A stretch of DNA of 64,000 nucleotides from contig NC_045148.1 in assembly GCF_008831285.2 (NCBI RefSeq), positions 2,294,001-2,358,000 of the forward strand, written 5' to 3'. Each line of letters begins with the position of its first letter. Positions within the stretch are counted from its first letter, which is position 1. The notes beneath the pieces are model-generated. The model was not told the DNA's origin and did not search any database. It saw only the letters and a program-made list of their open reading frames with translations. The stretch is from Nymphaea colorata (taxonomy: Eukaryota; Streptophyta; Magnoliopsida; Nymphaeales; Nymphaeaceae). Below are positions 1 through 64,000 of the stretch, one piece after another. The position numbers and the translations under genes are program-made.

Positions 1-98
1 GCTGCTGATTAACCGATCTCTCTCTCTCTCTAAACCACGCCCGTCTTGAATCTGTTGCATCTCTCTCTCTCTGTCTGTCTCTCTCTCAGAAGTCAGGG

Positions 99-3000
99 AT
101 GGAGGCAGAGCAAGCCCCTCCACCATCTTCCTCTGCTCCATCCTCCTCTTCCTCTGCATCATCTTCTTCATCCTCTATCACTGATAGCGTTCCAACCTCA
201 TCATCGCCCTTCTCGACTGTTGCCCCCACTCCTTCCCCATCCCTTTCCACCACTCCCGTCAGCGCCACAACCACCACCATGGCCACTTCCACGGCCACAT
301 CTGACACCACTGCCACCGTCACCACCACCACGACCACCCAAATGATAGATATACCACCAATACTAGGAGCCACTGCCACCACCACTACTTCTACTGGTGA
401 AACAAATTCTCTGACGTCCACCAGTATCAGCAGCAGCACCACCGGTCCAACTGCCGCTACCACCATTTCCACCACCACCACGACCATCACCACTTCTCCA
501 TTCTCTACTTTCGACCACCAACCACCATCAAATTCACTTCCATTCAGACCTTCTTTCCCAATCAACAGGAATCGGCCTCAAATGCCACCTCCAATGCCAC
601 CTCCCCATTTCGTCCAGCACCTTCCTTCTCCGTCCCCGCCCCCTCTTCCCTTTTCGTCGTCATCACCAGCTTCTTCGTCATCGGTGGGTGTGCCTTCCTT
701 GTTGGCTTCTTCTTCATCATCGTCGTCTTCTTTATCTTCATCCTCATCATCATCTTCTCCTTCTCCTCCTCCTCCTCCTTCTGCTACGTCTCCTTCCTCC
801 TCTTCCTCCCCTCTCCAAAGAGGGGGACTCGCCATTGGTGTCCCTGCTTATCCTCCCAGACCTCAGTCCACCTCTTTGCTGCCATCGTCGACGTTCGGTT
901 CACCCCCTTTTGGTCACCAACTCGGTAGCTTGGGCAGAATTTCGGATCAGACGCAGAGCGCCAGCCCTCAGAATGGAGGACGTATTTTGGTGCTTTACTT
1001 TGAGCATGTCGTTCGGCTCATGATTGAAATACGATGTACTTCTTTTTCAAAACCTTTTCTTCCCCCCTTCATGGCTTTACACGGGTTTCTGAATAATTAT
1101 CCCAGTTCACTGGCATAGACATGATTGAGGAACAGACTTGGCGGACTTTCGAATCCGATTTATGTAGATGAATTGATACCCATACCCTAGACGAGACTTA
1201 GTTTTTAGACGACAACCATTTGCCCAGAAAAGTAAGTTAAGCCATGTAGTACCCCGTCTATTACCCATTTGCCAGAAAAGCAAGTTAATCCATGTAGTAT
1301 CCGATCGAATCCCGCTTCCAATAATGAATATTGGACAAGAATGCGTCTAGCTGTTATATTTCTCCTGAAATATGTATCTTGCTTCCTGCCGGAGATTCGA
1401 TCTCGAAAGGTATTTCTGTTTCTTATAATAGAAAATACATACATGTTGAATTCATCAAGATAATTAAAGTTCTTAATCTTGTACACTCTTAGTAATTCTT
1501 GAATAGCCACAGTCCTTTTTGGAAGATTTCAGTATGCACAGAGTTGGTTCCATTGGGTTCAATTATTCGTAAGACAGATTCAATTGTCAGGTCCTTTTTT
1601 TGTATTTGACTGAGGTTGGTTTATTTTGAGATCCATTAGGAATCAAGCCGGATATTGCAAAATACAGAACTCTTTTCAATTCTATGTACCATTACTTTTG
1701 TTCACGACCTTCTTCAGCCCTTTTCCCTATTTGATGTTACCTGTATGCGTATATTATTGGACCAAATGAAGACTCCAAATCTTATATCTATTTACTTTTA
1801 TACTCCTAAAGTTCAGTCTAAGTAATTTTAAATTTTCATGCTCTAATTTGTTATTACATAGGTAAGACCAGGCATGCAAGGAATTCAGACAATCCGGATG
1901 ATGGGTGCACTTTCAGGTTCACAAATTCGTCCAGGTGCAGCTGCTGCACATCTTCCACCAAGACCTGCTCAGCAGCAACTGAAACCACAGTCTCCTTCGA
2001 GTAACCAACCCTCGGCACCTCAGGTTTTCTCTTTACCATTTATTTTGAAGACAATTATTCTCGTATTTCTTCATTGATAAAAGGTTTGTTAATTCAAGGA
2101 CTACATGTTTTCTTCTTTTTCTCATTAAGTGAAGAATCAATTGATTGTCTAGATTGGTGTCCTTGACTGATTCTTTGAAGTCATGCCATGCCCCTAATGC
2201 CAACCCATTTTTCTTCATCTCATGCCTAAATGTACTTCATATTGATGTTGCAAGGCATGCATGTCCCTTACTAAAATTTGTTTTCAACCCGAGCCATCTT
2301 TTATTTGTTTCTCAGTCTTTCCTGTTTGATCACAAAGCATACCTTACTACCTTAGCTTGGGGTTTCTTTTTTATTATTTGTATTCTACTGCCTATGATCT
2401 TCGAGTGAAGACATCAATCTTACTCTTTAATGGGTTACTAATTCCACATGATGAGCTTGTTATTTCTTTTTGAAACCTCTCTTCAGGAGATGGTGTTGGC
2501 TTTGTAAGTTAAGAAGTTTAACTCTTTAGTAGTTCAATAACTAGCTCCTCTTTCTTCTGCTATCTAAATTTTACAGAAGCAGCAGGGTCCGGGATTATCA
2601 AGAGTATCTTCATTTGGTCCAGGCAATTCTCAACCACCTAGCATGCCACATAGTCCACAGTCCCATACACAACCATGGATGTCAACACAAGGAAGATCAG
2701 TGCCTGCATCTGTCCTGTCTTCTGCTTCTTACAGACCACAATTTCGATCATCTATCTTGCAACAAAGATCAACAAACCCCCAGCAACAGCAGAATCCTAT
2801 GGCAGTTGCACCCCAGCAGCAGCAGCAGCAAAATGCATCTTCACAACAACAGCAGCAACAACAACAACAACAACCTCAGCAGCAGCAGCAGCAGCAACAA
2901 CAACAACAGCCTCAGCAAAACACATCACAAATGCAACATGCTGCAGAAAATTATCCTCAAATGCATCAACCATCTCAGATGCATCCTGTGTTGCAACCAC

Positions 3001-6000
3001 AGCAAGGGCTGCGACCTCAAGGATCAATACAGAAATCAATTACTCCACCTAGCGTGCCATCAGCTCATCATGGATCTCTTGCGCCAACCAAAGCTTCTGA
3101 AGCTGTTGAAACAGGCAATCAAATTCTTTCCAAGAGAAGCATCCATGAGCTACTAGCCCAGGTCTGCTGCACTATTATATTGCTTTTCTTCATTTTGATT
3201 GATATTACTCCTTGGTCTGCTGTGCTGTTAATGCTTCTTCTGTTCAGTATGGACCATGGTTGACAATGACACTAGTTCCACTTCAAAGTCCAAACTTGCT
3301 TGCCTGTGGTAGATTTCACATGCAAAAATATCTTCCTGCCTCAGTTTGAATAGGATATTTGGAGTGTTTGAGGGCTACAAGTGACCGACAGATATTGGTG
3401 TGTTTCTTATATTGGATACCATTAGCTTGATTAGGGATGAAAACTATCATGAGTTCAACTCTCAGAATATTTTTGTTTTTCTTTTCTAGTTGCTTGATGC
3501 AAACCTCATCCCTTCTGATGGATTTGGATGACATTCATTCTCACGGTTTATTACGATAAAATGAGTAGCAAGCAACCTAGTCTACTGAGGAACTCAGAGT
3601 TAAGGGCATGGCGCATGCATTACAAAGTTTCTTCTTCCTATAATGCCAAACTATTTAGTAGTATGGATTTATAAGCTCTGGGTTTGCATGAATGGTTGAG
3701 AATCATAGTATCATCAGTTCTCATTCTCATTTAACAAGTGATCCTGGCAGATTGATCCATTGGAGAGGTTGGATCCAGAAGTTGAAGATGTTATGGCAGA
3801 GATTGCTGATGATTTTGTTGAATCTGTAAGTCGTCAGTCATCTTACAAGTCTGTCAGTGGACAACAGCTTTTCCTTTGTTTTTTTTTTCCTTTCGTTTAC
3901 TGCTTCATACCTTGGGTTGAAATTAAAGAATGTTGCTTGTTTTGATTTGCATCGAGTTCTGAAAACATTAGCACCTGTCAGTCTTCGTGAAATTGAAAGG
4001 CCTTTTAAGTTGATCTTTTTGAACTTGGCATTTTATATATTTAATAGTATAGCATTTTGTGGATTATCTGTAGAACAGGCACAACACGTATTCGATACTG
4101 GTACCAGAACGAATGGCCAATTTAATTCTAAGGATTACTTCTTGTACTGGTAAAATATGTTTTCTAGTACTTTAATTTACGAATGTATTTATTATTGAAA
4201 AGACCTTGGGTTGAAATTAAAGAATGTTGCTTGGTTTGATTTGCATCGAGTTCTGAAAACATTAGCACCCGTCAGTCTTGGTGAAATTGAAAGGCCTTTT
4301 AAGTTGATCTTTTTGAACTTGGCATTTTATATATTTAATAGTATAGCATTTTGTGGATTGTCTGTAGAACAGGCACACACTTATTCGATACTGGTACCAG
4401 AACGATTGGTCAATTTAATTCTAAAGATTACTTCTTGTACTGGTAAAATATGTTTTCTAATACTTTAATATACAATTGTATTTATTATTGAAAAGATCAT
4501 TTATTTATTATTGAAAAGATCATTGAAATTGTGAAAAAGCTGAAATAACATGGGACTTGTCATGTTTTCTGTCCTAATAGGTGCAGGAATAATATTACTG
4601 GTGCACATGACAGTCCTGATTTTCTTTGTCCCTCCAAATACTTTCAGAATCAGTTGTTCTTGACTATGGCATGCATGATATAGCTTGCATATTGTATTTG
4701 TTTTTTTGGGCAGATAACAACTTTTTCTTGTTCCTTGGCCAAACATCGCAAATCAACTACATTAGAAGCAAAAGACATACTTTTACACATGGGTAAGATT
4801 TTAGCATCTACCTGAATTTTTATTTTACTTTCGTTGACTGGCTGTAGTAGTAAATGGTGCTCATTTTTCTCCATTTTTTCTGGTTATTTCAGAGAGAAAC
4901 TGGAATATGACACTCCCAGGATTTAGTGCGGATGAGATTAAGATCTTTAAGAAGCCTGTAAGTGGTTCCCATGATTTGAGGGCAGTTAGAGATATTTATG
5001 TAGCTTCATTTCTTTAAATCTCACTGCTTGGCTTGGGTGGTTGTCTGCAGCCTGTGAACGATATCCACAAGCAACGAATGGTCGCTGTAAGTTTACTCCT
5101 TCCTCTATAAAATTGTTAATGTATGTTGACCTATTAATGATCTAATTGACTTCATCTCTACTACTTGGCCTGATCTTGAACTGGTCTGCATACCCATGGA
5201 TTTGGGGACAAACAAGAATCGATGATAGAGGGACACAACTGCTTCAGTTATTTGATTGAACTGACATCTTTTACATGGTTTATCTGGCGCCCAAATTGGT
5301 TCAGGACTAAGTGACATGGACTTGCCTAAAAGTTTGCCCATTGGAGTTGACATGTCTTAGGTGCAGGCTACTGCTCTGGTGCGGTAAAATTATCAGTCAA
5401 ACTGACTGCACCAGACTGTTTTTTGTTGAAAATAAATGTGTATGTTTGAGTTCATGGTGGGTCAGGAGTGGTTGAACTAGGTCAGGTATGCACCTGGACT
5501 ATTTGTGTCCAAGAAACAAGACAATGTTGGCTGAGTCTATATTTGTCGTTTTTTAGCTAAACAAATAAAGAAGACTATAAAAGGGGTAGGGCATGTTCCT
5601 CAACTGTTGCTCCTGCTCTCCCACTCTTGGTGCCGTCTCTCCCTCAGTTTCTTTTTTCTCATGCTCTGCCTCTCTCCATTATATTGCATCAGCAGCGAGA
5701 TTCTCTTTCATTCTCGCAATGTCACTCTCACTCTGCGTCTCTCTTGCAAATTTATTAGATGCAGCTGACCTGATCATGGCCAGCTCTCGATGTAATGCGC
5801 TCTTCTGTAGCCAAAGACTCTCTCCCTCTGCAATATGTTTGTGGAAAATTATTAGTCGATTTTTGCATCTATATTAATATGTCTGTAGCATTCTTATGTT
5901 TCATATGGCCTAGGACTTTTTGATGTGGCATATTTTGTTACAAACTGAATATATTTTATGGTGTTCATTTTGAGACTATATTTGTTGTTTTTTGGCATGC

Positions 6001-6002
6001 TC

Positions 6003-6047
<45 letters not shown>

Positions 6048-6451
6048 CACACTGCCGGCTGCCAAGTTTTTCTGAAAATTGTTGTCTGGACACGCACCCT
6101 GCACCTATGCGACAGGTTCAGGAAGGTCTCCAATCTCTCTTAATTACGATGCTGTGGACAAAACAGGACGTACTAGAACATTCTCGCAGTACATTTAGGC
6201 ATTTAGTTGATCCGTGTTCCTCATTCTTCAAGACCTTGTAATTACTCTTTACTTTCTATGACTCTCGACTTGGATATGAGTAGCACATTTGTCTCATTGA
6301 CAATTACACGTCTGTTTAGATCAAGAAATCATATATCACTACTCAGGCTACGGCAGAAACTGCAAATGTAAAGGGTTCTTCTGGTCAAGTTCCTGGAGAT
6401 GTGAAAGGTCATCCTGGAAAAGGTCCTGCAATGACCTCTCCCAAGACGTGA
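99..6451 (+). CDS. TAF12: TAF12, TFIID/SAGA histone-fold subunit (complete, 8 coding exons)
   Basis: TBP-associated factor 12 pairs through its histone fold with TAF4 (TFIID) or the ADA1-type partner (SAGA) in the nucleus; plant members include EER4/TAF12b. Exons I derive: 99-989, 1862-2023, 2577-3161, 3751-3825, 4714-4792, 4893-4957, 5051-5086 and 6320-6451, about 674 codons, close to the size I recall for Arabidopsis TAF12b. Residues 1 to about 297 are Ser/Thr/Pro-rich low complexity. Exon 3 encodes a polyglutamine-rich stretch. The histone fold starts at [10 protein letters not shown] (end of exon 3), runs through [20 protein letters not shown] and the [20 protein letters not shown] segment, and ends near [12 protein letters not shown]. 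The tail has [12 protein letters not shown]. Phases join cleanly at every junction from exon 2 onward. The exon 1 donor (around 981-989) is the least certain; the phase-compatible GT is at 990. The start is the first ATG after a CT-rich leader. Confidence 0.93.
2797..2935 (+). repeat. CAG/CAA repeat encoding polyglutamine in TAF12 exon 3
   Basis: Mixed CAG and CAA codons form two long Gln runs interrupted by single Pro, Asn, Ala and Ser codons. CAA interruptions usually make such tracts more stable. It lies just N-terminal of the histone fold in a region that is normally Gln-rich in plant TAF12. Confidence 0.9.
3909..4500 (+). repeat. 294-bp direct tandem duplication in TAF12 intron 4
   Basis: The block starting CCTTGGGTTGAAATTAAAG at about 3910 recurs at 4204 with only scattered substitutions and small indels. 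The two copies are adjacent (offset 294 bp) and wholly intronic. A further short repeat (TTATTTATTATTGAAAAGAT) is found at the end of copy two, about 4480-4522. Confidence 0.9.
6006..6046 (+). repeat. (GT)n microsatellite in TAF12 intron 7
   Basis: About 40 bases of uninterrupted GT dinucleotides inside the long intron between exons 7 and 8. Confidence 0.95.
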
Positions 6452-7200
6452 CGATAGTTGTCCTGCAAACACTGGTAAGCTTCTAAACACTGCTGATTCA
6501 TTTGTTTTAGCTTTTTTTCATAGTTATCAGGAATTGCCTTTCTGAAGATTTGTTTGGCCACTTCTGATTTATTTCCTGCTTCTCCAAATATCATCACCTA
6601 TTATAATGTGATGTTTTTCAAAGGAGCATTTGTTTCTCTGTTGCACTTATCGCATCCATGACCCCTGTATTTAACCGTGGCTAACATTTCGTTGGAATGT
6701 ACATGGGGCAATATGTAGGAGGATTCGCTCCATCATGTTGGTGTTTCATGGTGATGAAATCGTCTGGTCCCCGAGCTTGGTACTGCTACCGAAGAGCGTG
6801 AAGAAATACACTGGTGCAGCAGCAGGAAGTTGGTAACCAGTGTAGCTTATGGCTCAGTGGAACGAATCCTGGTCGATTCATCATAAAGCTTTGATCACTT
6901 GGGGATGGGCATCATGTGGGGAGAAGGATGGTCACGTCTAGTCGAGCTTGGTGTTGGACTCTATCCTCTTTGCAGGATCTCTCCTTTATGTAGTTTGGTT
7001 TGCTAGCTTGTCCTGTATCCATTTGGTTAAAATAGACTGTTTGAAACCAATGTCCTGGGGGTTTTGAAGTCCAGATGAATGGAAAATTGCACATTGAGGT
7101 GCGTTGAAAAAGTTGCAACTGGCTGAAAAGCAAGTGGCTTCAGATAAATAACGGGGGTATATTGGTGGCGACTTGTTTTGTTTGTAAGAATCCTGGAAAA
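6452..7200 (+). other. TAF12 3' UTR with a probable UTR intron
   Basis: After the TGA at 6449-6451 a good donor (CTG|GTAAGC, GT at 6475) and an acceptor (ATATGTAG, exon resuming at 6719) suggest an intron in the 3' UTR. No coding potential is seen downstream. The end of the transcript is not determined. Confidence 0.4.
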
Positions 7201-9820
7201 TAGTTCTATACTAGATTTGAATGTTTAGTAAAGAAAAAATTATCGTCAAAACTTCCTTAATTAGGTTTAAAACTCGAAATCATGCAGCAAAACTATTCTG
7301 TTGGTTTGTGACTACTGATTCCATGTTGCTTAATATTGTTATAACGTTCCATAAAAGATGGCCCTTCGAAGGAGGAGAAAGAGAAAACGGAGGGGCACAA
7401 ATGAATTTCCTTAAGCTGAACTTCTTGTCTCCTTTGATCAATGCATGAGTGTGCAACTGCTGGAACCATGTTGCTTAATATCATCACAGTACCAGAAAAA
7501 GGCCCCTAGTTTCTGCACCTTTGTGTTGGAACGAAAAACTGATCATTTGAGGACCCGAGGCCTGTTGAGGCCACTTGTTCAACATCAACAGCAGCTTTTC
7601 CTACTGCGTGTCTGAAACCTGAATGATACTTGGCCGCTTGTGCCGCTGACCTGAATGACTCCTCCTAGATCCGTGGAAACCCTTCATGTCAAAAGCAGCT
7701 TTAACGGGAGTCTCTTCTTTTTCATCCAAACAATGGAGAGCTCAAGAGCTCACCATGGGGATGGCAGAAGAATTCCCTTTACCACTGTCAAAGAAGCCAC
7801 TCATTCAAAATCAGAGACGCTTTGTCATGAGAAATTTATATTGCATAGCCATATAGAAATTTCCCTCTGACTCTTGGCTCAGATGTCATCTTCGGCCTTG
7901 CAATGAGGATGTGAATTTAGAAACTTGGTAACGGGTATTCAGAAGAGTGTAAAATTCTTACATGCACATACAAACAAGGTTAGACAGCGAGGAGGATGAG
8001 GAATACAAGTCCTTTTGACTAAAGATATCGAGATATAAAAATGTATCTAGAAGAAAACAGTTGAGAAAAAAACAAGTTTGATGATCAACTGTTTAAAGCA
8101 CGCAGGCAAAGACGAGAAGGAAGGTGGATGGTCTTAGTTAAAATTATACATCTGAATCCTAATGATGCAACCAGCTTCCTGCCCGTCTGATCATTCACGA
8201 GCAGCTGCATGATTCCAGTAAATGCCATCTTAAGTAATGCCTCTAGGGTGTAGGGAGAACCCTATATCACACGACGTTTCGTTTGCACCATTTTCATACT
8301 CTTAAAGATGCATGAATTCATTGAGCAGGCTCTATACTTAGCTGCTTGAAGCAATAGCTGGAATGGTATAATCTCTGAGGAGATGGTGCTTTTTTAAGTA
8401 CTGCACATCCAGGTCATTAAAAAGAAGCGGCAGATTGTATGATCTCGAAGCGTTCATCGGGACGCCATGTCTGGCCGGAATTCCGGCAATGGAACTTGTA
8501 ATCTTATTTGTGTACACGGATATAAAACAGACGCTTGAGCTCTCTAGATAGCACCTCTAAAGTTTCTTCAATTCGGGTACTACAGTACTATGGTGTCAAT
8601 ATTAGCATCAGCATTTGAATATTTGTTTTGCACGACCATGATGTCAATTTCCACTGTAAACCTCGGTTTTATTACTTGAACCAAGTAATAGAGTGCTCGG
8701 CCCTCCGCACACTCACGTCGATTCTCGTATATCGAATGACTAAAATGACCCTGAACTGAGAAAAGAAAAATGAAAAAGAAAACCCCTATAAAGACAAAGG
8801 TAGAAAAGGAAGAAAGGCTACCTTTTGGAATATGAAAAGTTAAATAAGTTCACAACTTCCTCTCAACTGAAACGTTGGCTCTATTATTGTGCTTGTCCTC
8901 AACACCTCAGTTAAAATGGCAAGAAATGATATATTTTTCTTGACCAAAAGCCTAAAGCTTTCTCAAAGCCGCACAGTACTGCTCTATCTGCTTAATAGGC
9001 TGAGTATGCATGGTCTTGTGTTTGTCGACAAAACTGGCTGCATGGATGCGATACTTTTGATCTACAAATTAGATTTCGTAAAGACTTAAAAAGAATCAAA
9101 TATTCTGAATTTTTTCATTTATGAATTCTTATATATGAATAAAAGGAAGTACATGATTCTTTACTTGATTTTCGTGTTCAAAATATTAAATTTACATCCA
9201 TGTTTTTAGAAACCATTTGTGAACGTGAATACATGTTTCATTGGAATGTTCAAGCGCTCCTCTTTTTCTGTCAGAAGAAATATATATATTCGATTTCCCC
9301 TTATAGAAGTCACAAGTGTCATTCCATGCATTGACGCAGGCTTATCATCAACATCATTGTGCCTGAACTCAAGCTAAAATTTTAAGTAAAAATGCAAAGC
9401 AATTGATGACTGTACACTCTTTTATATTAAATAAAGTAAACATCTTACAGTTTCAGATCAACACGGGCCAGGGAAGTAAAAGAAAGGTAAAATTAAGGAG
9501 AAAAAAAACACGTATTCATGTTTCCTAAATCAAGAAATTCAGAAATTTAAGCGATGGGCAGAATCAAGAACCGGAGGTTTCCTGAGATTGAAGTCAAAAG
9601 TTTTGGCCATTGGACGAAATTTTTCTCTAGATTATATGTCCCTCGACGGAACAAGACTTCTGCTCATCTTTCTCCTTAATCAGCTACCACAGAAGCATTA
9701 GCAGCAGCAACAAAGTAGCCCTAGAAGCAGACTCATCATGATTTACATGTCCTCTCCAGCCTCGCAGAAATAAGACTTATATATATAACTAAATCAGCCG
9801 CCATGGTTGGAGGAGTGATT
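7201..9820. other. Intergenic, no gene recognised
   Basis: AT-rich DNA on both sides of scattered short open frames with no conserved motif or splice structure that I can follow. Nothing here could be assigned to a known gene or element. Confidence 0.5.
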
Positions 9821-9822
9821 TT

Positions 9823-9960
9823 GATGACCAAGCCAGGGAAGACATCACCTGGGTCTAGGATATGTGATCTTGATGACCAAGCCAGGGAAGACATCACCTG
9901 GGTCTAGGATATGTGATCTTGATGACCAAGCCAGGGAAGACATCATCCGGGTCTTGGATG
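9823..9960 (-). repeat. 49-bp tandem repeat, three copies, overlapping the LysM gene 3' end
   Basis: The motif GATGACCAAGCCAGGGAAG begins at 9823, 9872 and 9921, an exact 49-bp period. The first two units are almost identical (GACATCACCTGGGTCTAGGA). The third, inside the conserved LysM coding region, differs (CATCATCCGGGTCTTGGATG). Because 49 is not a multiple of three, the expansion shifts the reading frame of the gene read on the minus strand. Confidence 0.95.
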
Positions 9961-10214
9961 TGAGGATTGTTTTCCACGATGAATGGGTCATCACACTTCT
10001 CGCTTATGGTGTTCAGTGTCTCCCCTTCTTGCACAACATATAGCTCATCACACACACATCTCCATGGCTGCTGCTGCTGCTGCTGATGATGATGATCATG
10101 GTAGGGCATCCTCTGGTTCATCGCCTCTCTCTTATTGCAATCCGTGCAAGAAAGAACCACGAGGACGACTACGGCAACGGATGAGTACCAGGAAGTTAAT
10201 GATGGTTTTGGCAT
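9894..10214 (-). CDS. Small LysM-domain protein with altered C-terminus
   Basis: A single-exon 106-residue protein. An N-terminal hydrophobic segment (about residues 9-24, SVAVVVLVVLSC) looks like a signal peptide or anchor. A His/Gln-rich spacer (HDHHHQQQQQQ) follows, then one LysM domain from about residue 54 (CDELYVVQEGETLNTISEKC) to about 100 (VENNPHIQDPDDVFPGLVIKI). LysM domains bind N-acetylglucosamine-containing glycans; the role of these short plant proteins is poorly known. The domain is nearly identical to that of the plus-strand gene 2.8 kb away, so the two are recent paralogues. The last residues (TYPRPR) and the stop come from a 49-bp tandem repeat. Without the two extra units the frame would continue into different sequence. 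It may be expressed or a decaying copy. Confidence 0.82.
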   Translation of the reverse strand: MPKPSLTSWYSSVAVVVLVVLSCTDCNKREAMNQRMPYHDHHHQQQQQQPWRCVCDELYVVQEGETLNTISEKCDDPFIVENNPHIQDPDDVFPGLVIKITYPRPR

Positions 10215-10717
10215 CTTCTTTCTCTGATTGACTTCATGGTGGTTGAACTGATGAGCTTATTTTTCTTCTTCTTATAGGAAGAGTTGCGTGGGAATGTTTG
10301 GAGAAAGGTGTTCATGGAACGGAAGTGACCTCGTCCACGGTTGGTTTGCTTTTTTTCCAGTGGGTGCAGTTCTATGGGACGCCGTGAGCAGCAGGGAACC
10401 CCTCCCTCTTGTTTTTTAAGCAACGAAATGAGTTATTGCATTTGTACTCAATCTTAATGTCAATAGATACAAGAGTTGAATAGTTTTTCTTATAAAATGT
10501 GAGATCCTCCGGTATATATCAGCCATTACCTCAGCTGTCAGCATCGGGAGCCTGATCAATCGGCCCACATTTATTGCATCAGCGCCTTCTCCAAATGTTT
10601 TTTGTGAAACTAATTGAGAAGTAATTGATAAAAGCTTCATCTTAGAACAACAATTGTTTAACCTTAATGGTTAGATCTTCATGAAGCCTTAGTCATGTGA
10701 AATAACATGCCCTTGCA

Positions 10718-11172
10718 TGTAACACCCCAAATGTTTAGTTCCGTATCGAAGATTGTGAGGGATCTTCAAGGGCTTATAAAGGGAGGCTTTAATGAGATGA
10801 TTGTCCTGGTTCCTAGCCTTTTTAGGATTGAAACCGAAATTGCTAGGGGGCGGGTTGGGATCCGTCGAACCAGGGGCCCGAGCCCGAGAGTGGGTCGGGT
10901 TGTTATAATGGTATCAGAGCAGTTTCAACACTCGGACCTAGGGTCCCACACGCGCGGACGCGTGTGTCTTAAGGGGGTGGATTGTAACACCCCAAATGTT
11001 TAGTCCCGTATCGAAGATTGTGAGGGATCTTCAAGGGCTTATAAAGGGAGGCTTTAATGAGATGATTGTCCTGGTTCCTAGCCTTTTTAGGATTGAAACC
11101 GAAATTGCTAGGGGGCGGGTTGGGATCCGTCGAACGAGGGGCCCGAGCCCGAGAGTGGGTCGGGTTGTTATA
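10718..11172 (+). mobile_element. Intact TRIM (terminal-repeat retrotransposon in miniature)
   Basis: Two 190-bp LTRs (10718-10907 and 10983-11172) start TGTAACACCCC and end GGGTTGTTATA. They differ at only two positions that I can see (T/C near 10740, C/G near 10871). The 75-bp interior starts with TGGTATCAGAGC (10909-10920), the primer-binding site complementary to initiator Met tRNA, and ends with a polypurine tract (AAGGGGGTGGA) next to the 3' LTR. A perfect 5-bp target-site duplication, TTGCA, flanks it (10713-10717 and 11173-11177). There is no coding capacity, so movement would need enzymes from another element. Confidence 0.95.
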
Positions 11173-11419
11173 TTGCATGTCATTGTATATTGATTAATAC
11201 AATTCTCACCATGTTGCTTGTGTTAACGCAGGCTAATTGGTCACCTTTGATTGATCAATTCAACGCTCTACATAACTTCAAGGATGAAGTTGCTTTTGTT
11301 GAGGAGAAGCTAGAAGGAAACTTAGAAAGAATAAGGTGGACATTATGGTGCAAAAAATCAAGTTTTAAACTACGTTTTTTTTCCGTTTAAATCTTTAGAA
11401 GATTTATTGTGATTACTCT

Positions 11420-11604
11420 TGTAACACTTCAAAAGTAATAAAATCAGGTGGCATTTAGTATCAGCGCCAGTTCTATGTTCACAATTATTAGTTGTTTTGG
11501 TCCTATCTATCTTTTTTGGGTTGGAATCGAAGCTGTTAAGGGGTGGACTAGATCAGTCGGATTAGGAGCTCGAATCCCGTAGGAAAGTGAGTCGAGTCGT
11601 TATG
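11420..11604 (+). mobile_element. Degenerate solo LTR of the same TRIM family
   Basis: Begins TGTAACACTTC and ends GAGTCGAGTCGTTATG, about 185 bp. It shares the order of motifs with the intact LTR 250 bp upstream (TGGTCCTA, TTTTTTGGGTTGGAATCGAAG, GATCAGTCGGA, GAGCTCGAATCCCG). No primer-binding site follows and no second LTR is seen, so it is best read as an old solo LTR. Confidence 0.65.
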
Positions 11605-12980
11605 ATTCTGAAGTACAGTTTAGGCTGAATCGGTTGATTTTGGGTTGACTCTCCGTCAATTGGTGTCATGATTATAGGCTTCTGGGACTTCTTTAATTAG
11701 GTATCAAGTCTCTTCAGGTCCCCATGTTTGCGTGGGAATAAATATCGCGCCCAGATTGGACTTCACGGCAAGGATCACCGGCTTTATTCCCTAAACAAAT
11801 ATAGTGACGTAGGGTTGACAATCCCTTGCCAAACAAATGGATCTGGGCCTTAGATCAGCGTCCTACTAAGAAGAGATCTAGACCATTCAGAATAAAGAAT
11901 CGGATCAGCCTTTACCAAATTCAGCGTAATCGTACTTCTTAAAATCTAAATCCTTTATACGAATAATTAGGTCAGATATATTCTTCATGTTGGACATCAG
12001 ACTCGCGCCTAGATTCAGTTATGAAATTGCCCACCAGGTTAGAACCTGATTAATAACCAAATACAAAGCTTCTCTACCATATCCAATGGATCCAAAATCA
12101 GATCTGCTATCAAATATAGTTGATCCATTTATATTCCCAAGGCTACCAAACTAGATGTCATGCGTTAGTTGCTTAATGTAGGGCTGGAGCACCGAGCTAC
12201 TTCAACCAACCATTCGGATCGATGACAATGATCCGTTCTAATTTTTCCCTTAATTTAAAACGAAGCAGCGACTACCTAATGAAAATGATATCTTCTAGTT
12301 GAGATGATGTAACCCATTAATTTCCACACCACCAAATTCATGAAGTCATTCTCCTAGAAGTCAACATAATACATATATTACGTATACTAATAATCTGATC
12401 ATCGTTATATTAAATTGAGAAAACTTAATTAATGGAAGATCGAGGTCGGTCAGAGGGGAGGATTTGAAAGGTCACCGGTGGGAAAAAGGTTAATGTTTAG
12501 GGAAGACTCAATTTTTAATCATGGTTGTGAAAATGATCTTGAGTAGGCTCAAACCAGTAGCAGATTGATTCGACCATTATCATGACATAATCTTTAAAAA
12601 CTTTGTTACTTTTTTAGTTACTTTATATATGCAATTTTATTTTATTATAAACAAACACGACTATAATATTGATTGCTGTTTTTCAGATGATTCAGCTGAA
12701 TCAACCTACCTCATGATAGATTAAGACAGAAGGACTCACAAAATAAAAGGAAATAAATGCAAAGAAAATGGATAAAAGAAAAGAAGATGAAGCGACACCT
12801 TACCTGCCGCACCATGAGACCGAAAAACCAGCTCCGAACCAAACCCCTCGAACAAATCAAACACCAGAAACACTTGAATCCATTCCTCCACTGACTCACC
12901 AACTTCCACCTTCTCCATCCCTCCAAGCTCACGCACCATCTCCGTCATAAGAAGAGGAAGAAACAAAGGAGTTCAGAGAA
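11605..12980. other. Intergenic, upstream of the plus-strand LysM gene
   Basis: No gene found. It holds unassigned moderate-complexity DNA (about 11690-12230) and the probable promoter region of the LysM gene; no convincing TATA box was identified. Confidence 0.4.
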
Positions 12981-12986
12981 AGATCG

Positions 12987-13337
12987 ATGAAGATGGCCAA
13001 ATCATCAACACCACCGTCCACGACTTGGTGCTTCTACATGGCCATGGTGGCCATGACGATGGCGTCTCTGTGTTGCTTGGATTTGGATTGTTATCATCAG
13101 ATCGAAGACGTAAGGAATGACCTGAGGATGTTGATGCATCATGGTGGTCATGCAATGGGGCATGGTCATCGGTGCGAAGAGATATATGTGGTGAGAGAAG
13201 GGGAGACGCTGAACACTATCAGTGAGAAGTGCGGGGACCCTTTCATCGTGGAGAACAACCCTCACATCCAAGACCCAGATGATGTCTTCCCCGGCTTGAT
13301 CATCAAGATCGTTCCCAACTCCGGCAACTGCAGATGA
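12987..13337 (+). CDS. Small LysM-domain protein
   Basis: A single-exon 116-residue protein, start MKMAKSS (an alternative ATG lies two codons in, MAKSS). Residues about 15-36 (WCFYMAMVAMTMASLCCL) form one hydrophobic segment, a signal peptide or anchor. A His/Gly-rich linker (HHGGHAMGHGH) leads to one LysM domain from about residue 67 (CEEIYVVREGETLNTISEKC) through DPFIVENNPHIQDPDDVFPG to LIIKI. The C-terminus is VPNSGNCR. Size and layout match the short plant 'peptidoglycan-binding LysM domain-containing' proteins. It is the better preserved member of the head-to-head pair with the minus-strand copy at 9894-10214. Confidence 0.9.
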   Translation: MKMAKSSTPPSTTWCFYMAMVAMTMASLCCLDLDCYHQIEDVRNDLRMLMHHGGHAMGHGHRCEEIYVVREGETLNTISEKCGDPFIVENNPHIQDPDDVFPGLIIKIVPNSGNCR

Positions 13338-15855
13338 CGCGCGCGGCCGCGTGGAGCTTCTAGGAGCGACTTGTAACTTCGAGCACAGAAAATTGCGATG
13401 CAAGAAACGAAATGTATGCAGGCAGGAGCAGGAGGTCCATCAGTTGGTCATTGTAGTGTTCGTCAATTCTTCTCTTTGATGTTATACTGTGATGATCTTG
13501 ACTGAAAAGTAGGAACGTTCTTGTATTGAAAACAAAAGAATTTTGACGAGTACTTGATGCTCAACAAGCCTATATGAAACACACATGAACTAGTTGCACA
13601 GATTAATCGAATGATTTACTTATTGTCGCCTCAAGAAACTTGTCTTAGAGATAAAATTTACAACTACCAATTTCGCTTACTAAAGCAAATTTTGTTGTGC
13701 AATGTCTCTTCAAATTAACTCACACTAATTCTGGCGAGTTTTCATGTTTGGTAGTTCTCTCGGGTGTATATGTATGGTGATCAATGAACGAGGGAGCTTT
13801 CTTACTGCTAACATGAGGTGCTTTCATTATTTTTTCTTGTTAAGTTATATATGTTCTGGCCTAACTGAATCTTAGTTTAATCGGATTATGCATTACATGC
13901 AGGAGGTAATATCTGCTAAAGCAGAATTTGAATACGAGCAGTCCAATTAATGTTTGATAATTGCAAGATCTGGTATCATTCAAGCAAAATTGTTTTGTGC
14001 TCTTGGTTAAGTCATATCAGATTTTCTGGTTTACCAAATCTGGCCACGCGACGGGATAAGTAACTTGAGCGCCAGGAACCGTTCACATTCTTTAAAGCAA
14101 AGCTTGAAAATTTCTCTGGCGTAGAATCATTAATCGCTTTCCAATGTTCGTTCTCTAGAGAGAAAGGCTGGCATGTCAGTGGTTGGAGAAAAAACTGATT
14201 TGATACGGAAGAGTATCAAAGTCACTGTACATGCATCATTAAAAAAAGTTTTTATTGATGTTAAAATAAAGTCAACAAAGATAATAAAAACGTGAGTAAA
14301 ACTTTTATTACAATGTCATGCATCACTAAAAAAAGGTTTTTACTACACTTAACGTCAATAAAGATAGCAGAAACGTTAATAAAACTTTTACTACAGTGTC
14401 ACTGATATTTAACTGACGTTCTTGCTATAGCTGTATAGTTCAGATTTTCGTTGAACCTCTTTTTGATCTATTGGTAAGTTCAGATTAAACAAACATGAAC
14501 CATGTTAAAGGGACCTGCATCACGACTAAATCTCAATATGATATTTGAAATATTTAATCTTTCATTTTTTCTTACCGAGGAATGGGGTAGGGATTAGCCA
14601 TTCCATTACCAGGGCAGCTCCTTCAAAGGAAAGCACAAGCAAACACTGACCACGATGTCCTAGTAAGACAACGCCATGAAAAAGTTCAGTCTACAAGGTG
14701 GGCAGGCTGGGAGTTGGGACTGAGTCACCAGTGAATGAATCCAATTGGAAGGAAAAAAACAAGCATCTATAAGAAAAAAAGTACCATATTCAGCAGCATA
14801 TGTCTCTAAAGGCCGGATCATTTGCTGCTGCCATATTCGCCTGTAGCAGCAGATGAAGCAGGATCACCACTCAAAAAGACACAGCTTGGACCCTAGAGGA
14901 GGGGAAAAGAGAAGCAGTTGGTGGGGGCGGAATTTGGTGTGAGAAAAAATTTCTAAATAAAAAACAGTAATGAAGAGATAAATCTGATTTTGAGGCGACT
15001 AAGATTGAAGCAGGGTCTAGAATCTGATCTGTAAGAATTTGTAAATAACAAACGTGAACAAGTTCTAATATTGGGCAACAGGATTAAAGCAAGATATTTT
15101 TTTTTTATTTTATAAACTTGACTCTTGAATAATTAGAGTTAAGTGAAGGGGATCAGTATAAACAGTTTTTCAGGATTTTCCCAAAATTTTGAGCACCTAA
15201 GTATGAAGTTCTAATTAAGGTTGGGCGGTGACGGCTAAATCGTCCAAATGTTGAGCTTTTCTTTTATGGGGGGTTTTTGGGAGACTGATATTCATAAGCC
15301 AAACGAATGGAATTTACCATCTATAAAGCGTCAGCTGTTCATATCCGGTCGAGCAGCCGGGTGTGTAAAGGCACGTCAGTTGAATGTTATTTTCCTGAAC
15401 TCTAAATTAGATCATGGCATTCAACTTGATGGGTGTATCACACCCTACCCATGAAAGAGAAAGTTTGCGTGGATAGGTATTTTACTAATCTTTGAAAAAT
15501 GTCCTTTATAGTTTTTTGCTTTTTTTTTTTTTACTTTGTTTTCTCGATTTTCATTTTTGCTTGTATAAAAAATTTTCTTTTCCAGTGTAAACAGAGGGTA
15601 TTTTAAATATTAACCATATTGACGCATGAAAATGAGTGTACTTGTATGATGCAAATAGCCGGGTGAGGGAGGCGTTGGGTGCGTTGTTAGCCTCATTCTG
15701 AAGAACAAGTTTAATAAAAAATGTTAGGAAATAATAGAAAGATTCGTGGAAAGATTTGCTTATGAAATCATCTGTCATTAAGTGGTAGTACAATTGGAGT
15801 GCTCAAACGTGCCTTCGTCACGGCCCTTAATCCTTATCCTCGTTCTTCTTGTAAG
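13338..15855. other. Intergenic with a small CACTA-like repeat pair
   Basis: No gene was found. At about 14213-14400 a roughly 90-bp unit occurs twice in tandem (CATGCATCATTAAAAAAAG... and CATGCATCACTAAAAAAAGG...). Its ends read CACTAAAAAAAGG and, inverted, CACTGTAGTAAAAG, which is suggestive of a short CACTA-type MITE, but no target-site duplication was confirmed. Confidence 0.4.
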
Positions 15856-15859
15856 GACC

Positions 15860-15868
15860 TTTAAATTC
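15860..15868 (+). promoter_or_regulatory. TATA-like TTTAAATTC upstream of GDSL gene 1
   Basis: Lies 77 bp before the start codon. The two paralogues have TTTAAATAC at nearly the same distance, which supports a core-promoter role. Confidence 0.4.
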
Positions 15869-15944
15869 ACCCGTTGATTTGCCTTAGAAACCATACAGCA
15901 ATCGCTCTCTCTGTCACTGGCTGTGGTGAAGAGGTCGAGCATCA

Positions 15945-18783
15945 ATGGCTGCAGGACCGTCCATTGGCTTAGTCATGATATTCCTTCTGCTGGGTAATTG
16001 GTCTATTTAATTATTTTCTGCTACCTTTCATGAAAGTCTCGTTTCTCTGTTCGGCAGCTTTGTATGTTCAAATGGAAATATAGTTTCCAGGCAACAGGAT
16101 AACGTTAGACGAAGTTGCAAGGATCAAACGGGATCTGCTTCGGTTAAATTTCAGGCATTTTAGGACGTCCAATCTTAGAAAGAAGAGCTTGAGGACCATC
16201 TTTAATTTTTAAGTTGTGGTTGGAAATTAAACAAGCCAGACTAGGGAACTGTGTAGCCAACGACTGCTTATGTGCAGAAATCTTGGAATATTGTTTTGAG
16301 TTTGGATTTGCAGAACTCTATTTCTAACGCAGTTTTTTATGCACTTTAGATGCCACAGTTCAGTTCTATGCTGCCTATTATATATGTAACAGCATGTTCC
16401 AAGGCCTATTGGCTCAGAACTTCACTATTGAATCCTCTACTAAAGCGCCATAATTAAAACATACTCTCCATGCAGTCAGGTCGATCAGCCCCCATAGGGA
16501 CAACTCAAAACGGGCACCAATGAAGGAGACATCATGAGTTTAAGCGCCAACATTTTAAATGTTAACACAATGTACGCATGATCTTGTTTGTCACTAGGTA
16601 AATAATTGAGACACTAGTTTGTTCTATAAATTGCAGGATCTAGTAATTAATAGATCGTACTTGCAGCCTTCCCTCAAAAACACTTGGGGTTGACTAACGA
16701 TCCTTTACTGCAAATTCTTTTATTCATATAGTGAACCGAAGCTTGCTTCTTCTGTCACAGTTGTGGGTACAAAAGCGGGGAATCTGCAGACTGGCTGGAG
16801 CTGGAAAGGCTTCCTTCATCCACACAGAAGGCTGTTCGTGTTTGGGGATTCCTTTGCCGACACCGGCAATGTGCACAACCCAAAAGGACCCTACTTTTCC
16901 CTCGGAAAACCCTACGGTGAGACATATCCGGGGTTTCCTACCGGTCGATGGTCCGACGGTAAAGTCATGACAGACTTTGTAGGTATGCTTCTCCGGCAAC
17001 TCATTAATTATCCGTTTCATCCTTTTCATCGGTCACTTTTTATCTCTGGGTACCAATTTCACAAACTATCTTGTTGGATTCCGATCCACCCTTGTAAGCA
17101 TCCGTCTAAGACCATTAAAAAATTAAGCTTCTACGAATTTTCAGGGTCTCATCCATACATATATGTTGCAGAAGTTATTTAGTTCTTTGACGACTCCAAA
17201 AATCCATTTCAAATCTTCCTGTATGGGTTTAAAACGAACATTAAGAGAAATCTGACAAAAGTAACGGCACATGTGCAGCTGAATACCTGCATCTACCTTC
17301 TCCGGTTCCATACAGCAAGAGAGAGCAGTTTAAGTGGCTTCGAAGGTATGGCATGAACTTCGCGTACGCAGGAACCGGCGTCTTCGACACGTTCACCGGC
17401 CTTCCCGACATGACACAACAGATCGACGCGTTCGAACAGCTGATCAAGAGCGGGCTTTATGCTGAACATGTGAATTCCTCCGTTGCTTTCGTCTCTTATG
17501 CAGGCAACGACTACTTGGTTTATCTTGTAAGGAACAATTTCTCTATGGAGGTAATCACATATATAGTTCGAATGTTCTTTCTTCTTTTCCCTTTTCCACT
17601 TTTTCTTGTTTTTTACATGAAGAGGAACAAACACGCAGATTGAAGCAATAGTTGAAGCTGAGTCTCCAACTTGTAATAAAATTAATCAGATCCGACTATG
17701 TATCACATCTGGGCTATCATCATGTAACACCAAGTTAAAATCGATTAATTGGATGTAATGCCAAAGACTCATGAATCCAGCACATGGACTTTGAGTTCTT
17801 TCACAGTTTGTCTAGTCTGAGACCTAAAAAGAAGGTACAGTAGTTTCAAATTTAGAAACTCAAGTTTTATATGGCCAAAGTAGCATGATCCCTATCAAAT
17901 AAAATAAATGGAAAACAAGTATGAGTTCTTGAGCCAAGAGATGAAGCTTGCACACTAGCTTTTACCTGGTTGTGTGCGCCTGAGAGTTTCAATAAGTGCT
18001 CGAGGTCTTGGATTTTCAAATTCCACAGAAATTTTTCTGCTGCATGATCAAGTACTTGATGTTCACCCTTGTGGATTGATTTTTAGGGTCTTTATGCCTA
18101 TGGGCACCAAGTAGTGCAAAAGCTTGCAGCAAACCTGCAGAGGCTGCAGGATCTAGGGGTGAAGAAGGTGGCAGTGACAACCCTCCCGCCATCAGGCTGC
18201 ATACCCATTTTCACATATTCGACCTCCTTCTCTCAGTGCGTTTCTCAAAACAATAATTTCTCTGCTCTGCACAACCAACTCCTCAACGCCTCCGTTCGAG
18301 ACCTCAGCCCACCGGTGGTCGTTCTTGACAACTACAACGCTTTCTTGACTGTGCTTCAGCAAGGTCTGTTCAATCCTTTAACCTGATGAAAGATATCTTC
18401 GTTCCAAGAGAGAAATTTGAGCCCTCTTAAGGCGGATATTTTCTTCTCATTTTTGTGGCCTTCACAAATTTCACCGTTTCTTTAATTTTATAAGGTCGGA
18501 ACGAGTGAACTGTCCTAATTTCACGCCCGTTCTGGTTCTGTAATCGATAATATTTGCTGCTTGGCTCTTTGCAGAGAAGTTCGGAAACAGATTGAGGGGT
18601 TGCTGCATGGGCGTGAACGCCACGGTTTGGTGCGGCCAAGTGGACGGCAATGGGCAGCCCCAGTATACACTATGCCCCAACCCGTGGTCTACCTTCTGGT
18701 GGGACGCTAGTCACCCCTCCCACTTTGCCTGGAAGGCCCTAATCCAGTATCACCACCCAAGCCTTCACCACTTGCTGCTTTGA
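15945..18783 (+). CDS. GDSL esterase/lipase 1 (At5g03610-like), intact
   Basis: Five exons: 15945-15993, 16761-16982, 17279-17550, 18087-18363 and 18575-18783, 342 codons with consistent phases. The first exon encodes a hydrophobic leader (MAAGPSIGLVMIFLLLG), so the protein is probably secreted. GDSL block I is LFVFGDSFADTGN with the catalytic Ser at about 47. The Gly block is AYAGTGVFDTFTGLP. Block III is SYAGNDY with Asn at about 167. Block V is WWDASHPSHFAWKAL with Asp about 318 and His about 321. The family hydrolyses acyl esters and thioesters; the substrate is unknown. It is the most divergent of the three local copies (YPGFPTGRW where the others have YPLYPTGRW). A (TA)n tract follows the stop. 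Confidence 0.93.
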
Positions 18784-18792
18784 TCTAAATTA

Positions 18793-18799
<7 letters not shown>

Positions 18800-18846
<47 letters not shown>
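18800..18846 (+). repeat. (TA)n microsatellite
   Basis: About 45 bases of TA dinucleotides beginning 17 bp after the stop codon of GDSL gene 1. Confidence 0.95.
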
Positions 18847-18852
<6 letters not shown>

Positions 18853-19112
18853 ATAAATCTGTTGGCTCTAGTAGATACATATTGCATGTGCTCATCTTGT
18901 AAAGAAAATGAAGGCGGCGTTGTACATGCCCGGTCATCCTGCTGGCGCGATCAGTGCTGATCGTGTCATTTGATTTTTGTTTGAGTAATTACTTACCTTA
19001 CTTTATTATCCATGGTATTAAGTTATTAAGGAAGGTGACCGTGTATTTCATTTGTTTATCATCCAATCCTTTGTTTTGGTAAAATATATAGTTTGCACTT
19101 TGTGCTTTAGAG

Positions 19113-22100
19113 CTATGTCACCTAGGTGCTGGTACGGATATTGAAAAACGGGTATGGGTATGCCATTTTTGCAAATCATGGCATGGGTGTAGTATTTTTT
19201 TATGCGATAATATTAATTTTTTAATTAAAAAAATTAAGAAAAGCAAAAAAAATGATATCATCACAAGACAAACATATAGTCTCATAAAGAAAACATACTA
19301 TCTCATAAAAAAAACATAATTATTCCTACATACCATCTCATAAAGAAAACATCAAATGTTTCTTTTATAGTTCCTATATATAATCTCATAAAAAAGAAAC
19401 ATAAAAAAACTGAGATCTCGGATTAATATATTTCATTGTAAATTCTATTCCTCTTTCACCTCTGCAAAGTCCTCCTTATCCACCTCTACCTCTTGTAGTG
19501 TACATGGTTTATTTAACTCCGAATTAAGATGGTCTAGATCCTCGTTTCCTTCGAAGTTAAATTCCTCACCATTCACATCCCAATTTTTACTGCTTCTTTT
19601 CCTATAAAAAGATAAGAATTAAGAATATAATTATGTAGTAATCAACAACATAGATACGAAAAAATTGTAATACAATAACTGTTGATTTACCTGTATTCAT
19701 TATTGTTTCGTGAAAGTAACCAAATGTTAGAATGCACATAGACTAAATCTTCCGCACGCTTGCTTGTAAGTTTGTTTTTCTTAATGTTGTGAATATGTGA
19801 ATAGGTGCTCCAATTCCTTCCAAATCATGAAGATGTAACATGCTGAATAACAACCTTAAAGCAATGTATTGAAGAGTAGGATAAGCACGTTCATGTTTGA
19901 CCCACCAAGGAATAGGTAGATATGTGTCTCTATCTACTATTGCAGTCATATCTTCATTTCCTGTAGAAAAGCTTGTAAACTCATTGTGAGCTCGTTCATT
20001 TTGATATGGATCTCTAAAAATTCTATGAAGACATATCACCTTAAGTTTTGATATTTCAAGACCTATATGTGGTGGGGTTCTTCCGACACATTCAGAGAGC
20101 CACTTTAATCCATAATACTTAGGGTTCAATGAGTGTGCCATGCATTGCAAAGAGGTGTTGCTCTTATCTCATCTTGTTACTAATATATTGTGCACATGAT
20201 AAAAAAAGTCTGAATCTTCAAGTGCAAAGTTCTTCTTCTCATGATTGAAAATGACATCCCACAGTTTGCAAATCATATTGTTCCACATTTCATAAACACA
20301 GTGAAGCATTGACTTGTCACAATCAAGAGCCCTCAACATCTCCCAAAAAGCTATGTGAATGTAAGAAAATAAGAGATTTTATCTCAAAAAACATCACCAA
20401 CAAGCAATTGTTTGATGGTTTGAGCTTTGTTATCAACACCATGATAGAAGTTCCAATCATCATCTGTCACCATATTGATTAATGCACTTTTCATCACAAC
20501 AATGATAGAAGCAAAACATGTCTCTGCAACTCTTAACTTCAAATCTATATATCTATTATAAATGGAAAGCACATGTTGATGATTAACTATGAAGTTTCTA
20601 ATGTTTTTAACGTCTCTCCAAGTCTTCAATCCACGAACACAACTGATAAGCACGATAATCCTGTTCTTTGCTTGATGGATTGCATATACTTTTCAATGCC
20701 AAATTTAAACTATGGACTGCACAAGGTTTCTAAAAAATGTGAGGATATTCATGTTCCACTAGAAGACCAACAACTCTACATACAGTTGCATTATCTGTAA
20801 TTATCTGAACAATCTTATCATTTCTAACTTCTTCAATCAACTCTACAAATAACCCTTTCAAATACTCCGCATTTTTATATTCACCAAACACATCTATTGC
20901 TTTCAGAAAGATTGGCCCATGCAATAAAGTTAATAAGTAGGTGTCTTTGAATATCTGTCTAGCCATCAAATACAATTGAAACTCCATGTCGCTCTCATGT
21001 CAACTTTTTATATTGTAGAAATTTATCTATTCGACTCTTCTCTTGTTGTAGGATGATTGTTTGAAGCATTTCAGAGTCTGGAGCAACATATCCAGACATA
21101 TTGTTATTTGCCAAAGATGTAACTAGATCCTTTCAATATGGATTTCTAGCTACATTAAATGGTATGCAACTAGAAAAGAAGAATGTTCCAACTTTTCTAT
21201 CTAATTCCTACCTTTTTTTTAAAGCAAATGTCTGTTCAATTGATTTTTGAAATGTGTCCATTTCCTTTTTTCTACTCATGGACTGCATCATCGTATAAGA
21301 GTACTGAGGGAATGTTAAGAAAACCGGATTGTTTACCACTTCTCTTTATATCATATTGTTCTTGTTCATTCTTCAACTCATTCACACTATCAGGTTTGAT
21401 ATTATTACACAATTGAATATCATTACCTTTTATGTGCAATAGATGTGCTTTAACTCTTGTATATGTTCCATTGAACTCCGTCCTACAAAAAGAACATTCA
21501 AAGATTACATTCTCACCACCTCCATGAGCTTTTCCTTTCTTTTCCACATAACCCCATTATGGCTGGTCCTCTTGTAACTGTGACAACTTGAACTTGTAGG
21601 TGTAGAAGTAGTTCATTTCTCTTTACTTGAAGCAGCCATACTATAAGTCTATAAAAAAGATAATCAAACAAGCAAGTAACATAAATTGTTCACTCTGTGT
21701 AATATATATGACATATGAACAAATTTAAAAAAGAGAACAATATCTGCAATGAACAAATTTATAGCTTATAGGAAACACAGAGTGCACAAGAAAAGCAAAT
21801 CTCGTATAAACAAATGCTTGACATATAGACTTGTTTGTTTGACTTATGTGGTGGGGAGCACGATTGATTTTTCTTAGTGAAATTATGCACAAATGAAGAT
21901 ATCAGATTTACTTGGATAAGTATTGTGGATGTGCATACAACATATTTCTATTCTAAATGTCTTCTTCGTGTGAAAAGGTAAAGCCATGTAGCAATACATC
22001 AATAGATTAGCAACAAACACATAATACAAAGAACTCTAGAGATTCTGAAATAAGAAATGCAAATGAAATAGGAATTCATATGAAGAAAAAAACAAATCAA

Positions 22101-22577
22101 AGAACCCAAGCACCCGTCGTTGGAAGAACGAAGAACCCACTCACCATCCGTCGCCGTCCACCGGTCGTTGCCGTCGCCGGTCGCCGCCACTGCCCAAAAA
22201 ATCAGAGAACCCAAGCTACCTCCCGCCGTTGGAAGAATGAAGAACCCACTCACCGTTCGTCACCGTCCGTTGCCGTTCATCACCGTCCACCGGTCATCCG
22301 TCGCCGGTCGCCGCTGCTGCCCAAAAAATCAGAGTGGTAAAGCTCCCGCCGTTGGAAGAAGGAAGAAAGTCGAGAGGCATTGAGGAAGAAGACGGACCCG
22401 CGTAGGGTTTTTTTCTTGCTTTTCATTTTGATATGGTTTGGATATGGTTCTGACCCAGAACTAGATCCAAACGTACCACCACATACGAGCGTATTGGCAT
22501 ACCGGTGTGGGTATGCGGGTCGATCCGACGTACCGGTACGGGTACGCAGGTCGATCCGGCATACCACGGTGGCATAG
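19113..22577 (-). mobile_element. hAT transposon with decayed transposase
   Basis: The ends are CTATGTCACC at 19113 and its inverted form GGTGGCATAG at 22577. They are flanked by CTTTAGAG (19105-19112) and CTTTAGGG (22578-22585), an 8-bp target-site duplication with one mismatch, as expected for hAT. Both ends carry subterminal GGTACG/GGGTATG-type repeats, likely transposase-binding sites. The interior carries a minus-strand transposase relic and, at 22098-22345, about 2.3 copies of a GC-rich unit containing AACCCACTCACC and CGTCGCCGGTCGCCGC. The left interior has repeated TCTCATAAAGAAAACAT. Confidence 0.88.
19445..21640 (-). pseudogene. hAT transposase relic (BED finger, DUF659, dimerisation region)
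   Basis: Read on the minus strand from about 21640. A BED-type zinc finger appears first (IFECSFCRTEFNGTYTRVKAHL, near 21500). The DUF659 domain follows near 20980-20730 (HGPIFLKAIDVFGEYKNAEY, IVQIITDNATVCRVVGLLVE), then a central region at 20650-20390, and the C-terminal hAT dimerisation region near 19930-19690 (PIPWWVKHERAYPTLQYIAL, RNWSTYSHIHNIKKNKL, AEDLVYVHSNIWLLSR). A splice-like junction leads to an acidic C-terminus at 19600-19445. It is broken: the piece after LQYIAL is out of frame by a small deletion, a TGA replaces the residue before FGRNWSTYS, and early in-frame stops are present. It cannot make active transposase as it stands. Confidence 0.85.
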
Positions 22578-22585
22578 CTTTAGGG

Positions 22586-23340
22586 TGGTGCTTCACCATG
22601 CTTCAAAAATGTGTCAGCAGCCTCTTTATAACACAAAAAGTTGACTTATGTTCAACAAATTCGAAATGGATACTAACCACCTACCTATCAATCTCCACCC
22701 CATTTATTGTTTCAACTCTCTTAAATGAAAAAAGTTAAGTCAACTCTGTAATGTCAAATAACAAGATGAGGTCTTGACCTTGCTTGTTTATCTGAATCCA
22801 TGAGGATATGATGGACGCCCGACGTCAGTTTTGTGGAATTGGGCAGATAGAAGACCCGCATTCAAGTTGATCAGGCTGGAAATTCGGGAAGCTGCTTTTG
22901 CCGTCGACAAACTCACGCCCTCAATCCAACTTTCCCTTCGACATGCACCAGCCTTTCTGCTCATACAGTTGGTCTCGATTAGCCCAAAGGGGCCGTTCCA
23001 TGCAAGTCGGCAAAGCACTTCCTTGGGAATTAAATACAAGGTCCGAACTTGAATCCACAATTTAACGAGGTTAATTGCATAACCCATGTTGAATCTGATT
23101 ACTTATAACCGAATTTTGTTTTGATTACATTCCACATATGAATCTAACCCAAGACGATCAAAACTAATTGTAATATATATATATATATATAATGGTGATT
23201 CTAACTTTTAGAAGTTATGGGTATTTTTGTTGTATAATATTAGTTTACACTTTTTTTCCTTATTTTTTTTAATTATTCATCTGTTTCATATAAACAGCCA
23301 TGGTTAGACGGTTAACTAATCCTGGATAGCTAGAGTCATC

Positions 23341-23385
<45 letters not shown>

Positions 23386-25555
23386 CAATTGTTTTTTCAG
23401 GTTGACAAATCTGGATTTGGTTTTAAATAGGCCCTCTACTCTAAAGCCAAGTCAAGTCTATTAACACAATTCAGATCCAATATTTAGATTGGACTTGATA
23501 ATTCCCATATTCAAGCCTAGACACGTGTGGATCAGTCTCTGTACAAGCAGCCTGGCTGGACACCAAGAACAGAGACCAGACATTTTGGCCTTGAGGCACT
23601 AGTTTTATAACTTTAGAATTTTAAGGAATACTTATATGTAAATGAGAAAAACTGTCATATCCTCCAAAGGAAACGTCGTCTCTTAGATCTGCAGATAACA
23701 TTGGGATTATAAATCCTTGTTAGAGAGAGACCCATTGAGAAGACAGTTGATTACCTATAATTTTAGATATAATATACAGATTTTAGGGTGTTATATTGTT
23801 GGATTTGCAATTCATGATTTCTAACAAGGATGTCTGGTAGAAAGCTGAAGCTTCTACCTAACTTCTTGTCCCTTCATGATTTCTAACAAGGATGTCTTGT
23901 TCATGTTTTGGGGTGCCTTTTTCACTACGCTTCAACTTACACATAAGTGAACCTCCTCTAACGTCTTAGAAAGCTACTACCGCTGACATTTGAAATGAAA
24001 ACAGGCCGCCTATTGAACACCATCTAAGCATCCTAAGCAGTTGAACCAACCCTTGGAGGTGATTTCTAACAAGCATTTATTAATCGTATTGTTTAGAAGA
24101 TGAAACGATTATGCGGTCAATCTATAAATCTTGCATCTAGAAATTCGTGAATCTCAAACCATAATCCCCTTCGCCAAGTTGAGATGGATCGGCTTAAAGC
24201 ATACAGCTTGAGTGTGCTATACCATGGGCTTTGCTTTGTTCATAAACGGCCCACTAAATAATAAAGAACACGTATGGGAGATGTCACTCGATGAACATCA
24301 GGTCAATGAATTTTGAATGTGAGTACGTTATCACATTCAATGACTTCCTTTTCTTGTGAAAAAGAATTAGAAAGTTGAATTGCTGTTATATGAAATAATT
24401 AAATTGCCGTGAATGGTTGAGTCCGAGTGTTGGTGTGAAGAAAGAAAAATCCCAATTTGAAACTAAAAAGAGAGTATGATTTCGTGCTCTTTATGAAATT
24501 GACAGTAGCGTAACAAAATGAGCAATTTTTTTTTTTTTGTAAAGATGAAACAATCTCATTAAATGGTCACAAATTTTGAAAAGTAACATAGGGACTTTCA
24601 TTTCTGCATACCGGAAACGGAATCACGTTCGCTTAACAAAAGAGAGAAGTGACGTTTGCCATAAACGGGATGCTGTAAAATGCAAAACTGTAGACGTTGA
24701 AAGTGGACTTCATGATTGAATAATGTCATTAATTTCCATATTCCAAGAGTATTTGTATAAAACATTAAATCTATTTGTTTATGGCTAAAAGGATGCTGAG
24801 TCCCGTCAATTCAATTTGGATTCAACTTTCAATGAATAATAACTCTTACGTATTTGGATTTAACCTTCCATCAATAATAACTATTAAGTATGGAAAAAAT
24901 ATTATAGGTTGTTCTTTTTGGAAAGTTTTGTTCCTATCAAGGCCTGTTTTTGGTAAGTCTGCATTGCTATAACTTGTACTCAGGTGCCCCTCATTTGCAG
25001 CATATTCAATGCCGCATATTATATTATAGTTAAATATGTGTACGAGGCATTATAAGCTGGAGGAATGTCTTCTTATAATGGAATCCAGTTTTGTGCTAGG
25101 TGGTTAACATCATAGTTAGTAAACCCATGGTTGAGACTCGGAATTGCAAACGACCAAGTCATCTTGGCTGCAAGTTGATTCACTGTCTCGGCCGGGTTAA
25201 TACAAATTACTGTGGCTGAATCCCCCGAGGGCGAGTCGTGGCCTCAAAGATCCAAGCTTACTCGAACGATCCCCAAGCCAACTCTGCCAATTTGCCAGTA
25301 ATGCTCAAAAAGTCATTTTCAAGTTCTCATTCAGTACTTATATAGAAGGGGGGGCTTCTGGTTTACATGAAGGGTATATTTTTTTAGTTTCTAGCTCCTA
25401 ACATATTGTCTTGTGTTAAGTAGCCTAATACACAATCTACTTCATCCTAAAAACGGAAAAAAATATCATATTCTCTTGATGTCTAAACTTATTTTGTAAG
25501 AAATTCAAAATCAAAAGTCTTAGAGTTATGAGCTTATAAGATTCTACCTATTCAT
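22586..25555. other. Intergenic, TA-rich, no gene recognised
   Basis: Contains (TA)n tracts at about 23174-23190 and 23346-23383 and short open frames on both strands near 22790-23090 that I could not assign. A phrase CATGATTTCTAACAAGGATGTCT occurs twice near 23813 and 23875 as part of a local direct repeat. Confidence 0.4.
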
Positions 25556-25843
25556 CAGAAAATTGTGAAAACGTACAAAACAGTGCCTTGTCCATTGGCC
25601 GAGTCCTTGTCTTCATCTGAACGGAAGAAGGGCGGCTTGAAGAAAGGCAGCAAAAGATTGCTTTTGGAAGATCATTGCGGCATACAGCGTCTGATCAAAT
25701 TTCAGCAGTTGACCTCTTCAGATTGCGCGGAGCGATTTGCGCGAGCGTTATGATCTACCATAAGTCATAAAATTAATTATTGGACTACTCTGATGTGCCT
25801 TCATTGGACCCCAAAACAGTGTCGTTGTCTCCTTCTTGCTCCC

Positions 25844-25852
25844 TTTAAATAC
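25844..25852 (+). promoter_or_regulatory. TATA-like TTTAAATAC upstream of GDSL gene 2
   Basis: Sits 79 bp before the start codon in CTCCCTTTAAATACAG, identical in sequence and spacing to the site before GDSL gene 3. Confidence 0.45.
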
Positions 25853-25930
25853 AGTCTGCATTTGCTTTAGAGACCACCCAGCAATCTCCGTCTCTCTATA
25901 AATCTGTGGTAGCGAAGCGGTAACGCAACA

Positions 25931-28900
25931 ATGGCTGCAGGACCATCGATAGGCTTATTCGTGATATTCTCTCTTTTGGGTAATTGTTCTATTTCTTTTT
26001 AGCTACCTTTCATGATAGTTCCAGGTGTGGGTTATATGTGGGCAACTGCACCACTTGTTTGCATGGACCTCGAAAGCCTTTTTATTTTTATATTGTTATT
26101 TTTGAGCAATTTTTTTCATTTGGTGCTGGTTAAAATTTTAAATTTTTATACCTAATGCCCTTGGCTAGAATAGAATTGGGTTGCGACTGACCACTTATTT
26201 TCAATGGTGTTGAAATAAGGTTTTGAGCTTTGGATTTGCGACGCAGATTTTTCCTTTAATCCTGGACTGTAGATGGTAGTAACACATTCACTTCTCATCA
26301 ATGCTTACATATAACACCTTGTTCCAACACTTACACTGGAACAAAACTTATTTCATTATTAATGCGTCCTTCACTTGAGGTGTTACCGCTTGGTGAATAA
26401 TTGAGACGTAGTTGTTAAGTTTGTAAATTGCAGGACTTAGAAACTGACCCGTGAATCTAAGCTGGACTAGAAACTATGATTCATCCTTTTTAGCGTTTCC
26501 GGACTGTGCATATAAGCAGCTTCCGTCTGCCCTGACTGGACATTTGGTACAACTTGAGAGCTTCTTTTTTTTTGACTTAGCAAACTGAAGCTTGCTTGTT
26601 TCATCACAGTTGTAGGTATCAAAGCGGAGAATCTGCAGACTGCTCGGAGTTTGAAAAGCTTAGAACACAGAAGGCTATTCGTGTTCGGTGATTCCTTTGC
26701 AGACACCGGAAATAAACAGAATCCTAATGAACCATACTATTCTTTGAGAAAACCCTACGGTGAGACATATCCGTTGTACCCCACCGGTCGATGGTCCGAC
26801 GGTAAAGTCATGACCGACTTTGTAGGTATGCTTCTGCAACTCGGTTGTTTTCCGTTTCATCCTTGACACTGGTCACTTTTTTCTCTTTGGGTATCTGAGG
26901 AATAATCTAATGGAATCGAATACCAATTCACTGTTGGATTCTGGATCTGTCCGACACCAGAGAAGTTAAATTTCTGTGATTTGTTCAGAATTCCATCAAT
27001 ACAGATGTTGACATCGTATACATATGTATATATTTCAAAGAACTTAGTTCATTGTTAGATCAGTTTATTTGGATGTGTATATAATAATTTGTAGTCTAAC
27101 ATGTTAGAAATTTTAGTTAGATTTCCATTACGTTGAAAGAAGAAACAAAACTCTAAAAGAAGCAATGCCGCATGTGCAGCTACGTACATGGATCTGATTT
27201 CTCCGGTTCCATACACCAAGAGAAATGACTCTATTCTGCTTCAAAAGTATGGCATGAACTTTGCCTATGGAGGAACCGGCGTCTTCGATACGTTCACAGG
27301 CCTCCCGGACATGACACAGCAAATCGACGCGTTCGAACAGCTGATCAACAGTGGGCTCTATGCTGACCATCTGGATTCCTCCGTTGCTCTCGTTTCTTAT
27401 GCAGGCAACGATTACAGAGTTTATCTAGAAAACAATGGCTCCCTCGCGGTAACTACTAACAATATATTTCCTTATTTTCTTCTACTTAGATTCCATTTTT
27501 CTTGTTTTTACATAGAAAAGAGCAAGTTAAACAGAACCCAACTTGATGCATTAGCGGAAGCGGAGTCTTCATCCTGTAACAAGATTGATCAGATCCAACT
27601 ATCTTATTAGGGGTACAAACAGTTCACATTCAAATTGCACATGAGACCAAGTTCAAATCGATTAGTTGAATGTTGTGCCTGCCTAGCTTGGAATTATGTA
27701 AAAGTTGTGGCGTGGATTATGCAATCGTTTGGAGATTCCCATTTCAATTGGAATCTAACTATGAGAAAAATATATTGGTTTCGGTTTAGAAACTCAAGTT
27801 TCAAATGGATAAAGCATAATCTGAACCATGGTCCCTGGCAAATAAAAAAAAATGCAATACATGGATGAGCACTAACCATTTAACTAATAAAGATACAATG
27901 GCACAAAAGTCAGGGCCTCATGCTTTATACATGTCAATCCCTAGTTTCTTTATATATATATATATGTATATATATATATTTGTTAAGGAATTTATAATAC
28001 ATGAAAAGAGGGGGAAAGAGAGAGAAGAATTGGTCTACTTCGCCTACACAACGCCTCCAATCCCAAGATCAACACTTCTCGATATCAAGTTTGGAAATGG
28101 AAGACGTGTAGGAATTTGATCCTTTCAAGTGTTAGGGGTCTTGCATTTTGAAGTCTTTCACATGAGTTCAACTCCTGCCCAACATGGCCAAGTTGATGTT
28201 AATCGTTTTTGCTTGATTCCGCAGGGTCTCGGTGCCTTCAGGCAGCAAGTAGTGCAGCAGCTCACAGCAAATCTGCAGAGGCTGCACAATCTGGGCGTGA
28301 AGAGGGTGGCCGTGACAAACCTGCAGCCCATAGGCTGCAGTCCAACCGTGACATATTCGACCAACTTCACTCAGTGCTCTTCACTCTACAACGGTCTCTC
28401 TCAGCTGCACAACCAACTGCTCAACGCCTCCGTTCAAGCCCTCAGCCCGCCGGTTGTCATTCTTGACAACTACAACGCTTTCTTGACTGTGCTTCAACAA
28501 GGTCCGTGTTAGTCACTATATCTATTGCGTTCATGTGTACACTCTAGCAAACTTCTTTGGGTTATTAATGATGGTACGAAGAAAATAAACTATACATGCC
28601 AAAACAAATTAAAACCAATCATGTCCTTCATTGTAGAAAAGTTAGCGGTAGGCTTGTCTATTGAAGTTTGCTAGACGGTCCACACATATATTTGATTGTA
28701 CATATATTTGATTCACACCAAATGAGAAGGTACATGCTTATATGTAATACATGACATATAGGCCCACTACATAGCTTTTTAGCAATCAAACGTGGGTGTT
28801 GATGTAGTTGACGATTTGTTCTGCTCGATTGCTTCAGAGACGTTTGGGAACAGATTGAAGGCATGTTGCATGGGCGTGAACATCGCAGTTTGGTGCGGCA

Positions 28901-29046
28901 CAGTAGACGGCAGCGAGAACAAGCAGTACACGCTCTGCCCCCTCCCGTGGATTACCTTCTGGTGGGACAACAACCACCCCAGCCACTTTGCCTGGAAGGC
29001 CGTAGTCGAGTACCACCGCCCCAGCCTCGACCAGCTGCTGTCCTGA
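25931..29046 (+). CDS. GDSL esterase/lipase 2, intact
   Basis: Exons 25931-25979, 26610-26825, 27180-27448, 28225-28501 and 28838-29046 give 339 codons with intron phases 1,1,0,1, the same as gene 1. The leader is MAAGPSIGLFVIFSLLG. Block I is LFVFGDSFADTGNKQNP with Ser about 45. The Gly block is FAYGGTGVFDTFTGLPDMTQ. Block III is SYAGNDYRVY. Block V is WWDNNHPSHFAWKAV with Asp about 315 and His about 318. All catalytic residues are present and no frame problem is seen. It is probably a secreted hydrolase of the plant GDSL family; the substrate cannot be deduced. It is the functional partner of the broken third copy. Confidence 0.93.
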
Positions 29047-31563
29047 ATCCAAATTATGCACAACTAATGTATAATAAAGTTGTTGACTCTAATAAATGCA
29101 TCCGTCAACAATTGAACTCGCGTCTTGTAGAATAAATGGCGGCCTTGTGTACCTCTTGGTCGTGTTCAATGGATAACGTTGAATTTCCTTTGAATAAATC
29201 GCTTTACTTGCTTAATATGTGCATACCATCTTATGGAGGATTAAATTTTTTGAGTTAAATTCATTAACTGGGTTGAACCTCCATGAAACTTTCAGCTCAT
29301 ACGTTCGGTATGGACCATATAGCTCAATGAAGCGTGCAGAGAATTTTTCTGAATCCCATAAATTAATAACGAGGTATCCTACCAAAAAGTTGGGGCATGT
29401 ATATCTTAAAATTATTTGCCATAGAAGTGATAGCTTTTAACGGGGAAGCTTTTCTCGTTTTCGATTCATGAGATCAATTGTCAATCAAAGTTGAAATAGA
29501 TTATTGACATTGTAGCGTGTAACATAATTCATCAAGCTTTTTTTTTTATTCAATCGTATCAATCTCAAGTAAGGGGTATTTGATAGACGGGTGTATTTCT
29601 TCTGTAGAAATGTTTCCTGCTATACGGCGGTGGAAGTTTCATTGTAGATGAGCCGGAGCTCAGTGCACCAACAGATCTTGGAAATGTTGCGAGCAGGAAA
29701 TCTTCTCTTGACATAAGTTTCATCATTTGAAGTGTGGTAAATGTTTGAAATCTTTTATCGTGCTCCAAAAGGGGATTATTGACATACAAACTGAAGCACT
29801 ACAACGATAACACTACGAAGCACTGATATCCGTGTCTTATACTATGAAGTATAAAGGGTTGGAGGGCTTCTGCATTCTTTTGAGTGGTGGAAAACCCACT
29901 CACCCAAAAAAGGTATACTTAAAAAATTTCGGCTGCCCATAAAACGCTCAATTAGACAAACCCATAATGCTAGCTACCTAAAACTGAACTTTTAGTTGAA
30001 TTGTGGATCGTCACTGAGTGTTAGGATCTATGTTAATGCAAAGTTGGTTATATCCAACGCCCGGTGCATAAGAAATTGTATCCCATAGTCAGTAAAACGG
30101 AGAGCCCCATATAATAACAAATAAAAGGCAGTGAAAAGCTAAAAAAAAAAAAAAACATTTCTTTTGAAAAAATTTTCAAAATACCCCAACTTTTTTTTTT
30201 TTGAGCTGTTGTATGTTGCACCCTCCCAGTCTCCAATCAATGGGTTCTTTCTATTGACACTGGTGTATCCAGGGGCCAAGGGAGGGGGGGCCGCCTAGGC
30301 CGTGGCCCCACCCTAGTTGACTAAAAAAAAAAATTACATTAAAAAATTTAAAAATCATTAGTTGTCTAACTTATTTTCAGTCGAACTACCATTTGGCTCG
30401 GTTGAACGAATGTTTAGCCTGCCCTTGAAAAAAATCTTGGCTCCGCTTCAAGAGCATTAGTTCTAACGGGTTATGTGCACATGGAAAATTGTACAGAAGT
30501 GTGAAATAACCAAAATACCCGCATCATTAAAAAAAAAAAAAATGAGTAAAAAAGGATTATAAAAAAAGTAGAAAGTTTGATTCCAAAGTCTCGCTCTTCA
30601 TTGTACACTAAGTCACCCGAACTCTTCTATTTTACTGCATCACTCGAGTCGCATCGAGTCGGCTGCACTCCGGTCACAGCTCCGACTCACAACCGAACCC
30701 AATTACAATGTCATATTGCTAAATTACTTATATAATATATGTTGTTTTGATATTTTTCTATGCAATACAATTATTCAAGTATGTTATATACATTTATAAC
30801 TAAAGTGTAATAATAATATATACATGTTTATTTTGTTATATATATAATAAATTAAAAAATAATAATAATAAAATACTCTCGCCACACCACCCCACCCCAC
30901 CCCACCTAAATTTTTTGGAATGTGTTGGCACCGGCACCCCACACTAAGGTGACATCTAACAAGGGAAAGAAAAAAGAAATCTCGTCTATTCTTTCTCCCC
31001 TCTTCCGCGTTCTCTTCATTTCCTCTGGTGGGTTCGACCCCATGACATGACTTAATAGTTATCCTAAATTTAACGATTGAAGTAAGGGAAGACCAGCATA
31101 AGACTAGCTAAAATTCTTCTTATATACATATAAAAATGACCCTCATGGTCCACTTAATTAAAAATTTACAGTTATGAGCCGTTATTAAAATATTCCAACC
31201 TCGCTGCGGAAAATTGTTGTGAGAGGAAGTAGCATGGTGTCTCGAAAGTTACAAATACCCATTTGACGAAAGTTACCAAATACGCATTTGACGAGAAGAT
31301 CGACGGCACTAATCCATTGGCCGAGTCCTTGTCTTCATCGGAAAGGCGGCATGAAGGAAGGCAGCAAAGATTGCTTTTGGTTTTGGAAGATTATTGAAGG
31401 CATACAGCATCTGATCAAATTTCAGCAGTTGACCTCTTCAGATTGCGGGGAGCGATTTGCGCAAGCGCTATGATCTACTATAAGTCGTAAATTAATTATT
31501 GGACTACTCTGACGTGCCTTCATTAGGACCCCAAAATGGTGTCGTTGTCTCCTTCTTGCTCCC

Positions 31564-31572
31564 TTTAAATAC
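31564..31572 (+). promoter_or_regulatory. TATA-like TTTAAATAC upstream of GDSL pseudogene 3
   Basis: Same sequence and position as in gene 2, 80 bp before the ATG, so the promoter was duplicated with the gene. Confidence 0.45.
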
Positions 31573-33635
31573 AGCCCTGCATTTGCTTTAGAGACCACCC
31601 AGCAATCTCCGTCTCTCTCTGAATCTGTGGTAGCGAAGCGGTAGCGCAACAATGGCAGCAGCACCATCGACAGGTTTATTCGTGATATTCTCTCTTTTGG
31701 GTAATTATTCTATTTCTTTCTAGCCACTTTCATGATAATTTCAAGATAGTTCTAGGTGTGGATTATGTGTGGGCAATTGCTTATATGGACCACTTGTTTG
31801 CATGGAACTCAAAAAACTTTTTATTTTTATATTGTTATTTTTGAGCAAATTTTTTTCATTTGGTGCCGCTTAAAATTTTAAAATTTTATACCTAATACCC
31901 TTAGCTGGAATTTTCTAACAAGTTAGCTAAGCACTGGGTTGCGACTGACCACTTATTTTTTGGATTTGTGCTTCCTCTATGACGCAGATTTTTGCTTTCA
32001 AAGGTCATCATGGACTGTAGATGATAGTAACACATTCAATTATCATCAATGCTTACATACAACACCTTGTTCCAACACTTACTGGAACATAATTTATTTC
32101 ATTATTAATGCGTCCTTCACTTTGAGGGTTTTGTCGCTTGATGAATAATTGAGAAATAGTTGTTATGCTTGTAAATTGCGGGACTTAGAAACTGATCCGT
32201 GAATCTAAGCTGGACTAGAAACTATGGTTCATCCTTTTTAGCGTTTCCGGACTGTTTTGGTAAAACTTGAGAGCTTCTTTTTATTTGACTTAGCAAACTG
32301 AAGCTTGCTTGTTCCATCACAGTTGCAAGTATCAAAGCGGAGAATCTGCAGACTGGTCAGACTTTGAAAAGCTTAGAACACAGAAGGCTATTCGTGTTTG
32401 GTGATTCCTTTGCCGACACCGGAAATAAACAGAATCCTGATGAACCATACTATTCTTTGAGAAAACCCTACGGTGAGACATATCCTTTGTACCCCACCGG
32501 TCGATGGTCCGACGGTAAAGTCATGACCGACTTTGTAGGTATGCTTTTCCGTTTCATCCTTGGCACTGGTCACTTTTTTCTCTTTGGGTATCTGAGGAAT
32601 AATCTAATGGAATCGAATACCAATTCATTGTTGGGTTCTGGATCTGTCCGACACAGAGAAGTTGAATTTCTGTGATTTGTTCAGAATTCCATCAATACAG
32701 ATGTTGACATCGTATACATATGTATATATTTCCAAGAACTTAGTTCATTGTTAGATCAGTTTATTTGGATGTGTATATATAATTTATTGTCTATACATGT
32801 TAAAAATTTTAGTTAGATTTCCATTACGTTGAAAGAAGAAACAAAACTCTAACAGAAGCAATGCCGCATGTGCAGCTACATACATGGATCTGATTTCTCC
32901 AGTTCCATACACCAAGAGAAATGACTCTATTATGCTTCAACGGTATGGCATGAACTTTGCCTATGGAGGAACCGGCGTCTTCGACACGTTCACAGGCCTC
33001 CCGGAGATAGCAAATCGACGAGTTCGAACGGCTGATCAACAGTGGGCTCTATGCCGACCATCTGGATTCCTCCGTTGCTCTCGTTTCTTATGCAGGCAAC
33101 GACTATAGAGTTTATCGAGGAACCAATGGCTCCCTCGCGGTAGCTACTAACAATATATTTCCTCATTTCTTTTGTTTTGATTATATTTTTCTTTTCTTTT
33201 TTACATTAAAAAGAGTAAGTTAAACAGGCCCCAACTTGAAGCATTAGGAGAAGCGGAGTCTTTAATCTGTAACAAGATTAATTAGATCCAACTACCTTAT
33301 TAGGGGCATAAACAGTTCACATTCAAATTGCATATGAGACCAAGTTCAAATCGATTAGTTGAATGTTGCGCCTGCCCACCTAAGAATCATGTAAAAGCTG
33401 GGGCGTGGATTATGCAATCTTTTGAAGATTCCCATTTCAATTGGAATCTAACTATGAGAAAATATATTGGTTTCGGTTTAGAAACTCAAGTTTCAAATTG
33501 GCAAGGCATAATCTGAACCATGGTCCCTGCCAAATAAAATAAATGCATTACATGTATGAGTACTAAACATTTAACTAATAAAGATATATAATAAAAATCA
33601 AGGTCTCATGTTTTATAAATGTAAATCCCTAGTTT

Positions 33636-33638
<3 letters not shown>

Positions 33639-33692
<54 letters not shown>
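33639..33692 (+). repeat. (CA)n(TA)n compound microsatellite
   Basis: A run of CA followed directly by TA within intron 3 of the third GDSL copy; gene 2 has only a shorter TA run at the matching place (about 27952-27980). Confidence 0.92.
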
Positions 33693-33693
<1 letters not shown>

Positions 33694-34482
33694 TGAGAGA
33701 GAGAAGAAGAATTGGTCCACTTGGCCTGCACTGCATCTCTAATCCCATTATCAACATTTCTCACCATCAAGTTTGGAACGGAAGACGTGTAGGAATTTGA
33801 TCCTTTTAAGTGTTAGGGGTCTTGTATTTTCAGGTCTTTCACGTGAGTTCAACTCCTGCCGGAACATGGGCAAGTTGATGTTAATCGTTGTTGCTTGATT
33901 CCGCAGGGTCTCGATGCCCTCAGGCCGAAAGTAGTGCAGCACCTCACAGCAAATCTGCAGAGGCTGCACAATCTGGGCGTGAAGAGGGTGTCCGTGACAA
34001 ACCTGCAGCCCATAGGCTGCAGTCCAACCCTGACATATTCGACCAACTTCACTCAATGCTCTTCACTCTACAATGGTCTCTCTCAGCTGCACAACCAACT
34101 GCTCAACGCCTCCGTTCAAGCCCTCAGCCCTCCGGTGGCCATTCTTGACAACTACAACGCTTTCTTGACTGTGCTTCAACAAGGTCCGTGTATGTCTCTA
34201 TATCTACTGCATTCATGAGTACACTCTAGCAAACTTCTTTGCGTTATTAATGATGGCACAAAGAAAATAAACTATCCATGCCAAAACGACATTAAAGTCA
34301 ATCAATCATGTTGTTCATTGAAGAAAAGTTAGCGGTAGGCTTGTCTATTGAAGCTTGCTAGAGGGTCCAACAGATCTTTTAAAAGCTTCTAAGGGTCCAC
34401 ACATATATTTGATTTTACATATATTTGATTCACACCAAATGAGATGGTACATGCCTATATGTAATACATGTGATATAGGCCC

Positions 34483-35147
34483 TCAAGCACGGGTGTTTGT
34501 TATAGTTGTTTTCCAAAAAAAAAATGCTTCAATAACAATAAAACATGCCAAACCAACTAATATGATAGTCGGACATGCACAAAACTGCTGAAAATCAGAA
34601 TCCCAGAATTGTGAGCATAAGATCGAGTTTTCAATATCAATGTTGCAGCAGTATATATCAAAATATATGCTAAATATTACAGAAAACAAGAGACCGCCGT
34701 GAAAAAACCCTAAATAATGAGGTAAAAAACCACGGTCAAGAGAGACTTTCTATATATCAAGAAAAAGAGTCAAATACACCTGCAGCAATATCTCTACTAT
34801 TTTAAGAAAAACAGTAAAGTCAAGAAAACAATAACACTCTCTTATACGAATGAAAGAAAGAACCCCAAAGAAACAAGAAATAGAACACCCAATGAAGACT
34901 CCCTTCATTTTCTTTTTCTTCTTTGTCTTTCCTCTATCTTCTTGGCGTGCGGATCAACCCACTCAACCTTGCTGCTATTTTTCCTTCTTCTTCTTTTTGC
35001 CTTCGTCTTCTCCTTCTCCTCTTGTTGCGTGCAGCCACAAGAAGCCTCCTCTTTTCTTTTTCTCAAAAAAAACACGTGCAAGAGAGAGAAACGTGAGAGA
35101 GAAGGGCACCATCAGGTACTCTCTTGAAGCTGGACCGGACCCAATAG
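34483..35147 (-). mobile_element. Probable copia LTR fragment inserted in intron 4 of GDSL copy 3
   Basis: The matching intron of gene 2 goes straight from ATATAGGCCC to GTGTTGATG, but here about 660 bp intervene. On the minus strand the insert contains GACCGTGGTTTTTTACCTC, TTTAGGGTTTTTTCACG, a pattern I associate with the 3' part of plant copia LTRs, and a GA-rich transcript-leader-like region. No clear target-site duplication was identified. Confidence 0.55.
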
Positions 35148-36521
35148 TGTTGATGGTGTAGTTGACGATTAGCTGTGCTTGATTGTTTTAGAGACGTTTG
35201 GGAACAGATTGAAGGCATGCTGCATGGGCGTGAACATCACGGTTTGGTGCGGCACAGTGGACGGCAGCGGGAACAAGCAGTACACTCTCTGCCCCCTCCC
35301 GTGGACTACCTTCTGGTGGGACAGCTGCCACCCCAGCCACTTTGCCTGGAAGGCCTTAATAGAGTACCACCGCCCCAGCCTCGACCAGCTGCTGGCCTGA
35401 ATCCAGGTTATGCACAACTTATGTATAATGACGTAGTTGAGTCTACTAGATGCATTCGTCAAGAATTGAACTCGCATCTTGCCTTGTGTACCTCTTGGTC
35501 CTATGGAGTCTATGGACCATATAGCTCAATGGAGCCTGCAGAGAATTTTTTTGAGTCCGTAAATTAATAACGAGTTATCCCATCAAAAAAGTTGGGGCAT
35601 GTATATCTTAAAATTGATCGCGATTGAAGAGATGATCTTTGTTTTTGTCGTTTTCGATTCATGAGATCAATTATCAATGAAACTTGAAATAGATTGTTGA
35701 CATTGTAGCATGTAACTCAATTCATCAAGCCTCTGTTAGTCGTATTAGTCTCAATTAGGGGGCGTTTGGGAGAAGGGAGTTTTTCTTCTGTTGAAATGTT
35801 TCCTGCTAAACGGCGGTGGTTGAAGTTTTAGACGAGCCGGACCTCAGTCCACCAAGGGAAAAGTTGAGAACAGAAAATCTTGTCTTGAAATAAGTTTCAT
35901 CGTTTGAATTATGGTAAATGCTTAAAATCTTTTCTTATGTTGCAAAAGAGGGTCACTGAAGCATAAGCTTTGGAACACCGAAATCTGGTTCTATACTATA
36001 AAAGACTATAAAGGATAAGGGGTTCCTAGGGGCTTCGGCTTCTTTTGAGTGGTGGAAAACCCACCTCACCCAAAAAATGTATGCCGAAAAAATTTCGGCT
36101 GCCCGTAAACCCCTCCATTAGACAAACCCATAATGCTAGCTACCTAAAACTGAACTTTTAGTTGAATTTTAGATCAAGTCAGTGAGTGTTAGGATCTATA
36201 TCAATGCAAAGTTGGTTATATCGAACGCCCTGTGCATAAGAAATTGTATAATGGGATGTAATGATCCAAATACCCCTAGTCAGTAAAAAGGAGAGCTCAC
36301 AATAATAACAATTAAAAGGTAGTGAAAACTTAGAAGTAAAAAAAAAAAAACATTTCTTTACAAAAATTATCAAAATACCCCATCTTTTTCTTCTTCCCAT
36401 TTTTTTCCTTTGCACATGTACCCTGGTGCACAACAAGTCACTCTCCCATCAATGGGTTCTTTCTATTGGCTAGACCTTCTCTCACTGGTGTATGGTTCTT
36501 ATTGTGCTAAAAGTTTTTACT

Positions 36522-36657
36522 CAACTTTTTGCTGTTTGAAGTAGAAATCCAAGAGCATCTAGTTCTATTCAAAACGGGATTTGCACAGTCAACTTTTTGC
36601 TGTTTGAAGTCCAAATCCAAGAGCATCTAGTTTTATTCAAAACGGGTTATGTGCACA
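36522..36657 (+). repeat. 68-bp tandem duplication
   Basis: TCAACTTTTTGCTGTTTGAA starts at about 36522 and again at 36590. The units end with TTCAAAACGGG(A/T)T. Present in duplication copy B only. Confidence 0.85.
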
Positions 36658-37494
36658 CGTTTGAACAGGAAAAATTGTGCACAGAAATGTGCAATAACCA
36701 AAATACCCCATCAGTAAAAAATTAAAATGAAGGATTTAAAAAATAGAAAGTTTGATTTCAAAATTTTGTAAATACCCAAAACCCCTTTCATTTTTTCTTT
36801 AGTGTATACTTGTCCTTGCACTCAACTCCATCTCGATCTCTGTTGGATGTCAATTAGGCTTATTACTGTTATTTAGTAAAACGTCAATTTCTAACAAAGA
36901 GCGGCCCCCTTTCATGGTTTCTAGTAAAAACCACGTTCGTGATTCCAATGGTCCAAATTCTAGAGGAAGAATTCTTTGTTGGTAAGAAAAACGGAGGCCA
37001 CATTTATTAGCCAATGTATGACTGTTCCTTTGTGTCGATTGCCAAATTTCTCCCCCCTTCCGCGTTCTCTTCATTTCCTTTGGTGGGTTCAACGCATGAC
37101 ATGACTTAATAGTATTACTTATATCTATCCTAAATTCATAATGGTTCAGGAAGTAGCATGGTGTCTCGTGTTCTTGATGCGCTGTTTGGGAGCAGTAATA
37201 GTGTATTATTGTTTCATGCATTTGGGCCAAAAACCTGGATAGATTTATGGAATATTTTTTAAAGTGTCCAATGCCTCTAAACCAGATGCTTTGATGTTAC
37301 ACTCCTCAAAAGACCTTTGAGAGATTAATGCACTCATTCTTCACCCTTTGTTGTGCTGTCCAATGAACAATTAATGGTCCTAACAGTCTAAGTGTACTCA
37401 AGATCCTCATGTTGTTCATGCATGCTTTTGACTAAAGAATTCATTGTAGAAAGGACGCACTCTATGCACATTAACAGTCTATAATGCAGGAAAG

Positions 37495-40400
37495 TTTAAA
37501 GTGTTACACTGTTAAATTGTGTTATGGTGTTGTAATGTTATATAGTATTATGATGTTATAAAGAGTTGTGTAATGTTATAGTGTTATTGTGTGATAGTGT
37601 TATACATCGTGATATTGTGTCATCGGGTTAGATAGTAATATAGTGTTATATGTTGTTATAGTGTTATACAATGTTATATTGCGTTATAGTCTTATATAGT
37701 GCTACATAGTTTTGTAGTGTCATATGTAATGTTATAGTGTCATGTCGTGTACAATACTGTTATAGTGTTATATAATGTTATAGTGTTACATAGTGTAATA
37801 GTGTTTTAGTGTAATAGTGTTATAAAGTAATATTGTGTTATAGCGTTACAGTGTTATATTGTGTTATATGGTGTCATGGGGTGATATAGCATTATATAAT
37901 GTTATATGGTGTTATATTGTGTCATAAAGTTATATAGTGTTCCATATTGTTATATAGACTTATATAGAGCTATATAGTGTTACATAATGTTGTATAGTGT
38001 TATATGGTATTAGATAGTCTTATAGAGTGTTAATGTGCAATATAGTGTTATATATTGTTATATAGCGTAGTAGTGTTATATTATGTCATAGTGATATATC
38101 GTGTTGTGTTGTTAGAGTGTTATAGTGTTATAGAGTTATATAATTGTATATAGTGATATTGTGTTATAGTGTTATTTAGTGTTGTAGTGTTATATAGTGT
38201 TGTATTTTTATAGGGTATTATAGTATTATGTACTGTTATGTAGTGTAACATAGTGTTTTATAGTGTTATAGTGTTACATAGTGTTATAGTGTTATTCTAT
38301 TATATAGTATTATCTTGTTATATTGTGTTATAGTGATATATTTTATTACAGTATTATATAACGTTATATAGTGTTTTTAATATTATATAGTGTTATAAGG
38401 TTAAGTGGTGTTACACTGTTATATAGTGTTAGAATGTGTTGTAGTGTTATATAGTGTTATCGTATTATGTGGTGTTATAAAAGTATGTAGTGTGATAGCG
38501 TTAGATAGTGATATTGAGTTGCAGCATTACATAGTATTGTATTGTGTTATAATGTTATAATGTGTCATGTAATATCATAATGTAGCAGCGTTATAGTGTT
38601 ATATAGTGTTATAGTGTTGTACAACATTATATAATAATATAGTATTATAGTGTTATATAATGTTATATTGAGTTATATAGTGTTACATAATGTTATATAG
38701 TGTCATTTTGTTATAGTGCTATAGTGTTATAGAGCTGTAGGCTTAATTTTATAGTGTCGTATAGTATTATATAGTGTTATAGTCTTATATAGTACCACAA
38801 TATTATATAGTGTTGTATAATGCTATAGTGTTATAGTGTAACAGTGTTATAGTGTTATTGTGTTATATATTGCTATATAGTGTTAGTGTTATAGTGTTAT
38901 TTAGTGTAATTGTATTATCTTGTTATATGTTGTTATACTGTTATAATGTAATGTTATATAGTGTTATAATATTGTTGTGTTATATATTACTGTAGTGTTA
39001 TATAATGTAATGTGGTGTTATATAGTGTTATATGTTATCGTATGGTTTATATAGTGTTATATAGTGTAGTAGTGTTATAGTGTAATATAGTGTCAGTGTT
39101 ATATAGCGTTAGTGTTATATAGTGTTATCATGTTTTTTAATGTTTTACAGCGCTATAGTTTTGTCGTGTTATATAGTGTTACAGAGTTACACTGTTACAT
39201 AATGTTATAGTATTATAGTGTTACATTGTTATATAGTGTTATAGTATTATATATTGTTATATAGTGTTATATTGTTTACAGTGTAATAGTGTTATAGTGT
39301 TATATATTGTTATAGTGTTATATAGTCTTATATAGTGTTATAGTGTTATAATTTTACAACTACTTACATAGTGTTATGTTGCTATATAGTGTTATAGTGT
39401 TATATAGTGTTGTAGTATTTATTATTTAGTGTTATAGAGTTATATAGTGTTACAGTGTTGTATAGTGTTATTGTGCTATAATATTATAGTGTCATATAAT
39501 GTTATCTGGTTATATGGTGTTATAATAATATATGATATTATACTGTATAGCGTTATATAGTGCTATATTGTTATATAGTATTATAGTGTTATATAATGTT
39601 ACATAGTTTTATTGTGTTATGTGGTGTTATCGTGTTATATATGGTTATAATATTGTATAGTATTGTAGTGTCATTGGGTTATATACTGTTATAGTATCCT
39701 GTTGTATTATAGAGTTATATGGTGTTATAGTGTTTTATTATGTTGTATAGTATTACAGTGTCATATATAATGTTATGTAGTTTTATATAGTTATATAGTG
39801 TTATAGAGTTATATAATGTTATTTATAGTTAAAATGTTATCGTGTTATATATTATTATAGTGATATATAATTTTATGGTGTTATATAGTGTTTTAGTGTT
39901 AGTGTTATACCATGTTATAGTGTGATAGTGTTAGTGTTATTGTTATATCATGTTATAGTGTGATAGTGTTATAGTGTTAGTGTTATATAATGTTATAATG
40001 TTAGAATGTTATATCATTATATAGTGCTCTAATATTATATGGTGTTACATAGTGTTATAGTGTTATAATGTCATATAGTGTTTTGTAATGTATTCGTGTT
40101 ATAGTGTTGTAGTGTTGTAGTGTTATAGTGCGCTATAGTGTTATATAGTGTTATTGCATTATAGTGTTATATTATGTTATATAGTCATATGGTCTTAGTT
40201 TTATATATTGCTATAGTGTTATACTATATTACATAGTGTTATATAATGTTACAATATTATACAATGTAATTTTGTGTTATAGTGTGATAGTTTTGTATAG
40301 TATCATAGTGTTATGTAGTGTTACAGTATTACATTGTAATATTGTGTTATGTAGTGTTACATAGTGTTACTGTATTATATAATGTTACATATAATTATAG

Positions 40401-42946
40401 TTTCATATTATAGTGTTGTAGCGTTATATAGGGTTATATAATCTTATAGTGTTATATAGTATTGTAGTGTTATAATGTTTTATATGGTTATATATTGTTA
40501 TACAGTGTTATATGACATTATATAGAGTTATATAGTGTTATTATGTTATAGTGTGATAGTATTATTGTGTAATATAGTACTACATTGTTATAACGTTATA
40601 TAGTGTTATAAGTTGTATATCGTTATACTATTATATGGTATTATATAGTGCTATATAGAGTTATAGTATTATTGTGTTATATAGTTTTATATTGGCTTAT
40701 ATTGCTATACAGTCTGTTATCGTGTTCTATTGTCTTATAGTGTTATAGTGTTGCAAGATTATAATGCTATATATTGTTATAGTGTTGCAAGTTTATAGTG
40801 TTATAATGTTATAAAGTGTTATAATGTTGTATAGTGTTAGACAATGTTGTATTGTTATAGTCTTATATAGTGTTAGATAATGTCATAGTGTTTTAGTGTT
40901 ATATAGTATTATAGTGTTGTAGTGTTATAGTGATATAGAGTGTTATATATTGTTACAACGTTATAATGTAATAGTGTTTCATGGCGTTATAGTATTATAT
41001 ATTGTAATATATTGTTATAATGATATATAGAATTATACTATTATTTAGTTTTGCTGTGTTATAGTGTCATGTAGTGTTGTGATATTACAGTGTTATAGTA
41101 TTTCATAGACTTAAATAGTGTCATAGTGTTATATAGTGTTATATTTTGATAATAATATATTGTTATAGAATTATAGTGTTATATCGTGTGATAGTATGAT
41201 ATATTGTTATATAGTGTTATACTGTTAGATAATACTATGCAGTTTATCATATTGTTTTATTGTGTTGTAAAGTTTTATAATGTTATAATGTTAGATGGAG
41301 TAATACTGTGCTATCTAATGTTACATAGTGTTATGTAGTGTTATATGGTGTTATATAATTTTGTATAGTATTATTGTGTTATAGTGTTTTTTTGTTATAG
41401 TATTATAATATTATATAGTATCATAGTGTTATATAATGTAACAACATTATCATGTTATACGGTGTTGTCATCTTATATAGTGTTACAATGTTATAGTTTA
41501 ATAATGTTATAGTGTCATATGGTATTGTAGTATTATATAGTGTTATAAGGTGTTATAGTGTTGTAGGGTTATATGGTGTTTTAGTGGTATATATTGTTAT
41601 ATAGTGTTATCGTGTTATACAGATTTATAGTGTTTTTTTTATTGTAGTATTATAATATTATATAGTATCATAGTGTTATATAGTGTAACAACATTATCAT
41701 GTTATATGGTGTTGTCATCTTACATAGTGTTACAGTGTTATAGTTTAATAATGTTATAATGTCATATGGTATTATAGTATTATATATTGTCATAGTGTTA
41801 TGTAATAGTATAGTGTTATATAGTGTTATAGTATTATACAATGCCATATTATATTTTATTGTTATATAGTGTTATAGTATTATGTTGTGTCATAGTGTTA
41901 TGCAATGTCGTAGTGTTACATAGTGTTATATCGTGTTATAGTGTTATAGTGCTATATAGTGTTATATGGTGTCATAGTGTTATATAAAGTTATATACTTA
42001 CAGTATTATAGTCTTATAGTTCTATATAGTGTTATGTATAATATGGTGTTATAGTGTTATACAACATTATATAGTGTTGTATTGAGTTATATAGTATTAA
42101 TATAATGTTATAGTGTTATGGGGTTATATATCGCCACATAGTGTTGGAGTGTTATAGTGTTATATGGTCTCATATAGTGTAATTGTGTTATCTTATTATA
42201 TAGTGCTATATTGTTATAGTGTAACATTATATAGTGTTATAATGTTATATAGTGTCATGGTTCAGTACACTTTATATAGTATTATAATGTTATAGTGTTA
42301 TCTAGTGTTATAAATTATTATACGTTGTGATATATCTTAATAGTGTTATATAGTGTCAGTTGTATATTGTTAATGTGTTATCGTGTTATTTAGTGTTGTA
42401 TAACACTATAGTGCTATCATGTTATATAGTGTTATAGAGTTGAGCTGTTACATAATGTTATTGTGTTATAGTTTAATATAGTGTTATATTGTTATATAGA
42501 ATTATAATATTATATAGTGTTATTTAGTGTTAAATGGTGTTATATAGTCTTATATGGTTTTATCGTGTTATAGAGTAATAGTGTTATAGGGTTATATAGT
42601 GTCATAGTATTAAATAGTCTTTCATAGTTTTATAGTGTTATATGGTGTTTAATGTTATATAGGCTTATATAGTATTATGTTGTTATATAGTGTTATGTGG
42701 TATTATTGTGTCATATAGAGCTATATAGTGTTATAGTGTTATTTGACATTATATAGTCTCATAGTGTTATTTAGTGTTATTGAGTTATATAGTGTCATAG
42801 TGTCAAACTGTGTTATACTGTCATACAGTGTCATTGTGTAATATAGTGTCATATAGTGTTATACTGTTATAGCATTAGATAGTGTAATAATGTATAGTAT
42901 CATATAGTGTTACAGTGTTGGATAGGGTGACATAGTGTTATAGTGT
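37495..42946 (+). repeat. 5.45-kb degenerate satellite of TTATAGTG / TATAGTGTTA words
   Basis: The whole block is built from 8-bp (TTATAGTG) and 10-bp (TATAGTGTTA) words in mixed order with point changes. The plus strand is very poor in C (about two C in each of two 60-base lines I counted), giving a strong G-over-C skew. No open frame of note exists in any frame because TAG and TAA recur in every register. The left edge is gradual (GTGTTACACTGTTAAATTG near 37500). The right edge is sharp, at the codon before CAG TTT ATG of a copia gene fragment. Larger units were duplicated inside it, for example 41386-41545 against 41633-41790. Confidence 0.95.
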
Positions 42947-43510
42947 CAGTTTATGCACGCATCGACAAAAGAACATATGGATGCTACTAAACGTATTTTG
43001 CATTATCTTAAGGTTACTCTTGGGGATGGACTCGTCTACATGAGACAGACAACTGATTTGAATGAACATACCATTTCTACCTATATTGATGCAGATTGTG
43101 CAGGTGATCCAAATGATAGACGATCAATTTTAGGTTATTGTATCTTTGTTAATTTCAATCTTATTTGCTGGAGTAACAAGAAGCAACATGCAGTTGCCAG
43201 ATCGGGCACTGAGGCAGAATATAGAGCAATGACAGCTGGCACAGCTGAAGTTTCATGGTTGCATAATCTTCTTAGGGAACTCTCCCTTCCCATTGCTCAA
43301 TCATCTCTATTTTGTGATAACCAAAATGCAATCTGCCAGATCGAGCACTAAGGCAAAACATAGGGTAATGATGGCCAGTACAGCTGAAGCTTCATGGTTG
43401 CATCATCTTCTTGGGAAACTCTCCCTTCCCATTAAAGTGCGATCAAGATTCCTTTCAATCCTATTCTACATAATCACACTAAGCATATAGAAATTGGTCA
43501 ACACTTCAAG
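42947..43510 (+). mobile_element. Ty1/copia RNase H-region fragment with internal duplication
   Basis: Encodes QFMHASTKEHMDATKRILHY, DADCAGDPNDRRSILGY, SNKKQHAVARSGTEAEYRAM and FCDNQNA in one frame to about 43351, the end of reverse transcriptase and the RNase H region of copia polyproteins. From about 43338 the piece around SGTEAEYRAM...SWLHNLLRELSLP is repeated in decayed form (AGATCGAGCACTAAGGC...). A further stretch (about 43440-43500) resembles the NPxxHxRTKHIEIxxHF tail. No LTR or upstream pol sequence is present; the left side is satellite. Confidence 0.88.
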
Positions 43511-45650
43511 GGTCTCACAGGGCATCATTTATAGGAATTGAAGAACAAGATGTGCATAATCAAACCTCATGCACAACTTGAGTTGAGCTGTTAAAGCCTA
43601 ACTCTTGTTCACCATACGCCACACATAATGGGTCATAGCATACTTGTAATTTTTATTATTGTTTTGGGTATTTACTTGTAACACAAATTAGTATAGAGTA
43701 ATGACAAGGGGCAAGTGCCAAGCCCATGCCCCTCTTTCCTCTCTCCCTTTTTTCTCGAGCAGCCTGTTCCTCTTCTCATCTTCTCGCTCTTCAAAATTTC
43801 AAATTTCATCTAGTGGTTTGGTGTTATACATCAAAATCTTACATTTCCTTTGTATGCCTATGAGAGCAGAGTATTTATCTTTTTCATCATACTTTCTTCC
43901 TACTTCAAACCCACAATTTATGCAATATATTCCAATGCCATGGTCGCCATGGCACTTGTCAAAGAGTTCCATTATGCACTGAAACTGTTGTGGTCTAGAA
44001 CCCTACCAAAATATATCTTCCTCAATCAATCATTTAGCATTTTGAAGTTGCTTAGATGATCATGTCGTTTTGGCGCTGCATTCCATTTTCAATGCTTGCA
44101 TTTTTATTTGTAAAGACATATATAAGTAAATTATAAATATATTAAAAACATTACACGTGAATGGAACAATAAAACACAACAATGTTTTGTAAGCATAATA
44201 ACACACATTCTTTTTTTGAGGCCAGTAACATGAGTGTGATGCTTATCTCCCTTTTCCCTTTTAGTTGCTGACCCTGTAATAACAATCCACTTTACAAGAC
44301 ATAATAAGCAACATATGAAGCTAACAATTACACAAACTAACATACATAAAATTACACTTTTCTCTTTTGATACCTCAAAGTTATCTTATTCAACTCTTTT
44401 CCCTGTTATACAAAATCAATATATATGATATTATGAACCATTATAATGTTGAACTACATTACACGGTCAAAAAGTTGTTCAACTTAACATGGATGCTTCT
44501 TTTATGCTGGATCTCCTCATATTCATCTTCTTCCATCTCCTCTTACTTTTTGCCATCTCATTTTCTCCCTCTATTGACTCTTGCCAGTTCTTCTCCCTCT
44601 GTCGCTCTCTCAACTCCATTATTCAAACTTGCCAATACTTATTCAATGATGCAATATCTACTATATCATCTCATTATATCTCCTCTTGTCTTCTTCCATC
44701 TCGGTCTCCCTATGCCATCTACTTGGCTCCTTTTCTCTTCTCTTCTTTGATCATCTTCTTTGAATCCCCTCTCTAGAGAAACTTCATCTATTTCTTTTCT
44801 TCTTTTCCTTTCCCTTCCTCCCTTGTTTCTGATTACTCTCATGAAGTAAGACAAAATTTACTTATTGCTCTCTTTCATTCTCATCTAGCAATTATTCATT
44901 TTCCAATTGGCTCATTTCTTCTCATCGGCTTTCATCTAGTTCATTATTGTCATTTGTCGAGACTTCTTTACTCCCTCTATCTTCTTCCTTTTCAATCCTT
45001 CTCTATTATCCTTCTCTAGTCCTAGCTCCATCTTTTGCCCATAATAATTTCACTTTCCTCAATTTCATTCACATGAAATGTCTGCTCTCATTCACAGGTC
45101 CATCCTAGGCTTAAATGTTCTCATCTTCATTCTTCTTCTTCTAGAATCCCCTTTTAGGAGCAATAAATTTGTTCAACTTGCTCCAAGGAAAGCACATAGT
45201 TCAAATTACTATAATCTACTTCACATGGAACATGACCAATGTGTATAAGACAGCCTCAAAAGCATTGGGACTCAGCTAATGACAAGTTGCCCTCTTTTTC
45301 AAAGCATAAAAAATAAACCATACTATAAAATGAAAAGTAGGACGATGCCCTCAAATGTTCACTTTTATGAAACTTGGTTTACAAAGTTTTTAATGATATT
45401 CTAAGAACCTGGCCTTTGTGTCTGCTGACATACCCAAAACACAGCTTTTTATGAATAACTTGGGAATGCCAGGTTATTCAATCCCCTTTTGAAAACTAGG
45501 TTAGTTTTTGTCAAAACTTGGTTTTTCTTAAACTGTGTTTGGATGTCACCCAAACACTTCAAAAAACATCATATTAGATTGTCATCCAAATGATCCCTAG
45601 ATGGTAAATCAATTGAAAGCTAGATTGCACAAATAAATATAGATTTAAAT
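43511..45650. other. Gene-poor DNA with pyrimidine-rich tracts
   Basis: No gene recognised. Plus-strand C/T-rich stretches at about 43720-43800 and 44490-45190 (TCTTCTTCCATCTCCTC-like) give short open frames that look like composition effects. They may be parts of a decayed LTR, but no terminal repeats were found. Confidence 0.4.
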
Positions 45651-45654
45651 CACA

Positions 45655-46240
45655 CACTAACTCCCTCACCTTTTTGTTCACATAAACAGAAGTGCACAAC
45701 TATTAAACAATATTTTGCCCATTTATATGCACCACATAAGTTACATAATTTACTACAATGTCTTGAGTATATGCTCACATGAACTGACTTTCACCATAAT
45801 AAACAATTTGTTGCCCATCTCATACATCCCCTAAGTCACACAACTATGATGCATCGAGCACATGTTTACATGAACTAAGTTGCACAACTAACCATTACTT
45901 CACCCATTATATACACCACGTAAGTCGCACAATTTTTACTATGATGTGTCAAACATATGTTCACATGAACTAAATCACTCAATGTCTAATTACTAATGTC
46001 TCCCCATTATAACAATCTGAGTGCATAGCTTTTCATGACCGCACAACAACTAAACACTAAGTAGCCTAACATAACCACCTAGGTTGGCCATATGTTCACA
46101 TGAACAAAATTGAACAATTGAAGCTGATTATGAGCTACCTTCAAATGAAAACTTAATTACAAAACTACGCATAATTAGTAAACAATATGCCGTGCATTTT
46201 ATGTATCACGCAAGTCAAACGATTTTACTATGAGCCAAAC
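45655..46240 (+). repeat. Degenerate minisatellite, unit roughly 90-110 bp
   Basis: Recurring order of phrases: CCCAT(T/C)(T)ATA, CACCACATAAGT or CACCACGTAAGTCGCAC, ACTA(C/T)(A/G)ATG, CACATGAACTAA. At least four diverged units are visible at about 45718, 45815, 45904 and 46190. Confidence 0.6.
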
Positions 46241-48583
46241 ACAAACAGATTTAAAGAGTGCCCCAAAACAAAAATGGTATATCGACAAGCTACTCGAGTG
46301 TCTGGCAGAAACCTCCGGTTTCACATTGGCAACACCCAAAAGGTGAACACTTCTCATACGATTCTTCAATTTCGATGGTTCACAGTAAGCGTGTGCTGGC
46401 AACAACCAGCCTTGTTTGGCTATGATGGCAGTAATAACAACCAGCCTTGTTTAGCTCTAGCACACTTACAAAGGCACAGTAGGACTATGCCAACAAGCAA
46501 CTGGCATTACACTTGGATCGTCGGATGCTTTGCATACAAAGAGATGTAGTGAACAAATCTGGTCATATGTGTCGTGAGGGCGTTTTATGCATTGTGTGGG
46601 TACTCCCAAGAATCCTTCCTCTAAACTCCGTTCGCTTTCCCAGTCAAATGAAGGGGCACTCGCTTGGCGGAGGGTTCTTAACGTCCTTCGGGTCCTACAC
46701 AAATGTGGGCATTATAATTAACTTGGGGACTGAAGGGGTGTAGAACCTTTTTGTTGCTACATCCCTTTTACATAAAATTTGAAGGCGACAATGAAGTTGT
46801 GACAACTAACGTTGACAAGACTTCAAACATAGTCTGGATTCTTACATTTTGCATCCAAATCTCAATTAGGAAGTATAAGCAATTGCTACTGGTTGTTGCT
46901 CTGGATGAACATGTTTAGAGACAGCCAAAGCCATCACTATTGTTTCAGTGTGCTGTCAAGATCCCGAACCAGCTCTTCATGCCGTAATGAATTACCGAAA
47001 GAAAGATTCCAAATCAACGAATGTGTGGAGGAAAAAGAGGTTAGTTAGGGGATTCTTCCTAGCATTTGGACTAAGAAATTGAAGCATAAAAGAAACTGGG
47101 ACAAATTGATCCAATTCGGATGAAATTGCAATGCAACAAGTCAACCAAGGCGCAGCTCATACACAAGATTAGAAGACCTCCGTACCCGAAATCTCAAACT
47201 TTCTATAGTTAAGTGCAGACTGAAAGACGTGACCATATGCACGACTTGCAACATCAAGTTGTTACTCCAACCAGAGGGAGAGAGCAGTTTTCTTTTCTGA
47301 GACGAGGCGAGAGGAGAACGCGACCGAGTGATGACATGATTCAACGTTCATCACATACCCCTACTTATCCCTTACCACCAGTGGCCGGTGAAAGCACAAG
47401 AAAATAATCACAAAAGGCTGTCTCAAATCATATGATAACAAACACATGCTCGAGGTTTGTCCAACTGCAGTAAACCGGCCAACTTCGGCCGGAATAGGTG
47501 CCTGTTAGTAATGTCATTAAGCTGACACCATTTTCCATGGTCAACCATCAAGACCAGACAACTGTGGACGTGGTAAGTTTTTCATTCTAATGTTCTTCTG
47601 TTTTTATTCTGTCAACACTTCAGAGAAGGAGATCCTGCCAGAATCCATCATCGGGAAAATGAAATGTGGACTCTTTCATGGGGAATTCAACTGAGTACCT
47701 TCGAGGCTGATGAGCAGATGAATAAACCGAAAGCAAGACGAGAAAACAGATCCCTGGTGAAACCAACTTGTACATTTCCTGAGAATCTCCACGTTGTGAC
47801 CTCCCTGTAACAAGTGCTCCTTCAGTTCATAAAACTTTCTTTTCTTCAACTTGGACACTATGTACCTTAAGTCATTAAAAATAAATATATACTAGCAAAA
47901 AATATTCCTAAACAAAATAAACAAATAAATTTCAATAAAACCAAGGTGTAACTGCAATTCCTTTTAGACCTATATGCAGTCGTCATCAAAGGTCCTTTTG
48001 TAGTTTATTTTCCTTACCTAGATAATTACAAGAAAAACTAGAACTGGAGACTACCGCCATGATTAGTTTTAAAGGGTTCCCACTTGCCACTTATAAAAGA
48101 TTAAAGAAAATGAGCTTATAAAATTCTTTCCCTGGGGCCCTAGCCTAGTTAGAAGCTCCAAGTGACTGCATTTGGAAAGAAAAAAAGTGTCTTGGCATTT
48201 AAAAAACCTGCCACATGGCAATGGCCACATTTCCCTCCCAAAATGCCCTTAAGTAACCCACATTTCGCTCGAAAACCTAAGCTGAATGAGAGGTAATATT
48301 GTTGAACGACTATAAGATCAAACATAGTCAAGTGCTTAAGCCATTTGAATCCATAGGCATCAGAAATAAGGCTTAAGCAAGTGAAGTTAAGCTTAAACTC
48401 GCAAGCTTTATAGTTCAGGTGAGCACAAGGAGGCCAAGCACAGGTTAAGCTCAGAACTTGCACGCCCCATTTAGGGGGATCCCTATCCCGCAAGCTTAGC
48501 CTACTCAAGTCAACGTTGTGCTCAAAATAACCAGGATGGTCATATACTGTCCTACTCCAGGAAAAAGTAGTGTCATTAGATGA
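46241..48583. other. Intergenic, no gene recognised
   Basis: Moderate-complexity DNA with a few short frames (for example plus strand 46187-46549) that lack any motif I know. A perfect 6-bp-stem inverted repeat CCGGCCAACTTCGGCCGG is found at about 47476. It lies beyond the 3' end of the FANCD2 gene. Confidence 0.4.
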
Positions 48584-49002
48584 CCAAGAGATGCAGTTTT
48601 TAAACTTCTTACTGTCCTAGCAAGAAAAATTGAAGAAACCCAATTCAAAGGACAATCCTATAAAAGGTTTGCAAAATATAACCTTCTCAAGCCAGAGGAC
48701 TTCAATGTTGTGACACAGGAGATGACAACGGCATACTATGTTTCCTGACACCCCTGGCTGCCTACATCTTCAGAAAATCAACAATGACCATTGCTGCAAA
48801 TCAAGAACCAAGAGATGCAGTTTTTAAACTTTTTACTGTTCTAGAAAGAAAAATTGAAGAAACCCAATTCAAAGGACAATCCTATAAAAGGTTTGCAAAA
48901 TATAACCTTCTCAAGCCAGAGGACTTCAATGTTGTGTCACGGGAGATAACAACGACATACTATGTTTCCTGCAACCCCTGGCTGCCTCTTACATCTTCAG
49001 AA
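48584..49002 (+). repeat. 224-bp-offset tandem duplication of the FANCD2 3' end
   Basis: The block starting CCAAGAGATGCAGTTTTTAA at 48584 recurs at 48808 and runs to the ACATCTTCAGAA phrase (48776 and 49002). The right copy contains the last codons and the stop of FANCD2. The left copy has a decayed version of the same codons. Confidence 0.92.
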
Positions 49003-49832
49003 TCTGCCGCCATCTGGCTGAATGGCGTTTGTGTGTTGTTACCATCCTCATTGTCATCATATGCCTGAGAGTTCACCACTTGGCCTGACAAGTCTTTGTG
49101 CTTCAGGTTACCTGTTACGATGGTTAATCCTATGACTGATGATTTATACTCATCTATATGCACAGGCCATGACAGCCTAATACTGATGTTGTCAATATTT
49201 GCATAGGAAGTTTCACTTTGCAAAAATGATATTGAGCGATACTCAGTGAATGACAATAACAATTTTCGGAAAAAAAAAAGTATGAGATATAACAAAAGGA
49301 ACTTATTGCAATAATTTGACAATAATGCCAAAAAATAGTGCAATATTTTTGCAAGATTTAAAAAACACATTTAACATATTTTAAACTTTGCTTTATTTCT
49401 TTATATTATCATAATAAATTTAGACTTTCATCAGTGACTTTCTTAGAAATTTCGCGGAAAAAATTACAATCTTATACCTTTTGTTTTATTTATGATTTAA
49501 GTATCTGAGTTCCAAATATTTTCCCGGTAAAAACAACTCTCTGATTAACAGAAACTCACTAATAAGAACCATTAAATGATATTTTGACTATATACATAGG
49601 ATCCGTGAATTTGGCACTCCATGATTTATGGCCATCCACCACCATACAATCGATTTCTGCCAGTTTTTAAAATCTGGCTTCACCGATGAGTTCAGAAGGT
49701 CCAAATCTACAAGCCTGAAAACAGATCATTGAAGACCAATAAACAGACTAGATTTTATGACCCTCCAACCCCTCACAAATTTTGAATAAATTTAGAACAG
49801 TCCAAAGCTGTTGGTCAAGAGGCACAGACCAA

Positions 49833-49875
<43 letters not shown>

Positions 49876-52800
49876 ATATATATATATATGTCACATTGTC
49901 ACTTCACAAATATTGTTCTTGGGCTTTACTATTGAGGCTTTTTTTGAGTATTATCAAGAAGCATTGTTTACCTTTGGGAATTAAAAAGAAAACAAATATT
50001 TTCCTTATAAAAGCATTGATCAAAATTCAGAATATCTATTCAAATATTTAACAAATATTACAACCATTTTCCATTGGGGAAAGAAAAAAGCAAAATAAAA
50101 ACATAATATTATCATTTTGGACTTTTCAAAATACCACATTTTTTATTTTTAGTTATTTTCATTTTCTTCATATCATTTTGAATATCTAGGACTGATTATA
50201 TATATATATATATATATATATATTATGATGGAAGTCCTTGACTTTCAGAAAATTCATTGATACAAGTCCATTGTGGAATATAGGCAACAGATGTTGCCTT
50301 GCTGCTGAAAGCTTTGCTTCTTATGTCATCTCAGTGCACTAAAGAAATGTAATTTGCTCCTCTTTCTTTTCAGGAAGAAGAGGGCCTCCCGAAGATGGCA
50401 TGCAAGTCAAAGAAATCTGACAAGCTATTCATAAGAAGAAAAGAGCACATACCCATCCAAAAGGAGCATCCATTTGACGTGCTGTGGAAAAGACCCTTTA
50501 CATTGAACAGGAAACGCTCCATCATTCTCTTCGTATAAGGAATCTTGCTAGTGATCATTATTCTCCTTGATACCTGAGTAACAATATTTTTCATATGAAC
50601 TGAAAAACAAAACAAAAATGTCTGTATGGTTCTAGTGGCCCTCTAAAGCTCTTTAATCTGCAATATTTAAAGAGGTCAGATATTTCGTATAAGCAGCTGA
50701 GTGATAAGTTCTAACCTTGGCCTCAGAGCAAAGAGTCTGTATGGTTCTAGTGGCCCTCTGAAGCTCTTTAATCTGCAATATTTAAAGGGGTCAGATAGGA
50801 GATAAGCAAAACAAAAATGTATAAACCATAGCAAAGAGGACACTAGCAGTCGCCAATAGCATTTACCATTTGAATGATAACAGCATTATGCACCACAAAA
50901 TGGATCTGTAAAAAATCAAAAACTAGAAAAGAATCATATTTTAGTGCATTGAACAAATAGTATGCTGGACATAATTAAACAAAAAAAGGGTTTGGAAACT
51001 GATCAACCTTTCAAAAAGGAGTCCACAAATTTCCCACCATACTTAATAGCCATTACGTGTATGTTCAGCTGATTAGTCAAAACAAAAGCATAAAAATTCT
51101 TTTAGTCTCATGAACCTTGCATCATCAAGTTGATTCAAATGGAAATCCTCAATGAAGGAAGAATTTGGCAGGAGAAAAAACACATGCAGTCCGAAACAAC
51201 TGAAGATGAGGACACTGCAAGAACTGAATATTTGCCATATGGATTCCTTGTCCAGATGTCACAAAAAACAGATAATGATCAATCATAATTACTGAATGTT
51301 ATCTGACAAATCTGTCAGATGTTGTATATGCAAAAAGGTTAGGTATTGACATATAGTAAATCATAAAAGGTTAGGTATTGACATATAGTAAATCATTTTC
51401 CAAATGTGCACATTGGGTTTCTAAGAACGAAAAGTTACCTGATTAAATCATGTTTTCATCTTCAGCATTCCAGATGCATTTTACATTACCATGCTGAGAT
51501 TTACTAGTTAAACTTATCTAAAGGCAGCTTGGATAATATCTTGGCTTGAACTAAGTTTGTCTTCTTTCTTTAATTGCATGTAGATGTCTACATGCATGAT
51601 GAATATGGTTTCATGTTACCACTGTTATGGCTACAGCAGAATTACCTTGTCATGAGTCTTGCACATGCTTACTAATGATACGACAATGTCCACTGATACT
51701 TGTATTTGTCCCAGTAGTGTTGCCACCATTTCCTTGTTGATAGTTTTTGAGTTTTGCAATAGTCCAACTTCTTTCAGCTGCAATGTAAAGTTCAGAATAT
51801 CCAGAAATTAAGCTATGATGACCAGGAGGTAGGACTAAATCTTCATGAACATGATGCTATAGAAGTAACCATACCAATTTATTCAGCACACGAAGATTTT
51901 CTTCATGCTGCATTAGAACACTAAACCCATAAAGCTTCTTGAGGGAAAAAGACAGTCAATGAAGTGGTTGGAACTATGTCACATGTGTGTGGACATGGAT
52001 GCGGAGCAATTTCAAAAACTTGGGTGCAAGCACTCAGTTATACAATACAACAACAGCAAGGTTTTAAGCAAACATTTGTTAGTCATACTATAAAATATAA
52101 ATTAACAAAAAAAGTACCAAAAAAAGAACTACTATCATTTTGCAATGCCCAGTGCCTACACCCATGTCTACCCATGCCATAATGGGCAGTCCCTTTCCAT
52201 GCAAGTGCAAGTGATGTGGGTTGGAGTTCATTGGACATGAAGATCACCTACCAACTCATGATACCATGTGACAAGTGTAGCAGGGCAAAGTGTTGGGAGT
52301 CCATCCACTGAATCTTGTTTGTTCTTAGCTTTATAAGAAGGAACCTGAAAAGAATAAAATTTATGAGCACAAAACAACCTTGCTTCGAGATATCTATAGG
52401 ACAGATTGAAGACATCAGAATCATATTTATGTTTGTTGACTTGTTCTAGAATTAGGCGCTTGCATGTATATCCTGTCCATATCACAAAGGAAGGCTTGTG
52501 TCTGAATTTACTTCTACAGCTATTTGCTTACAAGAATGTTTTTTACATGTCATCAAGGTGATCCAAGGTCCGGTTGTTGGAAACAAAGGGATTCCTATGA
52601 ACAAGAACGGTTCACAGACACTTAACAATGTTTAGAAGTATAGCCACAGCATGTCATCCTTTAGCATTTTCAAACTTTTCATGCTCCTAAGAGATGAATT
52701 CAAATTGCCACATTTCCTTTCATGTCACATCTTAACTGCATTCATTTATATGATGTTGCAGATTGAGAGAGACGAGAGAGATGTCGAGGGAAAGGAGAGA

Positions 52801-55800
52801 ACAAGAGAGAGAGAGAGAGAGAGCCAAAAGGATTAATTCATTAACGTAACCCTAGTCTCTTTTAAAAGAGACTAGGGCTGGCTGTAAACACTTTACAAAA
52901 ACAGTCCAACAACTATAAGAAAATGTTTAAAGACATCCTCCCTAACTTTCTAATATTTCAAAAATACTATTTAACACTCCCCCTCAAGCTGGAGCGTATA
53001 TATCAATCATGCTCAGCTTGCTATAACATCTCAGGAAATTACCTATGGGAAGAGCCTTGGTGAGGATATCAGTTGTCTGATCTTCTAAGGAGACATGAAT
53101 AGTGCTAACAATTCCTTCTTGAACTAAGTCTCGAACATAGTGGCAATCCACTTCAATGTGTTTAGTCCTCTCATGAAAGACAGGATTGTTAGCAATATAT
53201 GTAGCTGCCTTGTTGTCACAATACATCTTCATTGAGAGATTCACTGCAACACCCAACTCCAAAAGTAGTGATCTAACCCACGACATTTCAGCCGCAGTTT
53301 GAGCCATAGCCCTATATTCCAATACAGCACTAGAATGAGCCACCACATTCTGCTTCTTGCTCCTCCAAGAAATAAGATTACCTCCCACAAAGACACAAAA
53401 ACCTGTAGTAGAATTCATGTCATCTACAGACCCTGCATAATCAGCATAACTAGATTGATAACTGCTTAGGACAGATGAGGTGGGGTATCGAGTCGAGTAT
53501 CTCCTCGACCCTAAGTGTGCATTAGAAAGCATCCTAGAATGATAACTGCCTAGGACAGCTACAAGCCAATCATGAACCGAGACTACTCTCCGGGGTTTGG
53601 CTAAGTTTTGAAAGATGTGATTGATGTGTTTGATAAGATGTGCATTTTTATGAATGTAAATGTCGTGATTTGTTGCACATGTATTGTTGTGGGCAATGAT
53701 GCAACATAAACCTACAGAGAGGTGAATCTGCAACATAAGGGTACGAGCCATGTCTAGTTGGCGATGTTTCCTCTCAGCAACTCCATTTTGTTGAGACGTG
53801 TGAGGACATGTAAACTATCGTCAAATACCATGATTGTTGTAAAATTGCATTAAATTGGAGGCTTTGAAAGATGTGAATTTTTATTAATGTGAATGTAGTG
53901 ATTTGTTGCATATGTATTGCTGTGGGCAATGATGCAATTGAATGAAATTGGAGGGTAGATGTACCTGTATTGTTATTGTTGAATAATATGTGTTAGGTGG
54001 TATTTTTGAATATTTAAGAGTTTAGGAACAACTCTTTATAAATAAGGGTTTTATTTATGGACCTCTTTTGTAATTTGTTACTTTACCCTAATTCTCATTT
54101 AACATGAGATTAGGGCAGCTTTAGTCAATACGATAGAAAGTTTTTTCTCTCTCTCTCTCGTTCTCTTCTCTCCTTTCCCTTAGCTGCACGTAACATGGTA
54201 TCAGGAGCCCAACCTTCCTTACTTCCTTGGGACTGAAACCTCTCTCACCATGCTCATCCTCTGTCTCTTTCTCTTCCTCTTCTTCTATTCTCGTGGATAG
54301 TTCTGAGAGCACGATAGGCTGAACGTGCATATTAGGCTCGATCTAGGGTTTTCTTAAGCAAAAGATTAAAAACCCTAGATCGATGACCTGTTGAAGTGTG
54401 TTGAAGTGGACGTGGATGGACGTTGCAGGTGTCTCCGTGGCAGAAGTTTCCTTTGTGGTCGGTGGTCACTACTTGGTGAATGGAAGTCGCTGCAGCCGTG
54501 GATATTACAACCTTTTTGTTTCAGCCGTGGATCTGCCCTAGGGTTCTGTCAGCCGTGGATATGTCCTTCCTCTTGTTGGATGTTGCTGCCGGCGATTTGC
54601 TCTAAATTTCAGTCAGCCATGGATCTGCCCTAGGTGATATATGTCCTTCTTTTTGTTGGATATTGCAGCCGTGAATATAAATTCTTTCTTTATCGTGCAT
54701 CTGCCCTAGCTGGTGTTGGATGTTGCAATAGTCGACTTGCTCTAAGTTTCAGTCAGCCGTGGAACTGTCCCAGGTGCGATCTGGTCTAAGTTTAAGTCAG
54801 CTGCGGATTAAAATTCCTTTATCATTTGCACAGACGAATTTGGAATAGAGGCTTGTGACTCCAATGGCAAATCTGAAACTTTCTCAAACGGGCAGCAATA
54901 TCTCAAACTAGAAGCAATATCTGAAACTTTCTCAAACAAGCAGATCTGGAAATTTATAAAACAGGCAACAATATGGAACCAACTGTTTCAGTCGATGACT
55001 GAAACTTCTTCACCCAACGACAAAAGACTGCTGCTACTCCTAAACACAGCAGTTTCTCATAAAACTTGTTGTCCACACGACAAAGAAATCAATGACATCA
55101 ACTGAAATATCTTGTACTTACGATTAGCAGCAGTCCACACCTCACAAAACCTCACTTTACTGATTTTACATTCACAATTTGCAGATATTGCTCCTCACGT
55201 CAAAACTGCATCTTCAAACAGCAATGTGACTTCACACACAGCAGCAAAAAAGGGCAGATCTGACATATATTGTCACAGATCTGCTGCCACGACAGCAAAA
55301 GGAATCAGAAAATCAGATCTGTTTAGGGCAGATCTGATACATGATTTCATAGATTTTCTTCACAGCAGCAGAAAATCAGATCTGATAAGCAGATCTGAGC
55401 GACATAAATATTCCTTCCACGACAACAGAAACTAAGATCTGATACATCCTTATCAGATCCACAATCTTCTTCCACGGCAGCAACTTCATCAACATTTCTC
55501 TATGTCTTCCATGGCAACAGCAACACAAGAGTGCTAATCACGTTTCTACATGTTAAACGTGATTAGCCCCTTTTACCAAACAGATTACTTTTTTTTCTTG
55601 AAGTCAGCAGAAAAATATAGGCGTGAACCCTAACTTGGTGGAGGAGGCTAGAGATGAGGGAAGAAATGTGAAACCCTAGATAGCACAGTCCTAGATCTAG
55701 GGCTCTGATATCATGTTGCAGATTGAGAGAGACGAGAGAGATGTCGAGGAAAGAAGAGAACAAGAGAGAGAGAGAGAGAGAGAGAGCCAAAAGGATTAAT

Positions 55801-58097
55801 TCATTAACGTAACCCTAGTCTCTTTTAGAAGAGATTAGGGCTGGCTGTAAACACTTTACAAAAACAGTCCAACAACTATAAGAAAATGTTTAAAGACATC
55901 CTCCTCTCTAACTTTCTAATATTTCAGAAATACTCTTTAACATATGATATGACATGTAAAATTATGAATAAGCTGAAAACCCTATCTGGAAGAATTTCCT
56001 TATTTACATTAAATGTTTACCATAACTAGCATTTCAAAAGTAAAAGACGTTATACAAATGTTTCTTGTATTTCCTGACATCAATCCATACTGTAGTTGAC
56101 GAAATAGTTACTGCCTACCAAGTATTGCTGCTCAATATTGCTACTCATGAAATTTTGGAAAGGAATAAAGATTTTGAAATATGATCTTTGAGATCTTTCC
56201 ACAGAGATACATAGACAAAGAAATCAATCTTGGCCTACAGATGCACTATCAAGTATAGTATTCTTATATTCTCTGCAAGTATTCATGTTTTTCATTTCTG
56301 TATTATAATTTATCATTAAGTTGAATCATGTAATTATCAAGAGCCAACATCAGGAATTAAACAACAAAGAGTCATGCTTTCGTGGACACAATCATTAGTT
56401 AGATTAGGGTGTGATGCAATCCACCCCCCTAGAAGTTACTAGGAACATATGTCTGTGACCATTCAACAACCATGCAGAGGAATATCTTGGTTTATCATAA
56501 GACAGCCCATCTTGCAAAAGGATAGCAATAGCATAGAAGAACCTTTTCCATCCATGTAGCACAGAGTGACAGAGATATGCATCTCAAATTCACAACACGT
56601 GCGTCCAATACAAAACACAATAAATCATAGATCTGTACCTGTGGCAATATTGTACAAGCAAGCTCGCTAAGCAAACCTTGCACTGGCTGAGCATTTGTTA
56701 TGTGTATATGCAGTATCTTTTGAAGCATCTTGCCCTAAAAAAGCATCATAATGAGATAAGGTTAGATTTTTGTGCAACATACAATCTGTGACAAGATGAA
56801 AACCTAATGATTTTTACTAGGCTGATAAAATAAACAACTTACACTGCTTCTCCAGTCCCCATCATGAAATTGGCAATCCCAGTCATATTCTAAGAGCCTT
56901 CGAGCTAAGGCTCCAAGCTTGTCCTGTAAGGTTGGAAGGATCCCCATCACAAATCCAATGTAGTTCTTCCTGATCCCTTCTGATAGTTTATCAATGAACA
57001 TTTGGATGGAATTCACAATTGATTGAAGAGCAACCAGTACTTCTGATGCCAGTGAGAACGAGGATGAACATGCTGCACAGCCGAATAAAAGATACAGCAT
57101 TATGCATTCCTATCTTTGAGAAGATTTATTAAGGAAAATTTTTAATTAATAGTCAAATTATTGTACCTATATCTGCCAAAGAATAAAAGAAGGAATAATC
57201 ATCACAAAATGCGTAGTCTATATTCCCATATGATGGGGAGGACCGGATGCTGAAAAGAATATCATCCGTCGTTCCGCTTATCCTGAATGCATCCAGTAAA
57301 TCTTTAAGAATTGGACTATTCAGTTGAGAATAAATGTCTGGAAGACTCAGTACCTGAAAAGAATCATATAAGATCTTATCATTGCATATTAACTAGCAGG
57401 AGAGCAAACAGATAAAGAAACAATGTATTTAGCTGCTAAAGTTGTGAGGAAAATGGAATGGTTGCATGCATATACACATGCACATATCTGGGAAAAACAT
57501 ATATAATAACACAAACACATGCACACTCATGCACACACACACACACACGCAGAGAGCGAGAGTACTTTGCTGTAGCAGTACAAAATTTCTTTACAGATGG
57601 ACATGGCAATGGAAGATGTTGAGGTAGGCGCTTGAGCAGTGCCTGGATTACATGATGACACACATGTCACAACATTGGGGCATCCTTATGTTTGCATATT
57701 CACATAAACCCATTCAAGGAACCAATTAAGTCAGAAAAAAAAATGACAACTGTACCTTGCCTAAGCACATAGATCGCTGTCTCAAGATGTTTCCTGAGAC
57801 AAGGGAATAATGGTCTAATTTCCTTCAGGAATTCTGTGAAGGACATATGATTGAGACCATCTGGTGCCTCGTAACCTTTTGTGCTAGAACAAAGAGGATG
57901 TTCACTCCGGCAGCTTAAGCAATCCAGCTTAAAATGCAGATCACGAAGGAGATACAAGTGCAGAGGCAGCTATCACAAGGGAAGAGCAGCAATATCATCA
58001 AGATCAAAACATATAAAACCATGTCACACAGGTGCAGGGTGTGGGTGCGAGTATAAGTGGAGGTGCAGCAGCCGGCAATGATATTACACACACACAC

Positions 58098-58137
<40 letters not shown>

Positions 58138-58321
58138 TCAATGCTGCAGATGCCGGATAGTTGTAGATTGTTAAGAGTTAAAAATTGTACTCTAAAACGA
58201 CCATACATTTTTGCAAAAGCTACTGTAAAATGTTGTCGCATCATAAACTATTGCTAATGCCATTGTAGTAACTGTTTTTTTAGTAATAAATTTGTATATT
58301 TTAGAAGCCATCCAACAACAT

Positions 58322-58365
<44 letters not shown>

Positions 58366-61300
58366 TTTTTCTACAAACAATAAAACTGTTCACTAGTAAT
58401 AGAAAAGGCATTAATGATTAAGAAAATATGATTTTATCAATGATTCCGTGGGAAAGAAAAAAATCTGTTTGTCGCTGCAACTGAGCTGCACCCAACACGA
58501 CTAGGGTGCAGAAACCATTTTGAATAGTCTGTGATACTTAGATGGAAAACCTCAACTTCATATGACCAAGAGAAATTAATAAATGCCATCTTAAATTTCA
58601 GTTACGCATACCTCTGCTGTTGAACCTGGACAGTGTGTTTCATGTTTCTGCAAGACAGAGTTAAGACAATGACTGTTCAGAGCAGTATCTGTGTTAATAG
58701 AAATTAGTGACTATGCAGAATTGCGACAAAATCTAGAAAGAAGTGAATAGGAATAAAGTGCACAAAATAGGTTTCCTTTCTCATCAAAATGTCCATAAAA
58801 ATAAAGCCAAGAGAAATTTCCAAACAGGCACCTAGCATCTTACATATTAGAAATAACTACCCAACTATCTACATAGCTGCTTTAGTACAAACCTACCTAT
58901 ATTTTGACTTAGTATATGAAAGAAACCATGCTACTTTTTTTATGTAATTCATCAATAGCACCACCATTACAATGTCAAAACTCATAAATAGATTTTCTCG
59001 ATTTGACTATCAGAATCACAGTAATTCAAGGCACCCCAATTTCTCTTGTTCAATGTCAGGCAGAACAGTGAAAACATGAAACTCAAAAGAAATATGGTAT
59101 TCTAATACAATATTGATAGAAAACCCACCATTCTCAGAGATGGTTGCATCATTCCTGGACATTTTAACAAATGCAGAAATGCTGCTAAAACGGTGCACAA
59201 GGTAAATATATGGAATATGGAGTTTTATATGTACAAAGTTTACCCTGTCTCTCCATTGCCTTGTTCTACATATCCAGCCAAGAGAGAGAGAGAGAGAGAG
59301 AGAGAGACATGACAGACTCTTTTTGCTAAAAAATGAAATCTAGAAAATTGATTCTTTGAAACTGCCAAAGTCAAAGGATACGATTTACCAAACTTGTCTC
59401 ACATGGGAAATCCAAAGAAAAAAACCTAAAACCAAAGGGGATCACGTTACACCTAGCAATAATATGGATGACCATGGTGGCAGGAAATTTTATCCAGTAG
59501 TGGGTGACCAGATCTCAATTCGTGTAACACCCATCTTCTGCAGGATTGTTAGCACATTGAATAAAAAGGAGCTGGTAAGATGGTCTGCAATTACAGCTGT
59601 TAAGAATCTCTAGAAACCATTAAATCATTGTAGAAGAGCACAGAGAGAGAGGATAAGGATGGTAATAAGAAAGTGAAAAATAGAACTACCTTTGCTGATA
59701 CACAATTGAGGGTGCACGAGTGAGGGGTTACAATGAGAAAAAACGTTGACATATAACAATGTTCTTGTAAGATCAAAATCAAGAGGAAAATATGTTCCAA
59801 GCTAGAGCATCTGATAGAGAAAAGACTCGCAGAGAGTTCACAAGCAAAGGCCTCTGAACCTCTGTGCCTCTAACATCCAAAACCATGAGTTCAAAGGAGA
59901 AACCACCTAGAGAAGCCTGTAACCTAGGATGAATTGATAGAGAGAAGGGGCTCCAAACTGGCCACAACGTCCAGATAAAAACATCAGCATTTGATTTACC
60001 ATAATCGAACAAATGGGAAGGGAAATGGAGCATTGATCTGAGGTAGGAAACCTTATTTTACTTTGTCGCACCTGCACCTCCCATACTTATGTACCACTTC
60101 AGATAAGAATTTAAGAACACATTCTCTGTAAGACCTAGCATGTAATGTGAACTTACTGCTGGACGTTCAAACCCAGGCATCTCAATGATGTAAAATGACC
60201 TACTAGCTAGTTCTAAGGGGGTCCTTTTCTTCAAGAAAGGCAGAATTTCCACCCTTGACCTTACTGTTTTAGCAACATTTCCATTAACGTAGGAGGACCA
60301 AATTGCAAGGGCCACCCCGTAAAAGCCTCTCAACTCCTGAAACAAAAGATAGCCGAGCACAGAAACTCCTTTTCTTTATCAAAGAGCAAAACGATTGAGA
60401 GATGAATGAAGGAGGCTCTACTATGCACAAATATTTGTCTTTCATTAACTAGTAATGTGCTTCCTTCTCAAGACATGTTCTTTCATTAACTAGAAACAGT
60501 CCTGTGGCTCCTACCAAAGATTGAAACTCAGTTCCGACTCTCGTACTATAAAGTGGTTCTTTCAGAAAAAAAATTACATAATAGCACCTAACTAGTAGCC
60601 AAATGACAAAGCGCCATTTAAAATATCAACTTCAACAGTTAGACACCCAACCTTCTAATATAATTCTCAATAAACGGCCTCATAATAAAAATCATTAAAA
60701 TATCCAAACAAAGTACAGAATTGCCCCTCATCAAAAATATATTTTTAAAAGCTATGTCACACGGATACGGGTACGGGTATCCTATGGGTGCGGGTACGGG
60801 TACGCGGATACGGCAATTTTCAAAATTTTAGGATACGCGGACACGTCGAATTTTATATTTTAAAAAAATAAAAAAACATTAAATTAATAATTCACTCTTA
60901 CAATCTCATAAGTCATAAGAAAGAAAGTCTCAGATTCTCAAACAAAAGATTCTCAAACAAAACATTGTTCATGACCAATCTCATAAGTCATAAGAAAGAA
61001 AGTCTCAAACAAAACAAAGAATGTCGGGTTAGTAAAGTGGTTCGGATCGGGTCTGACCCAGATCTGATCCAAAAAGTATCCTGCCGTGTCCAAGTGTCGG
61101 TATCCAGGTGTCGGAGTGTCGACACCGGTACTTGGCCCATTTTGAAGTGTCCGTGTGACATAGTTTAAAAGAAATAATCAAAATTCAAAAACTCACCACT
61201 GAGGGTCGACAGTGGTCAGCGGGTCACTGATTACCGTCAACCCTTGCCGGCCTTCTCAATTTTCTTCTCTAAAAAAAGTGAACAAAAATTTGAGAAGAGG

Positions 61301-62093
61301 CAATTATATACTTTGCTTGCATATTTTTATTTTTTTTCTATTATGGGGCGGTTCTTGGAGAATCATATTAGAACGTTGGGCATCTAAGTGTTGAAGTCAG
61401 AAGGCTGTATTATGCTATTTTTTCTTCCAACTATTATGGAGAAGAAGTCATTCCCTTTCCATGCCTCTTCTGCAACAGTACAAAAGTAGGGAGAAATAGT
61501 ATTAAAAATGTCAAAATAGGAAGCTTCAGTTTTCAGGCACACCATTCTTGATGCATGGATAAGGGTCACGAGCAGAATAAAGTTTTTAAATGTATCACAA
61601 TGTTTTATGAGGACAAAAATAGGGATAGAAATACATCCATCCTACAGCAACTAAACTAACCTTCGAGAGAGATAGAATGGACAGAGAGTTCACAAACAAA
61701 GGCCTCAACTTGTGTCTCTGGGCATCTAAAACCTTGGGTTCTGAGCATATATCCAAGAGACTGAGCTCCTCTGCTGAATCCCCCTTGGCTAAGATTGAGG
61801 AGAAATCCTGAGATACCTCAACACCTGTTGCAGCATCAGATTTTTTGAAGGCTTCCAAAATAGTAAGCTGTCTAAGATTTGCATGACAATATGAAGCTTG
61901 ATCTGCTGAACTCGTTTTCTGTTTTTTCTTATCACTGTGTAAAGTCTTATATACCATTCTCTTCTTATTAAGACTTTCACATTGCATCAGTTCACATTTA
62001 CCAGACGTTGGTGAATGCTTTATTAAACAGTTCATCTCGGGTAGAGAAAGTGGATGCAACTGAAGGCATGATTCCAAAACATGCTCCAATAAC
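48960..62093 (-). CDS. FANCD2: FANCD2, Fanconi anaemia group D2 homologue (3' part, 15 exons)
   Basis: Partner of FANCI in the ID2 clamp that is monoubiquitinated during DNA interstrand crosslink repair, and involved in meiotic recombination in plants. Exons on the minus strand, right to left: 62093-61661, 58647-58612, 57969-57756, 57642-57566, 57353-57167, 57072-56843, 56734-56639, 52344-52252, 51937-51875, 51777-51646, 51068-51008, 50922-50867, 50772-50716, 50573-50453 and 49111-48960 (stop 48960-48962). All have GT-AG borders and matching phases, and encode the C-terminal 668 residues. Recognisable pieces: DKKKQKTSS, KLRPLFVNSLSILSLSK, LHLYLLRDLHFKLDCL, SELACTILPQ, LPTLCPATLVTWYHEL, VSLVSMCKTHDK, AIKYGGKFVDSFLK|VFDFL, RFLFNVKGLFHSTSNGCSFW and GNLKHKDLSGQVVNSQ, matching the human [20 protein letters not shown] end. 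The ubiquitin-acceptor N-terminal half lies outside the window. A 4.3-kb intron carries a copia element. Confidence 0.9.
49836..49888 (+). repeat. (CT)n then (TA)n microsatellite in the last FANCD2 intron
   Basis: About 36 bases of CT followed by GCTATATATATATATATG. Confidence 0.93.
50198..50223 (+). repeat. (TA)n microsatellite
   Basis: A short pure TA run in the last intron of FANCD2. Confidence 0.9.
50620..50685 (-). pseudogene. Duplicated partial FANCD2 exon with in-frame stop
   Basis: Positions 50620-50657 repeat 38 of the 57 bases of the real exon at 50716-50772 (offset 115 bp), including the acceptor and the AT-rich region before it. One change turns the CAG codon (Gln in IKELQRATR) into TAG. 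Inclusion of this piece would truncate the protein just before the last two exons. Confidence 0.85.
51334..51395 (+). repeat. 32-bp tandem duplication in a FANCD2 intron
   Basis: AAAGGTTAGGTATTGACATA and the following TAGTAAATCAT occur twice in a row, offset 32 bp, with no change that I can see. Confidence 0.95.
52984..53600 (-). pseudogene. Copia RNase H / polyprotein C-terminal fragment
   Basis: Encodes YADYAGSVDDMNSTTGFCVF, GGNLISWRSKKQNVVAHSSA, EYRAMAQTAAEMSWVRSLLL, YCDNKAATYIANNPVFHERT, KHIEVDCHYVRDLVQEG and a stop just before the polypurine tract, the usual end of a copia polyprotein. The upstream part is rearranged (a serine-rich stretch with HSRMLSNAHLGSRRY is not typical), so no reverse transcriptase or integrase is left. 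Confidence 0.88.
53991..54195 (+). mobile_element. Second copia-type LTR nested inside the first element, opposite strand
   Basis: Begins TGTTAGGTGG, ends CTGCACGTAACA (TG...CA, 205 bp) and is followed at once by TGGTATCAGGAGCCC, a primer-binding-site-like sequence with one extra G. It lies on the plus strand inside a minus-strand element. Its other LTR was not found, so it is a partial copy. Confidence 0.7.
58086..58132 (+). repeat. (CA)n(TA)n microsatellite in FANCD2 intron
   Basis: CACACACACACA followed by a TA run, between the exons at 57969 and 58612. Confidence 0.93.
58324..58361 (+). repeat. (TA)n microsatellite
   Basis: About 38 bases of TA in the same intron as the preceding microsatellite. 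Confidence 0.93.
59280..59307 (+). repeat. (GA)n microsatellite
   Basis: A run of AG dinucleotides in the large intron of FANCD2. Confidence 0.92.
59803..59890 (-). pseudogene. Decayed copy of the 3' end of the large FANCD2 exon
   Basis: Plus-strand phrases GCAGAGAGTTCACAAGCAAAGG and CTGTGCCTCTAACATCCAAAACC match the end of the exon at 61661-61760 (ACAGAGAGTTCACAAACAAA, GTCTCTGGGCATCTAAAACC). On the minus strand this gives RPLLVNSLRVFSLS beside the real RPLFVNSLSILSLS. It lies inside the intron after that exon. Confidence 0.65.
60752..61163. mobile_element. 412-bp hAT MITE with 8-bp target-site duplication
   Basis: Terminal inverted repeats CTATGTCACACGGATAC (left) and, inverted, CTATGTCACACGGACAC (right). 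A perfect 8-bp duplication TTTAAAAG flanks it (60744-60751 and 61164-61171). Subterminal GGATACGGGTACGGG-type repeats and interior phrases (TCTCATAAGTCATAAGAAAG, CTGACCCAGATCTGATCC) resemble the 3.5-kb hAT at 19113-22577 (TCTCATAAAGAAAAC, CTGACCCAGAACTAGATCC), so it looks like a deletion derivative of that family. Confidence 0.93.
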
Positions 62094-62319
62094 CTGCATG
62101 TGCAGAAAAAGCTTGAGTTAATAAGAAATGATTGTATTTTCTACACGCATTACCTTCACCAGAAGAAGTAACAATTTCTATACTGGGATGAAGAAAAAGC
62201 TACACAAGTCTCCACAAAGAGAACAAAACCTAGATCACACATTATATGTTCTGAAACATATTATATACATATATATAGTGTCACAAAAGATAAAAAATTC
62301 ATCTGGCCATGGAGGTTTC

Positions 62320-62320
<1 letters not shown>

Positions 62321-62364
<44 letters not shown>
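62321..62364 (+). repeat. (TA)n microsatellite
   Basis: About 44 bases of TA upstream of the GC-rich foldback. Confidence 0.94.
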
Positions 62365-62366
<2 letters not shown>

Positions 62367-62447
62367 AGACGTAAGCTGTGCAGTGGCTATGCTAACCATT
62401 GAGTGTCTGTTGCGCTACCGGCTGTCCATGGCAGTGCTAGGAAAAAA

Positions 62448-62626
62448 AAATTTGCCCTTCAGGCGGCAACAGCCACCCCTTTTTTCCACTATGGGGGAAG
62501 CCGGTTGCTGCCTCTGGATGCCGCCAGTGGCCGACCTCTGGCAATGCTCTGCAAGGCCGTCCCGGCGGCATCCGGGGGCCGCAACGGCCTCCTGAGCAAA
62601 AAAATGTTTGCCATTGGGCAAATTTC
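62448..62626. repeat. GC-rich imperfect inverted repeat (foldback)
   Basis: The left arm is 62448-62532 and the right arm 62555-62625, with a loop of about 22 bases. The best-matched inner part is GGATGCCGCC-AGTGGCC against the inverted GGATGCCGCCGGGACGGCC. Outside that, GAAGCCGGTTGCTGCCTCT pairs with GAGGCCGTTGCGGCCCCC, and the outer ends are AAATTTGCCC and GGGCAAATTT. The GC-rich patch is an island in AT-rich intronic DNA. It shows open frames on both strands, as expected for an inverted repeat, and none is convincing. Confidence 0.8.
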
Positions 62627-62870
62627 TTTTGCAAAGGGGAGGCCATTGCCTCCGCTCCATGGCATCGCTGGTGCTGCAGAGCGACGGCCGCCCCCTTCTG
62701 CTGTGGTGGCAAGGTATCAAGTGATGCCTAGTGGTTTCTTTCTTTAAAAAATGAACATTCGTCTGACCTTAAGGGGATCAGACGGCTAATAGATTGGGTA
62801 GCCGTTGCACAGTTTTTACTATGTACCCGCTGAAAAACTTTTACTATGTAGCCGCTCACTTTTCCTATAT

Positions 62871-62893
62871 GTGTGTGTGTGTGTGTGTGTGTG
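62871..62893 (+). repeat. (GT)n microsatellite
   Basis: Short GT run directly left of the third hAT end. Confidence 0.93.
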
Positions 62894-62896
62894 GGC

Positions 62897-63780
62897 CTAT
62901 GTCACATAGGTACGGGTACCGGTACGGGTACGGGTACGGGTACGGACCATTTTTAAAAAATTTGGGTACGGCCGTACACACACGGACATATATATATATA
63001 TATATATTTCAAACAAAATAACATATTCACACATATATATCAAAAAATTGCAAACAGAATAACACGCTTACTTTCACACATAAATCATGGTCCGAAACAC
63101 AGTATGGAAGTAATTAACATACAATTATACAAACATGTCAGCTTTCTTGATTCTCCTCAGTCGAAATAGATGAATCCTCTCACGGTACGATATATCACAG
63201 CAATAACTAGGGAAGACGCAGTTAACAGGGATCATGTAGTGCAAAATGCCAAAATCATATACAATACAAATGTTGGCAAATTTGTATTGTATAAAACAAA
63301 TTTGAAACCCTCTCGGGTAGAAAAAGGGCTAGCCAGAGGGAGAGGTGATGGAAATAAACATTAGAGAAAGGGGGAGCCAGAGGGAGGGGCGATGGATTTT
63401 CTACACACTGTCTTTGTCGCCGGTCATTGCCGGCGGCGAAGGCAGGGGTGGAGCCGATGAAAATGAAAACAAAAAATGAAAAAAAAAAAAGTCACAGTCA
63501 CCTCTTGCCGCAGCCATTGTCGTCGCCTGCGTTCGCCGCCCCTACCGTCGCTGGAGAGAGACGAGAGGTAAGAGTCGTAAGAGGTAAGACGCAAGGGTTT
63601 CGTTTTACGTTTTTTTTTTTAACGTCAAAATATTTTAAAAGTTGAAATGAAATAAACATTAGAAAAAAAAGGACAAAATTGGACTCGGTCAATATTGACC
63701 GTATCCAATTTTGGACAGATACAGCTCTGGTGCGTTGACTGTACCCGGTACGGTCAACGCACCCAGGCCCTTGTACGGGC
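62897..63780. mobile_element. hAT family element, left end present, right end not found
   Basis: Begins CTATGTCACATAGGTACGGG with GGTACGGGTACGGGTACGG repeats, the same end signature as the two other hAT elements. Internal GC-rich sequence near 63410-63560 (GTCGCCGG, CGTCGCCTGC, GGAGAGAGACGAGAGG) recalls the repeat region at 22098-22345, and GTACCCGGTACGGTCAACGC near 63742 may be right subterminal sequence. No inverted CTATGTCAC end with an 8-bp duplication was seen before the window ends, so the right limit given is a guess. Confidence 0.6.
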
Positions 63781-64000
63781 CTTGGGCCTTGTTAGAATTT
63801 ATGGATTAGCACTAATGTAAGTATACAATATATGTTTTTATATCTACTGTCATATATCTTAAACTCCTAGTAGTTAGATATATGATTTGTATACATAAAC
63901 ATGTGCGTATGCATAGGCCTTCTAGTAATTATTTTATTTTTATTTTTTGTGCCTTTTTCTTAACATTTTTATTTCCTTTTTTATTTACTAAAGGAAGTAG
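63781..64000. other. AT-rich DNA at the window edge, no feature seen
   Basis: Nothing could be assigned. The missing 5' exons of FANCD2 should lie beyond this edge. Confidence 0.4.

Follow-up and report, generated by a model that had tools for sequence, protein, structure and literature searches.

An apparently old, dispersed AT-rich minisatellite with two unit lengths in the genome of Nymphaea colorata

Introduction

Human AT-rich fragile-site minisatellites, for example FRA16B, form long arrays that melt readily. The array family of the water lily Nymphaea colorata described here resembles FRA16B in being a long, AT-rich, melt-prone minisatellite but differs in its monomers of 8 and 10 bp, and its fragility is surmised from the array borders only. 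Among plant repeats, according to PMC2820488, classical satellites form megabase arrays of monomers of 160-180 or 320-370 bp, and minisatellites have monomers of 6-100 bp in dispersed arrays of 0.5 kb to several kb. The closest counterparts, from the same source, are the sugar beet families BvMSat01 (10 bp, 34% GC) and BvMSat05 (21 bp), which likewise have short AT-rich monomers, a monomer identity of 40-100%, and arrays of variable size dispersed along most chromosomes; the BvMSat05 arrays contain head-to-head junctions, as do four Nymphaea loci. Unlike BvMSat01, with its monomer AACTTATTGG (PMC2820488), the Nymphaea family combines two fixed lengths in one register and accounts for about 0.011% of the genome.

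TA-rich tracts have also been discussed (PMC4241990) as fragile places that are repaired with filler DNA. There, (TA)n tracts lie beside endogenous florendoviruses, so that the common elements are TA-rich repeats and possible breakage with joining of foreign DNA; the florendovirus tracts differ in being simple (TA)n microsatellites that carry viral inserts, whereas the Nymphaea repeat is a GT-interrupted minisatellite with a retroelement remnant at an array border and a dUTPase-domain frame, of possibly viral origin, about 1 kb from another array (L008). A search of the open PMC literature with the consensus words, TATAGTGTTATA and shorter words returned only papers unrelated by title.

An array of 8- and 10-bp units in one register

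The window analyzed here is a stretch of 64,000 nucleotides of contig NC_045148.1. By autocorrelation, word counts and local tiling, it contains a degenerate minisatellite array at 37497-42952 on the plus strand (611 units, 0.827 identity), within a few bases of the block delimited in the initial annotation, and the array of about 5.45 kb described there, with its 8- and 10-bp words, its periods and its skew, is borne out by tiling, autocorrelation and composition. The units run head-to-tail and are nearly all of two lengths, 8 bp (TATAGTGT) and 10 bp (TATATAGTGT). Both lengths had been recognized, as a mixture of two words; the wording is better put as a single common register, with the monomers (TA)2(GT)2 and (TA)3(GT)2. 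Tiled globally, the stretch 37495-42946 resolves into 610 units (297 of 8 bp, 284 of 10 bp, 21 of 6 bp and 8 of 12 bp) with 14 single-base skips and ∼83% identity to the consensus (82.8%), and the tiling score of 3534 compares with 620-686 in five mononucleotide shuffles. Against a background of 50 dinucleotide-preserving shuffles of the block, the autocorrelation is 0.560 at lag 8 (z +29), 0.554 at lag 10 (z +35) and 0.571 at lag 18 (z +33), followed by 0.500 at both lag 28 (z +21) and lag 36 (z +22), so that the periodicity anticipated at the three shorter lags holds at z +29 to +35. The 8s and 10s alternate more than expected by chance, the observed value being reached in none of 2000 permutations. 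One strand had been called almost free of C, which is true of the consensus, which has none; the array itself has 258 C (4.7%) next to 2569 T, 1574 A and 1051 G in 37495-42946. An internal tandem duplication of 247 bp (41387-41633 and 41634-41880, plus strand; also reported by TRF) is 85% identical overall and 96% identical over its best 100 bp, and a scan for minus-strand pieces inside the array found none. A telomere or telomere-like origin was rejected, the window lacking any tandem pair of TTTAGGG or CCCTAAA.

A small family scattered over the genome

The genome search for the same word, suggested at the outset as a check, uncovered similar arrays, from 42 bp to ∼18 kb each, at 17 or more loci distributed over ten contigs. 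These are ten of the contigs C1-C11, with C5 lacking any array among the matches listed, and the family totals ∼46 kb of the 408-Mb assembly. An exact 16-mer of the family occurs at 139 places genome-wide (100 listed), whereas the reversed word used as control gave 0 and 1, and all 48 listed places of a 17-mer are on C1-C11 only, with 0 and 1 in the control. Ten of the 17 loci exceed 0.5 kb and seven are shorter; the largest spans ∼18-18.5 kb with the retroelement discounted, two blocks on C11 being a single array split by a gypsy-type element. Identity to the consensus, computed per arm over the 17 loci, is mostly 0.80-0.90, with 0.95 for one 42-bp array and 0.70/0.80 on overlapping strands of a tangled stretch on C4. 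A further tandem signal at C4:524 kb (L051), which scored 62.5 and 43.5 on overlapping strands, was excluded from the loci because its identity is as low as 0.71, even though its score is higher than those of three tiny arrays retained among them (37, 49.5 and 55). These three rest mainly on the exact 16-mer because the reversed-window control of the array scan also gave one segment, with a score of 31. Misassembly is frequent in long, AT-rich, low-complexity arrays, but the recurrence of the family at at least 17 loci, with mostly unrelated flanks and private substitutions, makes an assembly or sequencing artefact extremely improbable.

The term satellite used in the initial annotation does not apply in the strict sense: with units of 8 and 10 bp and its total spread over dispersed loci, this is a minisatellite family, and a classical plant satellite was rejected. 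The accompanying statement, by which repeat units in plants usually measure 100-400 bp or 1-6 bp, leaves out the plant minisatellites of 6-100 bp described in PMC2820488, with which the Nymphaea family agrees in monomer length, in the size of its arrays above 0.5 kb and in its spread over ten contigs.

Worn copies and inverted arms

Some of the arrays appear to be copies of one another. Those at C3:4.811 Mb and C6:19.834 Mb have 533/524 bp in common at 88% identity, and of their non-consensus bases 49 coincide, 21 and 12 are private and 2 differ; the C3 and C6:15.307 pair has 36 in common, 19 and 16 private and 2 different. For the window and C4 arrays, which have no special kinship, the numbers are 24 in common, 71 and 67 private and 15 different. 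As the C3 and C6 copies have most of their non-consensus bases in common, the arrays were worn before copying.

By the scan, 5 of the 17 loci contain both orientations and 12 only one. Head-to-head arrays occur on C1, C2, C3:4.81 and C6:15.3, with mixed orientation on C4, and three of the head-to-head junctions, taken as single-stranded DNA, fold with z of -5.1, -3.3 and -4.9. Such arms, separated by a spacer of at most 8 bp at three of the four loci and of 680 bp at the fourth, could point to arrays that form the inner part of a mobile element, a fold-back element with short-tandem-repeat arms or another carrier, and spread by transposition; the inverted repeats in the C1 flanks (243 bp at 99.6% and 114 bp at 91%), the 102-bp direct repeat bordering the C8 array (89%) and the 138-bp direct repeat on either side of the C2 array (84%) are in line with this possibility. 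However, inverted flank repeats are absent from 11 of 13 loci compared, L047 having only a 35-bp match and C1 the long ones; flanks are common between loci only for C6-C6, for C7-C7 and in the C11 block, if one sets aside a gypsy match of 69% between L010 and L045 and a match of 123 bp at 80% between L012 and L048; common termini or target-site duplications are not obvious by eye in the printed borders; and the 12 single-orientation loci do not fit either. The flank and orientation comparison speaks against one common transposon, and spread by transposition in general appears unlikely.

Borders of the arrays

The left border of the window array lies at 37494-37497, where the colinearity (91%) of the left flank with a paralog at C11:474021 stops; beyond this point the paralog has neither array nor copia sequence. 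To the left are duplicated modules with GDSL-lipase pieces (25591-37494, plus strand), of which the part paralogous to C11:474-476 kb stops at the array; C11:452-460 kb, considered as the duplicate of this flank, proved unrelated. The right junction lies at 42946-42952, where a few bases are common to the array and a copia retrotransposon remnant (42946-43844, plus strand), with homology starting here in all five copies aligned and ending at ∼43844; at the array border the remnant is truncated within coding sequence. The flank search gave at least 94 matches (40 of 444 candidates scored), and the label copia comes from frame reading, a Pfam search having given no match; among the window frames tried outside the array, Pfam detected nothing except the GDSL lipase, and a search of a phage collection, of little use for plant DNA, had no match. 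Judged from these alignments, both borders look like breakpoints. The left one could instead be the mere end of a segmental duplication because beyond it the paralog is almost unique, with 13 matches of which all but one are short. No empty site joining both flanks of the window array was found.

Elsewhere, there are hints of a breakpoint-like border at one further locus, weaker than at the window array; the L045 array stops at position 2596, where a gypsy-type stretch starts, and the left flank of the L050 array is single copy. Contact with a retroelement need not signal a break because the element inside the array at C11:0.51 Mb, whose 2454-bp LTRs are 99.7% identical, lies between two copies of a 5-bp duplication and has thus inserted cleanly, in the ordinary way.

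Unit lengths, helical phasing and strand skew

The window array has accumulated 939 substitutions but only 14 odd-length skips. In duplicated DNA of the same genome, counted with the arrays masked, 761 substitutions are accompanied by 61 odd gaps, or by 31 if those at homopolymers are disregarded; Fisher's test, taking 16 odd indels per 940 as the estimate, gives p values of 2.8e-9 and 0.0045. The 12-bp units (8) do not rise above tiling artefacts (6-12) and the 6-bp units (21-22) are only about 10 above them (9-15), and therefore free TA slippage was rejected as the origin of the lengths. These numbers are what would be expected if a protein or chromatin state read the 8/10-bp register, the lengths being kept while the bases drift. 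In the three copied array pairs, however, 6 of 13 gaps are odd per ∼104 substitutions, a ratio closer to neutral (p 0.02, from 13 gaps), which gives no clear sign that the register is still maintained; the left-over deficit of odd indels is ∼2.4-fold and may be explained by homogenization during growth, and helical phasing is not clear. Such a spacing constraint is decidedly unlikely.

The initial annotation had further proposed that TA steps spaced near the helical repeat might bend DNA or phase nucleosomes. In 147-bp windows, TA-step power at 10, 10.2, 10.4 and 10.6 bp is 1.01, 0.77, 0.64 and 0.58 in the array versus 0.80, 0.75, 0.75 and 0.79 in the flanks, that is, slightly higher at 10 bp, about equal at 10.2 bp and lower at 10.4-10.6 bp. 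The array peak is at 9 bp (2.6 versus 0.88 in the flanks), which is not the helical repeat, and without phasing at 10.2-10.6 bp or a 10-10.6-bp periodicity over 147 bp, a phasing or bending repeat was rejected. The suggestion that a G-skewed array might form R-loops if transcribed has in its favour a GC skew of 0.51 to 0.66 across the 1-kb windows of 38001-43000. It fares no better: GGG runs number 2.0 per kb in the array versus 6.9 in the flanks, and with approximate energy values the plus-strand RNA:DNA hybrid minus duplex is +0.085 kcal/mol per step, a lower relative stability than in any of 20 flank windows, which range from -0.017 to +0.038. With neither G clusters nor a stable hybrid, an R-loop-prone repeat was rejected and appears highly improbable. 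Duplex stacking, also from approximate energies, is weaker in the array than in the flanks (-1.086 versus -1.288 per step).

History and significance of the family

Taken together, these results make the family look like scattered repeat DNA of an ordinary kind: a minisatellite that is old, AT-rich, non-coding and dispersed. Its less usual traits are the pair of fixed lengths, a modest shortage of indels of odd length and borders that resemble breakpoints. The joint reading that we consider reasonably probable is that of an old, dispersed, two-monomer minisatellite that grew by exchange or slippage, wore, and had pieces copied during repair. Unequal exchange or slippage, acting on units and on blocks of several units, probably enlarged and shuffled the arrays, and worn pieces were then probably copied elsewhere during double-strand break repair; the window array abuts a truncated retroelement on one side and, on the other, the point where a duplicated block ends. 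The head-to-head inversions would fit fold-back priming by self-complementary TATA strands. Most likely, the family serves no function in the host, and would act chiefly as melt-prone DNA that donates and receives sequence when breaks are repaired.

A more far-reaching and rather doubtful possibility is that the family keeps its 8/10-bp dinucleotide register while the bases wear, the arrays being natural breakage sites that receive pieces of truncated retroelements and donate array pieces to other chromosomes. If true, the repair of fragile sites in a plant genome could be read directly from these arrays, and if the borders are repair junctions, they would provide some 17 places in a single genome for testing TA-rich minisatellites as breakage sites that capture retroelement fragments. 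Otherwise, this is a small, ordinary repeat family, and cataloguing it guards against mistaking its arrays for a functional element.

An array of two unit lengths

The segment 37497-42952 is indeed a tandem array, as indicated by autocorrelation above that of dinucleotide shuffles, by tiling and by Tandem Repeats Finder. The autocorrelation at the 8- and 10-bp periods noticed in the initial annotation, and at 18 bp, is 0.560, 0.554 and 0.571, respectively, compared with 0.343-0.344 in the shuffles; Tandem Repeats Finder gives periods of 8, 10, 18 and 28, among others. A model with the units TAGTGT, TATAGTGT, TATATAGTGT and TATATATAGTGT resolves the array into 610 units, 297 of them 8 bp long and 284 of them 10 bp; identity is 82.8%, and there are 14 single-base skips. 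GTGTTA occurs 181 times, most commonly at even spacings (18, 10, 8, 28 and 36), with few odd ones. The tiling includes 22 units of 6 bp and 8 units of 12 bp, but simulated arrays made of 8- and 10-bp units only, with 15 odd indels, yield 9-15 spurious units of 6 bp and 6-12 of 12 bp; therefore, the array is built of essentially two true unit lengths, 8 and 10 bp. Neighbouring units are unlike (8 next to 10) in 59% of the cases, a level reached by none of 2000 permutations, and this alternation would fit an 18-bp double unit. Within the array, one 247-bp stretch is clearly duplicated.

The array has accumulated 939 substitutions relative to the consensus. In simulations, tiling recovers most single-base indels (14-20 skips for 20 inserted), so that the 14 observed skips mean about 15-17 odd indels. 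Duplicated non-array DNA of the same genome has 61 odd gaps per 761 substitutions, 31 of them away from homopolymers; with the array taken as 16 per 940, the deficit is about five-fold (Fisher p 2.8e-9), or 2.4-fold with the homopolymer correction (p 0.0045). In three array pairs related by copying, 6 of the 13 gaps have odd lengths, which is nearer the neutral ratio. With low confidence, we attribute the deficit to homogenisation during array growth rather than to present constraint.

The functional ideas of the initial annotation fared less well. Helical or nucleosome phasing is unsupported because the TA steps in 147-bp windows of the array have their power peak at 9 bp, with 1.01 at 10.0 bp compared with 0.80 in the flanks and about equal or lower power at 10.2-10.6 bp. 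Nor do the data favor R-loops: G runs are rarer than in the flanks, and the + strand RNA:DNA hybrid, by approximate nearest-neighbour values, is less stable than in 20 of 20 flank windows.

A dispersed family with a shared history

The array word recurs across the assembly (407,766,735 bases, 783 contigs; window at C11:2294001-2358000), which we read as that of a plant from GDSL-lipase pieces, plant-like retroelements and the initial annotation. A consensus 16-mer has 139 exact matches (43 forward and 96 reverse, compared with 0 and 1 when the word is reversed as a control), and a 17-mer has 48, all 48 listed and every one on the large contigs C1-C11 (control, 0 and 1). The local tiling model, run over stretches, calls at least 17 loci, a lower bound because 100 of the 139 16-mer places are listed and loci with only unlisted 16-mers may be missed. 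These are (in Mb) C1:1.764, C2:10.300, C3:4.811, C3:12.884, C4:0.367-0.378, C4:25.239, C6:12.888, C6:15.307, C6:19.834, C7:3.275, C7:3.283, C8:10.375, C9:1.404, C10:2.257, C10:7.590, C11:0.505-0.531 and the window; a weak signal at C4:0.524 is left out. The loci measure between 42 bp and about 18.5 kb, about 46 kb in total, the C4 and C11:0.5 arrays having been read piecewise and C4 at ~372.5-375.5 kb being partly known from word places alone.

The 8/10 mix is common to the 16 array pieces compared, whose units average 8.7-9.2 bp, with alternation above expectation by at least 0.03 in 13 pieces, by 0.02 in C3 and C6c, and below it in C6b. Consensus departures are the same, private and different, respectively, in 49, 33 and 2 cases for C3 and a C6:19.834 segment (88% identity), 36, 35 and 2 for C3 and C6:15.307, 69, 165 and 6 for the two C11 blocks, and 24, 138 and 15 for the window and C4, a pair without special kinship. 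The departures shared by the C3 and C6 arrays show that these were already worn when copied. The two C6 loci just named also have a common left flank (1.7 kb, 95%), the two C7 loci are mutual duplicates, and window positions 1-5609 are paralogous to C11:490-496 kb, inverted (97-98% identical at the window start). Further flank likeness is limited to two cases, a 69% gypsy match between the C11:0.5 Mb and C6:19.83 Mb stretches (L010 and L045) and 123 bp at 80% between L012 and the C8:10.375 Mb stretch (L048).

One forward arm meets one reverse arm at four loci (C1, C2, C6:15.3 and C3:4.81, the last with the arms separated by 680 bp), and the C4 array changes strand several times. Folded as single-stranded DNA, three head-to-head junctions have z of -5.1, -3.3 and -4.9, and four stretches of the window array -0.8, -0.5, -0.6 and -2.2. 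Fold-back priming via TATA might lie behind the inversions.

Several loci have repeats or frames of their own. Near-identical (99%) direct and inverted repeats surround the C1 array (L007:1343-1585, 2832-2991 and 6442-6843), and a 102-bp direct repeat (89%) flanks the C8 array on both sides (L048:893-994 and 1529-1628). Beside the C6:15.3 Mb array are two frames (L008:3305-3547 and 3885-4451, minus strand), one with a dUTPase domain (Pfam E 1.5e-22), its neighbour without a Pfam hit, which presumably resemble an endogenous pararetrovirus remnant.

A sugar beet study describes minisatellites spread along most chromosomes, among them a 10-bp AT-rich family with monomer identity of 40-100% and a 21-bp one in which head-to-head junctions occur (PMC2820488), and a review places satellite units mostly at nucleosome size or 5-10 bp (PMC8122249). 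We file the array family under this already known kind of repeat, the words themselves not appearing as a repeat in open PMC papers, judged by title.

Array borders and retroelements

Borders were examined for the window array, the C6:19.83 Mb array (L045) and another array locus (L050), the left flank of which is single-copy. The left flank of the window array (795 bp) has one near-complete paralog, C11:474021-474807 (91%), with colinearity ending at 37497; at the matching point the paralog has neither array nor copia, and past it the paralog is near-unique. The right flank belongs to a copia family, for which 94 matches are reported with 40 of 444 candidates scored, and homology begins at 42946 in all five aligned copies. 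Upstream of this point, their sequence matches nothing left of the array, and in one copy (L057) an open frame continues across it. A few bases are common to array and copia at this join, a pattern like that of microhomology joining. We read both borders of the window array as probable breakpoints. The L045 array stops at 2596; the DNA that follows, starting at 2597, matches the gypsy RNase H region of L010 at 69%, a hint of a breakpoint there too.

The window has other repeats too. Within the copia remnant, a stretch of 100 bp occurs twice (43195-43294 and 43334-43433, offset by 139 bp, 85% identical), and a ~100-bp stretch of the left flank (~37170-37290) matches many scattered genome places at 73-81%, perhaps as a small dispersed repeat. 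Duplicated modules with GDSL-lipase pieces occupy 25591-28765 and 31313-34482 (86% over 3.2 kb), 16718-18369 and 28796-30256/35147-36468, part of them paralogous to C11:474-476 kb, inverted; tandem repeats at 48583-49002 and 9815-9959 have a 224-bp unit (x1.9, 93%) and a 49-bp unit (x3, 95%), respectively.

C11:0.505-0.514 and 0.521-0.531 are one array, the largest of the family, split by a young gypsy-type LTR element (C11:513943-521452; L010 and L011). Its 2454-bp LTRs (C11:513943-516396 and 518999-521452) are 99.7% identical, with 7 mismatches and no gaps, and enclose gypsy-type RNase H and integrase; the same five array bases adjoin both outer sides, a 5-bp duplication. This is an ordinary insertion into an existing array and, therefore, retroelement contact is not always a break, which lowers the odds of the register-and-breakage reading given below. 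Work on florendoviruses discusses TA tracts as fragile sites that take in filler DNA (PMC4241990). That the arrays of this family keep a two-length register under wear and are natural breakage sites, which would take in retroelement pieces and donate array pieces, we consider rather unlikely.
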